DNA of 64,000 nt from Cynocephalus volans (Eukaryota > Chordata > Mammalia > Dermoptera > Cynocephalidae). The stretch lies in NCBI RefSeq assembly GCF_027409185.1, contig NC_084462.1, positions 186,376,071 to 186,440,070 of the forward strand. Direction: 5' to 3'. A model generated the notes under the pieces. It made no database searches and had not been told where the DNA came from. It saw only the letters and a list, made by a program, of their open reading frames with translations. A program made the translations under genes and the position numbers. Positions 1 to 64,000 of this stretch are shown one piece after another (the stretch's first letter is position 1; every line of letters starts with the position of its first letter).

Positions 1-1689
1 CTGCACTGACAGCTGGGCTGTGTACAAAGGTTTAACCATTTGGATTTCTACTTGGAAGTATTAACAGGGGATGTTTGCCTACTGACCCCAGTGGGGACAA
101 GCCATGTGGCAAGGGTTATGGGAATTGGGGCATGAGAAAGAAGTAACTCTTTTCCATGTCACAGGACACTTCCCGTTTAGCCAGTCCAGGAAATGATGAA
201 GCCGTTGCCTTAGCTAAGGTAAGATGGCTGGAGAGAGCCGCAGATGCTGATGTAGTCCAGTGGTTACATCGACGAATGCAACATGCTGGCAGGAAGACCA
301 TGTGGATGGCGGCTCAAAGATGGGCCCTGCCTATAAAATGGGAAGATGGAGTGAATGCCTGTCATGCTTGTCCAGTATGTGCTCAAGAGTGTCCACACTC
401 TCAGCGGGTGTCCCATGTAGACGCACAAATAACTCAAGGAAGGGTGCCCCTGGATTGATGGCAAGTGGACTTTGTTGGACCACTGCCCAGGTCAGAGAAT
501 TTCAGATACATCTTCACTGCTGCTCATGCAGCTACTGGTCTTCTGCTTGTATGGCCTTGTAAGGCCTCAGACAATGTAAACACTGTGAAGGCACTGCATA
601 GCCTTGAGGCCCTGTATGACCTTCCTGTAGTCAGAGTGTGACAATGGACGCACTTTACTGGACATGAGGTTCAGAGGTGGGCTGACCAGCTCTCTATTCA
701 GTGGAAGTTGCATGTGCCATATCATCCCCAGGCAGCAGGGATGGTTGAGCAATACAATGGTCTCCTAAAACAGGAGCTAAGGCTATCTGCCCAACCCCCG
801 TCCCTGAAGGGGTGGACACAGCAGTCCCGGCAACAGTCAGGATTCTAAATAAGAGACCCCACAAGTGCGGGCCCTCTCCAGTGGAAGATCTGTTGCATGT
901 GGCTGCAGCACATAAACAAGAGCAGATCACTACTAGAGATGAGCTTTTGGCAAGAATGGAAATATTCTCTTACCAGCCCCAACATGTTTACTACTGGAAC
1001 AGACAGTACAATGGGAATGGCCTTGGAGAACAGAAGCCCCCGGTATACGCTGGGTAGGCCTAATAGGGCCTTGGGGAAAAGGACTAGTAGAAGATTTGGA
1101 AATTTCACCTTGGATGACAAGTACCTGGCGTAATCAAGTAAAGGTAACATGGCCTGGAACAGATGATTGCTCTATTCCAAAGGGCACGTTTATATTGTCA
1201 TTATGGCCAATTATGAGTTCCCCTGTAGTGTTACATGTAGAACCTACAGATCCAACAGTGTTAGCCGATAATGTAAGGTAGCATAAATCAGGTAAGATAA
1301 CTATTCCTGCAACCATCCTTTCCCAGGTTGGCAAACTAGCATGCACCTTACCAGAGGGGTGAGAACTGCTCCTATTGGTACCAATAACCCTTCTGTCTTT
1401 TCCCCCATAGTGCTCTGGCTGTGGGCACCAGAGTCAACTGGGCACATGCATACGTTCGTGTGACCAATGTGTCTGCTTATTGAATATGCACTGAAGTTCA
1501 TACCAGTGATGACTACTAACTGGGCATGTGTGGCTAATAGTTGAAAGGACAGAACTTCAGTACAAGTCTAAGGCATATTTTACAGACAATAGTTATATGA
1601 ATGTAAGGGTCATTTATCCTAGCTAAGGGAACATTCCAGAAGATTCTGAACACATGGATAATATGGTAAGGGACCCTGAAGCAGTGGAT
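1..1689 (+). mobile_element. Class III-like ERV, 3' internal part (integrase to LTR)
   Basis: Internal region of an endogenous retrovirus running off the left edge. It holds a broken integrase (separate entry) and then about 550 bases with no open frame I can assign, ending at an LTR that starts at 1690. The integrase wording (HFTGH and VEQYNG type motifs) fits ERV-L-like class III elements, but the class call is from memory of family style, not alignment. The 5' half, including gag and reverse transcriptase, is outside the window. It lies in plus orientation, opposite to the V genes. Confidence 0.7.
156..1133 (+). pseudogene. ERV integrase, broken
   Basis: Degenerate retroviral integrase. 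An N-terminal zinc-binding pattern is visible (HRRMQH followed by CHACPVC), and then the start of the catalytic core as WQVDFVGPLP just after an in-frame TGA at about 456. The second catalytic region survives as WTHFTGHEV, with the expected upstream aspartate replaced and a stop before it. The glutamate region reads PQAAGMVEQYNGLLK near 750. The chain then passes through more stops into a C-terminal part that remains open to 1133. Integrase inserts the retroviral DNA copy into the chromosome; this copy cannot be active. The order of zinc finger, D, D and E motifs makes the identification firm, and the exact family less so. Confidence 0.8.
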
Positions 1690-2019
1690 TGTTGGGAAAA
1701 TGTAGGAAAATGGTCCAGGCCCCTCAGATGTTAAAAATCCTGCCGAGCATTTGCTGTAAATATCCTCAGGTGTTCCTTTTTACTACTTAATGTAATTGCA
1801 TCTGGGCACCCAGGTGTCCTGGGTTATGGACCTAAGTATAAAGGACTAACAGGTCTGATCTACGGTGCTTCTCAAAACTCTCAGAGAAGCCGCTAGAATG
1901 CCTGCTCGCAGCTCTGAATAAAGTCAATTAATCTTTTACCCACGGCCCCCAGGACCTTTTTCCTACTACCCAGCTTGTGGACCTGCATGTGGACGGTTTG
2001 TGACTCAGTCTGCGCAACA
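1690..2019 (+). mobile_element. ERV long terminal repeat (LTR)
   Basis: A 330-bp unit bounded by TGTTGGG at the left and CAACA at the right. It contains a TATAAA box at 1837-1842 and an AATAAA polyadenylation signal at 1917-1922, in the order expected of U3-R-U5. The same family occurs in minus orientation at 59812-60337 and 28477-28972, sharing the TGTTGGGAAAAT-type start, the GAGCATTTG block and the GGTTATGGAC...GTATAAAGGA block. It acts as the 3' LTR of the element at 1-1689. Block A of the segmental duplication begins within tens of bases of its right edge. Confidence 0.8.
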
Positions 2020-2880
2020 GACTTGAGTGCTCTGTGAGCCCTAAGCCCTAGCTCTACAGATGGCGTTATCAGGGCAAGTGTGTGCGGGATACTTTGGGGA
2101 CATCAGAGAGTGGGCAGGGATTAGGACTCTGTCCATCGGGTTTTCATTATCTACGTGGACTATTCCCACGCAAGCTGAGAGATACATCTTAGGACACAGT
2201 TCCCGAGGACACTTTGACAGATGCAGACCAAAAATTCAGCCCAGCAGGGCTCTGGTGGGATTTATCACTGTGCTTGTCACACTGAATTGTCCACATGGAA
2301 ACATGAGAGCTCTGTCGGGCCCTCAAGAAACTGCTTTTCCATTCGGGATACTGAAGGAAGGACAGAGAGTGGGACAAATCCTGAACATCAGTGTCCACGG
2401 TGTGGATGAGGGTCCAGAGGCTTAACCGCCCCAGGGAGGACAGAGACCCTATGGGCTGAGGTCATGGAGCGTGATTATAACAATGACAGGATGTGGGCTT
2501 GGCTGAGAAAAAAGGCGCATTTATAGACAGTTTGCATCTGGACTTAGCTAAAATTTAGGGGAAAATATTCTTGATCAAAGGAACAGAAGAATCCATACAA
2601 TGATTTGTGTGTCAGGAAAGAGAACAGGTCATGGTAAAACCTGAGGGGGGGGAAATGTCCCAGTGAATGGAAACATCTTATCTACAAATGAGGAAAGTTA
2701 CTTCACTCTGTGTGGCCTGCAGTGAGAACATGGGAATTAGAGTCACTAAGAACAAAGCAGGAAATGACCCTGAGGGACATCTGGGAGTCAGCAGAGCAGA
2801 GGAAACCTCAGATCCCAAGAGGAACCCCCATCCCCTCTCTGCACCTGCTCCATGGGGCACAGGAGCTGGGTGGGCCTTGA

Positions 2881-2893
2881 GCGCCCCCTGCAG
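2881..2893 (-). promoter_or_regulatory. CTCF-like motif 3' of the V RSS
   Basis: The plus strand reads GCGCCCCCTGCAG, so the V-sense strand reads CTGCAGGGGGCGC, an intact CTCF core (AGGGGGCGC) with two departures in the less constrained left half. It lies 28 bp beyond the nonamer of the adjacent RSS. CTCF binding is inferred from the motif only. Confidence 0.6.
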
Positions 2894-2921
2894 CCCAGAC
2901 CCCTCCTGTATCCTGCAGGGA

Positions 2922-2960
2922 GGTTTGTGTCTGGGCTCACGCTGTCTTCCTGTCACTGTG
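2922..2960 (-). other. V-RSS, 23-bp spacer
   Basis: Consensus heptamer CACAGTG (2954-2960), a 23-bp spacer (2931-2953) and nonamer ACACAAACC (2922-2930), read on the minus strand directly after the V coding end at 2961. This is a fully competent-looking RAG target; its spacer is identical to that of the V gene at 43.3 kb. Confidence 0.95.
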
Positions 2961-3401
2961 TCTCTTGCACAGAAATACACGGCCGTGTCCTCGTCGGTCA
3001 CAGAGCTCAGCTGCAGGGAGAACTGGTTAGTGGACGTGTCTCTGGTGATGGAGATGCAGCTCTTGAGGGATGAGCTATAAGCTGTGCTTCCACTATAACT
3101 GATGCGTCCCATCCACTCAAGCTCCTTCCCTGAGAGCTGGCGGATCCAGCTCCAGTAGGAATTACTGGTTGTGATGGAGTCACCAGTCACTGTGCAGGTG
3201 AGGGAGAGGGTCTGCGAGGGCTTCACCAGTCCTGGGCCCGACTCCTGCAGCTGCACCTCGGACAGGACACCTGGAGACAAGGAGAATCAGAACCTGTCAG
3301 TCATGTGCAGTCACAACCATCCCACAGACCCGTGCCTGACATCTGAGAAACTCACATTTGGAAGTTGTCACCAGGTAAAGGAGAAGACCCCACAGTTTCA
3401 T
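2961..3401 (-). CDS. IGHV: IGHV4-like variable segment, open, extra Cys in FR3
   Basis: Germline heavy-chain V segment that joins D and J by RAG recombination to encode the antigen-binding domain of the B-cell receptor. Leader exon 3356-3401 begins [11 protein letters not shown], and a GTGAGT donor follows it. The V exon is 2961-3270 after an acceptor at CTCCAG. Spliced, it reads through [16 protein letters not shown] with no stop. The canonical Cys in SLTC, Trp in WSWIRQ and Cys in YFCAR are present. FR3 reads LKSCIS where the sister gene has LKSRTS, so there is a third, unpaired cysteine (codon 3056-3058). FR2 is also unusual (QLSGKELEW). Promoter octamer and RSS are intact. It is classed as an open reading frame that may be functional; the extra Cys could impair folding or pair with a CDR3 Cys. 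It is the most D-proximal V in the window. Confidence 0.93.
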
Positions 3402-3513
3402 CTTCAATTAGATCTCAACTCTGCCTTTCACAGAGACCTGAGCCCTGTCTGCGGACAGACCTGTGAGCTTCCACCACCCAAGCATCCACATTTACCCTAG
3501 AGCTTGAAGGAAA

Positions 3514-3521
3514 ATTTGCAT
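3514..3521 (-). promoter_or_regulatory. Ig promoter octamer
   Basis: ATGCAAAT on the minus strand, 113 bp upstream of the leader ATG at 3401. This is the Oct-1/Oct-2 binding site typical of V promoters; all three IGHV4-like genes have it at exactly this distance. Confidence 0.9.
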
Positions 3522-6500
3522 GTGGGGGAGCTGTGTTCTTATAAGTGGTTATAAACTTAGGTGAGAGACTTTGTATTTTTTAAGTGCCTGTATAGTTTCA
3601 TTTTTCTTAAAATTATTTGACATGCAATTATGGAATAGGAGAGAACCTGGTGAGTTTGAAATAACCGAAATGTGTCCCCAGCTTTCTGAGCCCAGATCTC
3701 CCTTCCTTCAACTCCCATCTTCTGTGTCGTCTTGCTGCAGCCCAACTCTGCTCCATAAACCCAGGCTCTGGGTCTTGCTTCCCAGCACTGATCCCAGCAG
3801 AACCCCTGCTTTCTTTCCCTGTACAATGTCCTGTCATGTGGTTCTCATCACACTTGAGAGCTTGTTACATTGTTACATTGTTGCTGTTCCATGAGTTTCA
3901 AGCCTACCTTGAGCTCTGTCCACCCTGTGATACAAGACCCAGTACATGGGAACCCACAGGGACTCTGCAAAAAATGACGCCTTGTGCATTACTCAGTAAA
4001 GTGATTCTAAGTATTTGGGAAAGAGCAAAAGACTTTTAAATGCCCGCATCACAGAGTAAGCCATGTCCATCTGTAGTGTCAATTTTTCCTATCTACATTC
4101 AGTTCTCATCCAAATTTTATGGATGTTAATCTTTCATTTAATCCTCCAATTTCATCAGTTATCCCTGATTTTTTAAGATATCCTTTAAAAACCTCAATTA
4201 TAATGGTTAATGTGCAAGCAGTAAAACCATCCAGAGCATAAAACTTGTAAAAACAAACTTCCCCTTGACGCTCATGTGCTGGGGTCCGTGACAGTCCCTC
4301 CATGACTGTGGTCACTGTCCCATGTAACACTGCCCAGCACAGAGAAAGAGGCCAGGGGCTGGGCTGGATGCTGGGCTGAGTCTGCCCCTGGGAGCTCCCT
4401 CGCAATCCCAAGGGCAGGTCCATGTCATGCAGGGACAGTCCCTCATGTCACATTAAACAGAAGAGGAGGGAATGAGGAATTTCAGATAGACTATTTTTTA
4501 TTTGATATGAAGACATTGAACCTGGACTCTATTGACAGTCCAAGTGCACAAAACAGTATTGGTAATGGGGGGCCCAGTGTTGTACCACAAATCTACACAA
4601 CTTCTTCATCCTGTGCAACTGAATGTGATGCCTGCTGAACTTTAATTTAATGAACCAGGCTGTGAGTGTGTGTGTGGCATCTGTGCACATTCATTTTGGC
4701 ATAATTAATCATATGCTCTAACTGACATCAAAAGATCAAAAATGTATGTTATGTGTTGTCTTCAGATTGAAAGAGACCGGTGGGGGTGCACTGGAGTCTA
4801 ACACGATAAGCACGTGTCACCTCTGTCTGTCTGTCTGTTTGTCTCTCTCTCTCTGACTCTTGCCTTTTCTCTTTCTGCACAAACACAAACAGACACACAG
4901 ATGCACAGATACACAGACATACACACACAGAGACACACACACTCACCACTGATCATTTTTGAAAATCTACCTGGAGCGATGCCTCTGATTGATGCTGAGC
5001 AATTCCTTGTAACAGACACAAATGTGATCTTTGCAGGCTTTTTATGAATGTTCTTCAAGAAGTCACAGTGTACAGGAAGAATCTCCCGAGGTACAAAGTG
5101 AGCAGGACCACACTGTGTGTTGTGGGGATTTAGTGCATCGCACACTGTTCCTTGTATCATAATTATCCTGCTAGAACGATGTATATGCTGGATGTTGTGT
5201 TTTGTGGATGGATCTCTTGCAAAAAAATATATTTTCAGAAAAATAATATTGAAAAGTCATTAATCAGGAGTCTCGAACCACTGAATAGAGAAAATATATT
5301 CATGGAAATGAAATTGTCTCAAAGTGGGAGAAATGTGAGAAAAATACTAGCAGAGAAAATTGCAAATGTGCTATAAATAAAAGAAACAGTATTAAAACAA
5401 TGATTATACAATAATAATAATACTTAGTAGTATTTATATATTTAATGAATCAATAAGCAAATGTAAACAAAAAATATAGGATTACAATAAAATACAAAAA
5501 AAGAGTTGCATTGGAAACCAGCAGAAACATGGAATGAGATGATTTTATGTCTTGGTTTTAGAGGCAATAAAGGAATGAAAGTTCATAGCATCAGTGGAGT
5601 AAATTCAGGTTTCTAGTTTGTTTCCTTTGAAACTCCAATGAGCATGAGGGGAGAGAGAAAAGGGAAAAGTGAGAAGAGATCCAAGAATTGACCCTTAAGG
5701 CAAAGAAGAAATGCGGGAGCAGGGGTCAAGAATGATCTTACAGAGCAAATTCTAATGCAACAAACCACACCGAGATGTGCCTGTGATCGTGTGAGGTTTA
5801 AATAGAATGAAGGGTGAAAGTAAAAGGCAAAATGGGAGCTTTCATCATAAAAGTGCAGGTTTTAGCAATACTTGCCTTGCAAGGTTGTAAGTATTTGAAT
5901 GTAAGATAGTTGGGAACACATGACCTGAAATCAGCAATAAAAATACCTGCCAGAGCAATGCTGAAAAAGAAACATAGACTTTTCAAGGCTTTATTGAAGT
6001 TCAATTACGCCTACAGACAATAATCTAACCTGCAAGGCTGTGGTACTTGGTCACAAACCAATCACCGTGCTGTACCTTGCTCAGGGTTTTCCTGTCAGAC
6101 TTTCTAACGTGGGATATTCCTATCCCAGCCTCCTTCAGGTCTGTTCCAAATGTTCAGGCTCAGAGATATTTATTGGTGGACTCTGACCACAGGGGGCACC
6201 AGGGATGGTGGTTTTGACAGACTATTCAGCCCTTTCCCTGACGTTGTCTGACTCCAGCCACCCATTGGCTCCTCCACCTCACTGCTCTGAAGCTCGTGGG
6301 GCCTCCTGCACATCCTCTGACACAAGGTGTGTGAGGTGACAGGTGTCCAGGAGTCCGCAGCTGCCCTGTCCTCACAGATAATCTGCATTCTCAAGAAAGC
6401 TACTTTATGGCTGCTGCTGATTCAAGTTAATATTACTTAAACGTTTCTATTAATCAGCTGTACAAAATATAGACAAATTGGTTACTATCTTAAATCAGCA

Positions 6501-6849
6501 CTTGTGGTGAAACTTTACAAAGACAGCCGAGGTTGTTTTTCACCATATGCACCCAGTCAACAAGAAAACCCTGGGGATTCTCTAAAGGTGGGACATGGCT
6601 GGTAAACAAGCCTCAAGGACTCCTTAGACATCTCCAGGTAGATTTTCATCAGCTTCCATTCTTCAGAGGATGTAAATATGTTTTACTTATTGTCTGCCAA
6701 CTTTGATAATGATCTCAGATAATTCATTGGCAAAAATGTTACTCTATCAGTTGATAAAAAGCTGATTTATTTTGTGTTTCCGTCTGACATATGACAACAT
6801 TTATATAAAGTGAGCTTGCCCAAATTCTAAACACAAGAGCATACACATA
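3522..6849. other. Block A intergenic DNA
   Basis: No gene seen. The sequence is the upstream flank of the IGHV4-like gene and is shared with block B 43.9-48.75 kb. It contains a TCTG/TCTC plus ACACAG simple-repeat patch at about 4817-4944 and AT-rich DNA near 5380-5480. The many short open frames have no family resemblance. Confidence 0.7.
4817..4944. repeat. Compound microsatellite
   Basis: Runs of TCTG and TC followed by imperfect CA/ACAGAC repeats. The corresponding site in block B (about 45722-45762) is much shorter, so the array has changed length since duplication. Confidence 0.85.
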
Positions 6850-7535
6850 TATACACATAGAAAGTGTGATTTTGTAGTAGTACATGTCAAATGGATACTT
6901 TGCAAACAAACTGGTGATGACATTTGTCACAGAAATGTAAAAACAATACAAAACACAAACAAACAAACTATCTTAGGAGTCATATGGAAAAACAAAAGAC
7001 ACTGAATAGCCAAAGCAATCCAGAGCAATAAAAAATATAAAATAAAATAAAGCTGGAGGCATCATATTGTCATAAACACACACACACGGAGCAATAGAAC
7101 AGAACAGAGAACCCAGAAATCAATCCACATACTTAAAGTCAACTGACCTTTCAAAAAGGCACTAAGAACATACATTGGGGAAATTCCAGTCCCCTAAAGA
7201 AATGGTCCTGTGAAAACTGGACATCCATGTGCAGAAGAATCAAACTAGATCTGCACCTCTCACCATATACCTAATCAACTCAGAATGGAATAGAGACTTA
7301 AATATACCACCCCGAACTGTAAAACTACTGAAAGAAAACTTAGGGAAACAATTAAGGATGTAGTACTTGGCAAATATTTAATGACAAACATTTATGACAT
7401 CTAGACTTAACACATTTTTGGCTTAACCACTGTGTTTAGCAAAGGATTAAAAGTATATTGACTTCAAATATTCTCAACATACAATGGGGTTATTGAGACG
7501 CAACTCCATGATAAGTTGAGGAAGATCTGTACAGA
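6850..7535 (+). mobile_element. Insertion with L1 fragment, absent from block B
   Basis: Block B reads continuously across the equivalent point near 48780, so this segment was inserted in A or lost from B. From about 6970 to 7460 it carries L1 ORF2/3'-region wording such as CATATGGAAAAACAAAAGAC and CCATATACCTAATCAACTCA in plus orientation. It is a 5'-truncated, diverged fragment with no coding capacity. Confidence 0.65.
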
Positions 7536-8674
7536 TGAAACTCAGTTGTGACAAGGGTAATTTTGGTGAAGATGTATGTAGTGACTTTGGGGATGATTAA
7601 ACACAAACTATGTAAATGTAGTTAATGTGGACCTTGACATCAGTCTCTAGTGATCTCATATGACTAACAGGACCAACTTTATTGGTGCATTTTTATTGTT
7701 CCCATTAGGGACTTCTGTCCATGTGGACACGTGACATAGTTCTACTCATGGAGGCAGGAGAGATGGTCTGCTGGGGCTTTCCTGATTCTTCAGGAGGGCA
7801 TTTCAGAAGAATCATCTCCTCTCTTGCATAAAAGAAGGTATCTTCATATCTCTGTTTGACTCTTTGGAAAGTCATTCTTGTCCACAAATCATAAGAGTGA
7901 ACTGTTTAGCATGAAGCTAAAATGCCAGGTGAATTAGTGTCCAAATCTAGGGAAGTCAATCACCTGGATTCATGAGCTGTTGAAATACTCAAGCCTGGAT
8001 CCATTCACATCTGGGCGTCTTGTTTCAATACTTTGTGATTTGTGTCATTGTTTAGTAAGGTCCAGTCGCCTCTCTTTGCTTTCTGCTTATTTAGCAAAAC
8101 AAAATAATCAACAATGTGATATGAAATAACTAATCTGAAAAATAACCTAACGTCAAAATTTGTTAGTTGTGCATACTAACACATGCACACGATGTGAATA
8201 AATGCTATGATTGTACTCAAAATAGTTTTATCTTTAGTAAGGAAGTGCTGTGCATTTCTTAGATTCATTAGAGACTCATATTGAGAACCTTGAAATAATG
8301 TGTTAATGACTCATACCTTTAAATACAACTGTGTGTTATTAATAGGAATTTCTCTTACGTTGTTAGTTTTCCATTAGAGATAATCCTCTGCCTTATATAA
8401 AAAACTCAAGGAGAGGAATTTTTGCACTTATTTGAGCTCATCAATTAGTCCAAAACAGAAATAAGGACACATTATTTTGTTGTACTGCAGGTCTTAGGGA
8501 CACATTGCAAAGAGGTTTCTCACATCTTCTGGAAAAACCATTACAATAGACAAGTTTTGAAACTTTTAGAACCACACCTACATCCCAGATACTTGTCTAC
8601 CTGGATGCTCTCAGGACACAGACACACCTGTATTTATCAGATGTGTTTATCAGTCGAACACAGTAGAACTCAGG

Positions 8675-8692
8675 ATTTGCATATTCATGAGG
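8675..8692 (-). promoter_or_regulatory. Orphan IGHV1-type promoter (CTCATGA + octamer)
   Basis: On the minus strand the order is CTCATGA, two bases, then ATGCAAAT, followed downstream by CTGAGTTCTACTG and CCTGAGAGCATC. This arrangement and wording match clan I (IGHV1-type) V promoters as I remember them. No V leader or exon can be seen in the next several hundred bases towards coordinate 8000. Block B preserves the same element at 49915-49932. Confidence 0.65.
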
Positions 8693-9795
8693 TAGAACAT
8701 CTTAAAGTTCAATTAATACCTCAGCCTCAGAGGAGATCAGGGACATATGGGCCATGCAGGAGTGAGATGATGAGGGCCCACGTCCTAATCCACCTTGAAG
8801 ACATGCATCTCCTGTCACACCCTGAACTCTGGACAGGCAGAGCCCCTCGCTCTGAGGAACAAGCCCCCACAGGTCACGCTCCTCACTGTGACCCACAGTT
8901 GATGGCGTGGAGATAACTTGGATCACTTATGAGCCCATCAGGGTCTCTTTTGCTGAGCAGTTGCTTTGACCCTGTTCTGGTCCCACCAGGCACCATAAGA
9001 GCACATTGCAAGCTCTGAGAGAGTGACCACTGGCCTTTCCACATGAGTGTGCAGCCGGGGCCATGAGTAGCTGTGAGATCTACTGGGCACCCTGAGCTCG
9101 TTTCCCCTGCACCTGTCTGGTGACCTGGGCTCCCAGGCTGATCGATAAAAAGACCCTGTGTTCCCAGACTAACCCTAATACGTGTAATCCGTGGCTGTGT
9201 TTCTGATCATATTAACAGTAGAAGTTGAATGGGGCTCTTCATAAGCTAACACCTTCCAAAATATTTAGTCATAATTGAGTTTGAATAAATTTGAGTCTTA
9301 TCCCCAAATTCACATCATAGAATTCACACAGAATTTACATAGTTTCCATTCATGCGCTTTGCTCCACCTATTACTAATTTATTTATGATCCACTCAGGCT
9401 CATTCATCTACTGCTGTCTGTGAATCACCACTTTCCTGTCAAACACCAACCCAAGTAACATTACCAAGACCTGAAATCTGAATTTCCTATTCCTGGGATC
9501 AGTGTGTCACCCCAAATTCTGCACCATTTGAATTAATGAAGGCATCCGAGTACTCCATTATTTTACTATTAAGATACCTACAAGAGCTAAAAATCTGTTC
9601 TAAGTGTGGCTGTCCTTGTATTATTGTGTGAGGTACATGCTCCCAATACAGTAAAATATTTATTGGAACATCAGCACTGCTGTAAATATTTGCATTTATA
9701 TCACTATTTTTGAAAGATGAAGTTCCAGGCTTGGAGAGGCAGCTCCTCACCAGCCACCTCTGCACCTGCTGGAGCCTGTGATGGGCAGTTCCTGA

Positions 9796-9808
9796 GCGCC
9801 CCCTGCAG
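9796..9808 (-). promoter_or_regulatory. CTCF-like motif beside decayed V relic
   Basis: The plus strand reads GCGCCCCCTGCAG, giving AGGGGGCGC in the V sense. It sits where the functional Vs carry theirs, although the adjacent V body is decayed. Binding not demonstrated. Confidence 0.5.
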
Positions 9809-9839
9809 TGCAGCCCTTGCCCTGCAGTGGAGGCTCCTG

Positions 9840-10125
9840 TCTGAGCTTACAGTGTGTTCTTGTCACAGCACCTGTACTGCAGTACTGAAGGTCTGTGCCC
9901 CAGCTTCAGGGTGTTCTTTCAGTGACACCATATACTTTTTCAGCATTTCTTGAGATGGTGATTTGGCCTCACTAAACACAAAGTGCTCTGCAGGGAATCT
10001 CCAAGCAAATGTTTGATAAAACTACCAGGGAGTCTCTTCCCTGGAGCTCTCAGGTGCAATGACACCATCGACACTCACGGTGTGTCCAGGAACTCTCAGG
10101 GGCTTTGGGAAAGTCTCTTGTCATC
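9840..10125 (-). pseudogene. IGHV3-like V relic
   Basis: Heavily decayed V segment with no usable frame. On the minus strand a FR2-like stretch, GAGCTCCAGGGAAGAGACTC, lies at about 10030-10050 (compare the [10 protein letters not shown] coding sequence of IGHV3). FR3 survives as ITISRNAEK at about 9934-9963. The following bases keep the length of FR3 down to a CTGCAGTAC remnant where TACTGT of YYC would be. The flanking TCTGCACCTGCT block and CTCF-like motif match those of intact Vs. There is no recognisable RSS heptamer. A parallel relic lies in block B at 51.08-51.34 kb. Confidence 0.6.
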
Positions 10126-10216
10126 TTCACCTCCTCCAACTGAAGGACACAGCAGAATGAAGGGTCTCAAAGCCCACTCCACATCTTCTAACCCAGGAAC
10201 ACCCACCCACTCACCC

Positions 10217-10262
10217 TAGCACACCCACACACATACACACAAACACACCCACACATACAGAC
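10217..10262. repeat. CA-rich microsatellite
   Basis: Imperfect ACAC repeat following TCACCCTAGCACACC; a longer CA array occupies the homologous place in block B (51446-51504). Confidence 0.8.
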
Positions 10263-10590
10263 AAACCCCCACCATGCATTCAGAATGGGACTAGTATTAA
10301 CCGTAATGGGCAAGAAATTTGTCCTTCTTTCCTGTATCTTGCATATATGTAGTGCCTCCACACTGACCCTAGGCCTGGGTTTGTGACTTGCTTTGTCAAA
10401 CTGAACAAAAGCAAACATGATGCTGGTGTAGACTTGGGAATGAGATGTGTGGTGGGATTGTCTGTTCCTCCATTACCCAGGAACACTTTAGATGCCTCTG
10501 AGAGGGAGCCAGGGTCTCCATGAGGAGGGCCAGACATGCAAATCCATGCCCAGTCAGTTCAACCACACTGAGCCCCCGGATGTGCGGGGA

Positions 10591-10824
10591 TGGTCTCACT
10601 GGACCTGCAGCCCAGCCTGTCCACATTCTCAGAGGGCACAGCCAGGACAGGGCCACAGAGGGCACTAGACAGGGAGTCTCTCTAGCAACAGAAGCAGGTG
10701 CTGATCTAGGAACAGAGGACCCTGGTTGGAATCCCTGTGGACCAGTGTCTTGCACGGGCCTCCACTTCTCCAATGGTGGAGTGTAGGTGTCTCTATTAGG
10801 AATCCTATGTCTGTCTTACCTGTG
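10591..10824. other. Unassigned DNA
   Basis: Short stretch between the end of duplication block A and an L1 fragment. I recognise no gene or repeat in it. Confidence 0.5.
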
Positions 10825-11640
10825 CAGGTGGGCATTTCTCAAAGGAAGATATATGAATGGCCAACAGACACATGAAAAAATGCTCAACCTCACTCAGCAT
10901 CTGGGAAATGCAAATCAATACCACTTTGAGATCCCATCTCACTCCAGTTAAGATGCCTAACATCCAAAAGACTGTGTGAATGATAAATGCTGGCGAGGTT
11001 GAGGTTGTGGAGAAAAAATAACTCTCATATACTGTTGGTGGACCTGCAAAATGGTGCAGCCTCTATGGAAAATGACATGGAGGTTCCTCAAACAATTGCA
11101 GATAGATCTACCATGTGACCCAGCTATCCCACTGCTAGGAATATACCCAGAGGAATGGAAATCATCAAGTCGAAGCTATACCTGTACTCCAGTGTTCATT
11201 GCAGCACTCTTTACAATAGCTAAGAGTTGGAACCAGCCCAAATGTCCATCATCTGATGACTGGATAAGGATACGGTGGTACATCTACACAATAGAATTCT
11301 ACTCTGCTATAAAAAAGAACGAAATACTACCATTTGAAACAACATAAATGGACATAGAGAAAATTATATTAACTGAAACAAGTCAGGCACAGAAAGAGAA
11401 ATAACACATATTCTCACTTATTTGTGGGAGCTAAAAATAAAAAAGTAAACAAACCCACAAGCAAACAAAGGGGCGGGGTTGAAGAAGACAGAGTAACCAC
11501 AAAAATTCCTTGAACTTCTTAAGTCAAGTGAACAGATACGGTGTGGGGGGAAGGGAAGTGTTGGAAAGGAATGGGTAAAGGGACATGAAAATCAACTGCA
11601 ATGTATTTGGAGGAGTAAAATTTTAAAAAATACTAAAAGA
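10825..11640 (+). mobile_element. L1 3'-end fragment
   Basis: Plus-strand L1: the end of ORF2 (open 11051-11347, with [20 protein letters not shown] and IEFYSAIKKNEI) followed by a 3' UTR ending in an A-rich tail near 11620. L1 ORF2 encodes endonuclease and reverse transcriptase; only its extreme C-terminus is here, so the piece is 5'-truncated and dead. Confidence 0.9.
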
Positions 11641-11849
11641 AAAAAATAATTTGCCAGCCAAGATATTAACCCATAAAGTCTCTCCTTTGGGAATGAGGGA
11701 GTAATAGTGTATTTCCCAGAGAAACTAAAGTTTTGGGAGTTCACCACCACATGACGGGGCCTGTAAGAATTTCTCACGGGGTTCCTTCTTCTGGAATCTG
11801 AATAAGGATGACCGCTATCACAAATACACAAGAAAGAGCAAAACACAAC
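11641..11849. other. Unassigned DNA between L1 pieces
   Basis: About 200 bases that I cannot assign; possibly host DNA or part of another repeat. Confidence 0.4.
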
Positions 11850-14800
11850 ATTTAAACAAAAAAAGCGACGGCAAGTAAGAGAGCTAAATCATGCCCCCTT
11901 AAATTTCCAGCCAACGTAGAGAAGAGAAATAAAGGGGAAGTAATGATAATAAGATATTTATATCATCTAAACAAGAAGCAGTTAAATGATAGGAATTAAA
12001 CAGTACTTGTCATTAACTATCCAAAATGTGAATGGATAAAAGTCCCCATTCAAAGACACAGACTGACTGACTGGATTAAAAAGCTAGACCCAAGTACATG
12101 CTGTCTTCAGAGACCCACCTCACCCGTAGAGACACACACACTTAGTGTGAAGAGATGGAAAAACACATACCACACAAGTGGAATCCAACAATGGGCAGGA
12201 ATTCATAGTGTTATATCAGACAAAATCGACTTTAAACCAAAAAGCATAAAAAGAGACAACACTGCTATATAATGATAAGTAGATCTATACTGCTAGAAAA
12301 CATAATAATCATAAATGCATATGTATCCAATACTGCAGGACCCAGATATAAGAAAGCAAACTCTCTTAGGCCTAAAGAAAGAAATAGGCTCTAACACATT
12401 AACAGTGGGTGATCTGAACAACCCTTTCATGATATGGGACAGATCTCCTAGGCAACTAATCAACAGAGAGACACAGGATTTAATCTACACCTTACACCAA
12501 CAAGACCTGGCAGATATATACAGAACATTTCACCAAACAACAAAAGAATATGCTTTCTTCTTATAAGGTCATGGAACATTCTCCAGGATAGACCACATAC
12601 TAGGACAAAAATGTAGTCTCAGCTCATTTAAAAACCTTAAAGCATTCCAAGTATCTTTTCAGACAACAATGGACTAAAACTGAAAATTAATAATAAGCAT
12701 AACTCATGAAACTATACAAATACATGAATACTAAAAAACAGGCTCCTAAATGACCTGCAGGTCAAAGAAGAAATTAAACAGGAAATCAAAAAATTTCTTG
12801 AAACTAATGAAAATAAAGATACATCATAACAAAACTGGTGGGATACTGCAAAATGGAATACTAAGAGGCAAGTTTATTACAATAAATGCATACATCAAAC
12901 GAGCGGAAAAACTTCAATTAAACCACATAAGAGTACACCTCTAAGAACTTGAAAAACAGCAACAATTCAAACCTAAGTGTAGTAGACGGAAAAAGAAATA
13001 ATTAAGATCAGAGCAGAACTAAATGAAATAGAGACCCAAAAAAAATGGAAAAGATTAACAAACCAAAAAGTTGCTATTTCAACAAGATAAATAAAATAGA
13101 CAAATCATTAGCTAGGTTAACAACAATGACAAAAAATTTAAAAAATTAAAAAGTAGAGAGAAGACCCAAATAACATAAATCAGAAATGAAAAAAGAGACA
13201 TTAAAGCCAATACCTCAGAAATGCAAAGAATAACTAGAGAGTATTATGAACAACTGTATGAAACCAAATATAAAAATCTGGAAGAAATGGACAAGTTTCT
13301 AGACACACACAAACTACCAAGACTGAATCAAGAACAGACAGAAAACCAGAACGGACCAATAACAAGCAAGGAGATTGAATCGGAAATCAGCAATCTTCCA
13401 ACAAAGAAAAGTCCAGGTCTGCATAGCATTACGGATGAATTCTCTCAAACGTTTAAAGAGGAGTTAATGACAATTCTTCTCCAACTATTCTAAAAATTGA
13501 AAGAGAAGCCACTCTCCCAAACTCATTCTATGAGGTGAACATATCTCTGATATCAAAACCAGGTAAAGACAAAACAAAAATAGAAAAATACAGACCAATA
13601 TCTTTGGTGAACATAGATGTAAAAATCCTCAACAAAATATTTGCAATCAGAATACAGCAACACATTAAAAAAATTATACAACAAGATCAAGTGGGATTCA
13701 TACAAGAGATGCAATGATGGTTCAACATACAAAAGTTAATAAATGTGATGCATCACATCAACAAACTCACAAACAAAAACCTTATGATTATCTCAACAGA
13801 TGCTGAAAAAGCATTTGACAAAATTTGACATCCCTTCATGATAAAGACTCTCAACAAATTAGGTATAAAAGGAAAGTTTCTCAACATGATAAGAGCCATT
13901 TATGACGAGCCCACTGTCAGTATCATTCTGAATGGGGAAAAAGTGAGGGCCTTTTCCTTAAGAACAGGTACAAGACAAGGATGCCCACTCTCACCACTGC
14001 TATTTAACATAGTACAAGAGGTACAAGCCAGAGCAATCAGGCAAGAGATAGAAATAAAGGGAATCCAGACTGGAAGAGACAAAGTCAAACTGTCTCTATT
14101 TGCAGATGACATGATATTATATAAAGAAAAACTTAAAGACTCTATCAAAAAATTCCTAGATCTAGTTAATAACTTCATTAACAAGTCAAACTAACAGAAA
14201 GAGAAAAAAGTATGCGCATTTCCAAATCTCAAGAAAAAAGAAACCTAGAAATCAATTTAACAAAGGAGGTGAAAGATCTCTCAAATGATATGTAGAAACC
14301 ACTTCTGAAAGAAATTAGAGAAGACACGAAAGAAGGAAACATATTCCATGATCTTGGATTGTAAGAATTAACATTGTGAAAATGTCTATACTACCAAAAG
14401 CAATCTACAGGTTCAATGCAATCCCCTTCAAAATGCCAATGAGATTCCTCATAGAAATGGAAAAAAAACAGTCTTAATTTTCATGTGGAAAAACAGAAGA
14501 CCCCAAATAGCCAAAGAAATCCTGAGCAAAGAATATAAAGCCAGAGGCATAACACTACTTGATTTCAAATTATACTACAAAGCTATAGTATCAAAAACAG
14601 CATGGTACTGACATAACAAAAGACACTCAGACCAGTGCAGAAGAATTGATAATCAATAAATCACCCCTCAGACTTGCAGCCATCTGATATTGGAGAAAAG
14701 GAACAAAAACATACATTGGGAAAAGACGGCCTCTTCCACAAGTGGTGCTGGGAAATTGGATATCCATATGCAGAAGAATGCAACTAGATATATACCTCAC

Positions 14801-16045
14801 AAAATATACAAAAATCATCTCAAAATGGATTAGAGGCTTTAATATTAGACCTTAAACCATAAAATTACTAAGGGAAAATATAGGTGAAACACTTCAGGAA
14901 CTAGGTCGGTGCACGGACTTTATGACCATGAGCCTGAAATCACAAGCTACAAAAGAAAAAATAAACAAATGGGACTATATCAAACTAAAAACCTTCTGCA
15001 CAGCAAAGGGAACAATCAAGAGAGTGAAATGACAACCTACAGTGTGGGAGACAATTTTTGCTAACTATGCATCCGACAAGGGATTAATTCCATATTAGAG
15101 AAGTAACTCAAGCAATTACATAGTAAAAACACAAATACCCCAGTTAAAAAATGGGCAAATGAGCTGAACAGACATTTTTCAAAGAAAGACATGCAAATGG
15201 CCAACAGATACATGAAAAAATGCTCAACATCCCTAGTCATCAGGGAAATAAAAATTAAAACTACACCGAGATTCTACCTCACTCCCGTTAGACTGGCTGT
15301 AATCAAAAAGACAGTGAATAAGAAAGGCTGGTGGGGATGTGGAGAGAAGGGAACGCTCCAGCACTGCTGGTGGGACTGTAAATTAGTACAACCACTATGG
15401 AAAACAATATGGAGATTTCTCAAATGACTGTGAATAGATCTTCCATATAATTCAGAAAACCCAATTCTGGGTATATATCCAGAGGAATGGAAATCATCTT
15501 GTTGAAGGGACACCTGCATTCCCATATGCATCACAGCTCTTCTTTACAATAGCCAAGACATGGAACCATCTTAAATGTCCATCAATGGTTGATTGGATAA
15601 GGAAACTGTGGTATATATGCAGCATAGAATACTACTCTGCAATAAAAAAAGAATGAAATTCTCCCATTTACAACAACATGGAGGAGCCTGGAGAAACTTA
15701 CGTTGAGTGAAATAAGCAAAGCACAGAGGGATAATTGCCGCATGTACTCACTCATAAGTGGGAGCTGAGAGAGATGGAAGGAAGGAAAGAAAGACCACAG
15801 TGGTGCACTGGACTTGCAGACGGAGAGAACATACACTGGGATAAAAAATGGAGTGGGGGGGACGTGGGAGGTCGAGGGACGCTGGGGATCACTGTGTGGG
15901 GGACATGGGGCACTAATGCAAGTTGTGGTAATGGACATGCTGCCAGTATGAATCTGGAACTCACATCTTCAGCACGAGGGCTGACAATCAGGTTTTTATC
16001 TCATGAATATTTATAGCCAATAAAAAATAAATTCTCGAATGTTAA
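11850..16045 (+). mobile_element. Long L1 ORF2-3'UTR copy, degenerate
   Basis: About 4.2 kb of plus-strand L1. Pieces of ORF2 remain open: 12315-12566 (endonuclease part, GDLNNPF), 13221-13493, 13535-13717 ([24 protein letters not shown] split by stops, start of reverse transcriptase) and 13838-14194 ([12 protein letters not shown] then LFADDMILY, the FADD catalytic motif). The cysteine-rich C-terminus and 3' UTR follow to an A-rich end near 16030. Frequent stops and frameshifts make it inactive. ORF1 and the 5' UTR are not visible. Confidence 0.9.
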
Positions 16046-16049
16046 GTAC

Positions 16050-17088
16050 AAAAAATGTATTAAGTACTTAAATCTATATGCTGGAACTATAAAACTCCTA
16101 AAGGAAAACATAGGGTAAACACTTCAAAAAGTAGGACTGGGCAAAGACATTCTGAATATGACCCCACAAGTACAGACATCAACAACAAAAATAAAGAAAT
16201 CTTATTTTAGCAAACAAAAACCCTCTGCATAGCAGTAGGAACAACTAAGAGAGTGAAAAGACAACCTGCAGAGTGGGAGAAAGTATTTGTAAGTTTTGAA
16301 TCTGACAGAGGATAAATATCCAGAATGTGCAAGAAACTCATAACAGTTAAAAAACACTCCTGTTAAAAAATCATCAAAGGAGCTGCATAGGCATTTCCCA
16401 AAGGAAGATCTACGAAGGGCCAACAGACACATGGAAAAATGCTCAACATCAGGCAAATGCAAATCCAAACCACATTGAGATGTCATCTCACCACAGTTAG
16501 ACTTGCTGTTATCAACGAGACAGGGAATAAAATATGCAGCTGAGGATGTGGGGAAAGACAAACTATTGTACCCTGTTGGTGCTGCTTTAAATAATCGCAC
16601 CCCTTATGGAAAACAGTGTGGGACTTCCTCAAACAAATACAGACACAAGTGCCATATGATCCAGCAATCCCACTGCTGGAATATTCCCAAAGAATGGAAA
16701 CCATCCCGTCTGTGGGATACCAGCAGTCCCATATCTAGGTCTATTAACAGTAGTCAAGGTTGAGAACCAACACTGCGTAAGGAAAATGTGCTGTAAATAC
16801 ACAAAGGAATACGACCCTGCCCTAAAAATAATGAAGTACTGTCATCCACAGCAGCGTGGAGGAACTTAGAGAACATTACGTTAAGTAAAGCAAACCAGGC
16901 ACAGAAAGGGAAATGCTACATAGCCCCTCTTAGAAATGGGAGCTGACAATGAAGAAAAAAGAGGTACAACAATCACAATAATATATTGAACTTTCAAAAG
17001 AAGACAACAGAACGGAGGTTACCAGGGGTGGGAAAGGGTGAGGGTGACAGGGGGAAGGGAGGAATTGTTAAAAGTCCACCTAAATCAA
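16050..17088 (+). mobile_element. L1 3'-end fragment
   Basis: Another plus-strand, older L1 3' piece: ORF2 C-terminal wording (CATAGCAGTAGGAACAACTAAG, TGCTCAACATCAGGCAAATGC) and 3'-UTR-like AGGGGTGGGAAAGGGTGAGG. No usable frame. Confidence 0.8.
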
Positions 17089-17229
17089 TTAGATTGTGTA
17101 ATGCTGAATATTCGAATTATCCTGATTTGAACACACATGCTGCACACAGGGATTGATATTCAAAACCGTTACCCACAGATATGTACAATCAACTATGTTC
17201 CAAAAAAGAAGAATACATTTCAAGGAAGT

Positions 17230-17392
17230 AAAGTCGACAGAATTTGAGGCGAGTTTATTTTCCACCCACTGACACACAAAATTCTTCACCGTACGTCTAT
17301 AACAGTTTCTACCTCTTGCTCGCCAGTTCCAATCAGCATGAAGTAATCAATGTAATAAATGATTACATCTGATAGCTTGTGGCAGGGAAGGC
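17230..17392 (-). pseudogene. Retroviral RT fragment with YIDY
   Basis: The minus strand beside the provirus LTR translates as LPCHKLSDVIIYYIDYFMLIG followed by TGEQEVETV, recalling the polymerase active-site strand of class I retroviral reverse transcriptase, in which the second Asp of the YxDD box would be Tyr here. The open stretch is short and the downstream frame is lost. It is probably a remnant of an older ERV into or beside which the 17.4-24.2 kb provirus inserted. Short length keeps confidence modest. Confidence 0.5.
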
Positions 17393-17601
17393 TGAAAGGA
17401 CGAGTCGACACCAGTTGACGATCCACTGGAGAGAGCTCGTTTATTAGGCAGCACACACACATATATATAGGGTTTCTAGGGAAGGCTGATTGGCTTAAAA
17501 TACAATCCCTACTTAGAGGGCAACCAGCGCCATGATGCGGTGTGTCCGAGAAGGACTTATGTGATCAGGGTGTGATCCCTTGGGGCATTTGGGTTCTCAC
17601 A
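17393..17601 (-). mobile_element. 3' LTR of ERV-F-like provirus
   Basis: 209 bp, minus strand, starting TGTGAGAACCCAAATGC and ending CTTTCA. It matches the 5' LTR except for point changes and a deletion of about 73 bp in U3. A TATATATA box and an AATAAA-type signal are present. Confidence 0.92.
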
Positions 17602-17622
17602 TTCCTCCCTTTTTCTTGTTTT
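17602..17622 (-). other. Polypurine tract
   Basis: Minus strand AAAACAAGAAAAAGGGAGGAA directly before the 3' LTR: the plus-strand primer site of retroviral reverse transcription. Confidence 0.8.
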
Positions 17623-17900
17623 AGGAAAAGGGACGTTGAAGTCATCGAGCTACTTCCTGCTGAACTGGGGCATTGTGGGGGGTGCAAAGGGAGGAAGGTA
17701 CATAAATACCCATTATGAAACCCCATAGGAGGGTGGAGAAACAAGTAATTTCAAAAGGGGAAAAGTCCATAAACGTTCCCTGAAGCCACAAGTTGAATAT
17801 GCACCGGTTCCAATGTTCGTAGTTGGAGACTGGAGGGAGCAGCCAGGCGTTGGTGGCGAGGGCGTGTAGGAATGCATTTCCTCTGTAAGGTGGTGTCTCT

Positions 17901-19019
17901 TCAGCATCGGCTGAGGCGCTCACGAGATGAAAAGGGGGGTTCATCGGTACCTAGATCCTGGTAGTTTCTAAGCAAAAGCTGGTTAAAGGCCTGATTAGAG
18001 ACTTTTCCCACTTGGGTTTGAAGAAACCTAATGATGCAGGGCAAGAAAAGGCAGGTTATGAGGATAATGATTAGAGGTCCCCAAATGGGCCAAATCCAAG
18101 TTAGGATAGGGTTTAAGATAAAAGAAGGAAAGCGGTTAGAACTGGATGTGGTTCGTAGGCTGGAAGCCAAGTCGGTGAGTTTGATGATGTTTGTTTCTAC
18201 TAGACCGGATTCACTGATATAATAACAGCATTCTTCCCCAAGGAAGATGCAAGTACCTCCTCTTTCTGCAGTGAGGAGGTCTAGTGCTCTACGGTTTTGG
18301 AGGGTGACCTGAGCTAAAGAAGTAATTTGTCTCTGTAGAGAGGAAAGAGATTCGGCAGTGGAGGTCAGAGCCCCTTCAAGTTTAGCATTTATGTCTTCGA
18401 CCGCCCATAAACTGTGTCCTAAGGTCCTCCCGACAGGCCGGCTCTGACCGCTGATGTTGTTAGGGAAATACCAACCATGATTGGGAGGAAGGCGGCCCTT
18501 TTTTTTGCCTTGAGGGTGGATGAAGAAGATGGAACAGTTCTGAACTTGTGTACAGAGTGAGTTGAGTAATGATGGTGACAAGAAGGCATGGGGCAGTAAG
18601 ATCAGGCAGGATGGAGGTAGAGAGGGTTCCATTGCAACAGAAAAAGATCCTGATGGGGCGACGGTGTGGGTATGAATGGTTGTTTTAAGATTACAATAAG
18701 ACAGAGGAAAAGTTAGGGAGGAAGAGTTTCTGATGAAACAGTGACGGGGCAACAAAGTATTATTGTGTTTGTTGTCAGGCTCCCAGAGAGGGACATCTGG
18801 AAAGTTAAGGGGTCCTGATGGTGGGGAGGAGGTAACATCGAGAGGAAGGGAAGCATTTAAGGGGACGGCCGCCAGGAGCAGTCGCATGAGAGAGGCACAA
18901 AGAAAACAATTTCCGGGAGAGAGGCCCGGTGAGGTGTGGTCGAGCCATATATAGGAAGGTGTCTGAAGGCTCCCTGGGTGAAGTGAAAGGAACAGGAGAA
19001 GGCCAAGGAGAAGGTTCAT
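17901..19019 (-). CDS. ERV env, open frame with short SU
   Basis: Envelope glycoprotein frame of the provirus. I take the Met at 19019 because MNLLLGLLLFLSLHPGS looks like a signal peptide; an upstream Met at 19094 would add 25 residues. Several N-glycosylation sites (NAS, NNT, NSS, NCS, NIS) mark SU. TM shows a heptad-like stretch, an immunosuppressive-type segment LQNRRALDLLTAERGG, the CX6CC motif CIFLGEECC, a membrane span PIWGPLIIILITCLFL and a cytoplasmic tail. The total of about 372 residues is well short of a usual class I Env, and I see no clear furin site or fusion peptide between SU and TM, so an internal deletion is likely. The frame is open while gag and pol are broken. Any host role is unproven. 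Confidence 0.75.
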   Translation of the reverse strand: MNLLLGLLLFLSLHPGSLQTPSYIWLDHTSPGLSPGNCFLCASLMRLLLAAVPLNASLPLDVTSSPPSGPLNFPDVPLWEPDNKHNNTLLPRHCFIRNSSSLTFPLSYCNLKTTIHTHTVAPSGSFSVAMEPSLPPSCLILLPHAFLSPSLLNSLCTQVQNCSIFFIHPQGKKKGRLPPNHGWYFPNNISGQSRPVGRTLGHSLWAVEDINAKLEGALTSTAESLSSLQRQITSLAQVTLQNRRALDLLTAERGGTCIFLGEECCYYISESGLVETNIIKLTDLASSLRTTSSSNRFPSFILNPILTWIWPIWGPLIIILITCLFLPCIIRFLQTQVGKVSNQAFNQLLLRNYQDLGTDEPPFSSRERLSRC

Positions 19020-19208
19020 GTCTCCGGAATTGGGAGTAGGGCTGAGGTCTGGGATAGGCAGAGTTTGAGAGGGTTGGTAGGATGAGGGATACACTTTACC
19101 TGGCAGGGCAAGTTAAGCAGCAGTTGGAGTGCAAAGGAAGACAGGACATGGGCCTTCCCACTTAGTGGTTAGGGGGGTTTTAGGTTCCGGGGAAGTGTAG
19201 AATACTAA

Positions 19209-19826
19209 TTAGCCTGGGCTGAGTGAAAGGTTATTTTTGGAAAGTGACGGATCTGGAAGTAGCCAGTCCTGGTACTTCCATAATTCGGTGCGAAGGTGGG
19301 AGAGCAAGGGTAAAGCCATGGCGGGTGGTATGGGTCCTTCAGTTGCTGTGATCCCCGGGGGTAGGAGGGGCATACCATACATGACTTCAAAAGGGGAAAG
19401 ATTGGAGGGCCTTTTTGGGAGAGCCCTGGTCTTGAGTAGAGTGAGAGGTAGAAGACGGACCCAATCAAGGTGTAATTCCAGAGACAATTCAGTTAGTATG
19501 TCCATTAAGGTTCTTTTGATTCTCTCTACCTTTCCAGATGCCTGAGGTCGGTAAGGGCAATGTAAGTGCCAGGGGAGAGAGAGTGACTGCGAGAGTTTCT
19601 GTATTACCTGGGCGGTAAATTCAGGTCCATTGTCAGATTGAATGGAAGTGGGCATCCAAAATCGTGGGATGATTTGGGAAAGGAGAGTCTGGGCTATGGT
19701 GGAGGCCTTTTTATTGGATGTAGGGAATGCCTCTACCCATCCTGAAAAGGTATCAACAAACACCAAGAGGTATTTGAGGTGCTGGACAGAAGGCATGTGC
19801 GTTAAATCGACTTGCCAGTCGGCCAC
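19209..19826 (-). pseudogene. ERV-F-like pol: integrase core
   Basis: Open 205-codon piece with the three integrase acidic positions visible: WQVDLTHMP (D), QSDNGPEFT (D) and PQASGKVERIKR (E). The region upstream that should hold the HHCC zinc finger (19832-20000) is in another frame and lacks a clean finger. The C-terminal domain carries on toward env. Part of a broken pol, therefore scored as a pseudogene. Confidence 0.85.
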
Positions 19827-19831
19827 AGGTG

Positions 19832-20840
19832 TCAGACCTCTGGCCTGGTGGGAGGGGCATGGCCCAGGTTTGAGTGGGGTGTTAGGATTGGTACACTATC
19901 AGATTGTGCATGAGGAGGAAATTTTTTGCAAGAGGGCTTTGTCAGATGGGGTGATTGAGAAGAAAGCTTGTAAAAACTGGAATAAATCTTGGGGGCTGGA
20001 GTGAAACAGGTCATGGCATCATTAGGCGGTTGAGGCTGAGAGGGTGTCTGTGAACCTTGAGAGCCGTATGGAAGAATGGGAAGTTGGTTTTGTGTCTGTG
20101 GGTGCATTGCCACAGTGCGTGCGGTGAGGTCAGCCTTACAATTCCCGCGAGTGATTGGGGAATTGTCCCTCTGGTGGGCTCGGCAATGAATGAATCCTAT
20201 TTCACAAGGTAAATGGGATGCCTCAATTAATGTGGAGATTAAAGCTGAGTTGGTGATTGTGTTACCCTTGGTGTTAAGCAGACCGCGTTCTTTATATGGC
20301 GGCATGAGAGAGAAGTATATGAAAGACATATTTGGAGTCAGTGTATAAGTTAAAATTTCTTCCTTCAGCTAGAACGCAGGCTCGCGTGGCAGCGATAAGT
20401 TCGGCCTGCTGGTTGGTAGTACCCTTGGGTAAAGGTTGGGCCTCTATAACCAAATCAAGGGAGACTACGGCATACCCTGCGTAATGAGTGTTTCCTTCCT
20501 TGAATGAGGACCCATCCATGAACCATGTGAGATCAGCGTGAGATAGGGGTCCCTCAGTGATGGAAGAGCGGTAAGGTATAAAATTTTGGAGGCTTTCTAT
20601 GCAGCTGTGCAAAGGGGTATTGGGGGAATCTGGTATAGGCAGTAGGGTGGCTGGATTTAGGGGTGGGCAGGTGGTGAATGATAGGACAGGATTTTCCAGA
20701 AACGAGGATAGGAGGGTTAGGATTCTGGAAGGTGGGAGGGATTGGAGAGCCTTATAGGTCAGGAGGTCTTTGAAGTGATGTGGTGAGAAAATGGTGAGAG
20801 GTGCCCCAAATGTTAATTTGGATGCCTCCTTATGCAGCAA
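19832..20840 (-). pseudogene. ERV-F-like pol: RT connection and RNase H
   Basis: RNase H region: LTWFMDGSS (first Asp), TTNQQAELIAAT (Glu) and NLYTDSKY (Asp) in the 20292-20840 frame. A frameshift near 20300 moves the reading into the 19832-20329 frame, which carries the C-terminal IHCRAHQRDNSP and NCKADLTAR pieces. RNase H would remove the RNA strand during reverse transcription. The N-terminal side (AGQLLHKEASKLTFG) is the RT connection domain. Confidence 0.8.
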
Positions 20841-21117
20841 CTGCCCCGCTGCTAGGGCTCTTAGACAGGGTGCCCGGCCTCATACAGGGGGGTCCAACTG
20901 TTTTGTTAGGTACAAGGCGGATATCTTGGACGAGACAAAAGGCGCTGTTAGGTTTTTTTACAGCGAGTATGGGAGTATTGCCTGAATGATGGGGCTTAAC
21001 CCGAGGAGGGCTGTTGTGGTTAATAGATACTGAGCCTGACAAATATATTTGGAGGGGTCTTTTAGTTTTATTTGTACAGGGGAACACTGGGCCAGAGCGG
21101 GGCTGGCTGTGTCCCAA
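20830..21117 (-). pseudogene. ERV-F-like pol: RT N-terminal remnant
   Basis: Contains NTPILAVKKPN and LVQDIRLVPNKTV, the fingers region of class I RT. It leads almost directly, around 20840-20900, into connection-domain sequence. The palm with its YxDD catalytic box is therefore missing, which implies a deletion of several hundred bases compared with a complete gene. Confidence 0.7.
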
Positions 21118-21174
21118 ACTGTGGGGTTAACAGGGTGCGTTAAGATGGGTAAGGACTTCTTTGGAAGGGTGGAC

Positions 21175-21669
21175 TTAGTAGGATCTTGGGCTTGAACTAG
21201 TGCTAGGAGGAAGGAAATAAATGGGGGAAGAGGAAGAGGACGGGGGCAAAGTAATGGAGACTTGAAGCCGTGATAGAATGTCCCGTCCCAACAAGGGGAC
21301 AGGGCATTGTGGCATGACTAGAAAGGAATGGGAGAAAACGGATTGAGTGCCTTGAAGGCAGCAGGTTAAAAGTGGGGTTTTTTGGGGAAAGATTTGTTTA
21401 CCTCCTACCCCGACTATAGGAGAGCTGCTGGAGGTTGTGGGGCCTTTATATTCCCTTAAGACTGAAAAGGTTGCTCCAGTGTCCAGGAGGAAAGATATTG
21501 GGTGGCCGTCCACAACCATGGATACCCTGGGCTCCTGCTTCATTATAGAGATGGTCGGGAAGGGCCCAAGGCTCCGTCGGTCCTCCTCAGCGAGGCCCAC
21601 CATAGGTGGTGTCCACGGTTCGGGGGTCTGTGTGGCAGTTGGTCCCTCACCCTTCGGGCAAGGGGGCAA
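21175..21669 (-). pseudogene. ERV-F-like protease
   Basis: Aspartic protease domain: FLLDTGATFSVL (active-site DTG) and PLLGRDILSRL near the C-terminus, within an open stretch between gag and RT. In a live virus it would process Gag and Pol. The frame relation to gag shows that read-through no longer works as a single unit. Confidence 0.8.
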
Positions 21670-23128
21670 TCAGATCCCCAATGTCCCTTCTTTTTGCATT
21701 TTGAACAAGAAGTGGTGGGGTCCTGGGGGTGGGGCAATCCTTTGCCCAATGCCCTTCCTTTCCACATTTAAAGCAGGCTCCAGGTGGAGGCTTAGAGGTG
21801 GAGGCTGTGGGAGGGTGCCCAGAGGGTTTGATAAGCCGGGCCAACATCTGGAAGTTGGCGTGGTCGGTCTTTTGTTTTCGACGTTCTTTTTCCTCCTCCC
21901 GATTATGAAAAACCTTGAAGGCCACTGACAGGATTTTGGTCTGAGGGGTTGCAGGACCCTGCTCTAATTTTTTAAGTTTAGTTTTAATGTCGGCATAGGA
22001 TTGGGCCAGGAAATAGGTCATAAGGACATGCCGGCCGTCTTCTGAGTTGGGGTCTAAGTTAGTGTATTGTTGAAAGGCCTGAGTTAATCTATTGAGGAAC
22101 TCGGAGGGAGTTTCCTCCTTTTTTTGGACAATTTCTTGAATTTTTTAGAAATTGACGACCTTGTGAGCCGATTATTTGAGGCCAATTATTAAGCAAGAGG
22201 CAAAACAGTCTCGAGCCTGGATTCCCTGGGCTGTGTTATAATCCCAGTTAGGTTCCTGTTCTGGGACTGCTTGGGGGCCTGGCGGGTGATTCGGATTGGT
22301 ACAATGGGTGTCAGTGGCATGGGTTTGGGCTGTATCCCAGACCCTGCAGTGTTCCTCGGGGAGGAGGGTATTGGCTAGGAGCATGAAGATGTCATGATGT
22401 GTGAGGCTGTAGGCCTGCAGGATCCATTGGAATTCTTTAATGTAGGTGGAAGGGTCGGTAGAGAAAGAGCCTAGTCTTTTTTCTGATTCTGTAAGGTCAG
22501 CTAGGGAAAAGGGAACATGGACCCTAACTGCTCCTTCAGCCCCAGCTACCTCACGTAGTGGGGCAATTGTTAAAGGTGCAGGGGGAGGTCCTCAGGAATG
22601 GGTGAAAGGGGGGCCTAGTGGGTCAGGAGTAGGTGAGGGTAAAGACGGGGGAGTGGATGGCGCAGGAGGTGCAGAAGGTGATGTGGATGACGGTGGAGGA
22701 GGAGCGGATGCCGGAGGCACTGGGGGAGGAGGAGGTCGGTAGGGTGGGGGTTCATCAGCAGGGTCGAAGGTGGAAGAATCGAGGGGTGACTGTGAAGAGG
22801 GTTTACAGGCTAAAAGGACTTGAGAGGGAGCACAGGAGGAGCAGAGGGCAGGGTTCTGAGCCAAGAGGTGAAAAGCTTCGATGTAGGGGATCTCCTTCCA
22901 TTTTTTTAGGTGCTGGCAGTAGTTAATGAGGTCTCATAGAATGTTAGGATCTAGTGTGCCCTCAGGGGACCATGTGTTTTGATTATCTAAAGGATAATAA
23001 GGCCAATCTTGTGTACAGAATTTGATGAGGAGTTTGGGCTCAATATCCGGCCTGAGGGAAACGTTGGTGAGGTTTTTCAGAAGGCATTGAAGTGGAGAGT
23101 CCCCTAGGGAGGAGGAGGAAGCACCCAT
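21543..23128 (-). pseudogene. ERV-F-like gag, broken
   Basis: Matrix begins at 23128 with MGASSSSLGDSP, a myristoylation-type start, and stops at 22934. A proline-rich stretch with the late-domain motif PPPY (DEPPPYRPPPPP, 22592-22864) follows in another frame. Capsid pieces lie near 22172-22384. Nucleocapsid has two CCHC zinc knuckles, CFKCGKEGHWAKDC and CSKCKKKGHWGSDC, in overlapping frames at 21.55-22.0 kb. Gag would build the virion core; multiple stops and frame changes disable it here. Confidence 0.8.
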
Positions 23129-23863
23129 TCTGGTCTCTTAATGGGAATTTAGACAGAAATCTGACAGAGATTTAGTGATAGGACAGATCTTTCGGCCGGT
23201 TGGGAAAGGCGGGATCCTAGAGGGCGTCCCCAGTCGGTCACGTCAGTCCCGGCAGGTTCAGGTACGAACCAGGAGGAGAGAAGGGAGGTGTGGATCATCA
23301 CTCAGACCTCCACTTCTCTAGGGCAAAAGCCTTGTGCCTGAAGGAACCGAGCGCCAGGGTTTTCTGGTCGGGTCCCGGACCCGGGAAGTGGAGAGAATAG
23401 AGTGGTGGACAGGAGGGTGAAGGAGAGAACAGAATGGGGCTTTTAACCTCCAAAAATGAAAATAAAAGTTTACCGGGGCTTTGGAACCTGTTATAGTTTG
23501 GGAATTTATGGTGGTCGTGAAGACCGTGGTGGGGTTGGTATGGGCGTTAGGGGCTACCGGTGATCTAGACTCCCTGTGGTAGCCTGAAAAAGGGCTGGTG
23601 CCCTTTAGGAAAGGGGGCTTACCTAATGATGAGCCAGTGGTGAGTGGAAGGAGCCAGCGCCGAAAAGAATGGACGAGGGTGGACCGTCAATGGTGAGCGG
23701 TGGAAGGGAGGCCAGTCCTGGCGGGACGGAGTTCCCGAGGGCGACTTGTAAAGTGCTGCTGCTGCAATTTGAAAAGTGTTACAGCTCGAGGGAGCCCTGA
23801 GTGGCGACTTGGAAGGTGTTGCCGCTGCGATCTGAAAAGTGTCACCGCTCGAGAGAAGCTCCA
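23129..23863 (-). other. ERV-F-like 5' leader
   Basis: Untranslated leader between the primer binding site and gag, where packaging signals usually lie. It contains a local tandem duplication: the module CTTTTCA(A/G)AT(C/T)GCAGC(A/G)GCA...TACAAG/CCAAGTCGCC appears twice at 23.73-23.85 kb. Confidence 0.6.
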
Positions 23864-23881
23864 TCCCGGGTTTAGGCACCA
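23864..23881 (-). other. Primer binding site, tRNA-Phe type
   Basis: Minus strand TGGTGCCTAAACCCGGGA, two bases after the LTR end. It has one difference from the complement of mammalian tRNA-Phe. Confidence 0.8.
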
Positions 23882-23883
23882 AA

Positions 23884-24165
23884 TGAAAGGACGAGTCAAC
23901 ACCAGTTGACGATCCACCAGAGAGAGCTCATTTATTAGTCGGCACACACACATATATATAGGGATTTTAGGGAAGGCTGATTGGCTTAAAATACAATCCC
24001 TACTTAGCATACCGCATGGGGCTTGGGGTGAGCTGATTGGTGAGCGATTTGCGCCTGCAGGAAGGAGAGTACAGAAGAGAAGGGCAACCAGGGCCATGAT
24101 GGGGTGTGGCCAGGAAGGACTTATGTGATCAGGGTGTGATCCCTTGGGGCATTTGGGTTCTTACA
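23884..24165 (-). mobile_element. 5' LTR of ERV-F-like provirus
   Basis: 282 bp, minus strand, from TGTAAGAACCC to TTTCA. TATATATATGTG box near 23950 and AATAAATGAGC near 23930. It retains the U3 segment that is missing from the 3' LTR. Confidence 0.92.
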
Positions 24166-24537
24166 CTATTTACATTAAACATTCTAAATTTTTCCAAAAA
24201 TGATCTAATGACACTTTTTCAAAAGCACTGGTCTAATCAAGACATAAAGCCCAAGGTACACGTTAGATGGAAAGACCCCACTTCTGGACACTGGAGAGGA
24301 CCTGACCCACTCCTAACTATGGGATTGGGATTTGGGTGTGTAGTCCCCTTTGACAAACCCTGCCCCATATGGATACCGGCCAAAACCCTTAAATTTGTAC
24401 CTCAAAATCTTGAACCAATAACCCAGCCCAGGAACAACAACAACCCTGAGGCAAGTTCTTCTCTTTTAGGGGACTTATGCGACAACCGGGTGAACCTGCC
24501 TCTTAATCCTCGTGGGAGAGTTTCGCTCCAATCCTGA
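24166..24537 (+). pseudogene. ERV pol: betaretrovirus-like integrase C-terminus
   Basis: Plus-strand open stretch with LFTLNILNFSKNDLM, then VRWKDPTSGHWRGPDPLLT, GFGCVVPFD and IWIPAKTLKFV. This pattern is typical of the integrase C-terminal DNA-binding domain of beta/type D retroviruses. It starts exactly where the ERV-F-like 5' LTR ends, so its upstream part has been lost or displaced. It leads into env. Confidence 0.75.
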
Positions 24538-24559
24538 TTGCCTTTGTCCTTAACAACGT

Positions 24560-25701
24560 CAACAGCAGCATGATGCGTCACTTGGTCATCCTATGGACCA
24601 TCTGGCGCTTGGCACATGGGGAACCAATCACCTACCAGTATAACAAACGTGGACAAAAGATTGTTGGTTATGTTATGATGTTCATCCCCCATATTTTGAG
24701 GCTGTGGCATTAAGTAACGTAACCATCCTCACCACTAACAGCACCCAGTGTGCCAGTAATTACAACAGAACCCATCCTGGTTTAACCATACAACATATGT
24801 TGGGAAAAGGATTATGTGTTGTTTTAAAGAACCCCTCCCATTGTTCCAATACCATTATCCTCAACAGCACCTGGGCTAAACCCAGCCTTGGGTGATGGTT
24901 ATGCACCAAATCAGGACTTACTGCTTGTGTGTTTAATCAATCCTTATCTCATGAAACTTGTGTATCAGTGGATAATATTCCCTGATTATTATGGCATAAA
25001 GGGGAAGAAATGTTTCAATATTGGACAAGTACCTTTCCTCACCATAGTAAAAGGGCACTAGAGGCTGCTGTTACCATTAGTACTTTAAAGGGGATTGTAG
25101 GCACTGGGGAAGGGGCTGCTGGAATAGGATATACTTACACCCACACACAAGCTTTAAGGGAGGCTATAGACATAGATCTAGATAGGCTTGAAACATCAAT
25201 TACCCATTTGCAAAAATCATTAACTTCTCTTTCCGAAGTTGTATTACAAAATAGAAGGGGATTAGACCTCCTGTGTTTACAACAGGGAGGCTTATGTGCA
25301 ACTCTCAGGGAAGAATGTTGCTTCTATGCTGATCATTCTGGAATAGTAAAAGAATCTGTGACAAAGTTTAGAGAGGGCTTGGAAAGACATAAAAGAGAAA
25401 GAGAGGCCAACGAGAGCTGGTTTCAGTCTTGGTTTAACAGTTCTCCCTGGCTTACCACCTTGATGTCTGCCTTAGCGGGCCCCTCTTAATCCTCCTCTTA
25501 GTGCTAATGTTTGGTCCTTTAATTTTTACTAAAATCATGGCTCTCATTCGACAAAATCTAGGATCCATAACTATGCTCACCCAAGTGGTAGAAAATGTGG
25601 CCCAAGAAAATTCCCCCCAAACCCTTGGGTCAATATGGCCCTCCAAAAAATCCACAGCAATCTTTAAGGGGCTCTGCTGGCTCTCCACAGTGGCTGGCTA
25701 G
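24560..25701 (+). pseudogene. ERV env with gamma-type TM, broken
   Basis: SU is fragmented by stops (short open pieces from about 24570 and at 24704-24895). TM is open from 25010 to 25489: an amphipathic stretch LEAAVTISTLKGIVGTG, the segment LQNRRGLDLLCLQQGG, the CX6CC motif CATLREECC, then ESWFQSWFNSSPW before the membrane span, where a stop interrupts. Disulfide-linked CX6CC envelopes are gamma-type. With the beta-like integrase just upstream, the arrangement matches the known type D chimera. Confidence 0.75.
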
Positions 25702-25841
25702 CCAATGATGGGTAAGACCCCCAGAGGGGGACACCCTAAGACAGGCACAGTCACAAAAAAGCCAACAAGGTTGCGAGGTTAGCCTCCTTCAACTGCCCAT
25801 TACAGGGTTGTTCTTCTTTTTATAGAGAAAATAGGGGGAGA

Positions 25842-26231
25842 TGTTGCGCTCATTTTTAGGAGCGAACAATATCTGTGAGCCACATGGTGCCTATGGGTGG
25901 AGGATGAAGATGGTACCCATGGGAAGTAGGGGAGGCGTAACCCAAGATAGCTCCAAAAGGTTTTTATTGGTCCTCCAGTATTTCCACACTCGTGAACCCT
26001 GCGTGATCGTTGTGCTCAGAATGTTAGTACAAAATGCATGCCTGCGTGATCCTTTAATTGATTGGTTAGTTCATGGATAGCCCCTACTTGCTTCCTTATA
26101 TCAATTGCAGTGTAACGGCAATAAAGTGGAACTGCCTTGACAGAACCCCTGCCGCGTCTGAGTGTCTCTTTCATGGGGCTGGGTTGGGGGGCAGCAGGCT
26201 CACTTTTCCCCGAGATCCGTCGGTCCCAACA
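25842..26231 (+). mobile_element. 3' LTR of the type D-like ERV
   Basis: Begins TGTTGCGCTCATT directly after a purine run AAAATAGGGGGAGA and probably ends at CCCAACA. It contains a CAATAAAGTGG polyadenylation signal near 26120 and TATATCAATTG upstream. The right boundary is judged by eye. Confidence 0.65.
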
Positions 26232-26289
26232 CCCTGGGGATGATCCTATCGGCTCCTTCTCCTTCTGGGTCTGCCCGAGGACCCCCGGC

Positions 26290-27175
26290 GCACGGCTGCA
26301 GATCCCACCGCTGATGTGTACCCAGAGGAGTGTAAATCATCTGTGGAAGGAACTCCCGCACCCCATGTTTATGGAGGCTATATTATAATAGCCAAGATTT
26401 GGAACCAGCATAAACGTTTGTTGACAGACGATTGGATAATGAAAATGTGGTGCATATACACAGTAAAATACTACTCAGCCATAAAGGAAAACAAACTTTT
26501 TTCATTCACAACACTGATGAGCTGGAGAATTTCATCAAAAATGAAGTAAGCCAGGCACAGAAAGAGAAATTCCACAGATTGTCACTCAGAGATGGGGGGG
26601 GAAGGAAGGAAGGAAGGGAAGAGGGAAGGAGGGAAGGAAGGAAGGAAGGAAGGAAGGAAGGAAGGAAGGAAGGAAGGAAGGAAGGAAGGAAGGAAGGAGG
26701 GAAGGAGGGTAGAAAGAAAGGAAGGAAAGAAGGAAGGAAGGAAGGAAGGAAGGAAGGAAGGAAGGAAGGAAGGAAGGAAGGAAGGAAGGAAGGAAGGAAG
26801 GAAGGAAGGAAGGAAGGAAGGAGAAACAATAATAATAATGTTAAATTTCGGACGGAGAGAACTGACCTGTGGTTACGAGAGGCAGGAAGGGGATGGGGTT
26901 TAGTGAGTGGTTGGTTCGTGGACACATGCCACCCAGATAGAAAAAAGTATGTCGTGTGGGTGCCCAGGGGAGCCAGGCCTCTGTAATTAACATTCATTTG
27001 CTGCATGTCATCTACTGGCTGGAAGAGAGGAGATAGAACGTCATCATCACAAACAAGTCATTCAGTTTTGTAACGATGAATGTGCTAATTACGCTGATGT
27101 GATCAACAGACATTGTGCACATGTATTGCTATTCAACAGTGTACCCCACAAATATGTAAAATCTAAATGTCTTAA
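26290..27175 (+). mobile_element. L1 3'-end fragment interrupted by a GGAA array
   Basis: L1 ORF2 end (ACCCAGAGGAGTGTAAATCA, GTGGTGCATATACACAGTAA, KYYSAIKENK) then 3' UTR after a large simple repeat, ending near 27170 with AAATGTCTTAAATGAATG. Degenerate. Confidence 0.8.
26594..26826 (+). repeat. Homopurine (GGAA)n array
   Basis: 233 bases of only A and G on the plus strand apart from a single T at 26710, mostly GGAA units. The lysine/glutamate/glycine-rich open frames across it, and the phenylalanine/leucine/proline ones on the opposite strand, are products of the repeat and are not genes. Confidence 0.97.
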
Positions 27176-28476
27176 ATGAATGAATGAATGAATTGGACAT
27201 ATTGAAAGAAACATATGATCATGAGGACACCATGATCTATGAACACCATTTTGAGATTTGAACTCTACGGTGACAATGACTGGGAGCTGCTGTTCATGGT
27301 CTCATGCAGGTTACAGCCTGACCAGCGGGGAAGGGGAACGTTAAATAAAATTTGTGGGGGGCCAGTGATTTATACTAGGCTTCTGTGCCAGGTCGCACAG
27401 ACCAAACAAATATGAAGTTTTACTGCCATAGCAGAGCTTCAGTTAATTGGAGGAGGCTCTGTAACCAATTAATTAATTACACTGTAAGCAATTATGTTGT
27501 TTCTACAGTGCAGTTTATTTTCTACAAATGCTTTAAGAGAATGTGATTGGTGTGGTTTTCTGAACCTGCTATAGTCTGGAGGGCTGCCTGGTTCATGATT
27601 TTTGTTTTGTTCACTTTCTTTCTTTTCCTTTGCTCTGTTTTGTTTTTGTTTGACCAAAGAAACTCAGTTGAAATTTAAAACTTGTCTGTTTCACAAATCT
27701 GAGAAATGTATCTACCTGCTCCAAATATAACTGCATGACAGCTTGACTAGAACAAATTACCCTCCACAGCATCCTTTCATGCACACGACTCTACAGCAGC
27801 TCCAGGTGCAGGAATGTAAGTGGGGTGTCCCTGAGCTCCCATGTGAAGCCCACCTCACTGAAGGGCGTCCTGAGAGCAGAGACCAAAGTGGATGAGTCCA
27901 CGTGCTGTAGGAGGGCGCTTTGTTATGATTACTGTCGTCGTTGTCGTGTTGACTGGTGATTACTCACAGACATCCAGTGGGGTGTTGGCGCATCCGAGTG
28001 CTGTGCAGCTGCTCTCCCCTCACCCTGGGAGGATGGGGAGGCGGAGAGTTGAGGCTTGTAAGGGACTCAGAGAAAACGTGCTGCTGTGCGGAAGAGAAAT
28101 TGGGAGGAAGTGCACGATGCCCGGGGGCTCCTCTGCCTCCTGTTTCTTGTCCATGGGGCTGCCCCTGTGACTCCCTGGTGTCACTCCCTGTACCTTGGTC
28201 ATGGAGGGAAATTGGAGACAAAGAAGCCAGAGGCACAAAGGCCCTGAGTGTGGAGTGAGTTCTGATGCAGTGAGGATGCAGTGAGCATCCCCACACTCCA
28301 CCACGTGACACTCCACCCTTCGGCCCCTATGATCTTATCTGCCCGTGTCCTGACAGGGCCCTGGGGACAGATATCACAAGGTGATTTATTCTCTCAGTTC
28401 ACTAATGGGCCATGAAACCTAAAACTCAATGTTCAGTTTGTATGCACCCTAGTCCATCCCAGTTGTAATAGGTTGT
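27176..28476. other. Unassigned intergenic DNA
   Basis: No gene, V segment or familiar repeat recognised. The 27.75-28.32 kb part is GC-richer than its surroundings and has several short open frames without family features. Confidence 0.5.
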
Positions 28477-28972
28477 TGTCAGGAGAGAGCTCAGAGAATC
28501 TCCAAACCCATGGTTCAGAATGGGCCACAGACCCCTCACATGCCATGCTGGGCCACAGATTCCTCACATGTCTGGCTGGGTCACCACCGCTCACATATGG
28601 TTCCACGAGCTAGATATTTGGGAAAGATCCCGGGAGCCATTGGAAGATGACATGAGCTAAGTCCTCAGCCTCCTCAGCAGCAGCAGTGGCAGCAGTGGTG
28701 GTGGCCTCCTGGAGCATCCCAGTGGCACTGGCAGCAACAGCCTTGCTATGGCCCACCTGGGGCATTCTGGTGGCAAGGGTCACTGTGCATAAGATCCAAC
28801 CGTCTTTTATATTTAAGTCCAACAACCATGAATGCCTGGGTGTCAGTTAGACAACCCCATAAGCAGACAATATCCAAGGAACACCTGGGCCCACGTCGCA
28901 GTTACATATTCACGTCAAATGCTCAGCAAGATTCCCGAGGGAGCCTGACCATTTGTCTTCACTTTCCCTACA
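28477..28972 (-). mobile_element. LTR, same family as 1690-2019
   Basis: Minus-strand LTR from TGTAGGGAAAG (28972) to CTGACA (28477). It shares the GAGCATTTGACGT and CCCAGGTGTTCC blocks and the CAGCAG-rich middle part with the LTR at 59812-60337. It is more diverged at its ends. Confidence 0.75.
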
Positions 28973-30980
28973 ATCCACACCTTCAGGGTTCCTCGCCATA
29001 CCATCGACACATTTGGAATCTTCTGTGATGTTCCCTTACTGAGCATAACTGACCCTTGCAATCACATAACCTTAGTACCTACTGTATGTTCTATACACCT
29101 TGAGGTCTGTCACCACAGATCTACATTCCATTCCTGCCATCCCAAAAGTCATTAGCTTGTCCCAGCACCAGCTCAGAAGCCCAAAGTTTCATCTGAGGCT
29201 AAAAGTAAAACTCCTAGTTGTGAACCTGTCAAAATCAAAAACAAATTTATCTACTTCAAGGTACAGAGGGACAGACACTGGGTACACATTCCCATTCCAA
29301 AAGCGAGGAATAGACAAGAAGAAAGAAAAACCAGGCCCCGAACAAATTCAAAACCCAACAGGGCAAACATGAAGCGCAGTGGAGCATCTGGGCCCCCAAA
29401 GTACTGGGCAGCCTCACTCCTACAGCTCCGCTAGGTGAAGCCCATTGAGCCGCCCTGGTACCTGCAGCTCTTCCATGCCAGTGCTGACTTTGCCAGCAAC
29501 CCCACAGTTCTGGGCTCCTGGTCGCCCTCCTGCCATCCTGGCTGCACTAGGCACTTCCCCAGTAGATGACCTCTGCTGCGGCTCTGCCCCTGCAGCTGGT
29601 CTCTGCCTGGGTCCCCAGGCTTTTCCATATGTCCTCTGGACCCTGGGTGGAGGCAGCCACATCTCCACTCCACTCATTTTCTACTGGCCTGCAGACTCAA
29701 CATGATTCAGATGCCACCATGGTTTTTAGCTTTATGCTCCCCAGAGCTGCTGTGGCAGAGTTGCTGTAGCCAGAGCAGCAAGAATGCAGGGCGCAGTTGG
29801 ATGAGGGCAGCAATGCCCAGGTCTGTCCACCAGAAAAATCTCCATTCTCCTCGGCCTCTGGGTCTGTGATGGGTGGGGCGCTCTTCCAAACTTCTGAAAT
29901 GCCTTCAGGGCCTTTCTCCCATTGTCTTGGATATTAGCATCCAGCTGCCCCATCCTGGGCTCCTGAGTTACTTGAATCAGCTTGGCATTTGCCCGCAGTT
30001 CACTCACAGTCTCAGGCAGTTCTCCAACATTTGCTCACACAGTTCCAACAGCTGCATTCACACACCCCCTCAAGGAGTGGTTGTCCTACCCTTGCTCATG
30101 TCTGCAGCTATCCTGTAACCATTTCCACATCATAATGGAGGCTGACTTGTCCACCTTTTCACCAGGTGAAGACATACGTGAAATTCTGCAAGGGCAGCCA
30201 TCCTCAGGTAACCTGCCTATCTGCATGTGGCACTTTTTTCTCAGGTTAATAGGCCACCTGTCAGGCCATCGGGCTTCTGTGGCACCTTGTAAATCTTCTC
30301 AGGGATACGTGGCACCTAGCAAGCTTTCCCAGGTATATCCAGCACCCAGTGAGCCATCTGCATGTCAGACAACTGTGACATGTGGTTACTATGTCTTCTC
30401 CAGAGCACATCACACCATCCACCCCTGGGTCCCATAGACGCAGCAGCCAGGGTCTCTGCCTGTTTCTGCCACTTTACCCTTTCCCAAGCCAACCAATTCG
30501 ACCTGGGTGTATGGGACATAGGTCGTGAATTGGGTCACCTGTGCATTGCCTGCCAGTCTGCTTGGTCCCATAGGCTGCTCATCTTCCACTTTCTGATGAG
30601 GAAAAGGTCACCTCAGGAGATGCACAGTCTCCCCCAACTCGGCATTGGGTTGGTCATCCCCAGTATTGGAAGCAAGAGTGACCTGTTGCTGTACTTCAGC
30701 CTCCAGGGCAAGTAGCCATGTTCCCAAGACTGCTTTCTGTTGCAAATCTTCAGGCCATGTTGCTTCATGGGGATTCCGGTCCATTTCGGCTCACAGTACA
30801 GTGAGCAACAGCCAGATCTGGTCAGCAGGAAAGCAGCCACTGGGGGCCACATGCTCAAGTGCAGCCACATTTCCTGCCACTCCCACTGGGCTTTCTGCTT
30901 CTCTACTTGCTTGGCATCCTACCCATGACACCAGTTACTGGCCTCTTTTACCTGATTGGAATCCGACCGACAACTCTAAC
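28973..30980 (-). mobile_element. Repeat mosaic (ERV internal and older LTR-like sequence)
   Basis: On the minus strand, 29.72-29.1 kb reads like an old LTR-type repeat (TTTTGGAATGGGAATGTG, CTTGAAGTAGATAAATTTG) whose family name I cannot give with certainty. The 29.7-30.9 kb part has no assignable protein and contains short internal repeats (GTGGCACCT...AGC units near 30270-30360). No intact gene. Confidence 0.45.
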
Positions 30981-31090
30981 TGTCAGGCTAGGCCTCAGAG
31001 AACCTTCAAACCCATTGTACAGACTGGGTCACAGACCTGTCATATAAAGACTGGGTCACATAACCCTCATGTGCCAGGCTGGGTCACCAG
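30981..31090 (-). mobile_element. Partial LTR (U5-like end)
   Basis: Plus strand TGTCAGGCTAGGCCTCAGAG followed by TTCAAACCCATTGTACA matches the terminal part of the LTR at 59812 (TGTCAGGGCTAGTGCTCAGA, TTCAAACCCATTGTACAAGC). The remainder of the LTR is missing, so the copy is rearranged. Confidence 0.65.
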
Positions 31091-31294
31091 CCCCACCCAG
31101 AGTTCACATGCAGTTCTGTTAATGCGGATACCCTTCCATGACATCCCTCCTGGACTGGACATTGGCACAAATCCACACACCCCGCAGTCTGACCAATTGT
31201 GAGCTTCAGCATAGGTGGCAGGCCAGGTCAGAAAGGCATTCACCATTGCTACAGGCAGGACCCTGAAAATGAGGAAGGTACAGAGATAAGACAA
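31067..31294 (-). pseudogene. Possible ERV env N-terminal fragment
   Basis: A 75-codon minus-strand frame contains NWSDCGVCGFVPMSSPGG, which resembles the Cys-x-x-Cys start of a class I-like retroviral SU. It runs straight into the partial LTR, so it is truncated. Short and uncertain. Confidence 0.35.
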
Positions 31295-32300
31295 AAGGTT
31301 GAAAAGGCATGAGAAAAGGTAAGACTTTATCTAATGATAACATAGTTGCTGTTTGATAACATCGGCCAACAGCACGCATTGTTTGGGCATTTTCCAGGGT
31401 GGGCAGTGCCACACATTTAACCTTTGACATTATCATTAGGTACAATATTATCGTAGCTGTGAGCCTCAACTGGAGGCCACACCAGTAACCTAATTTCTGT
31501 CCCCTTCTTAATGAGTGCCATGGGGGCTCTAGTGGTGAGGGAGGCTCCCATTTAGATAAAGAGTGGTTGAGTGTGATGCCAGAGGTAAGGTCTCCCCCAA
31601 TGCAATGACAACAGCAAGACACCTGGGAGGGGGTGCCACTTTAGTTTCCAGTCTACCAAAGTGTCACTGGGTGGGATGTCCTGTGGCAAATGCAGAACCA
31701 GTCCCTCAGCTGCCAGATGGAATGCAGTCCCCCTTCTTGTCCTTGCATGTTTAGAGCTGTGGTTATTGGTGTGTGTCCTGCAAGCCAGTCATCCACAGCC
31801 TTGTGCACTGTGAGGCAGCATTTATGAGTCTTATGGCTTCAGTCACTTGGGAAAACATGCCCTTCTGGTCCTCTCTGGTGCCAACGTTTTCAGTGTAGTT
31901 TTCAACATCCCATTCATACGTTCAATGAGTCCAGTGGTTGTGTGGTTCCAAGGCAGATGAAAAGTCCATACTATGATGTGGGCCTCTGACGACTCTTAGG
32001 CAACATGTCCAGTGAAATGACTCCTGTGATCCCTGTCTATAAGCCAGGACCCCAGACGTGTCTACCTGCCATAGAGTGACAGGTGGGTGGAACACCCAAT
32101 ATTCCCTGGCAGGTGTCTTGGGGACATGGTCTCAAATGACTCTGTGGAAAATCCTTGTCTTCAGCCTGAATATCTGAACATTTTATGGGTAGAGCAGTCT
32201 CTTCTCTGTGTCCTATATTCTTTGTTGGCCCCAGTGTCTGGAATTTTGATGAGCCCAGTGAGCCACTTCAGAGGGTGTTAGCAAGTCTTATAGCAGAACA
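31295..32300 (-). pseudogene. Class III-like ERV integrase relic
   Basis: Reading the minus strand from about 32.1 kb downwards with frame changes gives VTLWQVD, then HRSHFTGHVA, then HIIVWTFHLPWNHTTTGLIE and RMNGMLK. These are the same integrase landmarks as in the element at 156-1133. Many stops follow. It is evidently a second member of that ERV family, in the orientation of the V genes. Confidence 0.7.
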
Positions 32301-33299
32301 GCTGGGGCTGTAGGTAAGGCATCAGCCTCATGAGTGCACAGCAAGGTGGTTGAGGACTGAGCTGACAGTTGCCTTAAGACACCTGGGGTTGTGGCTTGAA
32401 GCAGATTCCTCATGTCCCTCCACAATTCCACACCCCAAAGAGTCTTTGAGTACTGTCCAGTTTTGTTGTTGTTTTTGTCGTGTTTTGTGGTTTTTTTTGT
32501 TTTGTTTTGTTTTTGTTTTTGTACCACTGTGGCATCCAAGTCGTCAGACCGTTCTAAACAGCATCAACTTGTGAGTCAGTGTGATCCTCACCACTTGAAT
32601 TTCAGTGCACTGGCTTCTCAGTTTAGTTCTTCCTTCATACCAGATGATGCCAGAGCTCAACAGGATGGCAGAGAAATGGCAGGTGAGTGGATTTCCCTGC
32701 TTCTACCATCTCCACACCAGATATCCTAGTGACGGGTGTCTACACCTTCCACCACAGAATGGAGAAGTGGAGCAAAATCTTCTAGTGTTGGGGTAGGGTC
32801 CAAATTCATGTATGTAACCAGGCCCCAGAAGTGTGTATAGTTCTTCTGACAGCAGACTAGTTTTGTAAGAGTTTTAATGTCGTAATTAGCATGTCATTGC
32901 TGCAATCCACTAACATGAGCCCAGACACTCATCAGCTTCAAAAGCATGTCTTTAATCCAGCCACTCACTGGCACGGAGGTGCACACTTCCACCAGCAAGT
33001 TGATGTCAAAACTTCAGTCTGCTGCAGTGTCAGATAGTTGGCCAGGATCTGTTCTCAATAGGGTTGTGTATGGTTTTCCTACTTTTCTGTACTGGTGTCC
33101 AGAATCCTAATGGGATGCAGTTCCCATTCTGCTTCCACCATGGACCTCAATCAAATCCCTCTAGATAGACACTAGCATCCATTTTATATCTTACACCTGG
33201 CATCAACTTTTCTTTGACCTGTACATGTTTGGCAAACAATTTAGCTTAATCAAGTGCCTCTTGTGGGGAGCATTCCTATCCTAGCTACCGACCCTCTTC
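32301..33299. other. Unassigned DNA with a T/G-rich patch
   Basis: No gene recognised. A (TTTTG)n-like patch lies at about 32461-32521. Some of the sequence may be further ERV internal region. Confidence 0.45.
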
Positions 33300-33960
33300 A
33301 CTATAGCATCGAGGGGTCTCGACATTTGTGCTAGTTGCATGTTTCCACACATGGATATCCAGATTTCCCAGCACCATTTCTTGAAGAGGCTGTCCTCTGC
33401 CCGTTTAATGTTCTTGTGATATTACTGAAGATCAGTTGGCTGTAAACATGTGGGTTGATTTCTAGGTTCTCTATTCAGTTCCACTGATCCACGTGTCTGC
33501 TTTTAAGCCAGTACTATGCTGTTCTGGTAGCCATAACTTTGTAGGATAACTTGAAGACCTGCTGGAGGAGACAACAGCATCACAACAATTAAATTCTAGG
33601 GGAAAATTTAATCAAATAGGTGAAAATATGTATACTGAGCACTCTAAAGCATTGATGAAAAAAGAATGAAAATGATGGAAAAAAAAAAAACAACCAAAAA
33701 ACCTGGGTTCACAGATTTGAAGAATTAATGTAATTGTGAGTTTTATACTATGCCAAGCATTAAACACAATCTTTATCAAAATCGCACTTCAATTTTTTAC
33801 ACATAAATGAAAAGAAATTCTAAAATTTGTTTAAAACCACAGAAGACCTCAAATAGCCAAAGCAATTCTGAACTCAACAACAAAGCTAAAGTCCATCCAT
33901 GATTTTTACATTGTAAAAAAGAATGAAAAGTTTTCTACTGAACCTTTTTGAGACTATGTT
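33300..33960. mobile_element. Head-to-head L1 fragments
   Basis: 33.3-33.56 kb reads as minus-strand L1 (CACATGGATATCCAGATTTCCCAGCACC, CTATTCAGTTCCACTGATCC); 33.6-33.95 kb reads as plus-strand L1 (AGAAGACCTCAAATAGCCAAAGC). Both are short and degenerate. Confidence 0.7.
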
Positions 33961-34589
33961 ATAAGACTGTAAGTCATGTTCAACGTTACTGGGAAATATT
34001 GGTTTTACCTTTATTGCTTGTTTAGACAACCGTAATCATACTTTGCCGCAAACTGCATGTCCTGATCTTTCTGCTGGTAACTGTCATTCTGATGTCAATT
34101 TGGGTTTCTTAGCCCTTTTGCGCACAGCTCAGGCATGATCCCTTGCACACCTCTCAGGAGGCAGCCTGGAGCCTGGACTGTGGTCTGCACCCACATTCAT
34201 TCTCTGAGCCTGTGCTTTGTGGGTCCCCTTCAGCTACACACCTGCAGGTCAGGAGGTGAGCCAGGTCTCCATGCAGATGCAGCAGCTTCCTCTCCACCTG
34301 CTCCTCTCCCTGCTGCTGTCTCCACTGGCTGCTTCCTAGGGAGTTCCCTTTCTGTCTTTAATTCTTCCAAGGCAGAGTTTCAATGTTGCTGGTGTATGAA
34401 TTCAGCAGGGATGGATAATTCCAGATTCTCACATCACCAGGACATGGCTGGGAGGGAAAGGGGTGCTGCCTGGTTGTTGGCACTTATGGTGTCCTGTGGA
34501 CACAGCAAAAACAATTCCGATTCACAGGGACTGCGGTCATCATCTTTCTACCTTCTAGAATGTTATATATAAAGATATTTCATAACCCA
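33961..34589. other. Unassigned DNA
   Basis: No gene or familiar repeat recognised. A 145-codon plus-strand frame (34135-34572) has no domain features and is judged spurious. Confidence 0.45.
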
Positions 34590-35460
34590 TCAACAGAAGG
34601 ATTAAATGATCAATTAAAAATGGGCAAGGAATGGAATACACCTTAAAAGTGAATAAGAGAAATATCTGAAGAGCAAATGAAAAGATCGTCAATGTCATCA
34701 GTTATCAGGAAAATACAAATAAAAACACAAGGTAGCACTTCAGATCCACTAAAGTGGCCCCAATTTTTAAAGGAAATGAATAAGTATCCTCATGGATATG
34801 TAAACATTGGAAAAATTGCAGAGAGCTGGTGTTCAGGCAAAATGGTAGAACTACTGTGGCCATGATTCTGGCAGTTAAGTAAACAGTTTAATGCAGAATT
34901 CGCCATGACCCAGTAATTCCACTCCTATTTATATGCCAAGATAAGTGAAAAGAGGTGCCCAACAGAAATTTCCATGAATGATCACAGCAGCACTATTCAC
35001 AGGAGCTAAAAAGTAAATAATTCCAAACTTTCACTCACATGTGTTGATAAACAAATGTGGTAGAATTGGAAAGTATTCACCTATAGAAATGAATGAGGTA
35101 CTGACACACGCTACAACAAGAATGATCTTTGAAAACATTACACCATGTAAAAGAAGCAGGCACAAAAGACCACATATTATATAATTCCATTTTTATGAAA
35201 TATGCAGAATAGGTGCATCCATAGAGACAGAAATCATATGAGAGGTTTCTAGGGGCATTCAGAGACAGGAATGAAAAGTGACTGTGTGTAGGGTGTGGGC
35301 TTTACTGTTGAGGCAATGAAAATGTTCTGTAACTAGACACTGGTGATAGCTAACAAACCGTGTGAAAATATTGTGTCACTAGACTGTATAGTTTAATATG
35401 GTTAAAATGGTGAATGTAATTTTATATAAATTGTACCATCACATGCCTTAAAGAAAACAT
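34590..35460 (+). mobile_element. Old L1 3' fragment
   Basis: Diverged plus-strand L1-like 3' region: ATGGGCAAGGAATGGAATACACC, ATCGTCAATGTCATCAGTTATCAGG, GATAAACAAATGTGGTAGAATTGG. No frame. Confidence 0.7.
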
Positions 35461-35461
35461 A

Positions 35462-35626
35462 TATTTTTTTTTTAAATTTTATTTTGTCGATATACATTGT
35501 GTCTGATTATTGCTCCCCATCACCAAAACCTCCCTCCCTTCTCCCTCCCCCCCAACAATGTCCTTCTGTTTGCTTGTCGTATCAACTTCAAATAATTGTG
35601 GTTGTTATATCTTCTTCCCCCCCCCG

Positions 35627-35680
<54 letters not shown>

Positions 35681-36530
35681 TTATATATTAATTTTAAGCT
35701 CCCACCAATAAGTGAGAACATGTGGTATTTCTCTTTCTGTGCCTGACTTGTTTCACTTAATATAATTCTCTCAAGGTCCATCCATGTTGTTGCAAATGGC
35801 AGTATTTCATTCGTTTTTATAGCTGAGTAGTATTCCATTGTGTAGATGTACCACATTTTCCGTATCCACTCATCCGATGATGGGCATTTGGGCTGGTTCC
35901 AACTCTTGGCTATTGTAAAGAGTGCTGCGATAAACGTTGGGAAACAGGTATACCTTCGACTTAATGATTTCCATTCCTCTGGGTATGTTCCCAACAGTGG
36001 GATAGCTGGGTCGTATGGTAGATCTATCTGCAATTGTTTGAGGAACCTCCATACCATTTTCCATAGAGGCTGCACCATTTTGCAGTCCCATCAACAATGT
36101 ATGAGAGTTCCTTTTTCTCCACAGCCTCGCCAGCATTTATCGTTCATAGTCTTTTGGATTTTGGCCATCCTAACTGGGGTTAGATGGTATCTCAATGTGG
36201 TTTTGATTTGCATTTCCCGGATGCGGACTGATGTTGAGCATCTTGTCATATGTCTGTTGGCCATTTGTATATCTTCCTTAGAGAAATGCCTACTTAGCTC
36301 TTTTGCCCATTTTTTAATTGGGTTGCTTGTTTTCTTCTTGTACAGTTGTTTGAGTTCCTTATATATTCTGGATATTAATCCTTTGTCAGATATATATTTT
36401 GCAAATATTTTCTCCCACTCTGTTGGTTGTCTTTTAACTCTTTTAATTGTTTCTTTTGCTGTGCAGAAGCTTTTTAGTTTGATATAATCCCATTTGTTTA
36501 TTTTTTCTTTTGGTTGCCCGTGTAAATTCA
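35462..36530 (-). mobile_element. Young-looking 5'-truncated L1
   Basis: Minus-strand L1 starting (its 3' end) with a T-run at 35465, a 3' UTR with a GT microsatellite, then the ORF2 C-terminus open in long pieces (35605-36078 and 36091-36531 on the minus strand, including [28 protein letters not shown]). It is much less decayed than the other L1s in the window, so it is probably the most recent insertion. It is truncated at about 1.07 kb. Confidence 0.9.
35630..35677. repeat. (GT)n microsatellite
   Basis: About 24 uninterrupted GT units inside the L1 3' UTR. Confidence 0.95.
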
Positions 36531-36760
36531 ACTTGTTTTTACATTAATCGTTTTAAGGTAACAGAAACCACATTTTAAAGGAACCCACAAAGGAAATGAA
36601 AAAAATAATAATAAGAGTTCCTGAGAAAGACTTCTACTGAACAAGGACTGAAATGAAACCCTGTTTATCTTCTGCACCTGCTCTTCAGTGGAAATTCCGT
36701 ACTAAGTGTGCACTGAGCTCCTCCTACCGCCAAGTCCACGCCTGTCTTCCAGCAGAGGTT

Positions 36761-36799
36761 TGTTTGTATCTGGGCTTGAACTGAGTTCCCCTCACTGTA
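36761..36799 (-). other. Degenerate V-RSS, 23-bp spacer
   Basis: Heptamer TACAGTG (36793-36799; first base changed from C), a 23-bp spacer and nonamer ATACAAACA. The mutated first heptamer base should abolish cleavage. Confidence 0.75.
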
Positions 36800-37223
36800 T
36801 TTCTTGCTCAGTAGTACATGGTGGTGTCCTGGGATCTCAGGCCACTCCTAGTTAAATAAGTTTGGCTCCTGGAGGTTTCCCTCGTGATGCTGACTTGGGA
36901 TTTAAGAGTTGTGCTTCCACACACCTCATATCACACTGACCCACTCCAGTCCCCTTTCTGGAGGCTGGTGGATCCAGTGCCCATCACAGCTGGTTAAAGA
37001 GAATCAAGAAATAGTGCAAGTGAGGAACAGGTTCTGTGAGGGCCTCACCAGGCACAGCCGTGTTTCCTGCAGCTGCGACTTGGACAGGAAACCTAGGGTT
37101 AAGGAGCATCACCATCAGTCAAACACACTGGAAACCCCATGCCCAAGTCCCTTTCCTGAAGTCCCAGAGACACTCACAGCAGGGAGTGGCCACCAGGCAG
37201 AGGAGCAGCCCCACGACATCCAT
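36800..37223 (-). pseudogene. Clan II IGHV pseudogene
   Basis: Leader exon 37178-37223 reads MDVVGLLLCLVATPC and has a GTGAGT donor. The V exon, about 36800-37092 after a CCCTAG acceptor, begins FLSKSQLQETRLCLVRPSQNLFLTC, so FR1 and its Cys are recognisable as IGHV2/IGHV4-like. Stops follow in CDR1, CDR2 and FR3, and the conserved YYC Cys codon is TGA. The RSS heptamer is also mutated. It is not part of the three-block duplication. The exact subgroup is uncertain because the framework is too decayed. Confidence 0.85.
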
Positions 37224-38985
37224 GCTCTGATGTAGAGCTCCTGGTGGAAGGAGACTGGGTTTGCTTCTTCCAGGGCTGAGCGTTCAGCCTGACACTGGGG
37301 TCTGCTTTGCACGAGGGAGGTCTCACTGGTTATAAGTGTGGAGGTGAGAGGAGGGTGTCGACCTACCCTTCACTTGTGCAGAATGTTTTACCTTTTGCTG
37401 CTGAAAGGAAATTTGGAGGCAGAACTTCAAAGACTCTTCTTTGCCTCACTGCCTGGTCATCATCCGGTCTCCAGAAAAATATTAAGAGAAGTGGAAATGG
37501 AGAATGCAGAGTTTGTCATCACAGAACATGTAGAAATGTTTCAAGTGATTTCTGGTTCCAGGAGAAGTCCGTGACCTTTTGATCCTCACGTGCTCTATTC
37601 CCATGTCTGGTCTTTGAAACTGATGGTCAGTTAGTGGCCTCAGTCTCTCTGCACACACATCACTTATGTGTGACTTCAATAAAACAGTTGTGCTTCTGGA
37701 GAATCTTGGAGTTGGTTCCCTTCAGAACAGGCAGACTTTCCTCAGATAGACAGATACGAGTATGTGCCTTTGTGGGGTGTGTGTGTATTTTAGAGAAACA
37801 GAGAGACAGAGAGACAGAGAGGCCTCTAGTACATCCTGCTTCTCAGAGACAGTTACCAAGGCAAACATGTAGACACGAATATCCCTCCACTTTTGGAACA
37901 ACCACATGGGATTAGAAATATTACTGTGGAAATTTCTAGAAAACTCCATCTTCCTCAGTCTCATTCACAAATCATCTGTTCACACTCCTGCCCCAACACT
38001 TCTAACGTCAGTCTTAACGGTCACATCAGACTCAGTCTTGAGGTTCATAATCTCATCACTTGCTTCTGCTCAGAGGTGACTCCTCGGTGGTGTTTTCTCC
38101 AGGGCAGATCCTCCTGCACCTGCAGACCTGTGAGATGGACATGCTCTGTGCCCTGCCTCCCCTTACCCAATGTACTCTGGTGATTCATGTCCAGGATGAT
38201 GACTATATCCCATCACTTTCACCTGGGACTCAATGGATCACAGCAACTCTGAATGTCAGCTGGGCATAGGGTGCCAGTGTCGGGGTTCTGGTCCATTTCT
38301 ACTGTTTGGTGATGACACTGCATGACCCACGGCTTCTGTCTTTGGGATTCTAGTCCCACCATTTTTGGCACACTTTCTTTCTCAATTTGAAATTGTTTGT
38401 GTTTGCAGTTGATTATTTCTTTTAGCCCTTTTTATTTAAAATGAACTGCAAGAAGTTGTAAGTTGTGAAATTGTATTAAAATAGATGTACAAATTGCTCC
38501 CTTATGACAGTACAAGTCATACAGCAGACGATCTTAGGTAAACACAATAGAAACAATGACTTTGAAATGGAGAAGGTGTACAAATAAAAAATAGGGACTA
38601 TACATTACATCTGTGTAAATCATCAGATTCCAAATAAGAAAATGGTAAAGTGATTGGAGTAAATGACCTGTTTTCTCAGAGTGTGGGGTTTAAGAAAAAT
38701 TTAGGTTCAAGTGTAGAATGGTGGAGTAGGTGTAATGGCAAAGATTTGCTCATTGAAATGGAAAATACAGAAACCTACACACAAAAAAGAAAACAAACAA
38801 ACAAACAAATAAGAAACAACAACAACAAAAACATGCTCAGAGACTTGCTCTGCACCTGCTCCAGGTGCTGGGCCCTTTGGGCAGAGGGTCAGGAGTGCCA
38901 CTCTAGATCAGTCCTGTGTCACCTTCTAGGGTTCTTGCTGCTTTCCCCAGACCAATGTTGTGGAGATTTTCCTCTGTGTTTTACT
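37224..38985. other. Unassigned DNA upstream of the V pseudogene
   Basis: No octamer at the expected distance and no gene recognised. A GAGACA-rich patch lies at about 37798-37820 and an AAC/AAACA-rich patch at 38783-38832. Confidence 0.5.
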
Positions 38986-39960
38986 CTAATAGTGCCATAG
39001 TTTCAGGACTGAAATTTAATTATTATTCCACTTTGAGTTGATTTTTGTGTAAGGGTGCAATTTCATTCTTTTGCATGTGGATATCCAATTTTCCCAACAA
39101 AATTCTGGAAGACATTTTGCTCTTCTCATTATGTGTTCTTGCCACCTTTGTTAAAAATCAGTTGAACATAAATGTTGGTTTTATTTCTGGGCTCTCTGGA
39201 CTATATGTCTGTATGTCTGTGTGTATGTCATCACCATACTGTTTTGATTATTTTAGCTTTATAATAGATTCTGAACCATGATTAACTCAGAGTTATCTCT
39301 GGGATGCAAAGACGGTTCAAAAGAAGCAAGTAAATAAATATGATAAATGCCATTGCAGAATGAAGGGGAAAAACCTATAATCATCTCAACAGAGGCAGAA
39401 AAAGGATTTGACATCCTTCGATATCTTTTCATAACAAAAATTTCAACAAATTAGTGATAGACATATTATCCTTCACTATATTAACGGTGATATAGGACAA
39501 TCCCACAGCTAATGACATGCTTAACAGTGAAAGTCTACGTTTGTTAAACATGATCAGAATAAGAACTTCTCTCACCACTTCCTTTCAACATAGAACTGGA
39601 AGTCTAGCCAGAACATTGAGGTAATAAAAATAAATAAATGGCATCCACTTATGAAAGGATAATAAAAACTGTATGTTTGCTGATAACATGATCTCATATA
39701 TAAAAACCGTAAAGACTCTGTCTGTTAACTGTGAGAACCAACAAACACATTTAGTAATATTGCTCATAAAAAATCAGCACATAGAAAGCAGTAGTGTTTC
39801 TATACACTAACAATAAACTATCTAAAAATAAATCAGTAAAACAATTCTATTAACAGTAGCATCAGAAAAAATAATTAAATTCCTGGGAATAAATGTAACC
39901 AAATTGCTTAAAGATTTGAATATTGAAAACTCTAAAGCATTGAAAAAAACTTGTAAGTAA
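38986..39960. mobile_element. L1 fragments in both orientations
   Basis: 38.99-39.29 kb is minus-strand L1 (CACTTTGAGTTGATTTTTGTGT, GTGGATATCCAATTTTCCC); 39.31-39.95 kb is plus-strand L1 ORF2 (AACCTATAATCATCTCAACAG, TTTGCTGATAACATGATCTCAT, the position of the FADD motif, degraded). Non-coding. Confidence 0.75.
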
Positions 39961-40040
39961 AGGGCAGACACAAAAGTGCAGATCAAGGAAGCTACAGAGC
40001 ACCTAACAGGATGAATCAAAGCAAAAGAAATGAAGCACAA

Positions 40041-40436
40041 ACACGCACATGCACACACGCACATATGTACACGTACACACACATGCACACATGCACATAT
40101 GTACACGTACACACACATGCACACACGCACATATGTACACGTACACGCACATGCACACACGCACATATGTACACGCACACACACATGCGCACACGCTCAT
40201 ATGTACACGTACACACACATGCACACACATGCACACATGCACATATGTACACGTACACACACATGCACACATGCACATATGTACACGTACACACACACAT
40301 GCACACATGCACATATGTACACGTACACACACATGCGCACCTGCACATATGTACACGTACACACACATGCACACATGCACACATGCACATATGTACACGT
40401 ACACACACATGCGCACACACATGCACACACACACAC
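40041..40436. repeat. Alternating purine-pyrimidine minisatellite
   Basis: About ten copies of a 34-46 bp unit with the core ACATATGTACACGTAC plus CACACATGCACA spacers. Purines and pyrimidines alternate throughout, apart from breaks at 40196-40198 and 40340/40341. All the long threonine/histidine/tyrosine-rich or cysteine/valine-rich frames on both strands here come from the repeat and are not genes. Confidence 0.97.
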
Positions 40437-40779
40437 TTACACACCCATGACCAAGATGTTAAGTGTTATAACATTAAATCCTCAGAACATACCTAACGTG
40501 GTCAGGCTAAGAAACTCTTACACATAAAAGAATAAAGGTAAGAATTACAGCGGATTTCTCGTAAGAATCAAAGCCAACAAAAATTGAGAGATTTGAAATG
40601 TTTAAAGTTTGGAAGCTTCAACCAACACCACCTGGGACTCTCAATTCAGCTAAATGATCCTCCAAGATGGACAGAGACCAACAACTCCTCGTATCCACCT
40701 TCCATCCAGAAAGGAATAAATATTTGATATAAATTGAATAGCACAGCAACTATAGCCAATAAGAATAGATTATATATTT
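40437..40779. other. Unassigned DNA
   Basis: No gene seen. The GAATAAAGGTAAGAATTACAG stretch and its surroundings look like degraded L1 3' sequence. Confidence 0.4.
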
Positions 40780-41225
40780 CAAAATAGCAAAGAGTGAATT
40801 TCAAATGTCTCACCACAAAAATAAAATGAGGTGATAAATACGTTGATCACTTTGACCTAATTATTCCACATTATATACGTTTATCAGAGCACCACATAGT
40901 TCCCCACAAATGAATACAATTATGATGTGTCATTTACAAAAACATTAATAACAAATGTGAAGGAGAAATAGCCTCTCTCAGACCACACATTGGTGAAGGA
41001 TCAAGGCGTCCCTCAGAATCACGAACGAGGTGAGCACAGCTGCCAGCAAAGCTCCTATTGGACACCTTCAATGTGACAAGTGGATGTAGACAAGCAACAA
41101 TCACGAGGACACACACACGCAGTCCTTGACCTTCGGGTGCGACATAAGGGGTCTGGTTTCAGGTCTTGCACATAAGAAGCTTGGACGTCATCGCTCCCAT
41201 CCAGACAAGAAAATCACTGAACAGA

Positions 41226-41990
41226 CAGAAAATCAGTGACTCTTCTTAAATATCTAAAAGAAGTGACGTTACAGGGTACACTACTGTCCCCAAATTGAAG
41301 ATGCAATCAGGAAGACACAGAGGGTCACAGCTGGTCTGATCAGAAACTCATGAGCAGAAACCTGTGTGTGGTCCAGGATGGGGGAAGATACACCAGAGCT
41401 GTAGGTGAAGGATTGCTGGAGACTCAGGGTGGGGAAATCTGAGAGTTGGGTCCGTCCCAAGGGGGCAGTCTTAGAGATCCCAACCTTTTAAACTCCACCT
41501 CAGCGGTACGATGAGGTTCTCAATGAAAATACCATAAAAGAACCGTCATGCTCCCTGCAGAGAAAGGGGGAAGGAGCCATTCTGAGATTCACCAGAGCAG
41601 GAGGCTCGTCAGAAGGTCACCTCAGGAGAAACTAATTTAGCTGATCCCAAGAGGTGATTACTTCTTCAGAGCATAATTGACCACAGAGAAGAGAAACACC
41701 CCACTCTGTCCCCTTCCCTGAGAGCCTTCCAGTCTCGCCTAAGAGCCTCATGAAGGGAGAAGCGCCTGTGAACGTCACAGCCAGGACACGGCTCACTAAA
41801 GGACAGAACTCGTCATAGGACTGTGCAGTGCTTCCCTACCACCCACACTACCCACACCCTACACACAACGTTGTGATCTGACAAGTTGTGACCTCTGTGT
41901 CCTCCTGACTGCATCTTCAATTCGGGGGACAGGAGTTCACCCTGTGAACTCACTTCTTTTACAGATATTAGAAGAGTTACTGATTTTCTG
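41226..41990. repeat. Inverted repeat, 104-bp arms
   Basis: The arm at 41226-41330 (CAGAAAATCAGTGACTCTTC ... AGACACAGAGGGTCACA) is repeated in inverse orientation at 41887-41990 with small differences, separated by about 556 bp. Block C has the first arm (about 60710-60812) but lacks the second, reading straight from its CCCACATCCACAGGG into ACTAAAACATAACATG. Confidence 0.85.
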
Positions 41991-41994
41991 CATA

Positions 41995-43268
41995 CTTACA
42001 GGGAAAAACCAAAACACCACATGCACCTTAGACACTATTTAAGAAGTCTCTGAAAACCTAGTCCACAGAGGAGACACAAACAAGGACACCAGAGGACATT
42101 TTATCCAGTCCGTAGCTTGCCTTGTCATCCTCTTTACAGTGACTTTACAGTGACTTTTGCAGAGACACAGTTTCTAATTAATAGCTCCAGCCTGTCAATG
42201 TTTCTTTCCTGCGTTGTGCTGTTGTCTCACCTCCATTGCATGTGGTATTTTCTCTTTTTATGAAACATTCGTAAGCCGTAGGTGCCTGCTCAGCACCACG
42301 TGAGGTCCCTACCTTCAATGATCAGCCTCATTACTGGGCCCCTCATCTGCACCTGCACAGGAGACTTGGTAAGAATTGAGCAGGGACCTTGACTCAGGGA
42401 GCTGAGTGTCTAGGGACAGATCTAGTGAGAATTTAAACAGTGGTAGACAGAGGATGGTATTAGGGCAAGTGTCCGTGATGTCTGAGGGACAGCAGAGAGT
42501 GGGCAGGGAGCAGGGCTCTGTCCAGCTGCTTCTCAATATCCTCAGGGAATCGCCCCAGGGAACCTGAGATACACAACTTAGGACACAGTTCCCAGGGCTG
42601 CTTTGAGAGGCCCCACCCAGAATGCAGCCCAGCAGGGCCCTGGTGGGAATTTCTCTCTGTGCTTGTCACCCTGAAACCTCCACAGAGAAGTGTAAGAGCT
42701 GTGTCTGGCCCCCAGGCAGCTGCTTCTCCATCCAGGACACTGGAGGATGGACAGAGAGTGGGACAAATAATGAACATCAGTGTCCATGGTGTGGATGAGG
42801 AACCAGAGGATAAACTGCCCCAGGCAGGACACGGACCCCATGGACAGATTTCCTGAGGGATGATCATAACCATGTGACAGCATGTGTGCTTGACTGAGGA
42901 AAACGTCCATTTAGGGACACTGTGCGCCTGGACTGAGCTAACCTTTAGGGAAAAATATTGTTGATCACATGAAGATAAGAATCTTTACAATGATTTGTGT
43001 GTCAGGAAAGAGAACAGGTCATGTTCACACCTGAGAAATGAAAGGTCCCAGTGAGTGGAAACATCTTATCTACAAATGAGGAAAGTTACTTCACTCTGTG
43101 TTGTCTGCAGTGAGAACATGGGAATTAGACTCACAAACAACAAAGCAGGAAATGACCCTGAGGGACATCTGGGAGTCAGCAGAGCAGAGGAAACCTCAGA
43201 TCCCAAGAGGAACCCCCATCCCCTCTCTGCACCTGCTCCATGGGGCACAGGAGCTGGGTGGGCCTTGA
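41995..43268. other. Block B 3' flank of V gene
   Basis: No gene. Shared with A (2.05-2.88 kb) and C (61.4-62.16 kb). Confidence 0.7.
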
Positions 43269-43281
43269 GCGCTCCCTGCAG
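43269..43281 (-). promoter_or_regulatory. CTCF-like motif with one core change
   Basis: The plus strand reads GCGCTCCCTGCAG. In V sense AGGGAGCGC, a G-to-A change at a normally invariant core position compared with the copy at 2881. Binding probably weakened. Confidence 0.4.
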
Positions 43282-43309
43282 CCCAGACCACTCCTGTATC
43301 CTGCAGGGA

Positions 43310-43348
43310 GGTTTGTGTCTGGGCTCACGCTGTCTTCCTGTCACTGTG
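43310..43348 (-). other. V-RSS, 23-bp spacer
   Basis: Heptamer CACAGTG (43342-43348), 23-bp spacer, nonamer ACACAAACC (43310-43318). Consensus at every key position. Confidence 0.95.
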
Positions 43349-43789
43349 TCTCTCGCACAGTAATACACGCCCGTGTCCTCATCAGTCACAGAGCTCAGCT
43401 GCAGGGAGAACTGGTTCTTGGACGTGTCTCTGGTGATGGAGGTGCGGCTCTTGACGGACGGGTTATAAGCTGTGCCTCCATCATAAGCAATTATTCCCAT
43501 CCACTCAAGGCTCTTCCCCGTGGGCTGGCGGATCCAGCTCCAGTAGTAATAACTGGTTGTGATGGAGTCACCAGAGACTGTGCAGGTGAGGGAGAGGGTC
43601 TGCGAGGGCTTCACCAGTCCTGGGCCCGACTCCTGCAGCTGCACCTCGGACAGGACACCTGGAGACAAGGAGAATCAATCACTGTCAGTCACATGCAGTC
43701 ACAACCATATCGTAGACCCATGTGTGACATCTGAGACACTCACCTTGGAGAGCTGTCACCAGGCAAAGGAGAAGACCCCACAGTCTCAT
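43349..43789 (-). CDS. IGHV: IGHV4-like variable segment, functional-looking
   Basis: Leader exon 43744-43789 reads [15 protein letters not shown], followed by a GTGAGT donor. V exon 43349-43658 follows a CTCCAG acceptor. The spliced product runs [20 protein letters not shown] through a conserved Cys in [35 protein letters not shown] and YYCAR with no stop. CDR1 is long ([10 protein letters not shown]) and CDR2 short (IAYDGGT), as in IGHV4. The leader ATG is 113 bp from an intact octamer and the RSS is consensus, so all elements needed for transcription and V(D)J joining are present. It is the best candidate in the window for an expressed V gene; usage in the repertoire cannot be judged from sequence. 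Confidence 0.96.
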
Positions 43790-43901
43790 CTTCTGTTAGG
43801 TCTCAACTCTGCCTTCCCCAGACACCTGAGCCCTGTCTGAGGACAGACCTGTGAGCTTCCACCACCCATGAGTGTACATTTACCCTGGAGCTTGAAGGAA
43901 A

Positions 43902-43909
43902 ATTTGCAT
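43902..43909 (-). promoter_or_regulatory. Ig promoter octamer
   Basis: ATGCAAAT on the minus strand, 113 bp upstream of the leader ATG at 43789. Confidence 0.9.
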
Positions 43910-46655
43910 GTGGGAGAGCTCTGTCCTTATAAGCGGTAAGGAACTGAGGTGGGACTTCTGCATTTTTGATGGGCCTATATTCTATTATTTTCTGAAAATT
44001 ACATGACATATAATTATCAGATGTGAAAGAACACTCCATAATGTGGCCCCAGATTTCTTAGCCCCGATCTACCTTCCTTCTACCTTCTCTTGTGCCTTGT
44101 CTTGGGCCCAGCCCAGCTTTTCCCACAAACTCAAGCTCTGAGTCGTGCTATTACAGTTCTGATCACAGCACAACCCCTGCTTCCTTTCCCTGCACCCTCT
44201 CCTGTCATGTGGTTCTCATCACACCTGAGAGCTTGTTACATTGTTACATGGTTGCTGTTCCACGTGTTCCAGGCCTGCCTTGTGCTCTGTCCACCATGTG
44301 ATACAAGACACAGCACATCAGAACTCACAGGGACTCTGCAAAATACAGCATCCTGTACAGTACTCAGGAAACTGATTCTCACTGTTTGGAAAAGATAAAT
44401 GGACTCTTTTAAATGCGCCTTCCCAAGGTAAATCCTGTGCTTCTAATGTGTTCGAATTTTCAACAGAAATTCAGTTCTCACCCTTATTATTTTAAACATT
44501 GATGTAATTCTTTCATTTAGTCCTACAATCACATCAGATATCCCCGCTTGTGAAAATATCAATCACAATGGTTAACATGCAAGCAGTAATAATATCCCTA
44601 ATATGAAAGTTTAAAAACACACTTCCCTTTGATGTCGCTGCATTGGGGCCCATGACAGCCACTCCATGACTGTGGTCACTGCCCTCTGAGATGCCGCCCA
44701 CCACAGAGAAAGAGGCCAGGGGCTGTGCTGGATGCTGTGCTGTGTCTACTCCTGTGAGCCCCCTCTCAGTCCCAAGAGCAGGTCCATGTCATGGAGGGAC
44801 AGCCCTTGAAGGCTCCTGAATGGATTATAAGTCAGGAGCTGCTGATGGACAATTCGGGGCTGATTCTTCAGTTCTTGTTAACTCATGAATTTTGCTGAGA
44901 TTTTACCAAAATGGTAAAAGACCTGAAAAAAGGCAAAGGAAAACAAACACACTGAAATGACAAAGCAAGTATCAGACCCAGGATAAGATGTGACATAGGT
45001 TTTGGAATTATCAGAGAGGAGATTTAAAATAACTAGGTGTATGTGCAACTCTGTTTCGGTTTGTTTCTAAACCTTCAGCTGACTATGCAGAATCCCAGCT
45101 GCCCATGTCTATTAGCCCAGGATAATTTATCAGGACGTTCTGCCTAGTGTAGCAAACACTCCCGCATCTCAGTGCAATAAAGTTTCAAGAACAAATACGT
45201 AGTGTTTGCTCATTTCTACTCTAATGTGTCCAGGAGGGAAGTTGCGGTGAGAAGAGGTGTCTGATTCATAAAGTCACTCAGGAACCCAGACTCCCACTGG
45301 TTTGAGACCCAGAACCTACAGCTTGTGGACTGATGCTTAATAGAAGACAGAAGGTGAGGGAATGATGAATTTCAGGTGGACTATTTTTTAACTGTTGTAA
45401 ATACACTTACCATGAGCTCTTCTCTGTTAACACATTGTAAGTGCACAATGCGGTATTGTTAACTGTGGGTGCAGTGCTATAGAGCAGATCCCTAGAACTT
45501 GTTCATCCTGTGTAACTGAAGCTTTGTATCTGTTAAACTTTCATATAATTATCCAGGCTGTGACTGTGTATCTGTGTACCTTTCCATTGGCTTAATTAAT
45601 CATATGGTCCTGACTTACATCAAAAGATCAAAAACGTATGTTGTCTGTCAACTCTGCATGCAAGAGGACAACAGGTGTTTGGGGGAACTGGAGGGTAACA
45701 CACTAACCATGTGTCACTTGAGTTTCTCTCTCTCTCCTGCCCCTACACACACACACACACTCGCCAGTGGTCTTTTTGGAAAATCTAACTTGAGCGATGC
45801 CTCTGATTGATGCTGAGCAATTCCTTGTAACATACACAAATGTGAAATGTGAAACTTCACAGCCCTGTTCTGAAATATGTCACCATGTAGAGGAAGAATC
45901 TCCCAAGGTACAGATTCAGCAGGACAGCCCTGTGTGTTGTGGACAGTGAATCGTCGCTGTTCCTTGTATCATAATTTTCCTGCTAGTCTCATATACATGT
46001 TGCATATTAACTTGCATTAGGAGTGTTTCTGTTTTGTGGATGGATCTATTTTTTATTTATTTAAAGAAAAAATAATATTCAAATTCATTAAGCAGGACTC
46101 TCACACCAATGAAAGGATAAAATATATTCAAAAAATGTCTTATATAGAATGTCAGAAAAGGGAGAAAAAATACTAGCAGAGAGAATTTTATTATGCTTTA
46201 AATGATACAATATTAAACACAATGACTATACAAATAATAACCATAATGAGCAGTTTTGATATGTTTAATGAATCAGTAGGCAAACCTAAACAACAGCAAA
46301 AAAATAAATTACTAAACAGCAATGGCATTGGAGACCAACAGAGAGGTGACTTGAGGTTTTATCTCATGGATTTAGGAATTATAGGGATCAAAATTCTGAG
46401 CATCACTAGACTTGGATAGGACAGAGATTTGTACGTTATTCTCTTCTGAAACACAAATATAGAAGAAAGAGAGAGAGAGAGAGAGAGACAAGGAGAGGGA
46501 AAGAGAAAACTATCACGGTGAAAAAAGGTAAAATGTTCAAGAATCAGACCTACAAGGCAAGGAAGAAAGGGGGTCATGGATTGAGAATAACCTTAGAGAT
46601 CAGAAAGCAACACACCCCATCACGTCAAAATGTGCACGTAACTGTGTTAAATTTC
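43910..46655. other. Block B intergenic DNA
   Basis: Counterpart of block A 3.52-5.80 kb; no gene. Contains a short CA array near 45748-45762 and a GA array at about 46465-46490. Confidence 0.7.
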
Positions 46656-47085
46656 TCTGCCATGAAAAGGTATGACGTTCCATCATTCACAACAACATGG
46701 ATGACCTTGGAGAAAATAATGTTGAGTGAAATAAGCCAAGCAAAAGGGAAAAAATGCCGCATGTTCTCCATCATAAGTGAGAGGTAAGAGAGAATGAAGG
46801 AAGGAAAGAAAAGCCACAGGGGTGCATTGGTCTTGCAGAGGGACAGAGCAGACCTGGGGTTGTGTAATGGGGTGGAGACAAGACGGAGGGGGAAGGACAT
46901 AAGGGATTAATTGTGTGGGGGACATGAGGAATATAACCACAATTCGTAGTAATAGGCATGCTAATAGTACTGATCTGGCCACCACATTTTGGCCACAAGT
47001 GCCGACGGTAAGCTTTGTACCCTGTGAATATTCATAACCAATAAAATAAAATAGAAAATAAAAAAAATTGAATAAAAGAAGTAAA
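46656..47085 (+). mobile_element. L1 3' end inserted in block B only
   Basis: Plus-strand L1 3' sequence (ACAACATGGATGACCTTGGAG, GGTGCATTGGTCTTGCAGAG) ending in an A-rich tail near 47070. Block A reads across the site near 5800-5820 without it. Confidence 0.8.
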
Positions 47086-48097
47086 AGGCAAAATGAGAGC
47101 TTTTATTGCAAAAAATGCATGCTTGCAGCAATATCTGCAGTGCAAGTTTGTAAGTATTTGAAGGTAAGATGTTTGGGAATGCATGACCTGAAATCAGCAA
47201 TGAAAATATTGTCAGAGAAAAGCTGACATAAAAACACGGATGTTATGACGAGGCTTTATTGAAGTTCAATTATGTCTGAAGATAATGCCCTAAACTGCAT
47301 GGCTGTGGTACTTGGTAACAAATCAATCACCATGTTACACTTTATCAGGGTCTTCCCATCAGACTTTCTAACATGGGATAATTCAATTCAATTTCAAATG
47401 TAACAGGGTCATGAGGAAACAAATGTAACAGGGTCATGAGGAAACTAGTAAAAGGTTAAAAATACTCAGCAACACTTTTAATTTCCTCTTTAATTACAAA
47501 AGTGAGATTGACACTGGTTGATTTTTTATTTGTATGTTATGTTGTCAGCCCTTGGAAGTTCACATTCCACTAGCCTGGTAAATTTAGAGCATGACTGTGT
47601 TTAAAGGAAAGGCACAAATGATTGTTTAAAAATGTTTCCACTAATACTGACCCTCAATTCAAAGGATAAACACACCCTGCTGTCCTGTGTCCAGGTTCAT
47701 AAGTAGAAAACTCAGCTCATTTGCTTATGTAATTTATTAATTTTTCCCTAAAAGTGTTTTCAGTGCAAAGTTCCTATCTCCATCGTGCTTCAGGTCTGTT
47801 CCCAAATTTTCAGGTTCAGAGATATTTGTATGTGTCCTCTGACCACTGAGGACACCAAGGATGATGGTTTTGACCAGAATACTCAGCCCGTTCCTTCTCT
47901 GTTGTCTGATTCCTGCCACCCATGGGACTGTCCACCTCAGTGCTCTGCAGCTTCTGAGGCCAGCTGGACGTCATCTGACACCAGGTGTGTGTGTTGTGAG
48001 AGGTGTCCTGGGGTCAGCAGATGCTCTGTCCTTACAGAAAAAGTGTTCTCAAGAAAGCTGCTTGATGGCTACAGACGATTTCAAGTTAATATTAGAT
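47086..48097. other. Block B intergenic DNA
   Basis: Counterpart of block A about 5.82-6.44 kb plus an extra segment at about 47.38-47.76 kb that has no evident match in A. No gene. Confidence 0.6.
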
Positions 48098-48387
48098 AAA
48101 TGTTTCTTTTAATCACAGATAAGTGAGAACATGTGGTATTTCTCTTTCTGTGCCTGACTCATTTCATGAAGCTAAAAATAAATAAATAAATACACAATTA
48201 ATCTGTGGGGAGGAGAAGACACAACAATTACAATTCCTTGTGAAGTTGTTACAACAAGTGAACAGATATGAGGTTGTTGGGAGGGGGCGAGGCAGGGGGA
48301 AGGGAGGTTTTGGTAATGGGCCTTAATAATCAATACATTGTATATTGATAAAATAAAACAAAATCCAAAAAATGTTTCTATGAATCA
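48098..48387 (+). mobile_element. Twin-primed (5'-inverted) L1 insertion with TSD
   Basis: Flanked by AAATGTTTCTTTTAATCA (48098-48115) and AAATGTTTCTATGAATCA (48370-48387), an 18-bp target-site duplication. Inside, about 50 bases of L1 3' region in inverse orientation (AAGTGAGAACATGTGGTATT) precede forward 3' UTR to an A-rich tail (TGATAAAATAAAACAAAATC). Block A has a single uninterrupted copy of the target at about 6440-6460. Confidence 0.88.
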
Positions 48388-51020
48388 GCTCTACTTGATA
48401 TAGACAAATTGGTTACTATGTTAAATCAGCACTGGTGGTGAATCTTTTCAAAGAGAGCTAATATTGCTTTGGTCATATGTAACTGGTCAACAAGATAATC
48501 CTGGGAATTTCTGAAGGTGGAACATGGCCAAGAGACAAATCTCAAGGGCTCTGGACATCTGCAGGGGGATTTTCTTCAACTTCCTTCCATTCTTCAGAGG
48601 ATTCAGAGGTGTTTTATTTAACACCTGCCTCTTTTCTCTATGTCTTGATATAATCCATTGGCAAAATGTTACAGCTCTTTCAGTTGATAAAAAGCTGCTT
48701 TATTTTGTGTTTCCAACCTGTGATATGAAAAAAATTACATAAAGTGAGCTTGTCAAAATTCTAAACACAAGAGCACACACATATGAAACTCAGTCGTGAC
48801 TAGGAATTTTTTATTGAGGATGTACCTAATTACACATAAATTACATAAATATATTCAAGGTGAACAATGGCATGAGTCTCTAGTGATTATATAAGACAAA
48901 AAATGGGCAGCCTCATTGGTGCCTTTTTATTGTTCCCATTAGGGACTTATGTCCATGTGGACACATGACACAGTTCTACTCATGGAGGCTGGAGAGATGG
49001 TCTGCTGGGGCTTTCCTGATTCTTCAGTAGGGCATTTCAGAAGAATGATCCCCTTTCTTGTATAAAACAAAATATCATCATATCTGTGTGTGACTGGAAA
49101 GTCATTCATGTCCACACTTGATAAGAGCGAACTGTGTCATGAAGCTAAATTGTGAAGCTTATTAGTGTCTAACATTGAGAAAATTAATTAACTGGATACA
49201 TGAACTGTTGAAATACCTAAGTCTGGATCCATTCTCATATGTTCTTCTTGTTTCACTACCTTGTGATTTGTGTCATTGTTTAGTCAGTTCCAGTCACCTC
49301 TGTTTACTTTCTGCTGAAACAGAGCACATAATCATCTAGAGATGTTAAGATTAAAAGGAAAATGAATAACTGACTTGAAAAATAACCTGAGTTCGAGGTG
49401 AGGTACCAATTATTTTGTTGGTAGTAATACAGGTAGAAGTTGTGAATAAATGCTATGTGCTCAAAATAATTTTATCGTATTTATGGCAATTCCGCAGATT
49501 TCTTAGATTTATTAGAGACTCACATTGAGAACCTTGAAATAATTTTTTTGTGTTTATTAATTATGCCATTATAACACAACTGGTTATTTTATTAACCAGG
49601 AATTGCTATTCCAATGTTATCTTTACATTAGACTAAGATCCTCTGCCTTATGTAAAATAACTCCAGATGAGAGAAATTATTTCACTTATTACAGCTCATA
49701 AATTAGCCAAAACAGGAATAAGCACACGTGATTTTGGAGAAGTGCACGTCGGTGAACACTTTTCAAACAAAGGGGATTCTCACATCATCCGGAAAACAAC
49801 ATTAAAATAGACAAGCTCAGGAACTTTCAGAACCGCTCCTATATCCCAATTACTTGGCTGTCCGGATGCTCTCAGGACACACACAACTCTGTTCACCTCA
49901 GTAGAACTCAGGTCATTTGCATATTCATGAGGTGGAGTATTTTATAGTTCAATAACTAGCTCGGCCTCAGAGGAGAAGACCGATGGCACATGGGCCACGC
50001 CACAGTGAGAGGCTGCGGGTCCAGGTCCTAATCCACCTTGAGGACATGCATCTCCTGCCTCACCCCTGAGCTCATAGCAGGCAGAGCTCCCCTCTCTGAG
50101 GAACAAGACCCCCCAGGACACTTGTCTCACTGTGAACCCACATCTGAGTATTATGGAGACCACCTCGATCATTTATGAGCCTGTCAGTGTCGCTATTGCT
50201 GAGCTGTTGCACTGACCCCATGCTGGCCTCACCAGGCACCAGAGCAGCCTCTGTAACTCAGAGAGAGTGACCATGAGTGTCCAGCAGGACTCATGGGTGG
50301 CTGTGAGATCTATTGGGCACTTCTGAGTTTGTTTCCCTGCACCTGTCTGGGTGACCTATGATCCCAGGCTGCTCAGTAGAAAGACCCCTGATTCTCAGAA
50401 TAACCATGGACTGTGTGATCCAGGGCTGGGTCCCTGATTATATTGACAAGAAGTTGAATGGGGCACTTCATAAACAAATGTTTTCCAAAATATTGCTTGA
50501 AAATTCTGTTTTGAATAAATCTGAATCTTGTCCCCAACTCCTCATAATAAAATGTACACAGTATTTACATAGTTACCATTCATGCACATTGGTCCTCATA
50601 TCACTAATCTATTTATGATCAACTCAGGTTCATTCATCTGCCACCATCTCTGAATCACCACTTTTCTGTCAAACACTCAGGCCAGGTAACATCACTAGAC
50701 CTGAAATCTGAATGCCCTGTTACTGCGATCAGTGTGTAACCCAAAATTCTGCACCATTTGAATTAATGAAGGCACCCCTGTACTCCAGAATTTTACTAGT
50801 GAGACACCTACGAGAACTAAAAATTCCTTCTAAATATTGCTCTCCTTGCATTATCGTTTCAGCTGAATGCTCCCAGTAAAATAAAATATTATAGGAACAT
50901 CTGCATTGCTTTAAATATTTGCATTTATGTCAGTATTTTTGAAAGATGAAGCTCCAGGCCTTGACAGCCTCTTCCCAGCCAGCTCTGCACATGCTGGAGC
51001 CTGTGCTGGGCGTGTCCTGA
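48388..51020. other. Block B distal intergenic DNA
   Basis: Counterpart of A 6.45-6.85 and 7.54-9.79 kb. Contains the orphan promoter (49915); otherwise no gene. Confidence 0.7.
49915..49932 (-). promoter_or_regulatory. Orphan IGHV1-type promoter
   Basis: Same CTCATGA-2-bp-ATGCAAAT arrangement on the minus strand as at 8675-8692, again without a V exon in reach. Confidence 0.6.
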
Positions 51021-51033
51021 GCACCCCCTGCTG
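51021..51033 (-). promoter_or_regulatory. CTCF-like motif, one core change
   Basis: The plus strand reads GCACCCCCTGCTG, i.e. AGGGGGTGC in V sense. The core C has become T, a CpG-type change compared with the block A copy. Confidence 0.35.
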
Positions 51034-51074
51034 CCCAGTGCTGGCCCTGCAGGGGAGGATCCTGTCTGGGCTCA

Positions 51075-51335
51075 GGGTGTGTTATCCTCGCAGCGTCTCT
51101 ACTGCAGTATTAAGGGTCTGTGCCACAGCTTCAGAGTTTTCTTTCAGGGACACCATATGCTTTTGTCAGCATTTCTTAAGATAGTGAATTGGTCTCACTA
51201 AACCCAAATGCTCTGTAGAGAAAAAACAAGTGAACGTTTTATAAAACTACCTGGAAGCCTGTTCCCTGGAGCTGGCAGATGCAGTGACATAGTTGACACT
51301 CACGGTGAGTCCAGAAATTCTCGGGGGGTTGGGAC
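51075..51335 (-). pseudogene. IGHV3-like V relic, block B copy
   Basis: Paralogue of the relic at 9.84-10.13 kb, with the same decayed FR2 (CCAGCTCCAGGGAACAGGC in V sense near 51260) and FR3 remnants. No frame, no RSS. Confidence 0.55.
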
Positions 51336-51444
51336 AGTCTCTTTTCTCCTTCAGGGTTATCTTGCAGATGGTCATAGCAGAAAACACCTGAGTCTACAGA
51401 ATTATGGGGCTCAGAGCCCACTCCACAGCTAATAATGCAGGTAA

Positions 51445-51445
<1 letters not shown>

Positions 51446-51504
<59 letters not shown>
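51446..51504. repeat. (CG)(CA)n microsatellite
   Basis: CGCGCGCG followed by about 25 CA units, with one T (ACATAC). Confidence 0.95.
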
Positions 51505-51799
51505 GGGCTAGTGTTAATGGTAATGGGCAGGAAATATGTACTTCTTGTCTGTATTTTACATGTAGGTAGTGCCTCTACACTGACCCTGGGCCTAGGATTG
51601 TGACTCGCTTTGTCAAACAGAACAAAAGTAAACACAATGCCAGTGTAGACTTGGGAAGTGCACACATTGTGGGATTTCCTGCTCTACCATCACACAGGAA
51701 CTCTTTAGATGCCTGTGAGAGGGGGCCAGGGTCTCCCTGAGGAGGGCCAGACATACAAAGCCATGCCCAGTCAGTGCAACCACACTGAGCACCCTGACA

Positions 51800-53210
51800 T
51801 GATCAAGTGGGATTCTCCCAAAGGATGCAAGGATGGTTCAATATACTCAATTAATAAACATGATTCATTACTTCAAAAATTTAAAAAATATCAAGAACAA
51901 GAATCATATGGTCATCTCAAGAGACATAGAATAAGCATTTGATAAAATACGCAATCCCTTCATGATAAAGACTCTTCACAAATTAGGTATAGCAGGAAAA
52001 AATAAAAATTAATAAAAACTAGTAAAAGCCAAACATGACAAACCTACCAAAAACATCATCCTGAATAGAGAAAAAACAAAAGTGTTCTTTTTGTTTGTTT
52101 GTTTGTTTTTCTTTAAGAGCAGGGAGAAGACAAGGATGGCCACTGTCACCTCTCCTATTTAACATAGTATCGGAAGAGCTGGCCAGAGCATTCAGAGAGG
52201 ACTAAGAAGTAAAGGGAAACCCAATGGGCCAAAACAAAGTCGAATTTTTCCCTTTTGCAGATGACATGATCTTATATAAAGAAAAACCTAAAGAATCTAG
52301 TAAAGAACTCTTAGAAGTGACAAGCAAATTCCATAAATTAGTCTGAAACACAATCAATATATGTAAAATACAGTAGTGTTTTAATACACCAAGAACAAAC
52401 TATCAGAAAAGAGATTGAAAAAGCAATCCCATTTACAATACTCACCCCAAAATAAAATACCTAGAAATATATTTAACCAAGGAAGTGAAAGATCTCTACA
52501 ATGAGAACTACAAAACAATGCTGAAAGAAATTAAATAGGACACCAAAAGACGGAACGCCATGTCATGTACATGGTTTGGAAGTGTTAATGTGAAAATGTC
52601 CATACTACCCAAAGGTATATACAGTTTCAATGCAATTGCATTCTTCAGAGAAATAGAATAAACAATCCTCACATTCATATGGAACAACAAAAGACATCAA
52701 ATAGAATCAAAAGGAAAAACAAACAAATGGGATTATATCATACTAAAATCTTCTGCATTGCAATGGGAACATTGAACAGAATGAAAAGATGACTTACAGA
52801 TACGGAAAAAATTACAAAATATTCATCCAACAAGGACTAATACCCAGAATATTCAAGGAATTCAAACAACTTCACAGTAAAATACATATGTACATATATA
52901 TGTAAAGTACATATGTACATACATATTTTAAAAATTGACAAAGGTGCTGAAAATGCATTTGTCAAAAAAGACATACAAATGGCCAGCAGTCATGAAAAAA
53001 TGCTCAACATCACTAAGCATCAGGGAAATGCAATTGAAAACCACATTGTGACATCACCTCACTCCAGTTCCACTGGCTAAAATCAAAAAGACACAGAATA
53101 ACAAACGCTGGTGAGGATGCAGACAAATGGGAACACTTCTAGACTTCCCGTGGAACTGTTAGTTAGTTCAGCTGTTATGGAAAACAGAACGGCCATTTCT
53201 CAAACAATGA
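51800..53210 (+). mobile_element. L1 ORF2 fragment
   Basis: Plus-strand L1 from GATCAAGTGGGATTCTCCCAA through a degraded FADD region (TTTTGCAGATGACATGATC near 52255) to the ORF2 end near 53200. A TTTG repeat interrupts it at 52090-52110. No intact frame. Confidence 0.88.
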
Positions 53211-54500
53211 GAAGTTACAGTGGGGTTGTTTGAGATCCTTACACATTCTGGATATAAATCCCTTGCCAGGTGTATATTTTGTAAGTACTTTCTCCCATTC
53301 TGTAGGTTGTCTTTCTGCTCTGTTGATTGTTTCCAGTGCTGAGCAGAAGTATTTTTATTTTCACATAGTCCCATTTGTTTAATTTTCTTTTGTGGTTTCG
53401 TTCTTTTAATGTACTGAACTACATTTATTCATTGCGTGTGTTGAACGATCTTTGCATCCAGCATTAAAGTGAACTTGATCTTGCTGAATAATATCTGCAA
53501 TAAACTTAATCTTTGTAAATATGTTTACGACTATTTTAGTGGCCTAACATATTATCTATCCTGAATGATTTTTCATGTGGGCTTCAGAAGAATGTGCGCT
53601 CTGCCCCTGATGGATGGAATGTTCTGTTCACTGTTTTTAGGTCCATTTGGTCTTAGATGTAGTTCAAGTCTGATGTTTCTTTATTGAACTTCTGATTGAA
53701 TGATCTGTTTTTGAAAGTAGGGCATTCCAAACCCACTGTGACAATTGCTGTATATTTCCCTCCAGGTCTATTAATATTTATTTACATATTTATGTCTGCA
53801 TACACTCTCTATGTATGTACTTATGTACACATACGTATTTGAGTTGTTAAATGTTCTTGATGAATGAACTGCTTTATTATTATGAATAGCTTTTTAATCT
53901 CTTTTTACAATTTCAGACTTAAACTCTATTTGGTCTTAAGTAAGTGTAGCTGCCCCTCCTATCTTTCAGATTCTCCTTCCTTACATCACTTTTATTCCTT
54001 TCACTGTGAACATTTTGCGTGCTATTCTGCTAATCTATGTCTTTGACTGAAGCGTTAATCCATTTACATTCAATGTATATATTGATAGGTGAGGACTTAC
54101 TATAGCCTTTTCATTTATTTATTTTTCGGATTTCTCTGATGATCCTGTGATTCTGTCTTTCTCTCCTGCGGTCTTCCTTTCTGACTTGATGATATGCAGC
54201 ATCAGTATGCTTTGATTCCTTTCTGCTTCACTTTCGTGTGTCCCTATAGCTTCTTGCTTAGTGGTTAGCACGAGGTTCATACACAACATGCAGTAGTTAT
54301 CAAAGTTCCTTTGGTTGCAATAACAAGTTACTTTTGATTGAGAAGAACCCAGCAATTAACTCCCCTCAGACACATTTTATGTTTTTGATGTCCCAATAGA
54401 TATTTTACCTCGTGCATTCCTTAGCACATTATATCTCCATATAATACAGTTTTTTTTCAGAATGTGTGCTCTTTTGCACGATGGAAAAGTTGAGAAATCT
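53211..54500 (-). mobile_element. L1 fragments, minus orientation
   Basis: GAGATCCTTACACATTCTGGATATAAATC (minus-strand ORF2) starts immediately after the plus-strand L1, then older L1 ORF2 reads on (CAGCATTAAAGTGAACTTGATC, GTCCATTTGGTCTTAGATG, CAATGTATATATTGATAGG). Together with the previous entry this is a head-to-head L1 pair. Confidence 0.75.
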
Positions 54501-54888
54501 TAAGTTGAATCATCATAAGTCAGAGACTGTGCATCTTTCCACATGCTGCTAGACTGCACATTTTCTGTGAGAAATATACAGAAAAATTACTATTTATTTA
54601 AATCTAATTTAAATTCACATTGCATTAGCATCTCTGAAATAAGAAGTTCACACTTGTCACTGTACTTTTTCATTGTTATATATGACATTGTTAAAATGTG
54701 TTAGTTAATTTAGTTAACATTGCATCAGACATTCAAGGTCACCGATGCCCTTATCATGAAACTAACATGCAGGTAAGAGCCACCGTGCACTGAAGAAGAA
54801 TTTAAAAGGGCTGTTTTTTTGTGTTGAATTTTATGAATTTTTCATATATCTCGTGTACTAAGAGTTATAGCCTTGTGGGTGCGCGCGT

Positions 54889-54977
<89 letters not shown>

Positions 54978-55700
54978 GCTATTACAGGGACCCAACCATG
55001 TGACATTTGTGTTATAAGGCTACACTCTAACCAAATCAGCTCAGTGGCAGCCCCTGGATTCAGTTATAATACACATTCTCCACCTTTCCCTACGTTCTTA
55101 CAAAGAATGCACGTTTCATTTGAATTCAGGGTACATTAATTTCCTCTAACAGCACTCACTGTTGTGGATTGCTCTCTCAGCCTTTCTTCATATCTAATCC
55201 ACATCATTGGCAATCATAGGTATTTGACTGCATGTATGTCTCCTGGTCATTGGGGACATTGGTTATATACATTTTGGGTGTGCAATTGATACATTTTGAT
55301 ATACACATACATTGTAAAATGATACACCAATGTGAGTACCAAAGTATCTATCACTTCATACACTTATCACTTGTATGTGTATCTCGAGGACAGTTCACAT
55401 ATACCCTCTTAGAAGTTATCAAGTATAAAATACACCATTAGTAACTAATGTCACAAGGGTGTACATCAGATCTCCAGAAGTCATTCATCCTGTTAAATAA
55501 AAGCTTTACGACCTTTTCCAGTATCTCTCTATTCCTACAACTCCAATTCTCTGAAAACCACCGTTCTGCCCTGTGAATTTGACTGCATATATGGGGTCTG
55601 CTCATTGGGGACATTGGTTACATTAAGGGTCACAAGCCTGCTTGGTCCATTACCTAATCACTGCGTGACACTAGCGTCTCTTGGTCTTGTCCACCAGGTG
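54501..55700. other. Unassigned, AT-rich DNA
   Basis: No gene. A microsatellite lies at 54880-54974. 55.24-55.62 kb resembles an old L1 3' UTR (TTTTGATATACACATACATTGTAAAATGAT). Confidence 0.5.
54880..54974. repeat. (GC)(GT)n(GA)n compound microsatellite
   Basis: Short GCGCGC, about 11 GT units, then about 30 GA units. Confidence 0.95.
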
Positions 55701-56438
55701 CTGTGAAGCTGGTGGATCCATCTGGACATGCTCTGCCATAAGTTGTGTGACTTGTTATAGGTGGCCTGGCACCACCAGCCGCATGTTCCCCTCACAAGAT
55801 GCAGGCCTGTCCTGCACTAGCGCCTGAATTGCCTGGTTACATGTCTGAAAGTCACAAGGGCTCACTTTCATAGGTAAGGAAGGTTCAGCTGACCCGCCTG
55901 TCACCTGTTCAGGCCTCCGTAGATAGATGAACACACCATATGGGCATTAGGGGACTGAGTGGGGTTGAGTTCATCGATGGACAAACCTTTATTCAAATCC
56001 ACAAGGGTCAGAGTTGTGTGTATCTGAGGTAAGGAGATCATGTATGAACAAACGGTGTTTGTCAGAGGTCAAAGAATGTGAGCTTAGAACACACAGCCAA
56101 AGGGCCTTTTTTTAGTTCAATTATTTCCAGTCAAGAATGATGAGAATCTTCCGGAAGATCTGCTTGTCATGAATGAAACATGAGTCATAGAAATTCGGTG
56201 ACGGAAAAGTCACCTTAGTGACTGCTCAAATCTCATTTTCAAAAAACATCGTCAGTTTCTCCGTCGTTAACCAAGAGAGGATGTGAGGAGTTCAAAACAC
56301 AAAGAAAAAGGCATGAAGTGTCTCAGGAGACACCTCCGACCTTGGAGAGGACACGAAACCGTTGATGTCTTCAGGAAACACCTCAGTGTCCTCTGCACCT
56401 GCCACTGCCACGAGGCCCCTGAGCTCAGTGTGTCCTGC
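55701..56438. other. 3' flank of IGHV3-like pseudogene
   Basis: No gene or recognised repeat. Confidence 0.5.
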
Positions 56439-56452
56439 GCGCCCCCTGGTGG
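56439..56452 (-). promoter_or_regulatory. Strong CTCF motif 3' of the V RSS
   Basis: The plus strand reads GCGCCCCCTGGTGG; the V sense is CCACCAGGGGGCGC, a perfect canonical CTCF core, 20 bp beyond the RSS nonamer. Confidence 0.8.
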
Positions 56453-56472
56453 TCCCGTGTGTCCCTGCAGTA

Positions 56473-56511
56473 GGTTCTTGTCTGGGCTCCCACTGACGTC
56501 CCCTCACTGTG
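56473..56511 (-). other. V-RSS, 23-bp spacer
   Basis: Heptamer CACAGTG (56505-56511), 23-bp spacer, nonamer ACAAGAACC (56473-56481). The nonamer keeps an A-rich core but departs from the ideal at two bases. Confidence 0.9.
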
Positions 56512-56973
56512 TCTCTCGCACAGTAATACGTGGCCGTGTCCTCAGCTCTCGCATTTTCAGTTTGCAGATACAGTGTGTTCTTGGCGTTTTCCCTGGAGAT
56601 GGTGAATCGGCCCTTCACGGAGTCTGCGTAGTATGTGCTACCACCACTCCAGCTAATGGCTGAGACCCACTCCAGCCCCTTCCCTGGAGCCTGGCGGACC
56701 CAGCTCATTGCATAGTCATCAAAGGTGAATCCAGAGGCGACACAGGTGAGACTCAGAGACCCCCCCCAGGCTTCACCAAGCCTCCCCCGGACTCCACCAG
56801 CTGCACCTCACACTGGACACCTGCAAACACAGAGACACCCTGGTCAAAAAACTCTCACACGAATCCACTATTTCTCCCACCCATAACCACACACATTCCC
56901 AATGTCTGTATTTCGCCTTAATATGACCTTTTAATACAGCAAGAAGGAAAACGCAGCTCAGTCCAAACTCCAT
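56512..56973 (-). pseudogene. IGHV3-like V segment, frameshifted in FR1
   Basis: Leader exon 56928-56973 reads MEFGLSCVFLLAVLK, typical of IGHV3. The donor is GTCATA, weak compared with the GTGAGT of its neighbours. V exon 56512-56820 starts [19 protein letters not shown]1 then has eight G in a row (56760-56767) where the family has six, giving a stop a few codons later. After the run the correct frame resumes: [48 protein letters not shown] and TYYCAR are all well preserved. Octamer, RSS and CTCF motif are intact. The only clear lesion is a homopolymer length change, so an assembly error must be excluded before calling it dead. Confidence 0.9.
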
Positions 56974-57097
56974 GGTGACTCGTCTGTGTTCAGTCCTGAT
57001 CACCGAGTTGGAGCACCTGGGAATCTGGGGCTGGTTCTCGTCTCCCAGAGCTGCAGGGTCAGGGCTGGGCTGCTTTACATCAGCAGGGGGAGGCCCT

Positions 57098-57105
57098 ATT
57101 TGCAT
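57098..57105 (-). promoter_or_regulatory. Ig promoter octamer
   Basis: ATGCAAAT on the minus strand, 125 bp upstream of the leader ATG at 56973. Confidence 0.88.
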
Positions 57106-59260
57106 GTCCTCCTGCTACATAGCAGGCTCTGTGGTGGGAGCCTATGAAGAGGGCAGAGTCCAGAGCAGATGTGACGGCTCCAGGGGAGTTTGGTGGCAAT
57201 AACTATATTTGTGACAATATGTTTTTTATTATACGATTATAACTTGATAGATACTTATAATTCATCTACATTGTTTTTGCACAGAAACACAAAGTATTTG
57301 AGGCACTTATGAATACTAATTCTTTATATAGATGTACAGTTATAAACAAAATCATCAAAGGATTATACAGTGTATCCAAGTGCTCATCTTTGGGCAGAGG
57401 GAGCCTCAGTGTCTGGGTCTGTGCTCCACACCATGGATCCAACCCCAGGACAGAGCTGGGCCTGCCTAGTGACATTTGCCTAGTTAGGTTCTCCTTCCTG
57501 TAATCACACTTTGTGATTTTGCTGTCTTATGCCTTTTATTCATATCATACTTAGAGAACCAGAGTTCATGCAGATGCAACTTAAAGGATCTCTGAAATTA
57601 TATGTTCCAGTATTTCCCTATCTCTCTCTATTGACATCTGCTTTTATTTGTAACCATCATAAGAAGCTATAATAGACAGAACAAACTGCACCTATTCAAA
57701 GTGTGCACTTGATGAGTGCTGACATACATGTGCACCTGCACAGTCACCACCACAATGGAAATAGTGCACAAATATTTCATCCCAAAGCATTTCCTGCTGT
57801 TCTTCTGATTTCTTCATCCCACTGCTTCCTTCCTCTCTCCGTATGTCCAGGCAGCTCGTGAACTTCTTTATGTTACTTCACAGTATTTTTTTCTCATCTA
57901 CAATTGAAGTAAATGTAATATACAGTCAGTGCTTGGGATTCCTTGCTATACTTCATTCTGATCTTTTTTTCAAAATGTGTGACTTAAGCACTCATGACTT
58001 TTAATACGGTGTAGTATCCCGATGTATGAAAATGCTTCTTTTATTCAGTTTACCTGCTAATGGGAATTTGGATCATGCTCAGATGCTGGATATTATAAAG
58101 TAAGCTGCTGTTAGAATACAAATGTAGAGATGGAGTAAAAGAGTTTTTTCTTATTGTTTCAAGAAACACAATAACACTAGCAAGCCCATTGGATAAGTGG
58201 CAAATTAGTGCATTTTCTTAAAGAAATCAAAGAGTGAAGTGAACAAGACAAACAGCAAACCTGAAATCTGGAGAGAGTAGTTTTCAGGAAAAACAGGACC
58301 AAACCTTAGCTCACCTGGGTCGGAGATCACTAGATGGCAAACACACTAGAGTAAAGATGAAACTAGAAATATTTCATGAATTTCCAAATGTCCAGTGTGC
58401 TAAAGCATCAGAGTGTGAATCTGCCGGGATGCACACATCTGCAGGGATCCTAACTTCTTTCTGGCTTCTCCAGGGTTGGGGAGAATCACTCAGCTCCCGC
58501 CTCCTGGGGTGGTGCTCAAGGGGGAGAGGAGGAGCCCCCTGCCTAGTGCTCCAGCACCTCCTCCAGCTCCTCCACACAACAAGTTATCAATGTGCACGGG
58601 AGGCAGCAAAGCCAATATTTATGCTTTACATTTTGAGAAACTGCTGAACAGTTTTTCAAAGTGCATATAAATTTTATGTTCTCACCAGCATTTTATGAAC
58701 AAACTGATTTCTCCACATCCTCATCAATAGCTCTTATTATTCCTCATTTTTATCATATTCATACAACGTGGCACAAAACAGAAACCTAAAACATAAAAGA
58801 ACCCGAAAACTGAACACTGCATATTATTAATTCCACCGATGAAAATTATCCAGAATAGGCATGCGTGGAGACAGAAATTAGGTTAGTGGTCACTGGACCG
58901 GGATAAACAGTAGAAAGGGAGGAATGGAACGTGACACTGAAGATATGTGTTCATTTGGGGATCTTCAAATAATCTAAAATTAAATTCTGGTGGTGTTTGC
59001 ACAAATTTTGTTAATTATTTTGTGAGTAACATATACTGAAGTCTTCTAAACTGTACACTTTTATAGGTTGATTTTATCATAAGTAAAATATATTTCAATA
59101 ATTTATAAAAAAATCTATCATTAACTTTCATCAATTAATACAGTTGTACAATTTTTTACAGTTTATAACCCATATGAAACATACTTTTGTGAAACAAACA
59201 ACAAACATTGTGATGTCAGTAATTTAAAGGATATGAGTGCATTGTCTATTTTCTCTTTTG
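57106..59260. other. Intergenic DNA with old L1-like segments
   Basis: No gene. 57.64-58.13 kb and 58.6-59.1 kb carry wording of old L1/L2-type 3' ends but are too decayed for a firm name. 58.35-58.65 kb is unassigned. Confidence 0.45.
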
Positions 59261-59605
59261 TTCTCTGTGATTTCTGGCTCATGTCCATAGAGTCTGCGCA
59301 CACACCTAGTTCCTGAATTGTTTCACCTATATTTTGCCTTAGTAATTTTTCAGTTTCAGGTCTTATACTTAAGTCTTTAATCCACTTTGAGTTGAATTTG
59401 TATACGGTGTGAGGTAAATACCTAGTGTCATCCTTCTGCTTATGGACATCCAGTTTTCCCTACATCACTTGCTGAGAGGAAGTCCTGTCCCCAATGTAGA
59501 TTTTTGTTGCCTTTGTCCAATATCAGATGGCTGTGAGCCTGAGGGGTGATTTCTGTATTCTCAATTCTGCTCCACTGGTCTGAGTGTCTATAGTCAGTAC
59601 TAATA
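59261..59605 (-). mobile_element. L1 fragment, minus
   Basis: CTTTAATCCACTTTGAGTTG, TGGACATCCAGTTTTCCC and CTCCACTGGTCTGAGTGTC are L1 ORF2 in minus orientation; non-coding. Confidence 0.8.
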
Positions 59606-59811
59606 GTGTCTACAGTCAGTAAAAATATATTTCAAAATAGCAAGGAGAGTAAGTTTCAAATGTCTTCCCCCCAAAATTCTAAGTTGATGCGATGGATATA
59701 TTGACCAGCTTGACCTGGAAAATCTACACAACTCTTCCAGTTGTCGAGAAGGCAAAACATCACTAGACAAAATGTCTCATTAGATTAGTTCTACTATGTT
59801 TCCATTTGTAT

Positions 59812-60337
59812 TGTCAGGGCTAGTGCTCAGACCCTTCAAACCCATTGTACAAGCTGCATCACAAACCCCTCACATGCCAGGCTCGGTCAACAGACACTTC
59901 ACACACAGGTCCACACTAGGTAATTGGAAAGATCCCGGTATCATTGGCAGATGACATGAGCTCCATCTTCAGCAACAGCAGCAGCAGCTTTCAGGTCCAG
60001 CAGCTGACAAGTCTGGTGGTGGCAGAGGTGGTGGTGGCAGCGGCCTTGCAGAGGGTCCCAGTGGCACTGGCAGCAACAGCTTGGTCAAAACCCTCCAGAA
60101 GCAGGAGAGGCTTCCCATAGCCCCTGTGGACCTCCCAGGGGTGGGGAGAGCACCGTGGGTCAGAGCCACTCATCCTTTATACTTCAGTCCATAACCCAGG
60201 AAACCTGGGTGCACGTGCGCAATTACATTAGACAATAACCAAGGAACACCTGGGCGCACGTGCACATTTACATCAAATGCTCAGCAATATTTTGAACATC
60301 TGAGGGGCCCTGAACATTTTCCTATATTTTCCCAACA
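59812..60337 (-). mobile_element. Solo LTR, same family as 1690-2019
   Basis: Minus strand from TGTTGGGAAAATATAGG (60337) to CCTGACA (59812). A GTATAAAGGA TATA box region and CAGCAG-rich stretch are present. No internal ERV sequence is attached. Block B reads from TTGACCTAATTATTCCAC across this position, so the insertion post-dates the B/C duplication or was lost from B. Confidence 0.8.
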
Positions 60338-62164
60338 GATATAATTATTCTGCATTATATACGTTTTTCAAAACGTCACTCTGTTCCTCATAAATGAATA
60401 CAATTATGATTTGTCATATAAGATGATATTAACAAAAAGTGAAGGAGATATAGCGTCTCTCAGACCACACAGTGGTAAAGGATCAAGGTGTCCCTCAGAA
60501 ATCCCAAATGAGCTGAGGACAGCGGCCAGCACAGCTACTATTCAACACCTTCAATGTGGCAAGTGGAAGTAAACAAGCAGCAACCAGAAGGAAACATCAA
60601 CATAGCCCTTTTCTCCAGGGGTGACACGAGGAGTTCTGGGTTCAGGTCTCACAATAAGAAGCTTGGGTGTCATCACTCCCATCCAGAAAAAAGTAAAAAC
60701 TGAACAAAATGAAAATTGGTGACAATTCTTATATCTGTAGAAGAATTTATGTCACTGGGTGAACGGCTGTCCCCAAAAGTGAAGATGCAGCCAGGAAGAC
60801 ACAGAGGGTCATAACCTGTCTGATTAGAAACTCATGAGCAGAAACCTCTGTGGGACCCAGGACTGGGGGAGAAAAACCAGAGCTGCAGCTGAAGAATTGC
60901 TGAAGACTCAGAGCTGGGAAGTCTGAGAGTTGGGTGCAGCCCAGTGCAATGGTTTCAGGGATCCCCAAACTTTAAACTCTACCTCAGGGGCCCACCGTGT
61001 TCTCCAGGAAAATATCAGAGAAGAATCCTGATGTTCACAGCAGAGAAAGGGAGGAAGGAGCCATTCTGAAATACCCCAGAGCATGACCTTCTCTATAAGA
61101 CGCCTTGACCTTAGGAGAAGCGAGTTTAGCTGATCCTAATGGACTGCAGATTCATCAGAGCATCATTGACCTGAGAGAAGAGAAAAAATGAATCCCCTCC
61201 CCCTCCCGCAAGAGACTTGCAGTGTCCCCCAAGGCAGGGTAAAGGGAGAGGCACTTGGAAAGGTCCCACCCAGGAAACGGCTCACTAAAGGACAGAAGTC
61301 ATCCTAGGACTGTGCACTGCTTCCCTACCCCACACCTTACCCACATCCACAGGGCTTCTGTATCATGACAGAGAGAAACTAAAACATAACATGCACCTTA
61401 GACACGATTTAAGAAGTGTCCATGAAAATGTAGTCCACAGAGGAGACAAAAACAAGGACATCAGGGACATTTTATGGAGTTTGTTCTTTGTCTTGTCATC
61501 CCGTCAGGCTCTTGTCTCTGACAGACCCACCCCAAAATTCACCCAAGCAGGGCTCTGCTGTGTCTTCATCTCTGTGCTTGTCACCCTGAATCCTCCACAT
61601 GGAAATATCATAGCTATGTGTGGCCCTCAGGCATCTGCTTCTCCATCCAGGACACTGAGGAATGGACAGAGAGTGGGACAAATTCTGAACATCAATGTCC
61701 ACAGTGTAGATGAGGACCCAGAGGCTAAACTGCCCTATTGAGGATAGAGACGCCATGGGCAGGTGTCCTGTAGCATGATAATAACCACGTGGCTGTAACT
61801 GCACTTTGTATACGGAAAAATGCTGATTTAAGTACAGGGTCCTCAAGACTAATCTAAAGTTTCTGGAAAATAATACTAGATCATAACGATTTGTCTGTCA
61901 GGAAAAAAACAGGTCAAGAAAAAACCTGAGAAAGAAAAGTCCCCAGTGAAAAGAACCTTCTCATCTGCACATGAGGAAAGGTACTTCACTCTGTGCTGCC
62001 TGCAGTGAGAATGTGAGAAATTAGAGTCACAAAGAACAAAGCAGGACATGACCCTGAGGGACATCTGAGAGTCAGCAGAGCAGAGGAAACCTCAGATCCC
62101 AAGAGGAACCCATATCCCCTCTCTGCACCTGCTCCATGGGGCACAGGAGCTGGGTGGGCCTTGA
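60338..62164. other. Block C 3' flank of V pseudogene
   Basis: Counterpart of B 40.87-43.26 kb. No gene. Confidence 0.7.
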
Positions 62165-62177
62165 GCGGCCCCTGCAG
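62165..62177 (-). promoter_or_regulatory. CTCF-like motif, one core change
   Basis: The plus strand reads GCGGCCCCTGCAG; in V sense AGGGGCCGC, so one invariant G of the core is C. Confidence 0.35.
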
Positions 62178-62205
62178 CCCAGACCCCTCCTGTGTCCTGC
62201 AGGGA

Positions 62206-62244
62206 GGTTTGTGTCTGGGCTCATGCTGACTTCCTGTCAGTGTG
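62206..62244 (-). other. V-RSS with altered heptamer
   Basis: Heptamer CACACTG (62238-62244; fifth base changed), 23-bp spacer, consensus nonamer ACACAAACC. The essential CAC is kept, so weak activity is possible. Confidence 0.88.
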
Positions 62245-62682
62245 TCTCTCCCACAGTAATACACACCTGTGTCCTCATCAATCCCAGAGCTCAGCTGCAG
62301 GAAGAACTGGTTCTTGGATGTGTCTCTGGTGATGGAGGTGCGGCTCTTGAGCGATGGGTTATAACCTGTGCTTCCAGTATAAATTATGCGTCCCATCCAC
62401 TCAAAGCTCTTCCCTGTGGGCTGGCGGATCCAGTGCCAACCATAATCACTGGTGATGGAGTAACCAGAGACGGTGAACATGAGGGAGAGGGTCTGCGAGG
62501 ACTTCACCAGTCCTGGGCCTGACTACTGTAGCTGCACCTTGGAGAGGACACCTGGGGAGAAGGAGAATCAAAACTTTTCAGTCACATGCAGTCACAACCA
62601 TACCGTAGACTCATGTGTGACATCTGAGACCCTCACCTTCAGGAGCAGTCACCAGGCAAAGAAGTAGACCCCACAGTCTCAT
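62245..62682 (-). pseudogene. IGHV4-like V segment with stop in FR1
   Basis: Leader exon 62637-62682 reads [15 protein letters not shown] with a GTGAGG donor. V exon 62245-62551 follows a CCCCAG acceptor. FR1 begins VLSKVQLQ and then TAG (62523-62525) replaces the Glu codon found in the sister genes. The rest stays open: [43 protein letters not shown] and YYCGR. SLTC has become SLMF, so the first disulfide Cys is also lost. CDR1 is one codon shorter than in the other two copies. The octamer (62795-62802) is intact; the RSS heptamer is altered. Three independent lesions make this a true pseudogene, not an assembly error. Confidence 0.94.
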
Positions 62683-62794
62683 CTTCTATTTCACCTGAAC
62701 TCTGCCTTCCCCAGAGACCTGAGTCCTGTCTGAGGACAGACCTGTGAGCTTCCACATCAGAATTGTCCACATTTACTCTAGAGCTTGAAGGAAA

Positions 62795-62802
62795 ATTTGC
62801 AT
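62795..62802 (-). promoter_or_regulatory. Ig promoter octamer
   Basis: ATGCAAAT on the minus strand, 113 bp from the leader ATG at 62682; retained although the gene is broken. Confidence 0.88.
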
Positions 62803-64000
62803 GTGGGGGAGCTTTGTCCTTATAAGTGCTGAGGAACTGAGGTGGGAACCATTGTATTTTTTGAAGTGCTTATGTGTTTGTTTGTTTGTTTTTCTTGAAA
62901 TTATTACACATGTATTTATGGTATGGGTGGGAACTTGGTGAGCTACATGACATAATGTGGCCCCAGCTTTCTGAGCCCAGATCTACCTTCCTTCAACCCC
63001 TGTGTTCTGTGCTGACTGGGACCCAGACCAACTCTCCCACATAAACTCAGGCTCTGGGTCTTGCTTCTACAGTTCGGATCCCAGCACAAACCCTGGTTCT
63101 TTCCCTGGACCCTCTCCTGTGATGTGGTTTTCGTGACACCTGAGAGCTTGTTACTTGGTATATTGTTGTTCCATGAGTTCCAGGCCTGCCTTGTGTTTTC
63201 CATCCTGCCATACAAGACACAGCACATCAGAACCCACAGAGACTCTGCAGAAAATGGTGCCCAGTGCATTACTGAGGACCCTGATTCTCAATATCTGGGA
63301 AAGATAAAAATCTTAAATGCCTCCATTCCATGGTCATTCCTGTTCATTTAAAGTGTACAAAAGTTCAACATATATTCACTTGCAACCCACATTGTATAGA
63401 TTTTATTCCTTCATTTAATCCACCAAGCTTATCAGATATCAAAAAATAAAATTGATTACAATGGTTAACATGAAAGCAGTAATAACATCCTATTGCTAAA
63501 CTTTTAAAAACAAATTTTCCCTTGATGTGCACCTGTCTGTGGGCATGAGAGCCAGTCCATGTCTGTGGCATCACTCTCTGGATGACTGCCCACCACAGAG
63601 AGAGAGGCCAGGGGCCGGGCTGGACGCTGTGCTGTGCCTGCCCCTGTCTGCTCCATGTCAGTCCCAAGGAGGGACAGCCCTTCAAGAGTCCTCAATGAAT
63701 GACAAGACAGGAGCTGCTGGTGGGCAATTTGGGGATGATTCTTCAGGTCCTGTTGACTCCTACATTGTGTTGGAGTTTTATCAAAATGTTGAAAGACCTG
63801 GTGAAAGATGATGAAAAACAAACACTCTGAAATGATAAATCAAGTATTACAACCAGAATAAGATATGACACAGATTCTGGAATTATCAGAGAGGAGATTT
63901 GAAATAACTCTGTGTATGTGCATCTATGTTTAATTTTTATTCAAACCCTCAGGTGACTCTCCAGCGTCCTAGTGGCCCAGCTCTGTGTGTCCAGGAGAAC
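62803..64000. other. Block C upstream flank
   Basis: Counterpart of B 43.91-44.95 kb and A 3.52-4.5 kb; no gene seen. Confidence 0.7.

Follow-up and report, generated by a model that had tools for sequence, protein, structure and literature searches.

Do the IGHV segments of this locus carry CTCF-binding elements beside their RSSs, as mouse and human IGHV segments do, and are such elements kept by function or carried along by descent? RSS-associated CTCF sites are on record for the IGH loci of mouse and human (Ciccone et al. 2019, PMC6746451). According to this source, the distance from nonamer to core is 17–19 bp in mouse and, for most human sites, 19 or 48 bp, functional 7183/Q52 genes of mouse have a site and nonfunctional ones typically have none, CTCF binding to the mouse sites is seen in gel shifts and also by ChIP-chip, and VH-region CTCF sites are numerous in chimpanzee and rabbit as well (PMC6746451). 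The RSS-associated elements of mouse act as obstacles to extrusion past the RAG-bound centre and increase the use of the adjoining V (PMC7930373, PMC10293834, PMC8167033, PMC11153149). Deletion of the element of VH5-2 (VH81X) lowered its rearrangement 50-fold (PMC10293834); VH5-1, a rarely used segment with a poor site, became highly used with a functional site (PMC7930373, PMC8167033, PMC11153149) and, once given an element, was the most used V (PMC7930373, PMC11153149). Human variants that are associated with gene usage were found enriched in CTCF-bound elements.

The window, i.e. the whole stretch of 64 kb analysed here, was searched with a V-unit profile that was built from four V exons and their RSSs, with the CTCF part left out. 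At a cut-off of E < 0.01 the profile recovered seven units, all on the minus strand, and nothing else; the next match had an E of 0.25. A strict RSS pattern gave no match in the window, and the RSSs were located by a scored search instead. The following features were obtained:

3268-2922, minus strand: IGHV4-like unit by profile
2961-3268, minus strand: IGHV4-like V exon with open frame (V4 2960)
2922-2960, minus strand: 23-RSS of V4 2960
9833-10053, minus strand: V relic (profile match 10053-9833) with TGCTGTG at the heptamer position (relic 9)
36762-37089, minus strand: V relic (profile match 37089-36762) with stop codons and TACAGTG at the heptamer position (relic 36)
43656-43310, minus strand: IGHV4-like unit by profile
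43349-43656, minus strand: IGHV4-like V exon with open frame (V4 43348)
43310-43348, minus strand: 23-RSS of V4 43348
51058-51316, minus strand: V relic (profile match 51316-51058) with CGCTGCG at the heptamer position (relic 51)
56818-56473, minus strand: IGHV3-like unit by profile
56512-56818, minus strand: IGHV3-like V exon whose reading frame is shifted at 56760-56767, in a run of eight C (plus strand)
56473-56511, minus strand: 23-RSS of the V3 unit (CACAGTG, 23 bp, ACAAGAACC)
62549-62206, minus strand: IGHV4-like unit by profile
62245-62549, minus strand: IGHV4-like V exon (V4 62244), interrupted by a stop in FR1 and lacking a cysteine
62206-62244, minus strand: RSS of V4 62244, heptamer CACACTG

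The V families, which we take to belong to clans II and III, are in different states of preservation. V4 2960 and V4 43348 have open exons and octamers, and their leaders, by eye, carry splice signals; the frameshift in the V3 exon could reflect a pseudogene or an assembly error, and the CAC of the heptamer is gone in all three relics. Among PDB chains matched in one stretch only, a llama Fab scored highest with the V4 exon at 43348 (4zs7, 177.7 bits; a chain named human 4-61 had 159.5), which gives the locus a camelid-like look as far as this one gene family goes. In PDB the V3 exon matched nanobody constructs as well as antibodies that were of different origin or had none stated, and it does not discriminate.

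CTCF motifs were scored with counts taken to be those of the matrix MA0139.1; all motif counts refer to the 64-kb window alone. The highest score in the window was found beside the V3 unit:

56437-56455, minus strand: CTCF motif of the V3 unit, GGACCACCAGGGGGCGCGC, 21.9 bits

The p-value of this match was 2.4e-8, corresponding to 0.003 expected matches by calculation in the window, and 3 of 200 block shuffles contained a score at least as high (mean 0.015). The motif starts 17 bp beyond the nonamer that closes the RSS at 56473-56511, which equals 18 bp to the core as used by Ciccone et al. It has no mismatch to the human IGH consensus ACCACCAGGGGGCG (PMC6746451) and one to the mouse IGH consensus GACCAGCAGGGGGC. 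The 14-mer CCACCAGGGGGCGC, on which the sequence-only reading was based, was recovered on the minus strand at 56439-56452, 20 bp from the RSS at 56473-56511, and is the sole exact match in the window.

A site at the homologous (aligned) place was present at the other six units as well, so that all seven have one (four good, three weak), and all seven point in the V-sense direction (minus strand):

2879-2897, minus strand: CTCF-like motif of V4 2960, TGGGCTGCAGGGGGCGCTC, 18.3 bits
9794-9812, minus strand: CTCF-like motif of relic 9, 16.2 bits
36715-36733, minus strand: weak CTCF-like motif at the homologous place of relic 36, 9.1 bits
43267-43285, minus strand: damaged CTCF-like motif of V4 43348, GGGAGCG in a G run, 11.75 bits
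51019-51037, minus strand: CTCF-like motif of relic 51, 17.5 bits
62163-62181, minus strand: damaged CTCF-like motif of V4 62244, GGGGCCG, 11.74 bits

The five paralogous sites listed before (2881, 9796, 43269, 51021 and 62165) are thus present on the same strand. Their description as lying in the same place was right for the aligned position and the orientation, but the spacing from nonamer to core varies: V3 has 18 bp, relics 9 and 51 have 20 bp, and the three V4 copies have 25 bp. The weak site at 36715-36733 beside relic 36, with a spacing of 28 bp, was absent from that list. Sites other than that of V3 have changes in the 5' half of the motif. The 3' ten-mer CAGGGGGCGC is identical in V3, V4 2960 and relic 9; the cores at 2881 and 9796, which had been called intact, are so in this 3' half only and have three mismatches to the 14-mer. 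The sites at 2883, 9798 and 51023 each have three mismatches to the mouse IGH consensus, and those of two of the three V4 copies are damaged. With the published limit of at most two mismatches to the mouse/human IGH consensus, the V3 site alone (1 of 7) is retained. From the sequences, the site at 56437 would be expected to be the strongest, followed by those at 2879, 51019 and 9794; those at 43267, 62163 and 36715 are probably weak or dead.

The excess over chance depends on how the motif is counted. The matrix scan yielded four sites of at least 16 bits, against a mean of 0.39 in block shuffles, and none of 200 shuffles reached four; these four top matches of the window are all beside V units and in one orientation. 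At cut-offs of 11.7 and 13 bits, the window totals were ordinary and were equalled in 24 and 19 of 200 shuffles, respectively. With at most one mismatch, the ten-mer CAGGGGGCGC gave 8 matches (1.55 expected; 0 of 100 shuffles reached 8), six of which are beside V units. The mouse IGH consensus GACCAGCAGGGGGC, with at most three mismatches, gave 14 (4.58 expected; 0 of 100 shuffles), only four of them V-adjacent. No significant excess in the window was seen with the 14-mer CCACCAGGGGGCGC (at most three mismatches; 5 matches versus 2.77 expected, equalled in 13 of 100 shuffles), the general consensus CCASYAGRKGGCRS (at most two; 15 versus 11.56, equalled in 18 of 100) or the human IGH consensus ACCACCAGGGGGCG (at most two; the V3 site only, with at least one match in 22 of 100). 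The signal is in the high scores at the V-adjacent place and not in the number of motifs. A pattern search for relatives returned 57 matches in genome contigs and 20 in viral contigs, none of which were confirmed. A CTCF-like match on the plus strand at 57077-57095 (13.0 bits, fifth-best), near the V3 octamer at 57105, was excluded from the system on account of its opposite orientation and of the about one such score expected by chance.

These properties were compared with those of the known sites. The V3 site resembles the sites of Ciccone et al. in its fixed place past the nonamer (18 bp, versus 17–19 in mouse and 19 in human), its identity to the human IGH consensus and the single orientation (PMC6746451). 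The V families would, by homology, be those of clans II and III. The spacings of 25 bp in V4 and 20 bp in the relics, in contrast, are outside the mouse range of 17–19 bp and the usual human values of 19 or 48 bp (PMC6746451). Good motifs are found here on relics and on a frameshifted V, while nonfunctional 7183/Q52 genes of mouse typically have none (PMC6746451). As in mouse VH81X (VH5-2), VH2-2 and VH5-1, strong and defective sites lie beside similar RSSs, in an orientation that would converge with 3' elements (PMC7930373, PMC10293834, PMC8167033, PMC11153149). CTCF binding has been demonstrated for the mouse sites (PMC6746451) and their function by experiments in which a site was deleted, inverted or gained (PMC7930373, PMC10293834, PMC8167033, PMC11153149), whereas the present sites are known from sequence alone. 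The assignment to the RSS-adjacent class made earlier agrees with the sequence, position and V-sense orientation of the sites and with the match of the V3 site to the human consensus (PMC6746451), but just one of the seven is within the published mismatch limit.

The units have been multiplied by segmental duplication. Positions 2056-10580 and 42447-51797 are piecewise-matching copies of one block with a V4 segment and a relic. The V4 part occurs a third time, at 61516-63999; the identity of the matching pieces is ∼71–81%. The V4 copies diverge by 17–20% over ∼2 kb and their motifs differ at 1, 1 and 2 of 19 positions, which ordinary 19-column windows equal in 34%, 21% and 49% of cases. A difference of 1/19 is ordinary even near the exon, since sequence identity among the V4 copies amounts to 91% and 89% there over ∼700 bp. 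For relics 9 and 51, with an overall divergence of 20.6%, the motif differs at 4/19 positions and 64% of the windows do equally well. No excess conservation of the motif over its flanks was found in the V4 copies or the relics by this comparison of 19-column windows (∼2 kb around V4). The V3 and V4 units align through the CTCF site and beyond, and their sites are probably homologous. By these alignments, descent accounts for the shared motifs and constraint is not demonstrated by the flank comparison; the motif can be called conserved in place in the sense of descent, and conservation beyond it is not supported, as its divergence equals that of the flanks. The RSSs at 2922-2960 and 43310-43348 are identical over 39 bases, although the divergence around them is 9% within 700 bp and 17% within 2 kb; the identity would reflect either selection or gene conversion.

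We consider it probable that the sites are RSS-associated CTCF-binding elements of IGHV that were inherited from a common V3/V4 ancestor and multiplied by segmental duplication. This is suggested by the best match of the window, 17 bp from an RSS and equal to the human IGH consensus; by the site at the aligned position of all seven units, found with a profile free of CTCF; by the four scores of at least 16 bits (0.39 in shuffles, 0/200); and by the V3/V4 alignment through the site, together with the binding and deletion data of mouse and the usage variants of human. What was observed in the window is the motif sequence, its place and orientation, its spread over seven units, the duplication and a graded decay. 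CTCF binding, cohesin stalling and an effect on V use would be expected by analogy with mouse: CTCF bound at a V-sense motif would stall cohesin that reels V chromatin past the DJH recombination centre, and the stalled cohesin would hold the neighbouring 23-RSS before RAG, so that it is used more. Motifs in V sense would be convergent with 3' elements, following the principle given in PMC7930373.

The small number of sites within the published mismatch limit and the lack of conservation beyond the flanks argue against putative elements. The best sites are, moreover, not on the best genes: the strongest adjoins the frameshifted V3, two good ones adjoin relics, and the open V4 43348 has a damaged one. 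The sites could instead have been functional in the ancestor and now be carried unselected in the duplicated V units, with at most the V3 site still of importance. The equal divergence of motif and flanks in V4 copies and relics and the damage in two of three V4 sites would fit such passive inheritance. In a neutral simulation, which used hypothetical ancestors and is indicative only, a V4 site fell to 11.8 bits or less in 20% of the runs at 5% divergence and in 42% at 10%, and both relics stayed at 16.1 bits or more in 6% of the runs as the mean over 16 ancestors and in 24% for the best one. However, several good sites have survived a long divergence, with CAGGGGGCGC unaltered in V3, V4 2960 and relic 9, and working elements in mouse occupy the same place (PMC7930373, PMC10293834, PMC11153149); we regard passive inheritance as rather unlikely.

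More doubtful still is an uncoupling of the CTCF elements from V-gene function, in which elements on relics that lack a working heptamer would persist as scanning anchors, an open V4 would do without one, and the 25-bp spacing would mean that RSS and CTCF need not keep a fixed helical phase. That the motifs are chance G-rich sequence, or sites of another protein that merely resemble those of CTCF, would agree with the loose consensus scans (CCACCAGGGGGCGC, CCASYAGRKGGCRS), which gave about the expected numbers of matches. It is highly improbable in view of the four top scores, all V-adjacent and in the same orientation, and of the CTCF binding at the equivalent place in mouse (PMC6746451).

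Putative CTCF-binding elements of common V3/V4 descent would extend a known arrangement (RSS-associated CTCF elements: PMC6746451; VH81X and VH5-1 work) to the IGH locus of another mammal. Novel are the species itself, a V4 spacing of 25 bp, dead relics with good motifs and the V4 pair with identical RSSs; our search found no paper on CTCF with camelid or with cattle IGHV, most subscription journals being outside its scope. The side-by-side occurrence of intact and decayed versions had been put forward as a natural test of RAG scanning. An equivalent test has already been done with mouse VH5-1 (PMC7930373, PMC8167033, PMC11153149), but V4 2960 and V4 43348 are a useful pair: their 39-bp RSSs are identical, both have octamers and open frames, and their sites score 18.3 and 11.75 bits, which offers a natural comparison for the RAG-scanning model. 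If the frameshift of V3 56511 is true, its joins would be nonproductive, and the readout would be free of antigen selection.

Elsewhere in the window, open-frame runs at 17901-22591 (minus strand) and 24986-25489 (plus strand) appear endogenous-retroviral-like by eye, and an open frame at 147-458 (plus strand) is like a retroviral integrase fragment by eye. Long low-complexity tandem repeats, visible as repetitive open frames, are present at 26550-26903 and 39957-40496.
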